From the NCBI GenBank assembly GCA_018993265.1, contig JAGKSW010000001.1, positions 1 through 34,559 of the forward strand: a DNA stretch of 34,559 bases, in the 5' to 3' direction. Source of the stretch: Nostoc sp. TH1S01 (GTDB lineage: Bacteria > Cyanobacteriota > Cyanobacteriia > Cyanobacteriales > Nostocaceae). The translations under genes and the position numbers were made by a program. The notes under the pieces are model-generated. The model searched no databases and had not been told where the DNA came from. It worked only from the letters and a program-made list of their open reading frames with translations. Shown here in pieces: positions 1 through 34,559 of the stretch (position 1 is the stretch's first letter; each line of letters starts with the position of its first letter).

Positions 1-252
1 AATGCTTGGATGTAAAGGGGGTTGGTTTCGGTGTATCTGCCTTGGGATTCGTAGAGTCCTGCTAGGTTGTTGAGGCTAGTGGCGACAGATGGATGTTCCT
101 CTCCCAGCAGTTTGCGCGTGAGTGCTAAAGCTTGGATGTCAAGGGGTTCGGCTTCGGGGTATCTGCCTTGGGATTTGTAGAGTGCTGCTAGGTTGTTGAG
201 GCTAGCGGCGACAGATGGATGTTCCTCTCCCAAGCGTTGTTTAGTGATTTCT
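1..252 (-). repeat. 126-bp tandem DNA repeat encoding TPR units
   Basis: Two near-identical copies of a 126-bp unit (42 codons) begin around positions 4 and 130. They encode consecutive TPRs. The high nucleotide identity suggests recent unit duplication, so copy number may vary between strains. Confidence 0.8.
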
Positions 253-1787
253 AGACACTGCTCATACCAAGGTGCTGCTTTGTCATACAATCCTTGACCA
301 TTGTAAAACCAAGCGTTGCCAACAAATGCCCAAAATAAATCATCATCACTGACATACTGAATGAGATTGTTTGCTACTTCAGCTAGATGAGGTATTTTCG
401 GAGCAACATCTTTTATTTGCTCAAGCGTGGGAGTTGCAGGACTATCTTTCGCAACTCCTACCATCACCTCGCAAAACGATCGCTTAAATTCCTCTTTCTG
501 CTCTAAACCTTCAAACTTATCTTTAAAAAACTCCCGCAACAGGGGATGCAGTTGATAAATTCCCTCACCTTTGGACTGGAGTAAATGTAACTGTAACAAC
601 TCACGTCTGGCTTTTTTCCAATCTTGAGCCTCATTATTTATTGTTACACCCTCCACCAACTGCCAAGGAATCGGAGCTAAGGCAAATAAACTCAAAACAC
701 AGCCTAAACGTTGAGCATTTTCTCGCAACCGTCGCCAACTCAACTCAAACGCAGCAGCAACACCCAACTTAGCAGTCATTTCCGGTTGAGCTTCATCTAA
801 AGCCAGATTCTTTAAACGCTCATTTTCCAAGTCTTGCAGCATTTCCGCTAGGGATAACTCCTCATCACCTAACAAATAACGCCCGACTAATTCCAAACCC
901 AGTGGCAAATATCCCAACCATTTACAAAGTCTTCTCGCAACTAACGGTTCACGTCGCAGTCTTTCCCTACCAATTATCGATTTTAATAACTGCATCGCCG
1001 CCAGTGGTGTCAGCACATCTAAATCTAATCGCACTATCGGCGGTTGTAATTTCTCCCGCGTGGTAATTAACTGCTTAAACCGCGCCGGAACAGACTCTAA
1101 ATAACATCTAACTTCCTCTCGATAGTTAGTGACGTTATCAATTACCAGTAAAACCTCACCCTCATGCCATTTTGTGAGACAGTATTGCACTCTCGCAACT
1201 AAATCTAAATCATCTGGGATGTTCAATAGCAGCTTATTACGAGCAAAATCCACCAGTTGCACCCCCACATCCTGCAATGCAGACAACCAGCAAATTCCGC
1301 CTTGATAAGTGACGAGGTGCAAATTGGCATATTGCAAAGCTAGTTCTGTTTTCCCGACTCCACCCATCCCCGCGATCGCCGCAATGGCTACCTGTTGATT
1401 TTCTTGCAACAAACGATGGAGGTTTTGCAATTCCGTTTCTCGTCCAACAAACTCCACCACGCCACTGAAGGGAATATTATGATGAATTTCTTTTGTTATC
1501 TGAGGAGTATTGGGAACACCATTATATTTTTTTGTCAGGTAAGCCTTTAATATTTGCAGTTTTCCGCGTTTAGAGGTGGCTAACTCAGGACAACTCTGAG
1601 CGAATTTTTTATACACCTGCGCCATGCGCTTTGTGAAGGCTTCCTCACCAATATCAATATCGCTTGCTAGTTTTGCTTCACCCTTATCTATGTTTTCAAC
1701 TTTCAAGCGAACTAAAAAGGCTGCTGTTTGCTCTGGGGATAACTCATGAGTAACAGCTTCTTGTCGTAAAAACTCATTCCATTGCAT
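1..1787 (-). CDS. NB-ARC STAND NTPase with C-terminal TPRs (3' end outside window)
   Basis: The reading frame is open from ATG at 1785-1787 to the window edge, so the C-terminus is missing. Residues about 1-90 form a small helical domain that looks like a helix-turn-helix or effector-associated region. An NB-ARC type ATPase follows, with P-loop GMGGVGKT at residues 140-147 (nt 1347-1370) and a Walker B-like stretch LLVID near nt 1155. After a winged-helix-like region come tetratricopeptide repeats of kinesin-light-chain type, 42 residues each with the LNNLA.LY.SQGRY.EAEPL pattern. Proteins of this STAND class are signal-sensing switches, and in bacteria many act in defence; which effector this one drives is not visible. 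It is divergent from the small membrane protein at 1922. Confidence 0.88.
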   Translation of the reverse strand, partial: MQWNEFLRQEAVTHELSPEQTAAFLVRLKVENIDKGEAKLASDIDIGEEAFTKRMAQVYKKFAQSCPELATSKRGKLQILKAYLTKKYNGVPNTPQITKEIHHNIPFSGVVEFVGRETELQNLHRLLQENQQVAIAAIAGMGGVGKTELALQYANLHLVTYQGGICWLSALQDVGVQLVDFARNKLLLNIPDDLDLVARVQYCLTKWHEGEVLLVIDNVTNYREEVRCYLESVPARFKQLITTREKLQPPIVRLDLDVLTPLAAMQLLKSIIGRERLRREPLVARRLCKWLGYLPLGLELVGRYLLGDEELSLAEMLQDLENERLKNLALDEAQPEMTAKLGVAAAFELSWRRLRENAQRLGCVLSLFALAPIPWQLVEGVTINNEAQDWKKARRELLQLHLLQSKGEGIYQLHPLLREFFKDKFEGLEQKEEFKRSFCEVMVGVAKDSPATPTLEQIKDVAPKIPHLAEVANNLIQYVSDDDLFWAFVGNAWFYNGQGLYDKAAPWYEQCLEITKQRLGEEHPSVAASLNNLAALYKSQGRYPEAEPLDIQALALTRKLLGEEHPSVATSLNNLAGLYESQGRYTETNPLYIQA

Positions 1788-1921
1788 AGCCAGCCTGACA
1801 AAACTTTGCTTGATTCTACTTATATTACACCTTGCTTCTACTTTGTCTCTATTTCTCAGGAATCTCCGGCTTTAAAGGCAGAAATACTATGAAAACAGCA
1901 AATTTCACTTAGGTTCGCCCC

Positions 1922-2182
1922 ATGAATACTTCCCTAACAACTTCCACTAACCCCCAAGCTTCTACCCAAACTTCACAGTTAATTCCAGTATCTTCTTCAA
2001 CAATTGAAAATCCTTCTGCTTGGATACGTGACGGCTACAGTCCGACAGAAATTATTCTTGCAGCAACCTTTTTAACTTCCTTGTTGATGGGAGGAACTGC
2101 GACTTTGATTATGGCAATAACTGGGTTAGTCAAAACTTTAGTACCAGCGATAATAAACCAAACTCAGCAAGAAAGAAAATAA
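1922..2182 (+). CDS. small single-pass membrane protein, function unknown
   Basis: The 86-residue product has a Ser/Thr/Gln-rich N-terminal tail of about 38 residues. A hydrophobic segment follows (about 42-76, ILAATFLTSLLMGG to TLVPAII), then a short charged end, QTQQERK. This fits a small inner-membrane or thylakoid protein with one long or two short helices. It starts 134 bp from the divergent STAND gene and may share its promoter region. I do not recognise the family. A strong hairpin at 2247-2279 lies downstream. Confidence 0.6.
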   Translation: MNTSLTTSTNPQASTQTSQLIPVSSSTIENPSAWIRDGYSPTEIILAATFLTSLLMGGTATLIMAITGLVKTLVPAIINQTQQERK

Positions 2183-2246
2183 TTGATCGCCATAGCTAGC
2201 CAATAAATTTATTTCTTGGCTAATCGTTCAAGTCCACTCAAAATTT

Positions 2247-2279
2247 AGATCCCCGACTTCTTCAAAAAGTCGGGGATCT
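2247..2279. terminator. 13-bp hairpin between convergent genes
   Basis: AGATCCCCGACTT (2247-2259) pairs perfectly with AAGTCGGGGATCT (2267-2279) across a 7-nt loop. It lies between the + strand small membrane gene and the - strand ParR-like gene, so it can terminate both. This palindrome is a common dispersed repeat in Nostoc-type genomes. Confidence 0.7.
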
Positions 2280-2383
2280 GAAGACCTGCGTAAATCTCAT
2301 CATGCTAAAAATTAATAATCCTTAATAGTCTGCACTACTAAGGATTTCTCAAAAATATTAATACTCACAATTCAAACCGTCTC

Positions 2384-2902
2384 TTAAAAATCATCAAGAA
2401 ACTGACTGAGACGACTAATCACAGGGTCAACATCTTCTGGAGGTGTAGCAGGGTGGCTAGTGTTAACCTTTTCCATTGCTGGGACTGTTGACACTACAGG
2501 CGCTGGCGCTGGTGAAGTTGGAGGCTGATGGTGAATAATCTGCGATCGCTCTGTAACCAAAATGGCTAGATGCGCCATTTGTTGCGTGAGTTGCACAATA
2601 TGGCGTTCCATCGCCTCCAAACGATTCGATTCTTTAGCGAAAAAACGTTCCTCTAGGTCAGCCACTTGGCGTTGCAGTTCATCGATTTTCTGTTCAACCG
2701 ACTCTGCGGCTATTGGTTTGGAAGCAGGTTTAACAGATTCCGGGACACATAAAAATTGCCATAGGGCTTCTTTACAGAGGTCGCTAAAAGTCTTGTCTGG
2801 TTGAGGCTCTAAATGGCTTTCTACCAGCGACAACAAGCTTTCGTCTGCAACTTCTGGGTTGAACGTCACCGATTTAACTACTTTTTTTGACCATTGGAAC
2901 AT
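2384..2902 (-). CDS. ParR-like partner of the actin-like protein (possible RHH plus coiled coil)
   Basis: The product has 172 residues. Residues about 8-52 (VTFNPEVADESLLSLVESHL and on through the FSDLCKEALWQFL helix) resemble a short beta strand followed by two helices, as in ribbon-helix-helix DNA-binding adaptors. Residues about 70-120 form a heptad coiled coil (EQKIDELQRQVADLEERF). A Pro/Thr-rich linker and an acidic C-terminus follow. It starts 5 bp after the actin-like gene, so the two are almost surely cotranscribed. This layout matches type II partition modules (ParM filament plus ParR adaptor). No centromere-like iterons are obvious. The role is inferred from the neighbour and fold prediction, not from clear sequence identity. 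Confidence 0.6.
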   Translation of the reverse strand: MFQWSKKVVKSVTFNPEVADESLLSLVESHLEPQPDKTFSDLCKEALWQFLCVPESVKPASKPIAAESVEQKIDELQRQVADLEERFFAKESNRLEAMERHIVQLTQQMAHLAILVTERSQIIHHQPPTSPAPAPVVSTVPAMEKVNTSHPATPPEDVDPVISRLSQFLDDF

Positions 2903-2907
2903 TGGCT

Positions 2908-4056
2908 TTAAGACCTAGCAGCGCGAACGGCGGATAATTGCGCCTCTCCATAAATATACTGCCCCAAGGCGTTAGCTTGGCGAGATGGTGCAGCCAAATG
3001 GGCGTTGATTTGAGCATCCTTTAACAAACGTTGCACATCTTCCCAGAAGAATTCGCCGCCACCGCCTGTGATAATCACATCGGTCACACGCTCAGGTAGC
3101 CAAGCAAGGACACGGCTGCAAATATCACGAGAAAACATTTCAATCAAGTTGGGGAGAAAATCATCCAGGTTAGCAGGCTTACTAGAGCCTTTGGGACGAT
3201 AGAAACGTTCTCCTCTGGGTTTGTTAACAGCAGAAATAAGAGCTAGAGATTGGCTGTCTGCGCCTTCAATTTCTTTAGCTACCATTTCGTAGAATTTGCT
3301 CATTCCGAAATCTTCACTCTTAGAAGCACCGCGAGCAAAGCGGAAGTTATCTACCATCAACAAATCGATGGTTTGATGTCCAATATCGACAATAGCAGCT
3401 GATACTTTGGTAAAGTCGGGGCTGCCTGCACCTTTTTTGGGTTGAGCTTCACACCAGAGAAGACTACCGTAACCTTCAGGCATTACCCAAACTTTATTGA
3501 TATTGAGAGAGACACTTTCGCCTCTAAAATTCATCACGTGAGGGCCAGTCAGCTGACTGATGATTTGCGCCTTTTCTTTTTCAAATTGCTCTAGAGAGAG
3601 GAAGGGTAGACCCAGCACTATAGAAATTTCGTCTTTTAGCTTGAAGTAGCCAGCACATGCCAAAACTTTAGCCAGTGCGTCTTCTACCTTAGATTTACCA
3701 ACTCCGAGGTTTGCGCCAAAATCTGCGGCTAGTTGACCGACAGCATAGCCACTGCCTTGATACTCCATCCACAAATCCATTAAAGGATCTGTAGCACGAG
3801 CTTCAAAAATACCTCCCCGGACTTCTTCCATTGACATTTGTTTGACATTGGCGGGGATGAAAACCACATTATTGGGTTCGCGGCTGACACAAGTCTTGGT
3901 TGATGTTCTGCCTAAGTCCACACTGAGAATGGCCTTACCAGAACTGCCATTAGTTTTAACAGGAGTAGCAGTATTAATTGGGGTAGATGCTGAAACCCGG
4001 TTGAGAGGGATAGCAGCAGCATTCATTGGGGTAGCGGCGGAAGGTTGGTCTGTCAT
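2908..4056 (-). CDS. ParM/StbA-family actin-like ATPase
   Basis: The product has 382 residues when started at ATG 4054-4056, which has AGGAG five bases upstream; an upstream TTG at 4086 would add ten residues but has no comparable site. A low-complexity Ala/Pro/Thr N-terminal tail precedes the actin-fold phosphate-1 motif LSVDLGRTSTK, the phosphate-2 motif AAIVDIGHQTIDLLMV and the adenosine motif DVIITGGGGEFF. These are the nucleotide-binding signatures of ParM/Alp proteins, which form polar filaments that push plasmids or other cargo apart. The surroundings look chromosomal, so the cargo may not be a plasmid. It is paired with the coiled-coil gene immediately downstream. Confidence 0.85.
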   Translation of the reverse strand: MTDQPSAATPMNAAAIPLNRVSASTPINTATPVKTNGSSGKAILSVDLGRTSTKTCVSREPNNVVFIPANVKQMSMEEVRGGIFEARATDPLMDLWMEYQGSGYAVGQLAADFGANLGVGKSKVEDALAKVLACAGYFKLKDEISIVLGLPFLSLEQFEKEKAQIISQLTGPHVMNFRGESVSLNINKVWVMPEGYGSLLWCEAQPKKGAGSPDFTKVSAAIVDIGHQTIDLLMVDNFRFARGASKSEDFGMSKFYEMVAKEIEGADSQSLALISAVNKPRGERFYRPKGSSKPANLDDFLPNLIEMFSRDICSRVLAWLPERVTDVIITGGGGEFFWEDVQRLLKDAQINAHLAAPSRQANALGQYIYGEAQLSAVRAARS

Positions 4057-4167
4057 GAAAGCTCCTAGTCCTTTCTTAACTGTCAAAATTTAACTTGCTC
4101 ATCTTACATACAAACATGCGAGATACCAGAAATTCTAGGTTTCGTCAAGTGTAGCTACAAATACGCC

Positions 4168-4201
4168 TAATGCTGAGTTAGGCGATCGCAAATTCAGCAT
4201 T
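4168..4201. repeat. intergenic inverted repeat enclosing a HIP1 site
   Basis: ATGCTGA and TCAGCAT flank a GCGATCGC octamer in the gap between the DedA gene and the actin-like gene. It may form a hairpin after transcription. No function is assigned. Confidence 0.4.
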
Positions 4202-4279
4202 ATTTGGCATAGTGTAGGCGAATTTTTACCAGATGTAACCCCCCAACTTTAAATAAAATTTAAATTCGGGTTGTATATT

Positions 4280-4894
4280 TTAGCGTCTAGTCCGTTTTCG
4301 CCTACGCTTGAGTACCCAGACCACAAATGCCAATACCAAAATCCCAAGCACAATTTTTGATACTGGGGCAAGGTACTTGTCCACAAGTTCATACTGGCTA
4401 CCCAACACATACCCTGAGTATGTTAACAAACCTACCCAGGCAGCACTACCCAAGGTTGTATAAAATAAAAATGGTAGCAGAGGCATATCGCTAATGCCTG
4501 CTGGCACTGAAATTAATGTACGGATTCCCGGTACAAGACGACCAATTAACACTGCTTTGCTACCTTGAGAATCAAACCAGTGCTTTGCTTTGGTAATATC
4601 TTTGCTGGATATGGTTAACCACTTGCCGTACTTATCCGCCCACCTTTTTAGGCGCTGTTCGCCCAAAAACTTACCAGGATAGTACCATACAAGTGCGCCA
4701 GCTACAGAACCTACAAGTCCGGCAAAAAAGACTCCAAGAATATTTAATCGGTCTGGAGTTGCCCTAGCGGTAAATCCTGCCAGTGGCATAATCAATTCTG
4801 AAGGAATCGGGGGAAACAGGTTCTCTACGAACATTAACAGCGCAATTCCTACGTATCCCAAGGAAGTGATCGTACTAGTAATCCATTCAAGCAT
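4280..4894 (-). CDS. DedA family membrane protein
   Basis: The 204-residue product has four to five hydrophobic segments and the DedA/SNARE-associated signatures: ENLFPPIPSELIMPLAGF near residues 24-41 with its conserved Glu and Pro residues, and the F.GRLVPGIRTLISVPAG motif around residues 117-135. It ends in a basic tail (KRRRKRTRR). DedA proteins are inner-membrane proteins proposed to flip undecaprenyl phosphate or phospholipids. It starts at ATG 4892-4894. The gene stands alone, with a 223-bp gap to the actin-like gene. Confidence 0.9.
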   Translation of the reverse strand: MLEWITSTITSLGYVGIALLMFVENLFPPIPSELIMPLAGFTARATPDRLNILGVFFAGLVGSVAGALVWYYPGKFLGEQRLKRWADKYGKWLTISSKDITKAKHWFDSQGSKAVLIGRLVPGIRTLISVPAGISDMPLLPFLFYTTLGSAAWVGLLTYSGYVLGSQYELVDKYLAPVSKIVLGILVLAFVVWVLKRRRKRTRR

Positions 4895-5003
4895 TGAGTG
4901 TATTCCTAAAATTACGGCACAAGTTTGGTTGCCTAACCTAGCGTTAATCTTCTTAAAACTTTACTTATGATCAGTACCTACTGGTGAGATCATCAGCAAA
5001 ATT

Positions 5004-5030
5004 TTAGGGGCGCAATCATTACGCCCCTAA
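5004..5030 (-). terminator. rho-independent terminator of the oxidoreductase gene
   Basis: TTAGGGGCG (5004-5012) pairs with CGCCCCTAA (5022-5030). On the minus strand the stem is followed by an A/T tract (AAAATTTT). It lies 30 bp downstream of the stop codon at 5061. Confidence 0.7.
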
Positions 5031-5060
5031 GTATTTTATGTATTCAATTGAACAGAACTA

Positions 5061-6140
5061 TTAGATTGTGGAAGTTAAGGATTGGACTCTAGATTCAGAT
5101 TGCCAGTCTAATGGATTGAATACTCTATCTTCTAAAGCCATTTGCTCAATTAAACTGGCTAATCTGAGGGCTTTGAGAGCTTGCTCACCGCCAACGGAAG
5201 GTTGATTACCACCGTGAACACAGTTGACAAAATGTTCTAGTTCTGCGCTCAGGGGTTGAATATTGGTGGTGTAAACTTTTTCAATCAAACCATCTTGTCT
5301 GTAAAGTAGCTGACGATTGTCAGTTAAATTGGTGGTTGTTTGCCGATGAATCAGAATTTCGTTCTTGAGAAAATCTGCTTCCGTGAAGGAGTTTTTACAA
5401 TGGGCAACAATGCGTCGAATCTTTTTGTGGGTGACTTTACTGGCTGTGAGAGTAGCGACAATGCCATTGGCAAATCCCAAGGTGGCTGTCACGTAATCTA
5501 AATAACCAGAGTCTAAAGCACGAGTCCCGCTTGCTGTCAGTTTCACAACTGGAGAGGCGGCTAATTCTAGCATTAAGTCAATGTCGTGGATCATTAAATC
5601 CAGTACTACGGAAACATCATTTGCCCGATCTGAGTAAGGACTCATCCGGTGAGCTTCCAGCGCCAGCAATTCTTCGGTTTTCAGGACTTTGCTGAGTTCT
5701 TGAAATGCGGGATTGAAGCGCTCAATATGACCTACTTGTAAAATGCACTGAGATTCAGCTGCTGCATTGACTAGAGATTCTGCTTCCGAAATACTAGCAG
5801 CGATCGGCTTTTCAATTAAAACGTGAATTCCAGCTAATAGGCAATTAATGCCGACAGCATAATGCATACGAGTAGGTACGGCGATGCAGACTGCTTCCAC
5901 ATGGGGTAGCAAGTCACAATAATCTTCAAAAAAACGCACCTTGTATTTGCTGGCAGTTTCTAAGCCTCGTTCAACATTGATATCTGCCACACCGACTAGT
6001 TCAACATCTTTCATTGAACTCAATACGCGGGCATGATGTTGTCCCATGTTACCCACTCCGATTACGCCTACGCGAATCGGTCGTGGCTGATTGCGCTGTG
6101 TGTATGAATTTGATTCTGCCACTGACATGCTATTTTGCAC
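5061..6140 (-). CDS. Gfo/Idh/MocA family NAD(P)-dependent oxidoreductase
   Basis: The N-terminal Rossmann fold begins with VGVIGVGNMGQHHARVL, the glycine-rich dinucleotide site. EKPIAASISEAE, the conserved EKP cofactor motif, follows, and then the C-terminal alpha/beta domain with HIERFNPA and DLMIHDIDLML, whose HDID supplies catalytic residues. The family oxidises or reduces sugars and related polyols. The HIERFNPAF pattern recalls UDP-sugar 3-dehydrogenases of cell-envelope pathways, but the substrate is not known. GAGGAG lies nine bases before GTG 6138-6140, so I choose that start (359 residues). An upstream TTG at 6191 would add 17 residues without a better site; ATG at 6128 is the other option. 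Confidence 0.85.
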   Translation of the reverse strand: MQNSMSVAESNSYTQRNQPRPIRVGVIGVGNMGQHHARVLSSMKDVELVGVADINVERGLETASKYKVRFFEDYCDLLPHVEAVCIAVPTRMHYAVGINCLLAGIHVLIEKPIAASISEAESLVNAAAESQCILQVGHIERFNPAFQELSKVLKTEELLALEAHRMSPYSDRANDVSVVLDLMIHDIDLMLELAASPVVKLTASGTRALDSGYLDYVTATLGFANGIVATLTASKVTHKKIRRIVAHCKNSFTEADFLKNEILIHRQTTTNLTDNRQLLYRQDGLIEKVYTTNIQPLSAELEHFVNCVHGGNQPSVGGEQALKALRLASLIEQMALEDRVFNPLDWQSESRVQSLTSTI

Positions 6141-6524
6141 TATTGTTCTCTCCTCAACCACCAAATTTAGAGACGCTGCGGCCGTTGGCAATTATACTGA
6201 ACAGCCAGTTATGATCCGTCTAAAACCATCCAGATGGTAACATAGAGGCTCTGTTTATGAAGAATTTCAAAGTTTGCGATAGTTCCCGCAATCTGGCTGT
6301 CTTTTTTACGTTCAGTTTTAAATCAATCAGTTTTTTGCTTTTTGCACAATAGCTAATGTGTTTTTTTATTAACTTTAAACACAAACTAAATTTTAAGTGA
6401 AAATTCCGGAATGCTAATTGGGTAATTGACTACCAGGAAATTTACCAACTTAAAACGTTGTAAATAAAGGTTTTTCTTGTCAGTAAAATTACAAAAATAT
6501 GTACACTAACACTGAGACATTAGT

Positions 6525-6540
6525 CCAGTTTATAAACTGG
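6525..6540. promoter_or_regulatory. perfect 16-bp palindrome upstream of queC
   Basis: CCAGTTTATAAACTGG reads the same on both strands and lies 95 bp upstream of the queC ATG. It could be an operator for a dimeric regulator or an RNA hairpin with a tiny loop. No regulator is identified. Confidence 0.45.
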
Positions 6541-6560
6541 TACAGTATGGAAGAAAAATA

Positions 6561-6588
6561 AAGCCATCAGGCTGGCTTCAACTTTTTT
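6561..6588 (+). terminator. terminator-like hairpin in the queC leader
   Basis: AAGCCA (6561-6566) pairs with TGGCTT (6573-6578), and six T residues follow at 6583-6588. It stands 47 bp before queC, where it could act as an attenuator or end an upstream transcript. The stem is only six base pairs. Confidence 0.4.
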
Positions 6589-6635
6589 CATTATGATGAT
6601 TTGGCAATGAAAAATCTAAAAATTTGGCAGTCGAG

Positions 6636-7331
6636 ATGAAAGCCGTAATTTTGTTGTCTGGGGGATTAGACTCTTCTACTGTACTGTATCAAGCCAAAGC
6701 AGACGGTTGTGAGTGTTACGCAATTTCTTTTGATTATCAACAGCGACATCGCCGAGAGTTAAACTCAGCTATGCTTGTAGCACAAACGGCTGAGGTAAAA
6801 GAACATCAAGTAGTCAATTTTGACTTACGCAAATGGGGTGGTTCAGCACTGACAGATGAAAAAATCGATATTCCCCAAGCACGTTCTTTGGAAGAAATGT
6901 CAGAAAATATTCCTGTAACTTATGTACCTGCACGGAATACGATATTTCTCAGTTTTGCTTTGGGCTATGCAGAAGCGATCGCCGCTGAACGCGTGTACAT
7001 TGGTGTAAATGCCTTGGATTATTCCGGCTATCCTGATTGTCGTCCTGACTACATCCAGGCAATGCAAGAAGTTTTTCGCCTGGGAACTAAACAAGGACGA
7101 GAAGGTAATGCAACTGCGATCGCTGCGCCTTTGGTTAATCTGAAAAAAACCGAAATTATCCAGCTTGGTAACAAATTAGGCGTTCCTTGGCATTTAACTT
7201 GGTCTTGCTATACCGGTGGTGATGTGGCCTGTGGAGTTTGTGATTCTTGTCGCTTGCGGCTGGCGGCTTTTGAGGAATTGGGATTAAAAGATCCGCTGCC
7301 TTATGCTGAGGGCGTGGGGAGTCGGGAGTAG
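6636..7331 (+). CDS. queC: 7-cyano-7-deazaguanine (preQ0) synthase QueC
   Basis: This ATP-dependent enzyme converts 7-carboxy-7-deazaguanine and ammonia to preQ0 on the way to queuosine in tRNA. The PP-loop SGGLDSS lies at residues 8-14, and the C-terminal zinc site is CGVCDSC plus an upstream Cys in TWSCYTGGDVAC. The YVPARNTIFLS and YSGYPDCRPDY stretches are typical QueC motifs. An in-frame TTG at 6624 would add four residues, but nearly all homologues begin MKAVILLSGG, so ATG 6636 (231 residues) is preferred. Other queuosine genes are not adjacent. It is convergent with the CNNM-CBS gene, with an 83-bp gap that contains GGG-rich low-complexity sequence. Confidence 0.96.
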   Translation: MKAVILLSGGLDSSTVLYQAKADGCECYAISFDYQQRHRRELNSAMLVAQTAEVKEHQVVNFDLRKWGGSALTDEKIDIPQARSLEEMSENIPVTYVPARNTIFLSFALGYAEAIAAERVYIGVNALDYSGYPDCRPDYIQAMQEVFRLGTKQGREGNATAIAAPLVNLKKTEIIQLGNKLGVPWHLTWSCYTGGDVACGVCDSCRLRLAAFEELGLKDPLPYAEGVGSRE

Positions 7332-7414
7332 AGAGTGGGGTTATCGGCAAGGGTGCAGGGATATAGGGGTGTAGGGAGGAAATATGACAGCTTTGTGCCT
7401 TTGCCAAAAAGCCC

Positions 7415-8770
7415 TTATCCTCTCGGTAAGCGTTGCACCTGGATTTGATGTAGCCTTGGGCCGAAAATTGAGACTATGGTGAACTGAAGATTTTCGTATA
7501 AAAAGATTTCACCTTTAGTTGGCATTTTCTGCAATTGATAAAGTAAAAAACCGCCTAAAGTTTGATATTCCCTAGCTACAGGCAAACTGAGATTTAATAC
7601 TTCGTTGAGGTCTTCGAGATTAATTTGTGCTTGTACTAAAAATGTGTCTTGATCCACAATTTCAATTAACAAGTCGTCGCTGTTTTCCGGTTCCCCTGTA
7701 TTGCCAATAATTTCACCAATCACGTCTTGAATGGTCACTAGCCCTACAGTCCCGCCAAACTCATCTACAACGATGACCATAGCGGGTTTTTCCTGTTGCA
7801 TCATTGGCAAAAGTTCACTCAAGGGTGTGTTTTCTGGCACAAATCGGGCGGGACGCATCCAAGGTTGGAGATGGGATGTCAAAGTTAGTTTCTCCATTGC
7901 CAAGGGTTGGGCTAAGTCTCGAAAGTAAACAATACCGCGAATGTCATCTAAAGATTCGCCAATGATGGGATAACGGGAGTGACCAGTAGCTGTCATTTCC
8001 TGGAGTAAATTCTGGAAGGTAGCATCTTTGGGTAAGGCAATAATCCCATTGCGAGGAATCATCACATCTTGGGCGGTGACATCGCCAAATTCAAAGACAT
8101 TATTCAGGAGTTGACGTTCAGAATGTTCTAAACCGATAGATTCCCGTTCTGTGGCAATGATCATCTGCAATTCTTCTGAGGTAACTGGTGGTCTCCAGCT
8201 TTGACCTGTGTATTCAATGCCAAAAATGCGTAACAAACAACGAGTTGATTGGTTGAGAATCCAGATGAAGGGACTGAAAAAACGGACGATGGCTTTAACT
8301 GAAGGGCCTAAAAATCGCGCTAGTTGTTCAGAATACAGCAAAGCCAGTGACTTCGGGCATAATTCCCCTAAGACAATTTGCAGATAAGCTACCAAAAAAA
8401 AGGCTAAGGGAATTGATAGCGAATGGGCGATGAACTTAGTTGTGCTTTCTGGTAAAGGCCAAGATTTCAGCCACGCACCTACCAGCACCACAATTGTGCT
8501 TTCGCCAATCCATCCCAGTGCCAAACTAGAGAGGGTAATGCCTAACTGTGTTGTTGATAGCAGCCGATCAATACTGCGTTGTAGTGTTTCAACTGCGATC
8601 GCTTGTACGTCACCAGCCTTGACTAACTGATGAATCCGCGATCGCCGCACTGTCACCATCGAAAACTCTGCCGTCACAAAAAAGGCATTGATGGCAATCA
8701 GCAGTAGTACTGATAATAGTCGCAACCCCACATCTGCCCAAGTTAAACCAGGAAAACCAATCACTGCCAA
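7415..8770 (-). CDS. CNNM/CorC (HlyC-type) membrane protein with CBS pair
   Basis: The 451-residue product has an N-terminal CNNM/DUF21 domain with about four hydrophobic segments (residues 10-190, including LGITLSSLALGWIGE and VLGELCPKSLAL). A CBS pair follows (about 225-345: VMIPRNGIIALPKDA, RYPIIGESLDDIRGIV, MVIVVDEFGGTVGLVTIQDVIGEI), and then a C-terminal CorC_HlyC domain. Members are Mg/Co efflux or transport-linked proteins whose CBS domains bind Mg-ATP; the old name haemolysin is misleading. The start at 8770 gives the usual length. It appears monocistronic. Confidence 0.93.
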   Translation of the reverse strand: MAVIGFPGLTWADVGLRLLSVLLLIAINAFFVTAEFSMVTVRRSRIHQLVKAGDVQAIAVETLQRSIDRLLSTTQLGITLSSLALGWIGESTIVVLVGAWLKSWPLPESTTKFIAHSLSIPLAFFLVAYLQIVLGELCPKSLALLYSEQLARFLGPSVKAIVRFFSPFIWILNQSTRCLLRIFGIEYTGQSWRPPVTSEELQMIIATERESIGLEHSERQLLNNVFEFGDVTAQDVMIPRNGIIALPKDATFQNLLQEMTATGHSRYPIIGESLDDIRGIVYFRDLAQPLAMEKLTLTSHLQPWMRPARFVPENTPLSELLPMMQQEKPAMVIVVDEFGGTVGLVTIQDVIGEIIGNTGEPENSDDLLIEIVDQDTFLVQAQINLEDLNEVLNLSLPVAREYQTLGGFLLYQLQKMPTKGEIFLYENLQFTIVSIFGPRLHQIQVQRLPRG

Positions 8771-8837
8771 AGCTCGTGTAAACTCACGCCCCTATTTTTG
8801 AATTAGATATTAAGAAAGTATGAAATATCAAGAATGA

Positions 8838-8866
8838 GCTTCATACTTCATACTTCATACTTCAGT
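8838..8866. repeat. tandem heptamer TTCATAC (STRR)
   Basis: Three copies of CTTCATA in tandem, starting after GAG and ending in CTTCAG, lie 10 bp downstream of the anchored-protein gene. Heptameric short tandemly repeated repeats are typical of heterocystous cyanobacteria. Confidence 0.75.
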
Positions 8867-8874
8867 TCCTGTCC

Positions 8875-9573
8875 CTACCTTGCTACAGGGATGTCAGATA
8901 CATCTAACTTGAGTTTTTGTGCAGGATAATCTGTCAAAGACAGAGAGACTTTGTTCACATCATCCAGTAAAGCTGTAGGAATAATCACTGTACCGGAAAA
9001 TGTTGGGCCATTTGCAGGTAATTCTGCTGGTAATCCTTCTGTACTGGCGCTCAAGGTTCTGCCTTTGTCGTCAGTCACATCTAAGAAACTATATAAAAAG
9101 CGCACAGAATCTTTACCTTTATTCTGCATTTTCACTTTTAGAAGTAAATCGCCTCCAGAGTAACGCGCCGATTGCACTGCAAAACTGACACCTTCACTTT
9201 CAGCACTGACGGGAAATCCTGGTTGGGGTTTTTCTTCAACTGCTTCTTGTGGTTTTTCTTGTGGCTTCTGTTTTTTATTGATATCTTCGTCGTCTTCTTC
9301 TGGTTTTTCTGATTGAGCAGCTTTAGCCTTACCCTCAATCCGAGATTTAACAATTTTTAATATTTCTTCTTCTTTTAATAAAGTTACTCCTGACTGTTGG
9401 GAATTACTGGTCTTGGCGCTGGCAAATTTAGTTGTAGGACGACCATCTGGGGTTGATACTCCTTTAAGAGCCAAGCTACCCAAATTGAACCCTAAAAACG
9501 CGCTTACAGACCCTGCGCCCAACATCAGGATTAACAGAATCAACGTCAGTATTACCGTAGAATTTATTTTCAT
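8875..9573 (-). CDS. membrane-anchored protein with Ig-like C-terminal domain
   Basis: The product has 232 residues from ATG 9571-9573; a TTG at 9582 would add three. One N-terminal hydrophobic helix (about 6-28) anchors it. A long hydrophilic Lys/Glu/Gln linker follows (about 65-120, repeated EKPQE). The C-terminal domain of about 100 residues begins GVSFAVQSARYSGGDLLLKV and includes MQNKGKDSVRFLY. This pattern resembles the DUF4352-type Ig-like fold of bacterial lipoproteins, but it is not a confident match. It is probably periplasmic or cell-surface. Function unknown. Confidence 0.7.
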   Translation of the reverse strand: MKINSTVILTLILLILMLGAGSVSAFLGFNLGSLALKGVSTPDGRPTTKFASAKTSNSQQSGVTLLKEEEILKIVKSRIEGKAKAAQSEKPEEDDEDINKKQKPQEKPQEAVEEKPQPGFPVSAESEGVSFAVQSARYSGGDLLLKVKMQNKGKDSVRFLYSFLDVTDDKGRTLSASTEGLPAELPANGPTFSGTVIIPTALLDDVNKVSLSLTDYPAQKLKLDVSDIPVAR

Positions 9574-9763
9574 CGCTGACAAGCTGTTGCTGAAGAATGC
9601 TGGTCTATATTAAGAGCATTGAAGTTATGTACCTCAATCCTTAAAAGAACTTAATCAATCATAGTGTGCATCATTTCATAATTAAATTATGAAGTATAAA
9701 AATCTGATAAACTGTGATACAAGGGTAGACAAGTAGCAAACTTGAGATAAAATTAATATTCGA

Positions 9764-9836
9764 CCAGGGTTGGCCGAGCGGTTGAGGCAGCGAACTCATA
9801 ATTCGCCCCAGGCAGGTTCAACTCCTGCACCCTGGA
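9764..9836 (+). tRNA. trnI-CAU: tRNA-Ile(CAT), lysidine type
   Basis: It is 73 nt long and no CCA is encoded. Acceptor CCAGGGT pairs with ACCCTGG, with discriminator A at 9836. Anticodon stem GCGAA/TTCGC carries loop CTCATAA, so the anticodon is CAT. T arm GCAGG-TTCAACT-CCTGC. The AACTCATAATT loop context matches chloroplast trnI-CAU rather than elongator tRNA-Met, so C34 would be changed to lysidine by TilS to read AUA. Confidence 0.9.
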
Positions 9837-9845
9837 TTTTTATCA

Positions 9846-10010
9846 GTGCTGAGTGCTGAGTAGAAAGTGCTGAGTCAGAATTCAGGAGTCAGAAGCCAGA
9901 ATTCAGAATTAATTGTGTGTGACACTTCGGCAAGCTTCTAATCATTGCCTTTAACTACTCAGCACTCAGCACTCAGCACTCAGCACTTAAGACGCAGCAC
10001 TCAGCACTCT
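9846..10010. repeat. inverted pair of heptamer tandem repeats
   Basis: AGTGCTG/GAGTGCT heptamers (9846-9878) face several CAGCACT copies (9957-10010) in the opposite orientation, so the transcript could fold into a long hairpin. Between them is an AGTCAGAATTCAGGAGTCAG block of the dispersed GAATTC-rich repeat that recurs at 25813, 27405 and 32560. The right arm abuts the stop of the next minus-strand gene and may act as its terminator. Confidence 0.75.
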
Positions 10011-10425
10011 AAAAACGGAATTCTGTACCGACTTTTAGTTTGTTGCTATTTAAGCGAGGAGATGCCAGCAAGGAAGTATCATAAGGATTGGGTAAATCTG
10101 GTGTGCGTAGATAAGGGTCATTACCTACTTGTTGAGTCATAACATCTCGATAGAGCGTGTTCATCAACTCAGCATCACGCGCTATTTCATTTTCTGGAAA
10201 AGAATCCTTGAAACCGGAACCATTACCAAGAAAATTTTGTAGCTGACGCTTGGGAGTGTTATTTTCGTAAAAATTGCGATCGTGACGGAAATAAGCTCGC
10301 TCAAATGCTTCATTAGCGGTTTCATAATTGGGTGTTTGCGTTTCAGCAGATGCCACAGCAGGGAAAATTAAACCAGTAGCTACAAGCACCAAAAGACCAC
10401 CAAAGGGTTTAAACTTTATACCCAT
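10009..10425 (-). CDS. small secreted protein of unknown function
   Basis: The 138-residue product has a clear Sec signal peptide: MGIKFKPF, a hydrophobic core GGLLVLVATGLIF, then AVASA before ETQT. The mature part is polar, with FERAYFRHDRNFYENNTP and LMNTLYRDV, and ends SPRLNSNKLKVGTEFRF. A shorter secreted protein at 29139 ends TPRLDSGGVRLTVTQF, so both share a (S/T)PRL(N/D)S motif and a terminal Phe. GAGGAG lies eight bases before the ATG. It is periplasmic or outer-membrane associated by inference. Confidence 0.75.
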   Translation of the reverse strand: MGIKFKPFGGLLVLVATGLIFPAVASAETQTPNYETANEAFERAYFRHDRNFYENNTPKRQLQNFLGNGSGFKDSFPENEIARDAELMNTLYRDVMTQQVGNDPYLRTPDLPNPYDTSLLASPRLNSNKLKVGTEFRF

Positions 10426-10525
10426 TTTCTTAACTCCTCAATTTTGAGCGAATCTTAACTTATGCTTAATTTCAGAACTCTGATGAGTTCAACCTTTGGT
10501 GTAGCACAACTGATAATCATTTGTA

Positions 10526-11146
10526 ATGACGCATTCTACTGAAACCCTTACCCAGGCTGATATTTGGGCAGCCACTGCTGACTTAGCCACTCTGCGCCAC
10601 AAGCTACTAGACTTGTTTTGCCAACTCGCCTATCAAGAAGGTGATTTTGTACTAGCTTCAGGGCTACGTAGCACTTATTACATTAATAAAACTCAGGTAA
10701 CACTCCATCCCCAAGGTTCTTTAGCCGTTGGACGTTTACTATTTCCCTTACTACCTGCGGATACGGAAGCTGTAGCAGGTTTAACATTAGGCGCTGATCC
10801 AATTGTGACAGCAGTTAGTGTGGTTTCTGTTTATGAAAACCGACCCATACCAGCACTAATTATTCGCAAAGAAGCCAAAGGTTACGGAACGAAAGCTTAT
10901 ATTGAAGGCCCGACTTTGCCTGAAGGTGCAAAAATTGTGGTTTTGGAAGATGTAGTGACTACTGGTCAGTCTGCCTTAAAAGCGGTAAATCGCCTGAAAG
11001 ATGCAGGATATAATGTCGAACAAGTAATTGGACTGGTAGACCGCAAGCAAGGAGGCGCAGAACTCTACCAATCTGTTGGTTTAAAGTTTGAAGCGTTGTT
11101 TGGAATTGAAGAGGTTCAACAAAGGTATCGAGAATTGGCTCTTTAA
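10526..11146 (+). CDS. pyrE: orotate phosphoribosyltransferase
   Basis: The 206-residue enzyme of de novo pyrimidine synthesis converts orotate and PRPP to OMP. The PRPP loop VVLEDVVTTGQSALKAV lies near residues 138-154, and the IRKEAKGYGTKAYIEG segment carries the flexible-loop Lys residues. The N-terminal LRSTYYINKTQVTLHP matches the orotate-site region. It starts at ATG 10526. It is divergent from the small secreted protein with a 100-bp shared promoter region. A 13-bp hairpin at 11220-11250 ends it, and the CAST remnant follows. Confidence 0.95.
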   Translation: MTHSTETLTQADIWAATADLATLRHKLLDLFCQLAYQEGDFVLASGLRSTYYINKTQVTLHPQGSLAVGRLLFPLLPADTEAVAGLTLGADPIVTAVSVVSVYENRPIPALIIRKEAKGYGTKAYIEGPTLPEGAKIVVLEDVVTTGQSALKAVNRLKDAGYNVEQVIGLVDRKQGGAELYQSVGLKFEALFGIEEVQQRYRELAL

Positions 11147-11219
11147 CAAGTCTTGAGACTAGAATCAGACAGCATATCCCTGAATTTTCATCCCTGAGCA
11201 AATTTGTCATTCCACCACA

Positions 11220-11250
11220 TGTAGAGGCGTAGCATTCCTACGCCTCTACA
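11220..11250. terminator. 13-bp hairpin downstream of pyrE
   Basis: TGTAGAGGCGTAG (11220-11232) pairs with CTACGCCTCTACA (11238-11250), with a 5-nt loop. This palindrome belongs to a dispersed family in Nostocales genomes. It can terminate pyrE transcription. Confidence 0.65.
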
Positions 11251-11328
11251 TACCAATTTGTGGGGAACGAGGGGTTTTTTCCATTTGAAGAGTATGACGT
11301 AGGGTTGGCATTCTCATTTCAACTCTGA

Positions 11329-11812
11329 ATTGACACATTAAATAAGCTTTTTAGTAAGAAAATAAATAAAAGTGCGAAGCAAAGCTTAAACGATACTCTA
11401 TATGAAATTCATAGAGAATCATCGGATATTCTAACGCAGTGTGCGGTTGCTTACCTAATAAAAAATGGTAATAAAGTTAATGAGGCAGAGGAAAATCTCG
11501 TACAATTAAATCAACGTCGCGTTGCAAAAGAAGTCGAAATTAAACGTTTAGAAACACAGATACAGAATACTCGATTACCTAATGGTCGAGATATAACAGG
11601 AGCTAAATCTAGTCAAGCATTTGACAATCTAATCAATCAGGTACCTAAAAATAATGAAGAATTTGCAGAATGGACAGCTAATTTTTTGAAAAAAATATCA
11701 AATTTACCATACCCAATATATTATCTAATTAAAAATTAGTATTAAATCTGGTACACAGGCATCTTATGGCACGCTGCAAGAGAAAGCGAGAGATTTAGCA
11801 TTGTCTGCTTAG
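11329..11812 (+). pseudogene. cas12k: cas12k remnant (N-terminus and RuvC core lost, frameshifted)
   Basis: Frame 1 is open from 11329 to TAG 11737-11739 and has no ATG, GTG or TTG near its beginning. It encodes CAVAYLIKNGNKVNEAEENL, a coiled stretch with RRVAKEVEIKRLETQI, LPNGRDITGAKSS, and FLKKISNLPYPI. These align segment by segment with the internal region of Scytonema hofmanni Cas12k (SYLLKNGCKLTDKEED, RRKVEIQIQRL, MPKGRDLTNAK, SSSLPFPLVF, from memory). Removing one A from the A5 run at 11731-11735 joins it to SGTQASYGTLQEKARDLALSA and TAG 11810-11812, which matches the Cas12k C-terminus (IRGSPHDKAKELALSA). The roughly 300 residues between, including the pseudo-RuvC domain, are missing. 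Full-length Cas12k is about 640 residues. The product cannot be functional. Confidence 0.85.
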
Positions 11813-11884
11813 TAATACAGAATTCATACTATTGGTAGATAAATTTCTATCTAAATGCTGTAATATCTAACATAATAAATCGGT

Positions 11885-12310
11885 GCCATCTATATATGAT
11901 GCGACAGTATCACCCCTTTGTTTAGATACTGTAAGAATGGGTTAGTTTAACACTTGAGAAAGTGTATTCTTTCTGGCCCTAGTAGCTGCCGACTCTACCT
12001 GTGCGTTCATCTAAGTGTTTGTTAGCGGTAATTGCTAGGGTAAGCAAATGCTGCTTTTAGGTGAGAAAGGACTCGCACCGAGACGCATGGGAAGTATAAG
12101 GTGTTAGGGATTCAAACAGCCCAGAACCTTTGCTCTTGACATCAGACTCTTTTAGCTTGGTGTTAGGTGCCAGAGCGGCCTGTATCACTGAAATCTTTGA
12201 TTTTGGTTTTACGAGGAACTTCTATCTCTTACTTTATAACAAAGTAAGGGTACGGGTATACCGTCACGGTGGCTACTGAACTACTAACTACCCCCTAATT
12301 TTTATTTTTG
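11885..12310 (+). ncRNA. type V-K tracrRNA (unusually long)
   Basis: The signatures agree with the tracrRNA of characterised V-K elements as remembered: GGGTTAGTTT (11939-11948), a hairpin ACACTT-GAGA-AAGTGT (11950-11965), CTTTCTGGCCCTAGTAGCTG (11969-11988) and GGTGGCTACTGAA (12268-12280). Other stems are ACAGTATC/GATACTGT (11904-11932) and CTTACTTT/AAAGTAAG (12228-12248). The anti-repeat TACTAACTACC (12282-12292) pairs over 11 positions, one of them G-U, with GGTAGTTGGTA of the local repeat (12513-12523). A T-rich stretch follows at 12298-12309. The span is about 400 nt, against a little over 200 nt in the best-known elements; the extra length lies between CTAGTAGCTG and GGTGGCTACTG. Exact ends are estimates. 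Confidence 0.85.
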
Positions 12311-12495
12311 GCAAGTTAAAGCAGAGGCAAAATCCATGAGATGCTGCCAAAAGTCTACAAAGCTTGTCTAAAACAAGTTTCATGCTTATCAAGATGAATC
12401 TAAGTTTATTTAGCTGTTGTAGAAAATTTGCTTTTAAGTAGACTTGCCAAAGTCACCTGTGAAAAACAGTGCAGATAAAAATTTTGAAAGTCAGA
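12311..12495 (+). promoter_or_regulatory. CRISPR leader region
   Basis: AT-rich stretch between the tracrRNA and the first repeat, with no ORF. CTTGTCTAAAACAAG near 12364 can form a small hairpin. Its leader role is inferred from position: the degenerate repeats are at the other end of the array. Confidence 0.5.
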
Positions 12496-12826
12496 GTTTC
12501 AACAACCCTGACGGTAGTTGGTAACTTGAAAGTAGCCGTAGCAAGCGACTTATAACTATCAGACAAATGTTTCAACAACCCTGACGGTAGTTGGTAACTT
12601 GAAAGGGCAATAATGAACAGTCTGTTTCTTTGATGGGGGAGGTTTCAACAACCCTGACGGTAGTTGGTAACTTGAAAGTCCCCAACCCCAGAACTCCAAA
12701 GTCTAGAGGTGGAGTTTCAACAACCCTGATGTTAGGTGGTAGGTTGCAACTTACCACCTGGAATCAGGAGTTAACCCACTATGCACCCAGCTTCAACAAG
12801 CCTCAAAGTTGTTGGTGGTTTGAAAA
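12496..12826 (+). CRISPR. short V-K CRISPR array with decaying trailer end
   Basis: Three identical 37-bp repeats lie at 12496-12532, 12569-12605 and 12642-12678. Each begins GTTTCAACAACCCTGACG and ends GGTAACTTGAAAG. The spacers are 36, 36 and 35 bp (12533-12568, 12606-12641, 12679-12713). A fourth repeat (12714-12750) keeps the first 16 bases and diverges after. A fifth (12790-12826) matches at 26 of 37 positions and follows a 39-bp former spacer. The GTTTCAAC start and TTGAAAG end match V-K repeats. No adaptation genes are present, as usual for V-K. Minus-strand frames across the array are artefacts of the repeats. Confidence 0.95.
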
Positions 12827-12889
12827 ACATGATTTACTTATTTTTAAGTAAGCTAAATTTTATCTTTTTTATAGTATAGTTATTTACTA

Positions 12890-12920
12890 GGGTAGTTTGA
12901 AAGGAGCGCTGCGATCGCAC
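12890..12920 (+). other. delocalised truncated repeat with 17-nt homing spacer
   Basis: GGGTAGTTTGAAAG (12890-12903) keeps the 3' part of the array repeat, including the GGTAGTT that pairs with the tracrRNA and the TTGAAAG end. It is followed by GAGCGCTGCGATCGCAC (12904-12920). That spacer matches the tRNA-Ala gene (minus strand, 13313-13329) at 16 of 17 positions, the one difference being C versus T at spacer position 4. The protospacer is preceded by GGTA, fitting the V-K NGTN-type PAM. Truncated repeat-spacer units aimed at tRNA genes are the known homing device of V-K elements. Confidence 0.88.
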
Positions 12921-13119
12921 GATGAGACGCAGCCGTATTAGACAAAAAGGTAATAAATTTTTGGCGTTATACTGCAAATGAATCTTTTGAAAGCTAGATT
13001 AATTTGCATAGAAGGTTTCTAGCAACTTTAAAAGCATTTAATAAATTTTATTTTAATAACCAATAGGTTTGCTTTAATCTTCCAAAATTAAATTTCATAA
13101 TGTTGTGCGTCCTAATTTT

Positions 13120-13275
13120 GGACAATAATTCTTTAAAACTGGTTTCAACTCTGGACAATAATTCTTTAAAACTAGCTCGATGGCTGAAAGTCAGCAAGAT
13201 AGGCAATTTATGTCTCTTCACTTGGTAAAATTGGACAATAATTATTTAAAACTGACAATAATTATTTAATGTACA
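13120..13275 (+). repeat. transposon end with four TnsB-type boxes and TGTACA terminus
   Basis: Box copies lie at 13120-13140 and 13153-13173 (GGACAATAATTCTTTAAAAC plus T), at 13233-13253 (ATTATT variant) and at 13253-13275, where GACAATAATTATTTAA runs straight into TGTACA (13270-13275). The spacings between GACA starts are 33, 80 and 20 bp. Multiple TnsB sites and a TGTACA tip are typical of V-K transposon ends. The end lies 54 bp from the PAM in tRNA-Ala. The five bases next to it (13276-13280, GATGG) would be the target-site duplication, but the matching copy is not found in the window. Confidence 0.85.
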
Positions 13276-13277
13276 GA

Positions 13278-13350
13278 TGGAGAATAGGAGACTCGAACCC
13301 CTGACCTCTGCGGTGCGATCGCAGCACTCTACCAACTGAGCTAATTCCCC
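13278..13350 (-). tRNA. trnA-CGC: tRNA-Ala(CGC), CAST attachment site
   Basis: It is 73 nt long. Acceptor GGGGAAT pairs with ATTCTCC (one G-U pair), discriminator A. D arm GCTC-AGTTGGTA-GAGT. Anticodon stem CTGCG/CGCAG with loop ATCGCAC gives anticodon CGC. T arm AGGGG-TTCGAGT-CTCCT. A HIP1 octamer GCGATCGC lies across the anticodon arm. The gene is intact and carries the protospacer of the CAST homing spacer at tRNA positions 22-38. Its 3' end is 2 bp from the transposon tip. Confidence 0.93.
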
Positions 13351-13364
13351 GCTACCAGAGTATT

Positions 13365-14093
13365 CTAACATTCACTTACCCTTGGCTGCGGTTCTTTGCC
13401 AGAAAACACGTTCTGCACTCGTTCAAGTTCTAAATCAGTCAAATAATCTACAGTCCAGTTACAGCAACGCTGAAGCATATGGAAAGGATAGGTATTGGCT
13501 ACACCTACAACTTTCATGTTGGCTAGTTTTGCTGCTTGGATACCTGCGGGGGTGTCTTCAATGGCGATACATTCTTGCGGTTGCAAATTTAATTCGGGAT
13601 ATTGTTGGTTAAAGCGTTCCACTGCTAACAGATAACCATCTGGTTGGGGTTTACTAGTGGTGATGTCGTCTCCTGCGACGATAACTGTAAAGTATTGTGC
13701 GAGTTTAATGCGGTTGAGTACTAATTCTATTTCTTTGCGGAGTGCGCCACTAACTAAACCTAAATAAAGATTTTGCGATCGCACCTGATAAATTAAATCT
13801 TCTACACCTGAATATATTGGCAGTTTCTCTAATTTTTCCAGTTCCAGCACATAAGCTTCAGCTTTGCGGTGAAGTAGCTGGTTGAGATACTCTTCCGTGA
13901 CTACTCTACCGCGATTTGCCAGCAGTTCTTGAAAACAAGCGCGATCGCTCCTGCCCAAACAAGTCTGACGCTCTTGGGGTTTTTGGGGTTGGAGATTCTC
14001 ATTCACGAGAATCTCATCGATTAATTGCAGGTGAATGCGTTCATCGTTAATGATGACACCATTAAAATCAAACAGAACTGCCTTTAAACTCAT
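13365..14093 (-). CDS. HAD-like protein (beta-phosphoglucomutase type) with DxN motif
   Basis: The 242-residue product has HAD motif I VLFDFNGVIINDE at residues 6-18, a helical cap, motif II LGLVSGALRKEIE, motif III near GDDITTSKPQPDGYLLA and motif IV CIAIEDTPAGIQAAKLANMK. The usual DxD of motif I is D-F-N, so the second Asp, the general acid/base of phosphatases and mutases, is Asn. The first Asp nucleophile is kept. It may have altered activity or belong to a cyanobacterial subgroup. The start ATG overlaps the stop of the upstream methyltransferase by 4 bp (14090-14093), so the two are translationally coupled. Substrate unknown. Confidence 0.85.
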   Translation of the reverse strand: MSLKAVLFDFNGVIINDERIHLQLIDEILVNENLQPQKPQERQTCLGRSDRACFQELLANRGRVVTEEYLNQLLHRKAEAYVLELEKLEKLPIYSGVEDLIYQVRSQNLYLGLVSGALRKEIELVLNRIKLAQYFTVIVAGDDITTSKPQPDGYLLAVERFNQQYPELNLQPQECIAIEDTPAGIQAAKLANMKVVGVANTYPFHMLQRCCNWTVDYLTDLELERVQNVFSGKEPQPRVSEC

Positions 14094-15004
14094 GCCGTTA
14101 TGCCAAATACTGGAGATTCTAAACCCTCCAAATCATTATTATCTATTGTGTTGTCTGTTGATCCCTTACTACTCTGGCGGACTGTGGCTTGCATGGCTGA
14201 ACCTGTGATTAGAGTTGGTTTTATCCCGCTACTTACTTGATGTATCCACCAAACATCTTCAGTGCGTACTCCTTGAAATCCCGCCGCACCCATCCGCGCA
14301 TCTACACTGTCAGCAGCATACTCATGAATATAAGGTTCCTCAAAAATATTATTCAGCCAATCTAACTGACGCAAGGTTTTTTGATTGCCATCTAAAATTA
14401 AAACTTGTCCACCAGCTACTAATAACCGAAAGCTTTCTTGCAAAATTGCTTGGGTAACTGCACTTGGTGTTTCGTGAAATAGTAAAGACGCGGTAACTAA
14501 ATCAAATGAAGCATCGGGGAAATGAGTTTGCGCGGCGTTGCCATGTCGCCAGATAATATTTAAATTGGCAGTTCTGGCTTTATCTGCTGCCCTCACTAGC
14601 ATATACGGTGACAAGTCCAAACCAATCACTTCCGCTTGGGGGAAAGCTTGTTTTAACATCAAAGTTGTGGAACCCGTACCACAACCTAAATCAAGTATGC
14701 GCCTTGGTTGAACTTTTACCGCATCAATCAATGTTTGACGCACCCAAGTTTCATTCGGTGGTAGGGCGTATTCCGTAATTGGGTCGTAACTTACCGCCGC
14801 ACTAGAATTGAGATATCCGCCTTTGATACCGTGAAAATTTTGCTTGTAGTACGCAGGAATTGTAACATCGGCAGAACGGATGCGATCGCCCTCTTTTTCC
14901 CAATCAATACTCAGCGCGTATCTTTTTAACTTCTCCTCATCAATTAAAAAACTCACTACCGGAGATAAAAAACGTTCCCAAATGGTATCTTGAGCCGTTG
15001 CCAT
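14090..15004 (-). CDS. class I SAM-dependent methyltransferase
   Basis: The product has 304 residues from ATG 15002-15004; an in-frame GTG at 15028 would add eight. SAM motif I RILDLGCGTGSTTLML is followed by VIGLDLSPYMLVRA (motif II acidic loop), then FDLVTASLLFHETP and LRLLVAGGQVLILDGN-like motifs of the ubiE/type 11 group. An N-terminal region of about 100 residues (FLSPVVSFLIDEEKLKRYAL) is typical of a cyanobacterial methyltransferase subgroup. The substrate is unknown. It overlaps the HAD gene, so the pair probably serves one pathway. Confidence 0.85.
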   Translation of the reverse strand: MATAQDTIWERFLSPVVSFLIDEEKLKRYALSIDWEKEGDRIRSADVTIPAYYKQNFHGIKGGYLNSSAAVSYDPITEYALPPNETWVRQTLIDAVKVQPRRILDLGCGTGSTTLMLKQAFPQAEVIGLDLSPYMLVRAADKARTANLNIIWRHGNAAQTHFPDASFDLVTASLLFHETPSAVTQAILQESFRLLVAGGQVLILDGNQKTLRQLDWLNNIFEEPYIHEYAADSVDARMGAAGFQGVRTEDVWWIHQVSSGIKPTLITGSAMQATVRQSSKGSTDNTIDNNDLEGLESPVFGITA

Positions 15005-15418
15005 AATATTTATTTTGACCTGATTCACTAGTCATTTTATTGACAAATTTTAATGTATCTTGCCAAAATCTGCTTTGCTAACTAAACGCCAGGATTGACA
15101 CTCATCTAATTTTTGTATTACAAATATATTACAAGTAATATTATGCAGGCAATTTATCGAAACTCAATGCAAAACTTGATTTACAGCATAATTCAGGAGT
15201 CATACCGTTTCACTTTAATAAATGATACAGATAGGCAAGCACAGGAGGCAGAGGGAGCAGAGGGGCAGAGGAAGAGATTTGTATCAGTAATTTCGTGAAA
15301 AGTAAGTAGATGAAAAGAAACAGAAATAATTTGCATAACTTATTTCCGTCTTCTAATCTGACAAATGACAAATGACAAATAACTAATTACTACTACCAAA
15401 CATATCTAAATCAAAAAA
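15005..15418. other. intergenic region with low-complexity repeats
   Basis: A 414-bp gap between the divergent methyltransferase and rtcB genes. It holds a purine-rich stretch (about 15240-15275, GGAGGCAGAGGGAGCAGAGG type) and three tandem TGACAAA heptamers at 15359-15380. A 61-codon frame at 15113 crosses the purine repeat and is not credible. Confidence 0.6.
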
Positions 15419-17566
15419 ATGCCTTACGAAAACTTAGAAATTAACACACAAACACCCGTTTTATCTTGGGCAAATCATCCTTTAGCAAGTGATGAAACCA
15501 AGATGGCGCAAAATGTGGCATCACTACCATTTGTATTTAAACACGTCGCCTTAATGCCAGATGTGCATTTAGGCAAAGGTGCTTTAGTTGGTTCTGTAAT
15601 TGCTACCAAAGATGCCATCATTCCTGCTGCTGTGGGTGTTGATATTGGTTGTTTTGTAGGATATACTTTAGTTCCTTTAGTTGATGGAAAATATTATCGC
15701 ATTCAAGAATTAGCCGAAAAATATCAAGAGTTTATTGTTTATGCTTGCACTCCTACAGGCAGAATAGTTGCATCTACAGCAACCGCAAAATTGACTAGAA
15801 AAAATGCACCACTTGTCAAAGTTATTTTAGATAACGAAGAGGAGATTATTTGTACACCTGATCATCAATTTATGCTTCGGGATGGTAATTATCAAGAAGC
15901 TGGATTACTGCAACCAGGAACTTCTCTGATGCCTTTTTATTCTAAAGTTGACAAAGATGGCTATACCTTAATTTCTCAACCATACTCTAAACGATGGCAG
16001 AAAGCACATTGGATTATTGCTAGGTCTGGTTTACTAGGTGAAATTCCTAAAATTTTAGGACAAAGAACAGTTATTCATCATCGAAACTTCCAAGAATCTG
16101 ATAATCGACCAGAAAATTTGGAATTTATGGGTGCTAATGATCATTCTGCTTACCATCGTTCTTTAGTAAAGCAGAATCAGCATTGGCATTCTCCTGAATT
16201 TGAACAAAAAAGAATTGCTGCCTTAGCTAAAAAAGCACAAACTGTAGAGGGACATAATTATTACGCAGAAAGAGGCACTAAAAATATTCTGAAATATATG
16301 CAGCAGCAACCAGAACATTTTAAAAATGCTGTTGCGGATAATGGAAGTCGAGGGAAACAATATCTAATTACCTATAATACTAGTAGAGAAGGAAGAGCCA
16401 AGTCTCAGGAAATAGCGAATAGGTATTACACTTGTGAAATTTGTGGTGCAGAAGTGAAGACACCAATTGGTCTTCATAACCACCGTAAAAAAGAACATCA
16501 ATGTAACCACAAAGTTATAGCGGTTATCCCTCTAAAATACACAGAAGATGTTTATTGTTTGACAGTACCCGAATTTCACAACTTTGCTCTTAAAGCTGGA
16601 GTTTTCGTACATAACTGCGGTATGTCTGCTATCAAAATGCCATTTAATGGCGATAAATTAGAAGGCAAACTCAAAAAAATTCGCCTCGATATTGAAGCGG
16701 CAATTCCCACAGGTTTCAACGAAAATAAAGAAATTGAAAAATCGGTTTCTAACTGGCAACGTTGGCATGATTTTCAAGATTTGCACCCTGGTGTGCAGGA
16801 CTTAGAAAATAAATCGATGAAACAAATGGGTTCTCTTGGCGGGGGAAATCACTTTATTGAAGTGTGCCTCGATACAGAGAACCAAGTTTGGCTAATGTTA
16901 CATTCTGGTTCACGTAACATTGGGAATAAATTAGCTCAATGTCATATTAATACAGCTAAAGAATTAGCCAAGATGGCGGGGAATAATTTACCTGACCCAG
17001 ACTTAGCATATTTTGTGGCCAATACACCAGAATTTCAAGCTTACTGGAATGATTTGCAATGGGCGCAAGACTATGCACGTTTCAACCGCGATGTGATGAT
17101 GATGCGTTTTAAGCACATTATTGAAAAACATTTGGCGGGTGGAAAAGTAACTAAACCTTTATTACAGGTAAATTGTCATCACAATTACGCCGAAAAAGAA
17201 GTACATTTTGGCGAGGATGTGTATGTCACTCGTAAAGGAGCAGTCCGCGCCCAGACAGAAGATTATGGGATTATTCCTGGTTCAATGGGGGCGAAATCTT
17301 TCATTGTCAAAGGCAAAGGTAATGCTCATAGTTTCTGTTCTTGCAGTCATGGTGCTGGCAGATTATTATCCAGAAATAAAGCCAAAAATGTCTACACCCT
17401 TGATGACTTAATTGAGCAGACTAAAGGTGTAGAATGCCGCAAAGATAATGATGTTTTAGATGAGATTCCAGGTGCTTATAAACCAATTGAGCAAGTAATG
17501 GAAAATCAATCTGATTTAGTCGAAGTTGTGGCGACACTCAAGCAAGTTGTGTGTGTCAAGGGTTAA
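15419..17566 (+). CDS. rtcB: RNA ligase RtcB interrupted by an intein
   Basis: The 715-residue precursor, after splicing, gives an RtcB of about 393 residues. RtcB joins 2',3'-cyclic phosphate and 5'-OH RNA ends with GTP and Mn. The N-extein (1-77) includes LMPDVHLGKGALVGSVI and VGVDIG. The C-extein (from Cys400) begins CGMSAIK and includes the SLGGGNHFIE motif, MLHSGSRNIGN, QVNCHHNY and the SHGAGR site holding the GMP-linked His. Uninterrupted RtcB reads GVDIGCGM, so the intein sits directly before the metal-ligand Cys. It starts at ATG 15419 with no strong ribosome site. The gene stands alone, with a hairpin terminator at 17581-17610. Confidence 0.95.
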   Translation: MPYENLEINTQTPVLSWANHPLASDETKMAQNVASLPFVFKHVALMPDVHLGKGALVGSVIATKDAIIPAAVGVDIGCFVGYTLVPLVDGKYYRIQELAEKYQEFIVYACTPTGRIVASTATAKLTRKNAPLVKVILDNEEEIICTPDHQFMLRDGNYQEAGLLQPGTSLMPFYSKVDKDGYTLISQPYSKRWQKAHWIIARSGLLGEIPKILGQRTVIHHRNFQESDNRPENLEFMGANDHSAYHRSLVKQNQHWHSPEFEQKRIAALAKKAQTVEGHNYYAERGTKNILKYMQQQPEHFKNAVADNGSRGKQYLITYNTSREGRAKSQEIANRYYTCEICGAEVKTPIGLHNHRKKEHQCNHKVIAVIPLKYTEDVYCLTVPEFHNFALKAGVFVHNCGMSAIKMPFNGDKLEGKLKKIRLDIEAAIPTGFNENKEIEKSVSNWQRWHDFQDLHPGVQDLENKSMKQMGSLGGGNHFIEVCLDTENQVWLMLHSGSRNIGNKLAQCHINTAKELAKMAGNNLPDPDLAYFVANTPEFQAYWNDLQWAQDYARFNRDVMMMRFKHIIEKHLAGGKVTKPLLQVNCHHNYAEKEVHFGEDVYVTRKGAVRAQTEDYGIIPGSMGAKSFIVKGKGNAHSFCSCSHGAGRLLSRNKAKNVYTLDDLIEQTKGVECRKDNDVLDEIPGAYKPIEQVMENQSDLVEVVATLKQVVCVKG
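15650..16615 (+). mobile_element. intein with HNH homing endonuclease in RtcB
   Basis: Residues 78-399 (322 residues). Block A begins with Cys78 (CFVGYTLVPL). Block B is CTPDHQFMLRDG with T146 and H149. Block F is EDVYCLTVPEFHNFAL, and block G ends VFVHN with His398-Asn399, followed by Cys400 as the +1 nucleophile. All splicing residues are present. The insert includes an HNH core (VIHHRNF at 218-224, DNRPENL at 228-234, H242) typical of HNH endonucleases, and a zinc-ribbon or finger-like stretch (C339, C342, H353, H355, H360, C362). It should splice out after translation and could home into intein-less rtcB alleles. Confidence 0.93.
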
Positions 17567-17580
17567 AGCAACTAGAACAA

Positions 17581-17610
17581 GAAAGTGGTGGGTATGAATC
17601 CTCCACTTTC
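17581..17610 (+). terminator. hairpin downstream of rtcB
   Basis: GAAAGTGG (17581-17588) pairs with CCACTTTC (17603-17610), 15 bp after the rtcB stop. There is no clear T run, so termination strength is uncertain. It also lies just past the 3' end of the convergent pseudogene. Confidence 0.5.
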
Positions 17611-17633
17611 TGGATAAGGTTTGGTGGGCAAAA

Positions 17634-18650
17634 TTAATTTTTACTGATACCGTCGCAGAGATGGCGATCGCTTTCTTCTACGTCTGCGCTATTTTGGAGA
17701 TAATCTCGCGCCCAATCACAAGCACTAACCATCAAAGAATCTAGATTCCAATCCCAAAAAATCACCATATTGTCATCACTAGTAGAAGCGATGGTTTGAC
17801 CATCAGGACTAAAAACCACGCTTTTTACTGGATTTTGATGCTCAAGACTATTGCGCTCATGTACAGAATAAACTGCTTTTTGCAAAACTCCTAAAGTTAA
17901 GGGTTTAGTAATTTTTTGTTCTTTGAGGATTTTTCCCGCTTTAATTCCTTCCGTGAGTGCTTTTAATTCTTGATGAGAATCAAACAATGCTAAAGAAGAT
18001 TGACTGATAGCCTCAGCTTTAGCTATTTCGGCTTCTTGCTTTTGAGACTAAGCCAGCAGCCCCAAACTAGCACTCACAATCACAGCTATAACTGCACCAC
18101 CAGCAACTCCCCAAGCAGTTCTAATTTCCCGACGGCGACGGGCTTCTTTTTCTGCTTCTTGACGCTGGCGCAATTCTACACAAGCACTGACATAGTTAGC
18201 CTCAAGTTGATTCAAAAATCCAACTTGTTTAGATAAAATCTGGGCATCATCTAACCTACCGCCACGATGCACTAAATAATTATCATCTTTTTGTTGCTTG
18301 TCCCAATCTAACGCCGCCTGACGAATTGTTTCTCGTAGTTGTAAATTTGTGCGGTTTTCATTTCGCCAATTGCATCTTCGACTGTGGCTAAAACATCAGA
18401 TGGTATTTCTCCCAAAGCTTGACGCACACTTGTCACGGCGGCTTGAACATCAAAGGGTTCTAAGCTAAACCGCCCAATTTGGTCAGGACTGGCGACTAAG
18501 ATTAAGGCGCGTAAGTCTCTGCGGCCAATGGGGCGAAAACGGCGGTCTGTAATTGCTGGAATATAAAATGAAAATGGTGTTCGCTGTTCTAAAGTTAATA
18601 GCCAAGGGTTGTTTAATGGTTATTTCGGTTTCAAACTCGACCCACTAGCT
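17634..18650 (-). pseudogene. wrecked CHAT-STAND-WD40 gene
   Basis: Pieces of one large gene run right to left. WVEFETEITI (about 18620-18650) is frameshifted at the AAA near 18614 into NNPWLLTLEQRTPFSFYIPA and FRPIGRRDLRALILVASP (to 18361), which matches CHAT-type N-terminal regions. The frame then jumps, with the NTPase core deleted, into NENRTNLQLRETIRQAALDW and GGRLDDAQILSKQVGFLNQL (18365-18051), ending in a hydrophobic helix IAVIVSASLGLLA. TAG at 18048-18050 interrupts, and the same frame continues SQKQEAEIAKAEA, FDSHQELKALTEGIK, a single WD40 repeat VKSVVFSPDGQTIAS, and the usual tail CDWARDYLQNSADVEESDRHLCDGI. Intact relatives carry many WD40 repeats. At least two deletions, one frameshift and one nonsense codon make it dead. 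Confidence 0.82.
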
Positions 18651-18895
18651 CCAGTAGCAAGTGCTACATAATTGCTACATAATAGCTATATACAAATACA
18701 GTAAAGTTCAGTATCTCCACGTAAAAAAATGTGCCTTTACCCCCACCAGTGCATGATTTTTAAAGTATAAAGTGCCGCGATCGCAGCATGGCAGAAAATA
18801 CAAAATTCTGCCCCTTCATCTTTAAGAGTGTGATTTTTTGCTATGTAATTTTTATAAAAAATGGTTATCAACCAAGTAATTAAATAATATTTTTT
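18651..18895. other. noncoding stretch between two broken genes
   Basis: AT-rich, with short direct repeats of GCTACATAAT near 18665-18685 and one HIP1 site near 18777. No ORF, RNA gene or clear promoter is seen. Confidence 0.5.
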
Positions 18896-18936
18896 TCATA
18901 AAAAAGAGATGCCTGAATTTAATTCAGCATCTCTTA
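18896..18936 (-). terminator. strong rho-independent terminator
   Basis: AAGAGATGC and TGAATT (left) pair with AATTCA and GCATCTCTT (right), with a one-base bulge. On the minus strand the stem is followed by seven T residues. It lies 13 bp beyond the stop of the minus-strand remnant at 18949, which argues that this remnant was once a real gene. Confidence 0.8.
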
Positions 18937-18948
18937 TCCAAAAATTAA

Positions 18949-19266
18949 TTATTTACCTGTCACTTTATCAATTATTTCTGATGCTTTTTTAGCAATACTT
19001 CCTTGAGAATTTTGTGCTTGTTCCTCTTTTAAATTATTTTCGTACGCCTTTTCCAAAGTATTTAAGTTTTTTGAATCTTTTACTGCTTGCTCGTAAGCTT
19101 TTTGTCGGTCTTCTTCTTGAGTACCTACCCCTGGATCATATTCATAGGCACGGTTAATTTTTTCTTCGGCATTAGGTTTATACTCAGGCGGTATCAGCTT
19201 TATTTCTTCTAGAGTAGTTGCATAACTTGAGTAATTTGCCTTTGGTGAGTGGTTATTCCGGAAAAC
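18949..19266 (-). pseudogene. start-less open frame, remnant of a small Lys/Glu-rich protein
   Basis: The minus-strand frame is open from just after TGA (about 19267-19269) to TAA 18949-18951, giving about 105 codons with no ATG, GTG or TTG near its beginning. The product contains LEEIKLIPPEYKPNAEEKIN, RAYEYDPGVGTQEEDRQKAY, then EQAVKDSKNL and ends SEIIDKVTGK. It is hydrophilic and helical, and its codon use looks real. The perfectly placed terminator downstream supports past expression. Either the 5' part is lost or a frameshift separates it from its start. I do not recognise the family. Confidence 0.55.
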
Positions 19267-19443
19267 TCAAGTGTCTGATATATGAAGAGAAAATATTACA
19301 CGTAAGTATTACGTATAATAAACATTATATGCGCCCTTGTATGTTTTTTTGGGCATGATTAAGCAGCTTTTTGTTAATGCTGAGTTCGGGTTAATATTGT
19401 TTTAGCGCGTACTTGCTTAATAAATAGCTAATAGAAGGTTGTT

Positions 19444-20304
19444 ATGACACTTGAAGAGTTGTGGCGGCAAAAAAGTGATCAAGAACTAGAGTTAGCCGCC
19501 AGACAGATTGCTGAATATAGAGAGGAAGCACAACAAGTAATCAGAGACGAACTCAAAAGGCGAAAATTGCCTGAGCCTAAGGTTTTTACAAGAACTGTTG
19601 TTCAAAGAAATCCAGAATTGTTGGGAAATTGTTTGGAGAGGTTAAGACTTGATGGATTTGCCTCTGAACATCCGGCACGTTGGATTATAGGAATTCCGCT
19701 TGCCCTGCTTTTTGGTTTATTACTTCTTGCTTCTGCTACCCATTCAATTGGTAATTTAATTTGGGGTGTTGCTCTTGTTGGAGGCAGTTTTTGGAGCATC
19801 TATAGGGCTATAAATTATCAAAATTGTTATCTTTTACTTTATGAAAAAGGTGTAGTGTACGAGCAGCCCAATCAGCGACAATCAGCTTACTATGATGAAT
19901 TGCAAATTTGGCAAGATATTAAGCGAGTTTCTGTCAATTTTTTTCCGAGCAGGACTTCATATTGGTATACTATTCAATTTCCAAGTGGAGATCGCCTTGA
20001 CACGATCCAGAAGATAATTGGCGAAAAGTTGCAAGAAATGATGACTCAGTATCAACTGCCTCAAATGCTTGAACTGTATAATCAAGGATACACTATTACA
20101 ATGGGGTCAGTTTATCTTGACAAGAAAAAAATAATTATTAATGGAGAAAGTTTAAACTGGTCAGATGTTAGTCATCTGGATGTTATTAAAGGTAAACTTT
20201 GTGTTTACAAAGTGGGTGGTCGTTTCCCTGCTGTTCGCATTCTTATTTCTGAAATACCCAATGTATATGTTCTTCTCAATTTGTTAAAGCATTTAGGCTA
20301 TTAG
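19444..20304 (+). CDS. membrane protein, possibly DUF6585-like
   Basis: The 286-residue product has an N-terminal helical segment (LEELWRQKSDQELELAARQIAEY), a Lys/Arg-rich linker and a hydrophobic hairpin of two helices (residues about 82-119, IGIPLALLFGLLLLA and LIWGVALVGGSFWSIY). A soluble C-terminal domain follows, with YLLLYEKGVVYEQ, then beta-rich sequence, and MGSVYLDKKKIIINGESLNWSDVSHLDV. The last part (Y.LYE.G ... W.D) resembles DUF6585 proteins, where a PH-like domain is predicted; this is a tentative match. It is monocistronic and starts 2 bp after GGTTGTT. Function unknown. Confidence 0.65.
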   Translation: MTLEELWRQKSDQELELAARQIAEYREEAQQVIRDELKRRKLPEPKVFTRTVVQRNPELLGNCLERLRLDGFASEHPARWIIGIPLALLFGLLLLASATHSIGNLIWGVALVGGSFWSIYRAINYQNCYLLLYEKGVVYEQPNQRQSAYYDELQIWQDIKRVSVNFFPSRTSYWYTIQFPSGDRLDTIQKIIGEKLQEMMTQYQLPQMLELYNQGYTITMGSVYLDKKKIIINGESLNWSDVSHLDVIKGKLCVYKVGGRFPAVRILISEIPNVYVLLNLLKHLGY

Positions 20305-20341
20305 AGTCTATTTATAATAGACGATTTATAAAGTAAATCTT

Positions 20342-20508
20342 AGAGGTTGTTTTAAAAGTGGTTCGTTTTGTTTATCGGCACTTACAGATCCCCCCAACCC
20401 CCCTTAAAAAGCAGGGCTAAGATTCTCTTAAAATCCCCCTTTTTAAGGGGGATTTAGGGGGATCTAAAATGTTTTGCTACCAACAATAGGACTTTTAAAA
20501 CATCCTCT
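20342..20508. mobile_element. MITE-like element with 18-bp terminal inverted repeats
   Basis: AGAGGTTGTTTTAAAAGT (20342-20359) and ACTTTTAAAACATCCTCT (20491-20508) are inverted repeats with one mismatch. Inside is a second inverted repeat: CAGATCCCCCCAACCCCCCT (20385-20404) with its following A run faces TTTTTAAGGGGGATTTAGGG (20440-20459). At 167 bp with no ORF, this fits a non-autonomous transposon. A target duplication is not clear. Confidence 0.7.
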
Positions 20509-20701
20509 TCAGTAGTAGCGTGTATAGACTAAAATAGTGCATTATATTGGAAAAATTAACCGCAGATGGACGAGGCAGTGCGTTGGGCGGCTCTGCCGAC
20601 TCCCTCACTGCCGTGCAGATAAAGGCGGATGAAATCGGTTTTTGAATGCAACATTTTAGTCGTGTCACGCCAATAATAATCAATATTAACGAAGCGATCG
20701 C
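20509..20701. other. intergenic stretch with a G+C-rich dispersed repeat
   Basis: 20575-20625 contains GAGGCAGTGCGTTGGGCGGC and CTGCCGTGCAG-like pairing sequence of a kind seen between genes in Nostocales. No gene is supported. Confidence 0.45.
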
Positions 20702-21307
20702 TCAACCTTTTTTAGACACAGCCAGACTATTCAATAAATACCAACGCCAAGGCAAATCTACGCCTTTAGTTAAACCAATGCGAGTCGTCTGAATTAAAGA
20801 GAGATTTCCTTGTTCTAGCTGTTGTTCAAACTCAGGATGGCGGTGTTCTAACCAGAGGGGTTGACCAATCTCTAGGAGTGTTGCATTCAATGTCAAATCA
20901 ATTTTCAAAGCGCGGCAAAGTTTACCTGGCCCAGCAGCGATGCGATGCGGTTTGAGTCGTTCTTTCTGGTCAACCCAGGTAGGTATTTGCTCTAACTCCA
21001 ATGCACGCAAAAGTACAGCACTAGCAATTCCATCTCGGTCAGTTACAACATTCAGACAGTGGTAACTACCATAAATTAAGTACACATAAGCCTTACCAGC
21101 AGCATCAAACATGACTTGATTGCGATTAGTCCGGCCACGATAAGCGTGCATTGCCGGATCATCAGGCGCATAAGCCTCAGTCTCGACAATCAGTCCCCGG
21201 AGAATACAACCATCTGACATTTGTCGTACTAAAGTACAGCCAATCAGTTCAGGTGCAACTAAAGTTGAGGGACGAGTCAGCCAAGTTGCATCAATGTAAG
21301 ATGTCAT
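20702..21307 (-). CDS. mpg: 3-methyladenine DNA glycosylase (AAG/MPG family)
   Basis: The 201-residue enzyme removes alkylated purines in base excision repair. It shows the AAG family motifs: LIGCTLVR, LRGLIVETEAYAPDDPAMHAYRG with the catalytic Glu of ETEAY, NQVMFDAAGKAYVYLIYGSYHCLNVV, and AAGPGKLCRAL near the DNA-contact loop. Length is normal for bacterial members. It ends DLPWRWYLLNS, as in homologues. The gap to the upstream histidine kinase on the same strand is 32 bp, so cotranscription is possible. Confidence 0.93.
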   Translation of the reverse strand: MTSYIDATWLTRPSTLVAPELIGCTLVRQMSDGCILRGLIVETEAYAPDDPAMHAYRGRTNRNQVMFDAAGKAYVYLIYGSYHCLNVVTDRDGIASAVLLRALELEQIPTWVDQKERLKPHRIAAGPGKLCRALKIDLTLNATLLEIGQPLWLEHRHPEFEQQLEQGNLSLIQTTRIGLTKGVDLPWRWYLLNSLAVSKKG

Positions 21308-21339
21308 AGAATAGGGGCTAGTATTTTTTACTCAGCACT

Positions 21340-24102
21340 TTAATTCTGGATACTTTGCCGGATGGGAATTTCAATGCAAAATTCTGTGCCTTGACCTGGT
21401 TGTGAATCGCATTTAAAAATACCACCATGCTTTTCTACCACAATTTGGTAACTAATTGATAGTCCTAAACCTGTACCCTTACCTACAGGTTTAGTTGTGA
21501 AAAATGGGTCGAAAACTCGTGTTTTCAATGCTTCTGGTATGCCTATTCCATTATCTTTAACGTAAATCACCACGCTCGGCACATTTTTGTTCATCTCACC
21601 AACCGTAGTACGAATGGTAATTTGATGTTGATGAGTTGCTGAGGTTGATTCTGGGTAGTATTCTAAAGCGTCGATCGCATTGGTCAACACATTCATAAAT
21701 ACTTGGTTGAGTTGTCCTGCATAGCACTCTACCAATGGCAAATCACCATACTCTTTGATGACTAGAATGTCAGCACTATCTGATTTCGATTTCAAGCGGT
21801 GTTGCAAAATCAGCAAAGTACTATCTAAACCTTCGTGAATATTCACTACCTTCATTTCAGCTTCATCCAGGCGAGAGAAATTACGTAAGGACATGACAAT
21901 TTGCCGGATGCGTTCTACACCAACGTTCATGGAAGCAAGAGTTTTTGGCAAATCTTCCGAGAGGAATTCTAAGTCAATATCTTCCAGGCGATCGCAAATT
22001 TCTAAACCGGGGTGAGGATATTGTTTTTGATAAAGGTGTAACATCCCCAGTAAATCATCTGCATACTCCCGCACATGGGATAAATTGCCATAAATAAAAT
22101 TTACTGGATTGTTGATTTCATGAGCCACACCCGCTACTAACTGACCCAATGAAGACATTTTTTCGGTTTGGATAAGTTGAGTTTGGGTGGTTTGTAATTC
22201 ATGCAAAGCTTTAGCTAGTTGTTGGGCTTGTTGCTGAGTTTGCATAAGTAACTGGGCTTGCTGCACTGCTATACCCAATTGCGCCGCAATTTGACTGAGA
22301 AAGTTAACTTCTGAAGGTTTCCATTCGCGGGGGCCAGAATGTTGATAGGTGCAAAGTAAACCCCAGAGTTTTTGTCCGACAAAAATGGGAGCTAAAACAA
22401 CAGCATGAATTTGATAATATTCTAGATTGTCTAAATGGCATTGGCTAAATCCCATTTTATAGATATCATCAACTGCAAATGTTTCGTTGTGGCGATAACG
22501 TCCTCCCTCTGTGTCTTGGAGGTAAGTGTCATTCCAAATGGTATTTATCCTAATTTTGCTTTCATTTGTCCAATGGGGACTAGTAGCTTCAAAATCTCCG
22601 ACAAATTCACCACCCCAATCTTCTGTAAAGCGATAAACCGAAACGCGATCAGCTTTGACTAACTGACAGACTTCTTTGGTGGTGATTTGAAAAATCGTAT
22701 CAGTATTTAAAGACTCACGAATTTTGGCAATTACGCCAAATACTGCTTGTTGCTGTTCATAGGTGCGTTGCAGTTCAACTGTGCGCCTTTTTACTTGATG
22801 TTCTAAATTGAGATTAAAGGCTTGTACTTGTTGATAAAGTTCATATTGTTGAATTGCTGAGGCAAAATGTTTGGCAATTTCTCTAGCTAATTCAATGTCT
22901 GCGGTTGTCCATTGTTTTGCTTGGGCTGTTTTTGATTCTTTCCAGACATCAAAAGACAACCGGGGATATAACTGGCGGCGATCGCGGTCAAATTTACCAG
23001 CCCACAAGGTTTCTGTGTCGATTTCATTGCGAAAGATACTTAAATATCCGACTAATTGCTGACGATAACACAGCGGAATCATCAGCAAACTGCGAATTTT
23101 TGTAGGTTTAAAAGTCGGTTGCAAAGTTCGCAAACTGGCAGTTTGATAAATATCGTTAATTGCCCAAACGTCATATTCGCCAGACTGATAATGTTCTTGC
23201 CAGACGTTATACTGCTCCATTAAGGGATAAATTGTGTCTTCGGGAATTTCTGGCTGCTGTCCGCAGGTGTAAACCTGAATGCAGTTGCTACCCGGAATTA
23301 AACATTCTTTGACACTCCGAATGTGACCATTGGAAGCTTGAAAAGCCTCGTTTCTAATACATAGTCTCCCACCAGAACCTTTAAAAGCTGCCACAGTTTC
23401 TTCTAATGCTGGTTGTAAAACAATAGTCGGGAGGGAATGCAGGAGGGTAGCAATGCGATTAATCACACTTTCCCGTTCGGCTTTGACGCGGGCTTGAGAA
23501 AGAAGATTGCTTTGCGCGATCGCCACCGATAATTGATCTACAACCATTTGCATCGCTTCTAATTCATAGAATGAAATAGAATGCGCTTGGGAATGATGAG
23601 ATACCAACAGTCCCCAAAGTTGATTTTGATGCAAAATCGGCGCTACTACACAAGATTTAACTCCCATCGCCGTTAAGTATTCCGCATGGCAAGGATCTAC
23701 AGGGCGGTAACGAATATCTTCCGGTTTCAGTTCGCCTGTTTCTAAAACATTTATGGGACTGTGACCAATCTGTTGCAATTCCACATTCACAACAGAACGT
23801 ACTTTAGATTTTATAAACAGTTCACGCGCATGAGGCGGAATATCATCGGCGGGAAAATTTAGTCCTAATAGTGAAGGTAAACGCTGTTCATAAATTGATT
23901 CACCAACAACTTGACCCGTACCATCAGCATGAAATTGATAAATCATTACTCGGTCAGTTCCAAGTAAGCAGCGTACTTCTGCGGTTGTGGTTGCAATAAT
24001 TTCTTCTAACTCTAATGTTTGACGAATACGATTTGTGATCCGGCGCAGGAGACTCTCTTGATTAAGTCTTGTCCGCAAGTTTGTATCTGCTATTTGGGAC
24101 AT
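21340..24102 (-). CDS. knotless phytochrome-type GAF-PHY-GAF histidine kinase
   Basis: The 920-residue product has no N-terminal PAS domain. GAF1 (about 20-198) has [16 protein letters not shown] and [11 protein letters not shown], with Cys138-His139 at the usual bilin-binding place. A PHY-like domain (about 205-425) shows tongue motifs W367-A-G and PRLSF (380-384). GAF2 (about 452-618) has [11 protein letters not shown] with Cys555-His556, as in cyanobacteriochromes. A helix leads to HisKA with H661 in [11 protein letters not shown], and then HATPase_c with [27 protein letters not shown]. It is probably a bilin-binding light-sensing kinase with two chromophore sites. Bilin attachment is inferred from the Cys-His pairs only. 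No response regulator is adjacent. Confidence 0.9.
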
Positions 24103-24426
24103 TGTTTTTAAATTTAAAAAATGCAGAAATTAAATATCTTGTCATCGATAAATCTAAAAACATTGTGAAGTTTATATGTTCTATTTGTCGACAGTATAAC
24201 TACGGTCAAAATACAGTAAATACTCTTATGTTTTCGTTACAGGTTTTTACATTATTTTTTTTAGAAAAAATTTCTCCTGAATTTATATATATTCGATAAA
24301 CTTTTGTGGTTAAAAACTTTAATAAAAGGCAGGCATTCATACTTTTATAAAAAAGTAGAGACATAAAAAATGCTATGTCTCTACTCTTAAACATTAATTT
24401 TTATTTGAGCCTTTTTACCCAGAAAA
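24103..24426. other. intergenic region between the kinase and Get3d genes
   Basis: 324 bp, very AT-rich. Apart from the terminator hairpin at 24354-24385, no gene or repeat is seen. It should contain the promoter of the histidine kinase. Confidence 0.55.
24354..24385 (-). terminator. rho-independent terminator of the Get3d gene
   Basis: AGTAGAGACATA (24354-24365) pairs perfectly with TATGTCTCTACT (24374-24385). On the minus strand it is followed by six T residues. It lies 42 bp after the stop codon at 24427. Confidence 0.85.
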
Positions 24427-25614
24427 TTAAACTCTGGTACTATCGGCAAAGCGAATTCTTAAATAGTCTTCTTCCATCTTCGCACCAGCAGGTTGTAGTG
24501 CGGCTAAGGCTTGTGGCAACACCAAGTTGCGGCGGTGGTTGCCAATTGTGATGTTTAACTCATCACCGGTTTTACTCAGTTGAATTTGTTGTTTAGGAAT
24601 CCCCGGTAAATACAGTTCTAAACTGTATTCATTCTTATCTTGTACAACTCTAACTGTTGTTTCTTTGTAATAAACTTGGCTAGGGTCTTCATCTTTGTAG
24701 AGAATGTCCTTTAATCTTTCTAGTGCGGCTAATCCACACATTTCTTCTGAGAAAAGCGGAACTTCTTTGACAGGCAGAGGATGAAAATTTTCGTGAATTT
24801 CTTGACGATACTGTTCTTGATTTTGTTTCCAACGTTGGAAAAATGGATCTTCAACTTCTGGCGGAATAATCCTGTTAGCAACTACTAAATCGGTGGCTAC
24901 ATTGTATAAGCTTAAATAAGCATGAGCGCGTAGCGATTCTTTAATCACCATCTTCTCAGGATTAGTGACAAGACGCACAGAAGTTTGGGTATTATCTGTT
25001 AATACTTTCTCCAACGCTTCAATTTGTTCATAAAACTCGTAGGGTGCATCCATTACCTCTTTGTCGGGTAGAGAAAAACCAGCAATTGGTTTAAAAATTG
25101 GTTCCACTAAAGGACGCAACGCTACTGAAATATTTTGAAACGGTTTGTAAAAGCGGCGCATATACCAACCGCCAACTTCTGGTAAACTCAACAAACGTAA
25201 AGCTGTGCCAGTCGGGGCTGAGTCAATAATTAAAACATCAAAATCCCCTTCATCATAGTGGCGTTTCATTCTTACCAAGCTGAAAATTTCATCCATACCT
25301 GGTAAAATTGCCAATTCTTCCGCTTGCACCCCTTCTAAACCTCGCGCCTGTAAAACCTGGGTAATGTAGCGCTTCACCGCACCCCAGTTACCTTCCAGTT
25401 CTTGCAGTGCATCGAGTTCTGCACCCCACAAATTTGGGCGAATTTGTTTGGGTGCATGTTCTAGTTCCAAATCAAAACTATCGGCTAAGGAGTGTGCGGG
25501 ATCTGTACTTAAAACTAGTGTGCGATAGCCTAGTTCTGCACAACGAAGTCCCGTAGCGGCAGCAACAGAGGTTTTTCCCACACCGCCTTTGCCTGTCATC
25601 AAAATTACTCGCAT
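24427..25614 (-). CDS. get3d: Get3d: ArsA/Get3-like ATPase with alpha-crystallin domain
   Basis: The 395-residue product has the deviant Walker A loop GKGGVGKTS at residues 8-16 and the switch motif [13 protein letters not shown], followed by the Get3-type helical region. The C-terminal 90 residues ([20 protein letters not shown] onward) form an HSP20/alpha-crystallin-like domain. This fusion defines the Get3d branch found in cyanobacteria and plastids, related to the tail-anchored protein targeting factor Get3 but with unsettled clients. Unlike ArsA it is a single copy of the ATPase unit, and no arsenic genes are nearby. It appears monocistronic. Confidence 0.9.
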
Positions 25615-25934
25615 TATCTCGAATTTATAAGGTTTTTAGCTTGTGAGTCCTCTAAAATGCTCAGTTTATGCTCAAAGAGGTGGTGGTTAATTTTTTAGCA
25701 AGATATTAAGTATGAATTTAATACTCAATATCTCTGCTAAAAAAATACTCATCTTTTATTATTACGTAATTTTCCGACTCACAAGTTGCCCAATACCAAA
25801 TTCTTAGAGGAAGTCAGAATTCAGAATTCTGACTCCAGAATTCTGAATGGTTAATCAATCATGGTTTTACTAAATACAGATTCTGATAGTCTCAAACAAG
25901 TTTCTCCGCCAAAATTCCAAATTAGCATGAGTCG
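25615..25934. other. intergenic region with dispersed GAATTC-rich palindrome
   Basis: 320 bp. GTCAGAATTC/GAATTCTGAC at 25813-25833 is a perfect palindrome, followed by CCAGAATTCTGAATGG. The same repeat family occurs near 9878, 27405 and 32560. No ORF is supported. Confidence 0.6.
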
Positions 25935-27170
25935 TTACTTGATTAATCCCATCTCGTACAAACCTTGACGCAATCTTTTCGCTTCTTCGAGATTTTGCTG
26001 CTGTTCGTGCAGGAGAATCGCATTTTTAAATGCTGTCAGACTAGCTTGGAGATTACCCACTTTTAGTTGTACTACGCCTAAATTCTGATATGCTTCTGCG
26101 TAGTAAGGATTCAATTTGATAGCTTTTTGATAACAAGCGATCGCATCAGTAAATAAATTCAAAGCCTTTAATGTCATCCCTAAGTTATAATATCCAGTCG
26201 CAAAATCTGGATCAATTTTTAAAGCTGCTTCGTAAGCTTTTTTGGCGTTGTTTAAATCACCTGCATCTTTGAGTAAGTTGCCTAAATTGTTATATGCTCC
26301 TAACTTGAGTATGGGATAAATTGGTAATTTAATGGCAGCTTGATAGTGTTCTAGGGCTTGTTGCGGCTTTTTTAAATGATTGTATGCAATCCCTAAATGA
26401 TAGTAAAGTTCATATAAAATTTCGTAGTTTTCTGCTGATTGATTTGCTGTCACCCAATCTTGTGGTGATTTACCACTGGCTTGGTTGAGTCCCCGTAGCA
26501 ATAACTCTACACCTTGAGAAATTTTACCAGTTTCAACGTAAAGCGCCCCTAACTTACTGCAAACATAAGGGTCATTGGGATGAGTCGAGAGAAATTCTAA
26601 CATTGCTGCTTGCGCTTTGATGTATTTATTATTTTGGGCGATCGCTCTTTTTTGATACCCTGTGTGCAGAATTGCTACAGCCTGCAAATAACCTACTTGC
26701 CAATGAGGTTCTTTTTTTAAAATTGCCGCTACACTATCATCAACTAAGGCATGATAAGGCCTCTCAAAGCGAATCTCTGGATGATTGCGAAACAAGCGCG
26801 AAACTAAAGAATAGGGAGACTGAACTGCGCCAATTTCTTGGCGAATCAAATTAATTAAGATATATTCATCACTTTGAATTACATCTTGCAACTGTGGCAC
26901 AATGCTCGGTGTGAGCATTTCATCTGCATCTAATACCAACACCCAATCACCAGTGACATATTTTAAAGCTGCATTGCGGGCATCACTAAAGTTATTAGTC
27001 CATTGAAAATGATGTACCTTTGCACCAAATTGTTGGGCGATTTCAGGAGTGCGATCGCTAGAACCTGTATCTAACACTACCATTTCATCGACAAAATCTT
27101 TAACACTATTCAGGCACTTCGGTAACGAAAATTCTTCATTTTTAACAATCATGCACAGACTAATACTCAT
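25935..27170 (-). CDS. family 2 glycosyltransferase with C-terminal TPRs
   Basis: The product has 411 residues from ATG 27168-27170; a TTG at 27176 would add two. The GT-A domain starts MSISLCMIVKNEE and carries MVVLDTGSSDRTPEIA and the DXD-type VLVLDADEMLTP. The domain ends near residue 190. From about 195 on there are TPR-like repeats, the clearest near the end (YNNLGNLLKDAGDLNNAKKA, GYYNLGMTLKALNLFTDAIA, AYQNLGVVQLKVGNLQASLT). SunS-like GT2-TPR proteins are common in cyanobacteria, and their acceptor is mostly unknown. The gene is monocistronic. Confidence 0.88.
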   Translation of the reverse strand: MSISLCMIVKNEEFSLPKCLNSVKDFVDEMVVLDTGSSDRTPEIAQQFGAKVHHFQWTNNFSDARNAALKYVTGDWVLVLDADEMLTPSIVPQLQDVIQSDEYILINLIRQEIGAVQSPYSLVSRLFRNHPEIRFERPYHALVDDSVAAILKKEPHWQVGYLQAVAILHTGYQKRAIAQNNKYIKAQAAMLEFLSTHPNDPYVCSKLGALYVETGKISQGVELLLRGLNQASGKSPQDWVTANQSAENYEILYELYYHLGIAYNHLKKPQQALEHYQAAIKLPIYPILKLGAYNNLGNLLKDAGDLNNAKKAYEAALKIDPDFATGYYNLGMTLKALNLFTDAIACYQKAIKLNPYYAEAYQNLGVVQLKVGNLQASLTAFKNAILLHEQQQNLEEAKRLRQGLYEMGLIK

Positions 27171-27498
27171 AAGCAAACTTTAACTTATTTACTTGTATTT
27201 ATTAAACATAGAAGATGCACTTTCAAGAATTCAACACTTAGCAATCCTTAATAAGTTGCTCACAAATCTACTCCCTGTCTCTACGAGTAGTTGATAAATC
27301 CAACAGGATGGCGATATGACAACTCTACTTGCTGCTAGCTACGACTTAACACTTTATTACAACAGATTTGCACAACTATGAAGTGCATTATTTTGCCTTT
27401 CAGATAATTCTGAATTCTGACTCCTGAATTCTACTGTATGTGCAAAAATCAAGATTAACAAATCAGTGAGTGAGTATTCTCAAAGAGAGGGAAACTTC
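27171..27498. other. intergenic region upstream of the protein kinase
   Basis: 328 bp between divergent genes. It holds a copy of the dispersed GAATTC-rich repeat at about 27405-27432 and a ribosome site GAGAGGG at 27484-27490. No other gene is seen. Confidence 0.5.
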
Positions 27499-28902
27499 AT
27501 GCTGAGTCAAACGGTCGGGGGACGCTACCAAATTCTTACTCAGTTAGGACGGGGAGGATTTGGCACGACTTTTGTAGCTCAAGATATACAAAGACCTGGA
27601 AATCCCCAGTGTGTTGTCAAGCAATTTAAGCCTCTGGCGAATGATCCCTACACCCTAAATGCAGCTAAACGCTTTTTTGATTTAGAAGCAGCTATTTTGG
27701 AAATGTTAGGAAAACATGACCAAATTCCCCAATTGTTAGCTCACTTTGCTGAAAATGAAGAATTCTTTTTAGTACAAGAATTTATTCCCGGTCATGATCT
27801 CAAACAAGAATTACCGCCACTCAGCGATAAATTAAGTGAAGCTGCTGTTATTCAATTGTTAAAAGAGATACTGACTGTTTTAGCATTTGTCCATCAAAAT
27901 AATGTAATTCATCGTGATATTAAACCTGAGAATATTCGCCGCCGAGAATCAGATGGCAAAATAGTTTTAATTGACTTTGGGGCAGTTAAACAAATTACTA
28001 CCCAAATGACTAGCGCCTCTGGGCAAACAAGTTTTACTGTTGCTATTGGTACACCTGGTTATATGCCCAGTGAACAAGCTAACAGCAATCCCTGTTTAAG
28101 CAGCGATATCTACGCAGTCGGAATGATTGCTATCCTGGCTTTAACAGGCATAAATCCGGCGGCTGGTAGCCATTCAATACCCAGAAACCCAACTACGGGT
28201 GAAATTGATTGGCGTAATCAAGTCAAAGTTAGCCCCCAATTTGCCAGTATTTTAGATAAAATGGTGCGCTATGATTTTCGCCAACGTTACCCTACAGCCG
28301 AATCAGTATTACAAGCATTAGAAATGCTTGACAAAGCACCATTAACTAAACTAAAACAATCCTTGCCTAAAAGGGTTGTAATCGGTTTAGGAATTACAGC
28401 AGTATTTGCCGTTGGATTATTAGTTTTATCTCAAATAAAAATTAACAAAACCAATTTTTTAAACTATACTGCTCATGGAGTTAAAATTAACTATCCTGAT
28501 AATTGGGCAGTCCAAGAAACACCTAATGCTGTAACTCAAGAGATAGTCACATTCTTATCACCCAAACAAGGTAATCAAGACCAATTTCAAGAACTTATAA
28601 CTATTCGCGTCGAACCACTGTCGAGTACTTTAGACGAGTCGAAAGATTTATTTATTAAAGAAGTTAAAAATACTATAGATGACGCTCAAATAGAAAATTC
28701 TAGTGAAACAACACTAGCAAATAAACGTGCCAAGCAACTAGTATTTACTGGAAAAAGCGATAATGATCGGTTAAAAAGTCTACAGGTTTGGACTTTACAA
28801 AATGATAATGCTTATATAATTACTTATACCGCAACTGTTGACGAATATAATCAACTTTTACCCATAGCGGAAAAAATGATTCAATCTTTTGTGATTGAAT
28901 AA
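27499..28902 (+). CDS. membrane Ser/Thr protein kinase (PknB type)
   Basis: The product has 467 residues from ATG 27499, which has GAGAGGG eight bases upstream; an in-frame GTG at 27466 would add eleven. The kinase domain shows LGRGGFGTTFVA, a VVKQF Lys, VIHRDIKPENI with the catalytic Asp near residue 140, IDFGAVKQ (DFG) and GTPGYMPSEQ. One membrane helix lies at about 292-313 (VVIGLGITAVFAVGLLVLSQ). The outer domain of about 145 residues (HGVKINYPDNWAVQETPNAV, then FLSPK, and MIQSFVIE at the end) resembles PsbP/DUF1795-like sensor domains of cyanobacterial kinases. The ligand is unknown. Confidence 0.93.
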   Translation: MLSQTVGGRYQILTQLGRGGFGTTFVAQDIQRPGNPQCVVKQFKPLANDPYTLNAAKRFFDLEAAILEMLGKHDQIPQLLAHFAENEEFFLVQEFIPGHDLKQELPPLSDKLSEAAVIQLLKEILTVLAFVHQNNVIHRDIKPENIRRRESDGKIVLIDFGAVKQITTQMTSASGQTSFTVAIGTPGYMPSEQANSNPCLSSDIYAVGMIAILALTGINPAAGSHSIPRNPTTGEIDWRNQVKVSPQFASILDKMVRYDFRQRYPTAESVLQALEMLDKAPLTKLKQSLPKRVVIGLGITAVFAVGLLVLSQIKINKTNFLNYTAHGVKINYPDNWAVQETPNAVTQEIVTFLSPKQGNQDQFQELITIRVEPLSSTLDESKDLFIKEVKNTIDDAQIENSSETTLANKRAKQLVFTGKSDNDRLKSLQVWTLQNDNAYIITYTATVDEYNQLLPIAEKMIQSFVIE

Positions 28903-28918
28903 AGGCTGCAATAATAAA

Positions 28919-29035
28919 CCCCTCAGACTGGAAGTCTGGGGCTATACAAACAAAGCCTGTACTTCGACAAGCCCTTCTCCTATCGGAGACGCTGCGCGAA
29001 CGGCTACGCTCAGGACAAGCGAGAGTGACCACCTT
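28919..29035. repeat. intergenic hairpin and dispersed repeat
   Basis: CCCTCAGACT and AGTCTGGGG (28919-28941) form a stem just after the kinase gene and may terminate it. 28985-29020 holds GGAGACGCTGCGCGAACGGC, a dispersed repeat of Nostocales. No gene is seen to 29138. Confidence 0.6.
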
Positions 29036-29138
29036 CGCAGGCTAATTATGTGCTTCTTTATATCGATTGGGTATAAGAGCGAACGGCTATAAGCTGTGGT
29101 AAAGCGAAGCCTACGCCCCTAATTTTTATGAGATTGTT

Positions 29139-29540
29139 TTAAAACTGAGTCACTGTTAAACGGACACCACCAGAATCTAGACGCGGAGTCTTTAAATAAT
29201 CTACTGGTTCACCGTTACGCTGATTTGGTTGGCTATTATTTGGCTTTTCGCACTCCTTAATCGCCGCTTCTGGGTCGTTAAGGATATCTAGTGGTTTAAT
29301 ATTTTTGCAACTTTTTTCTTCACGGACGCGGCCGATAGAGTTAGCAATTTCTTTTAAAGCCTGAGCGCGATCGCTGGAGTTAACTGCGCTACTGTTGATT
29401 GTAATTGGTTCAGTGATCAGGGTAGAGGCCTCGTGGCGTTCGATAATCAGTGGTGCAACATCCTCTTGTTGAGCTTGAACAGGACGAGCAAGAGCGATCG
29501 CACTGACAACCACAGCTAAAGTTATAAATAGGCGTTTCAT
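29139..29540 (-). CDS. small secreted protein, paralogue-like to the one at 10009
   Basis: The 133-residue product has signal peptide MKRLFITLAVVVSAIALARP, then VQAQ before QEDV. A central helical stretch SDRAQALKEIANSIGRVREE follows, then two Cys in EEKSCKNI and IKECEKPN, which may pair. The end is DYLKTPRLDSGGVRLTVTQF. The TPRLDS motif and terminal Phe match the end of the secreted protein at 10009. GGGG is a weak ribosome site upstream. Function unknown; periplasmic or outer-membrane location is inferred. Confidence 0.72.
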   Translation of the reverse strand: MKRLFITLAVVVSAIALARPVQAQQEDVAPLIIERHEASTLITEPITINSSAVNSSDRAQALKEIANSIGRVREEKSCKNIKPLDILNDPEAAIKECEKPNNSQPNQRNGEPVDYLKTPRLDSGGVRLTVTQF

Positions 29541-29686
29541 ACTTCAACCCCTGAATTTAAGTTATATGTGATACCTACAAGTGCAATTCCATGTTATCCG
29601 CAAGCAATTAAAATGTAATCTCCTGTAAAGTTAACGGTGTTCCATTCGGAAAACTGGCACAATTCTCTATATATAGTAATCCTATT

Positions 29687-29802
29687 TATAGCAATCCTAA
29701 ATCATTCGTGAAATACTTTTTCTTCTCTTTCTTTGTGTCCTTTGCGTTCTTTGCGGTTCGTTAAAAAGAATATTTTTTCACAACTCAGATAGGATTGCTA
29801 TA
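29687..29802. mobile_element. 116-bp MITE with inverted repeats
   Basis: TATAGCAATCCTAAATCATT (29687-29706), followed by CGTGAA, faces TTCACAACTCAGATAGGATT (29777-29796), which ends GCTATA at 29802. The inner part has the pyrimidine-rich TTTGTGTCCTTTGCGTTC stretch common in Nostoc MITEs. CCTATTTATA occurs on both flanks (29681-29690 and about 29806-29815), suggesting an older repeat at the insertion point. It fills most of the 345-bp gap 29541-29885, where no gene is seen. Confidence 0.75.
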
Positions 29803-29885
29803 ATTCCTATTTATATAGGCAAGGAGTAGGGGAAAAACTACTTTCATACAAGAATGATAAAATTTGTATTATCATAACTATCTAA

Positions 29886-30884
29886 TCAAGCATGAAAATA
29901 TTTTTTCTTCACTTTACTATATATATTTTTAATAATTAATCTGGTTAATCGTAATTGCGTCAACTTCGGAATGTTAGATTGATAATGTTGTTTGTGGTCA
30001 AAAAACTCATTTAATTCCTCTAGAATTATTTGTAGCCTTTGAATAATATTTTCATAGCGATACTCTTTCAGTACCTCTTCTGACAAACTTAAACCTGTGG
30101 AAGATTGTAGAACTTTGAGAATCCGTGCCACATCATATTCTTTAGAATATCCAGCAATTTTATAACTATTAAATCCAGGGTCTAAATAATCTGAAAGCCC
30201 ACCGTTAACGCTAGAAAATACCTGACATCCACAGGCTAAAGCTTCCATTGGTTGCAGTCCAAAGCCTTCACTTACACCTTGTTGCGCCCAATATTCCGCC
30301 GAATCATAAAGATAAACTTTAGCTCGATTAAATAATCCCGGTAAATCTTCTACATAATAATCAACTAAATGCACATGGCATTTTTGTTTTAATGTGGGAA
30401 TTAGCTCGTTTAATAAATACTCCGAAGACTTTCGCGCCTGAACTAACACATCAATATCTCGCTCTATATGTAAATTTTTAAATTCAGGGCTAATTTCATT
30501 CGGTAAATAATACATCAGCGTATTCGGAGACTTCTGCCCCCAATACCCTAATGTATTGCGGCTAACAGTAATAATGGGAATACTTGTGGGTAAATTAAAT
30601 TTATAACCAGCACTGTGAGCATGATAAACCACATTGTATTGCTTGAGTTTTGCCACTAATTTAGCAATATCAAATCCCCAACCAATCACAAATATTACAT
30701 CATTTAAATTTGGTTCTTTCAGCAAGTCATTTAAGAACAACTTACCTGTTTCCCTTTGGCGGTAAGTCACAATTTCCGCACTACAAACTTGTTGAGCGAG
30801 TTTCAATGTTTTTAATTCTGCCCAGAGACCGCCACAAACAAATTTGCCTTGAGTTCCTGGTAATAAAAAATAAAGCTTTCTCAT
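29886..30884 (-). CDS. glycosyltransferase (GT-B, family 4-like)
   Basis: The product has 332 residues from ATG 30882-30884; a TTG at 30896 would add four. The N-terminal half has KLYFLLPGTQGKFVCGGLWA and VVYHAHSAGY. The C-terminal half has the GT-B signature VSEGFGLQPMEALACGCQVF with the conserved E-x7-E pattern. It begins 13 bp after the stop of the DUF6391 gene on the same strand, so the two are probably cotranscribed. The substrate is unknown. The C-terminus is basic (IYSKVKKKYFHA). Confidence 0.82.
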   Translation of the reverse strand: MRKLYFLLPGTQGKFVCGGLWAELKTLKLAQQVCSAEIVTYRQRETGKLFLNDLLKEPNLNDVIFVIGWGFDIAKLVAKLKQYNVVYHAHSAGYKFNLPTSIPIITVSRNTLGYWGQKSPNTLMYYLPNEISPEFKNLHIERDIDVLVQARKSSEYLLNELIPTLKQKCHVHLVDYYVEDLPGLFNRAKVYLYDSAEYWAQQGVSEGFGLQPMEALACGCQVFSSVNGGLSDYLDPGFNSYKIAGYSKEYDVARILKVLQSSTGLSLSEEVLKEYRYENIIQRLQIILEELNEFFDHKQHYQSNIPKLTQLRLTRLIIKNIYSKVKKKYFHA

Positions 30885-30897
30885 TACAAATGACAAA

Positions 30898-31560
30898 TTA
30901 TGAATTAGGTTCTTGCCATTTTACCTTGACAAAATGCCCTTGCCGCCCCCAAACATCACGAGTCACAGTAATATTTTCCACTGCTAGGTTAAAAGGAATA
31001 GCTGTTGTAAGATAACGCTGTGCTATTGAACCGATATCTGGAGCGATTTCTGCTGCTGTTGTAGCTGCTAATCCTAAACCAATTAATTGTTCAACTGGCC
31101 GGAAAGGAAGCAACAAATTTACACCCACAGCTAGTCCGGCTGTTAACAACATTGTGACTGATAAATTTGTGCCACAACGGGGATGTACTGCCAAATCCCA
31201 TTCACCATGCGTCAGGCGATAAAGGGCTTGGCTGACTGCTCGCCGCAAATTACTAATATTGACTTCACCATAAAGGTAAAATCCTTGATCCGTAGACAAC
31301 CCGCCCAATAATTCATTATCAAGTTGAACTGTATTGGGTCTTCCTGGGGGAGTATGAACATTTTTGGTTTCGCTCAGAACCCAAACTGTAGCATGTTCTA
31401 GGGCGTGAACTTGCCGCAGCATGAGTATTTCTTTCAAACCGGGAACAAATGATAGCTGTTTGAGTAAATCAGCATCTAAGGTAGATTGCGGCGTAGTAAA
31501 GTCAAAGTTAAAAAAGTTAAAGGAAGACAAGCCACCTTGAACAGAAGCTGAAGTTTCCAT
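30898..31560 (-). CDS. DUF6391 family membrane protein
   Basis: The product has 220 residues from ATG 31558-31560; a TTG at 31578 would add six. The conserved RQVHALEHATVWVLSE lies near residues 50-65. A hydrophobic hairpin follows (about 138-175, MLLTAGLAVGVNLLLPF and LIGLGLAATTAAEIAP). HPRCGTN just before it could bind metal or a substrate. The family is widespread in cyanobacteria and uncharacterised. It is followed by the glycosyltransferase gene 13 bp downstream. Confidence 0.8.
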   Translation of the reverse strand: METSASVQGGLSSFNFFNFDFTTPQSTLDADLLKQLSFVPGLKEILMLRQVHALEHATVWVLSETKNVHTPPGRPNTVQLDNELLGGLSTDQGFYLYGEVNISNLRRAVSQALYRLTHGEWDLAVHPRCGTNLSVTMLLTAGLAVGVNLLLPFRPVEQLIGLGLAATTAAEIAPDIGSIAQRYLTTAIPFNLAVENITVTRDVWGRQGHFVKVKWQEPNS

Positions 31561-31832
31561 AGTCACACTGCTTTCCAAACGAATGGAGCAACATAGATTT
31601 CTTACAAATGTAACGCTTGCGGCAAAAGATTATTGCTAATTTTTATTGATGACTGGATGAATATCTTTTTCAATATGGTGAAATGTACCGTTGAGCCAGT
31701 TTTGTAAAACTGAATCAACGGTAACAATTCTGCACGATAACTAATAACTAAGTAATCTGTTCTGCCTGATGTTGATGCTAGCGAGAACTAGAGGTTCACG
31801 CTGAAATAGATGCGTGAGGAGGAAAACAAGCA

Positions 31833-31961
31833 GTGAACCGTCAAAATGTCGTAGCTGCACGCCAAACGAAATTTATCGCAATAATGAGACGCGATTCATG
31901 GCATCTGCCAAACGCCATTGACCGCATCTGTACTAGCACAAAATTCACTCGTCCTGGTTAG
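31833..31961 (+). CDS. possible 42-residue protein with strong ribosome site
   Basis: GTG 31833 is preceded by GAGGAGG and a ten-base spacer. The frame runs to TAG 31959-31961, coding MNRQNVVAARQTKFIAIMRR and on to TKFTRPG, a basic protein. It overlaps the 3' end of the opposite PedR-like gene by 17 bp. The ribosome site is one of the best in the window, but there is no homology I recognise, so it could be chance. Confidence 0.4.
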   Translation: MNRQNVVAARQTKFIAIMRRDSWHLPNAIDRICTSTKFTRPG

Positions 31962-32208
31962 GCAGAGGACAGCAATTCACATCATTCAAGCAGACCTTGC
32001 CCCACTGTAAAGCCCAGCGGACAAGAGCCACTCGGTTTTCTGTTTGGGTTTTGGTGAGAATATTGCTGATGTGGTTATCAACTGTTCGCTTGCTAATTTC
32101 CAGTTTTGCTGCAATCTCTTGGTTAGTTAAGCCAGCGGCCACTAAGTCGATAATTTGCAGTTCTCTGTCTGACAGAGTAACAGGGGTCTGAGACTCGCCA
32201 CCAGCCAT
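31945..32208 (-). CDS. pedR: LuxR-type regulator, PedR-like
   Basis: The product has 87 residues if started at ATG 32206-32208; an in-frame ATG at 32358 would give 137 with an unusual, Lys/Asn-rich 50-residue extension. The body is a LuxR/FixJ HTH: LSDRELQIIDLVAAGLTNQE, IAAKLEISKRTVDNHISNIL, then RVALVRWALQWGKVC. This matches PedR, a small regulator that responds to photosynthetic electron transport through thioredoxin in Synechocystis. Two Cys (CLNDVNCC) at the end could be the redox-active part. The short start fits PedR length. Symbol assigned by similarity only. Confidence 0.75.
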   Translation of the reverse strand: MAGGESQTPVTLSDRELQIIDLVAAGLTNQEIAAKLEISKRTVDNHISNILTKTQTENRVALVRWALQWGKVCLNDVNCCPLPNQDE

Positions 32209-32358
32209 GACTGATTCTATCCTCCCTTGGTATATGTACTTAATCACTCTATTTAATTCTAGAAGATTCTTTTGTTGGTAGGGATTTGAAGTTTTATCTG
32301 TAATACGATTGACAATAATTTTTTTCAAGTTTAACTGGATGGAAAATTTGTAGTTCAT

Positions 32359-32684
32359 CAATTAGGCGTTATTTTTAATACTTTCATAAAACTCCTTTTA
32401 AGTATTAATTTGCAATGAATAAAAGCTGGAATCAGAGCCTATAGATTCCGTAAGAGTAATAAAAATTGCTATTGAATTCTATGAAGGACTGGCGACAGAT
32501 AATGAAGATTATTGTAGATTTTATACTGACCTCACAAGAACTGAAAAGTCAGGGGTCAACAGGGAAAACTCAGAATTTAGAATTCAGAGTTCAGGCAGAA
32601 AAATTCTGAACAGTATTTATTTTTGAATTCTGACTTCAGGATTCTTCTTTCCTTCCTAAACCTAAATCGCAAATCTAAAGTGAG
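32359..32684. other. intergenic region with GAATTC-rich repeat
   Basis: 326 bp between divergent genes. About 32560-32645 holds the dispersed AGAATTCAGAGTTCAGG/GAATTCTGACTTCAGG repeat. A 42-codon frame from 32480 runs into this repeat and is not supported. Confidence 0.5.
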
Positions 32685-33662
32685 ATGAGCAATCCCCGTG
32701 TTTTGTGTCTTGGTGAAATTCTGTTCGATTGTTTAGCCGATCAGTTGGGGCTAAAGCTGGAAGAGGTGCAATCCTGGACTCCTTATCCTGGAGGAGCGCC
32801 AGCTAACGTGGCCTGTGCTTTGGTGAAACTGGGAACTTCCGCCGGATTTGTCGGAGCCGTAGGTGAAGATGAACCGGGAAATGAACTGGTTCAGTTACTA
32901 CAAGAAGTTGGGGTAGATATAACGGGTGTGCAACGCCATCCGACTGCGCCAACGCGACAAGTATATGTGGTGCGTGATTTGGCAGGCGATCGCAGTTTCG
33001 CAGGCTTCGGTCAATATGATACATCTGAATTTGCCGATACCCGTCTCCAAGCCAAGCAATTACCCACTTCGCTGTTTCAAGAGGCAGATTTTCTAGTTCT
33101 GGGTACTTTAGAATTAGCCTATCCTGACAGCGAGCAGGCAGTTTATCGCGCTTTAGATTTGGCAGAACAATTTGACCTGAAGATTGTGCTAGATGTCAAC
33201 TGGCGACCAGTATTTTGGCAAGACCAAAATATCGCGCGGCAAAAAATTCAAGACACATTTAAGCGTGTTGATTTTCTCAAGCTCTCCAAAGAGGAAGCAG
33301 AATGGCTATTTGATACCACAGATGCAGGAGCCATCACTTACCGTTTAGATTCGGTTGAAGGGGTGCTGATAACTGATGGTGACAAAGGTTGCGCCTATTG
33401 TTTAAGTGGAAGCGAAAGTATATTACCGTCTTTCCCGGTGAAAGTAGCTGACACAACCGGCGCGGGAGATAGCTTTTTGGCAGGATTTATCCACCAACTG
33501 AGTCAGTATGGTATCCAAAAATTAGCAGATGCAGACACAGCAAAACGCATTGTTACTTATGCCAGTGCTGTGGGAGCATTGACTACGATTAAACCAGGTG
33601 CGATCGCTTCTCAACCCACCGCCGCAGAAGTCGAAGCTTTTCTCGCTACTCATCAACTTTAA
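32685..33662 (+). CDS. PfkB-family sugar kinase, probable fructokinase
   Basis: The 325-residue product begins VLCLGEILFDCLAD and has the PfkB signature 1 region (PGGAPANVACALVKLGTSAG, with FVGAVGEDEPG) and signature 2 DTTGAGDSFLAGF, where the Asp is the catalytic base. FLKLSKEEAEWLF and VLITDGDKGCAY are typical of fructokinases. It phosphorylates a ketose, most likely fructose, to enter glycolysis; specificity is inferred. The 3' end overlaps that of the convergent HIRAN gene by 4 bp. Confidence 0.9.
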   Translation: MSNPRVLCLGEILFDCLADQLGLKLEEVQSWTPYPGGAPANVACALVKLGTSAGFVGAVGEDEPGNELVQLLQEVGVDITGVQRHPTAPTRQVYVVRDLAGDRSFAGFGQYDTSEFADTRLQAKQLPTSLFQEADFLVLGTLELAYPDSEQAVYRALDLAEQFDLKIVLDVNWRPVFWQDQNIARQKIQDTFKRVDFLKLSKEEAEWLFDTTDAGAITYRLDSVEGVLITDGDKGCAYCLSGSESILPSFPVKVADTTGAGDSFLAGFIHQLSQYGIQKLADADTAKRIVTYASAVGALTTIKPGAIASQPTAAEVEAFLATHQL

Positions 33663-34423
33663 GCAGTAGCATAACTAGTCGGGATATCAGCAATAATCGG
33701 CTGGTACTCCTGACTGGAATATGGGTGAAAGTCTTGCGGCCATTCTGCGATTATGTTGCATAACAAACGTAATTGCAGTGGTGTTGGTGCTGGGTTCACT
33801 CGCTCAACATAAACCTTGACAAGTTCTGGATTTTTGTCCTTGAGTTGTAAAACATCATCCAGAATATACCGAGGGCAATAACCTACAATGTGGTGATCAT
33901 CGGTGCATAAAAGTAATGCACGCGAGTCATAAGGATTTTGAAATTCATTTGCTAAATATAAAAGTTCACCTGTTTTTAATTGATTAATCCTTTCAATTGC
34001 ACAAGTAGGTAAGTGTCGTAGTCCATGTGCAAAAAAATGAATGTGGTATAAACCATTTTCATCTGGTTCTGGACAGGGAAAAACTTCAAAATGATCAGTG
34101 ACGTTATGCCCTCCGTTACGAGCCAAAATAGCAATTGGCTCATCTTCACCTTTAGGAATATTTAACCATTCAACATAATTTTGATAATCTGGACGAGAGC
34201 GCCGCATGACTCGATTGAAGAACAAGGGAAATAGTTCAACTGAGGCGTATACCTTGTTCAATTCTGGAAATGAATATAGTAGTTGAAATCCAAAATTTTC
34301 ATGAGCTTCTTTAGCTCCGTAGGTATACACAAAATGATATTGCATCCCGTCAAATTTTAACCGACCAATAGGAAACCAAGCACGACTCTTAGGATCTTGC
34401 CAAGCTAAAAATAAAATTTTCAT
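33659..34423 (-). CDS. HIRAN domain protein
   Basis: The 254-residue product has a C-terminal HIRAN domain (about 145-235: LKTGELLYLANEFQNPYDSR, ALLLCTDDHHIVGYCPRYIL, VYVERVNP). HIRAN domains bind 3' ends of single-stranded DNA in eukaryotic HLTF and occur alone in bacteria. The N-terminal 140 residues (LAWQDPKSRAWFPIGRLKFD and FVYTYGAKEAHENFGFQLLY) resemble a HipA-like N-terminal or phage-type domain of unknown role. The start ATG overlaps the TGA of the upstream gene by 4 bp, so the two are coupled. Confidence 0.8.
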   Translation of the reverse strand: MKILFLAWQDPKSRAWFPIGRLKFDGMQYHFVYTYGAKEAHENFGFQLLYSFPELNKVYASVELFPLFFNRVMRRSRPDYQNYVEWLNIPKGEDEPIAILARNGGHNVTDHFEVFPCPEPDENGLYHIHFFAHGLRHLPTCAIERINQLKTGELLYLANEFQNPYDSRALLLCTDDHHIVGYCPRYILDDVLQLKDKNPELVKVYVERVNPAPTPLQLRLLCNIIAEWPQDFHPYSSQEYQPIIADIPTSYATA

Positions 34424-34559
34424 GGTTGGGTGTCTCGTAACTTTAATAGCCTAATTTGATTGAATTCCAAAATTTTTTGTGCAAACTCAATTGCTGTTTT
34501 TGATATTCGATGAGATGGAATGCGTTCAAACAGCTCTAAGAGACCATTTATAAAGTCAG
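34420..34559 (-). CDS. 3' end of an unidentified gene coupled to the HIRAN gene
   Basis: The minus-strand frame is open from the window edge to TGA 34420-34422 and reads DFINGLLELFERIPSHRIS, then IEFAQKILEFNQIRLL and DTQP. It overlaps the HIRAN start by 4 bp (ATGA). Only about 46 residues are in the window, too few to name it. It looks like a small helical C-terminus, possibly the partner of the HIRAN protein. Confidence 0.6.
   Translation of the reverse strand, partial: DFINGLLELFERIPSHRISKTAIEFAQKILEFNQIRLLKLRDTQP

Follow-up and report, generated by a model that had tools for sequence, protein, structure and literature searches.

The window, that is, the whole stretch of DNA analysed here, comprises 34,559 nucleotides of contig JAGKSW010000001.1 from Nostoc sp. 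TH1S01. Positions 11329-13275 contain, in this order, cas12k, a tracrRNA, a CRISPR array, a truncated repeat (R*) with an anchor spacer, and a transposon end, after which comes tRNA-Ala(CGC) (Table 1). This region is a decayed type V-K CAST. All the parts by which such a remnant is recognized are present, namely cas12k, tracrRNA, array, homing unit and proximal end. The parts that define a functional element, tnsB, tnsC and tniQ within the element and an opposite end with a target duplication, are absent. Chance is ruled out as the source of this arrangement because of the profile E-values and because the parts occur in identical order in relatives. The preliminary description had placed five V-K parts here, next to the tRNA that the homing unit targets, and this was borne out by profile, alignment, repeat and anchor evidence. 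A gene farther along the window, at 15419-17566, is presumably RtcB-like and seems to carry an intein.

Table 1. Features of the CAST remnant and its flanks in the window, and gene-less mini elements of two family members.
Feature	Position	Strand	Evidence or remark
Junction sequence, pyrE to cas12k remnant	11147..11336		Relatives' match stops at or soon after the pyrE stop
Interspersed repeat inside the junction	11203-11276		Repeat matches elsewhere in the genus
cas12k fragment	11329..11739	+	NF038191 (V_Cas12k) residues 162-284, 126.9 bits, E 7.9e-37
Junction of 956-bp internal out-of-frame cas12k deletion	11727..11729	+	Comparison with G003
cas12k C-terminal fragment	11729..11812	+	NF038191 residues 603-628, 15.1 bits, E 0.0055
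tracrRNA, ~433 nt	11878..12310	+	Alignments A1, A2; 120/123 consensus pairs kept
Anti-repeat, altered in the window element	12282..12292	+	Predicted unbroken 11-bp duplex with array repeats
CRISPR array	12496..12826	+	37-nt repeats: three identical (12496, 12569, 12642), two degenerate (12714, 12790)
Truncated repeat R* of homing unit	12888..12903	+	Comparison across relatives
17-nt anchor (homing) spacer	12904..12920	+	One mismatch (position 4) to tRNA-Ala
tRNA-proximal transposon end, repeated motifs, terminating TGTACA	13113..13275	+	89% identity to G003 end over 13119-13275
GATGG at insertion point	13276..13280		Same bases in empty sites of G006, G009
tRNA-Ala(cgc), attachment site	13278-13350	-	Protospacer 13313-13329, GTA PAM 13330-13332
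Mini element of G016	L080 7751-8270		
Mini element of G039	L168 11186-11851		

Relatives of the element were sought by a DNA search of 100 genomes, the window's own included, and matches were found in 32. The closest complete element found, G003:C186, contains tnsB, tnsC, tniQ, cas12k, tracrRNA, array, R*, anchor and end. It shares with the window the tracrRNA, the array layout, R*, the anchor design, the proximal end and a tRNA-Ala target. Its parts stand in the same order, with 86-90% DNA identity over cas12k and the tracrRNA. Unlike the window, G003:C186 has a full cas12k together with tniQ, tnsC and tnsB, and it is inserted beside tRNA-Ala(ggc); no far end was recognized in it. The small gene before its cas12k is one that we take to encode an Arc-type regulator. 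A whole element of the same lineage, G045:C209, occupies 3361-19565 of L068 with TATGG outside both ends, as judged by eye.

The preliminary description had attributed Cas12k similarity to 11329-11812, and the NF038191 profile search was positive for both pieces. They score below the curated cut-off of 150 bits, as expected of fragments. The first piece is an open frame of 136 codons that is also matched by PDB Cas12k chains (E 6.4e-18). Its DNA homology to G003 spans 11337-11727 (90% identity), and the C-terminal piece has 93% amino acid identity to G003. The dN/dS between the window fragment and G003 is 0.98 (8 synonymous and 30 non-synonymous changes). Relaxed selection on the fragment is only suggested by this comparison, because the ratio is already 0.53 between the intact genes of G003 and G042.

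The tracrRNA follows the cas12k remnant on the same strand. It aligns over its full length with the copies of G003, G042 and G045, and from nucleotide 12-21 onward with those of G056, G017 and G024. Identity to ten relatives' copies is 80-95%, including 93.9% to G003. The core also matches DNA adjoining cas12k genes of other lineages, for example in G013 and G058, while an Rfam search returned no family match to the window tracrRNA. A consensus structure of 123 pairs was predicted from the ten relatives' copies, with the window excluded. Of these pairs the window breaks 3; G003 breaks 1, G042 none and the other copies up to 8. The earlier placement of a tracrRNA within 11885-12310 is thus supported by both the alignments and the consensus fold.

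Random placement of the 17 changes of the window tracrRNA breaks 5.0 pairs on average, and 3 or fewer are broken in 17% of trials. Measured against the predicted fold, this test gave no clear sign of constraint that would point to ongoing selection on tracrRNA structure. A relative-rate count over 427 columns assigned 15 private changes to the window, 8 to G003 and 5 to G042; the corresponding numbers in a 183-column leader were 28, 23 and 17. By this contrast with the leader, the surplus of changes seen in the window tracrRNA is not significant. Six tracrRNA sites that are constant in the ten other copies differ in the window alone, and the counts for the other copies range from 0 to 25.

The anti-repeat of the window has a 4-nt insertion relative to most copies. 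Its duplex with the array repeats, predicted to be 11 bp long and unbroken, has a calculated energy of -16.1 kcal/mol, and 26/2000 shuffled repeats paired as well with it. In a duplex matrix of 8 lineage elements the window tracrRNA and array repeat are mutual best partners by row and by column. Besides the window only G017 is its own best partner both ways; the other 6/8 elements are not. Both the anti-repeat and the array repeats are altered and they still match each other, which suggests that the two changed jointly while the guide system still worked. A parallel change in R* was considered and dropped, as the window tracrRNA pairs slightly better with the R* of G003 (-12.9) than with that of the window (-12.2). 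The joint change of anti-repeat and repeat offers a test case for V-K tracrRNA-crRNA pairing. Promoter-like sites were no more frequent than in shuffled sequence, and the same search found no terminator-like site.

Rfam gave a single CRISPR-type match in the array, at 12790-12826 on the minus strand and below threshold. When the three array spacers (35-36 nt) were compared with plasmids, the first and third had no match and the second had two weak ones (E 0.1, Priestia and Acinetobacter), and the spacers were assigned no target. Downstream, 54 nt separate the transposon end from the GTA PAM. The CvkR survey (PMC9938897) gives a V-K layout with a 17-nt anchor, a GTN PAM and the end at 46-82 nt, into which the anchor, PAM and spacing of the window fit. 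Its CASTs also agree with the window remnant in the arrangement of their parts, which runs from the tRNA through the end, R* and the 17-nt anchor to the array and the tracrRNA. Among the other elements compared, the anchor spacer has 0 to 3 mismatches. The mismatch at protospacer position 4 was probably already present at insertion, as judged from the tRNA base shared by the empty-site relatives G001, G006 and G009. The window element is therefore likely a natural case of homing despite a guide mismatch. Eight cyanobacterial plasmids (H1-H8), 7 of them predicted to be conjugative, also have stretches of 45-51 bases that match the proximal end.

The tRNA-Ala(cgc) site was compared among 10 genus-mates. 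Four of them (G001, G006, G009 and G010) have an empty site. In the first three of these an ATPase-like coding sequence, as judged by eye, runs into the tRNA, and in G010 its 3' part does so. In G004 a CAST from another lineage occupies the site, and its cas12k, tnsB, tnsC and tniQ frames are full-length. In G003 (C136) and G002 the transposon end alone is kept; the usual neighbour gene of G002 is on another contig. Traces of an end in G005 and an R*-anchor trace in G007 each lie on the far side of an island that contains a partial copy of the tRNA, and no CAST trace was found at the G008 site. In these islands of G005 and G007 (L116, L118), which adjoin tRNA-Ala, the partial copy is at a distance of 7.5-7.8 kb. 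They seem to represent another integrating element, one that uses the same tRNA as the CASTs. Near one tRNA-Ala of G042 (C1:3974816-4007956), three Cas12k genes or pieces lie in a row, which suggests stacked insertions.

The other side of the remnant has a different history. The preliminary description had regarded the interval from pyrE to tRNA-Ala as one whose counterparts could be sought in relatives. Empty tRNA sites were indeed found, as given above, while pyrE was nowhere near them, and pyrE could not be upheld as the original neighbour. In 7 of the 10 genus-mates, pyrE and tRNA-Ala(cgc) occupy different contigs; in the remaining 3 (G004, G006, G008) a single contig carries both, with over 1 Mb between them. 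Because pyrE is thus distant or on another contig in 10/10 genus-mates, it was presumably placed here by rearrangement. The block at 259-11137 is collinear with G009, and G005 and G006 differ by an inversion; an earlier reading in which the window itself carried the inversion was replaced accordingly. The inversion breakpoint between window/G009 and G005/G006 falls at window 1478-2299. The block that lies 3' of pyrE in G009 is on another contig in the present genome, by an unrelated gene and beside neither a CAST nor the tRNA-side gene. A search of this genome with the G009 tRNA-side gene gave short repeat-like matches only. The genome thus yielded no reciprocal junction, and a simple reciprocal inversion is not supported as the cause of the pyrE junction.

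We conclude that a later rearrangement with loss brought pyrE beside the remnant, and that misassembly is less likely. Under the latter reading the pyrE region was misjoined to the CAST, the rest of which would lie in a gap. The distance of pyrE from tRNA-Ala in genus-mates, the interspersed repeat within the junction and the 247 contigs of the 7.65-Mb draft assembly, in whose gaps a missing half could sit, are what this partial artefact would predict. We nevertheless consider it unlikely. The cas12k deletion at 11727 is internal to the element and away from the repeat, between the repeat and the start of cas12k homology (~11337) lie ~50-60 nt of other sequence, and a DNA search found tnsB of the lineage on no contig.

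The genome was searched further for the missing parts. No match to tnsB, tnsC or tniQ was found in the window, and no far end other than inverted similarity of the proximal end itself. With the whole G003 element as the DNA query, tnsB, tnsC and tniQ of the window lineage were not found in the assembly either, in agreement with the absence of these genes and of the opposite end in the preliminary description. A TnsB protein search of the assembly gave broken or distant pieces only: one with a stop on C100, adjoining an apparent IS transposase gene, a scrap on C131, and a distant match (27% identity) on C191. Other Cas12k matches are a C-terminal part (residues 359-629) at the edge of contig C62 and a 48-residue scrap on C131. 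No intact V-K CAST was found in the draft assembly, the other Cas12k and TnsB pieces being fragmentary. A scrap of the lineage's transposon end lies beside tRNA-Ala(ggc) at 2657-2759 of L125 (G000:C11).

The C62 piece belongs to a second V-K CAST remnant (G000:C62, L062 17-1887), which is located at tRNA-Val and whose 17-nt anchor is perfect. It is ShCAST-like, and has the effector family, guide layout and GTN PAM in common with the window element. The two differ in repeat and in end sequence, and the tracrRNA of the window lineage is, by eye, about twice as long. Use of the window guides in trans by another CAST of this genome, which had been offered as a possibility, is unlikely within the limits of a draft assembly, because no intact Cas12k or TnsB was found and because the C62 CAST has another repeat and other ends. 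These same two facts weigh against the broader proposal that the guide half is maintained by selection, its RNAs acting in trans with other Cas12k or as regulators. A nearly whole tracrRNA and an anti-repeat that still matches its repeat would be expected under such maintenance. The pairs broken in the window outnumber those broken in G003 and G042, and random placement does as well in a sizeable share of trials, so that we regard maintenance by selection as very unlikely.

The preliminary description had also supposed that the guide half is the part that persists longest. With most of the G003 element as query against the 100 genomes, the matches listed showed the proximal end in 17 genomes, tnsB in 13, tracrRNA in 9, cas12k in 8 and tnsC in 8, for segments that differ in length and conservation and a query in which no far end is recognized. 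The tally was counted by hand among these matches at ≥80 bits and ≥70% identity. tniQ, whose 70-75% matches include other lineages, was left out, and loci drawn from other searches, which are biased to the proximal end, were excluded. In G006 a remnant (L128 4877-7869) consists of frame-broken tnsB and tnsC plus a far end, and the 18 kb that were read contain no match to cas12k. The tally and this remnant speak against the supposition: tnsB outnumbers both tracrRNA and cas12k, and G006 keeps the tnsB-tnsC part instead. What survives thus varies from remnant to remnant, and among the matches listed no part is as common as the proximal end.

Some derivatives have no match to any CAST gene. Mini elements of ~520 bp in G016 and ~665 bp in G039 have both ends, CRISPR repeats and a homing unit, and these genomes hold full-length Cas12k elsewhere. 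Pieces in G015 and G172 likewise retain both ends, together with no more than part of a homing unit. Such two-ended elements make it conceivable that the window element, too, was a non-autonomous mini-CAST mobilized in trans. This reading is extremely improbable: the window has no far end, and the G016 element is whole in G016 alone among the matches listed from 217 family genomes, a distribution that fits origin by local deletion rather than movement.

We are highly confident instead that a complete V-K CAST of this lineage homed to tRNA-Ala(CGC), inserted there, and then died through deletion in cas12k and replacement of the sequence upstream. The homing step, by way of the 17-nt anchor spacer of a complete Nostoc-lineage element, is inferred from known V-K behaviour. 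Insertion took place 54 nt from the GTA PAM, a point fixed by the empty sites of relatives. A single out-of-frame deletion then removed most of cas12k. Separately, the pyrE region replaced everything upstream: the start of cas12k, cargo, tniQ, tnsC, tnsB and the far end, and also the gene that adjoins the tRNA where the site is empty. What remains, with a single end and neither transposase nor effector, cannot move. Death was probably recent, which would account for a tracrRNA, array and homing unit that are predicted to fold and pair nearly correctly.

Degenerated Cas12k loci have already been published, and the CvkR survey left 12 degenerated Cas12k proteins out of its tree (PMC9938897). In the part of that survey available to us, neither a guide-half remnant nor decay stages at one orthologous site are described. 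The remnant adds detail, in its good preservation, its anti-repeat change and the history of its site, and is not of a new kind. A literature search of limited reach recognized no report of gene-less V-K derivatives with their own guides. It is conceivable, if decidedly unlikely, that decay of CASTs at tRNA-Ala repeatedly gives rise to gene-less derivatives in which the element's own guide repeats and homing spacer survive together with one or both ends. On this reading some of them may be non-autonomous elements steered by their own guides and moved in trans, and the window remnant would be a sibling product. If so, the remnant, its far end lost, may still make guide RNAs that an incoming Cas12k of its lineage could load. 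The remnant illustrates how an RNA-guided transposon dies at its attachment site, a site that within one genus is seen empty, occupied by a CAST of another lineage, and scarred.
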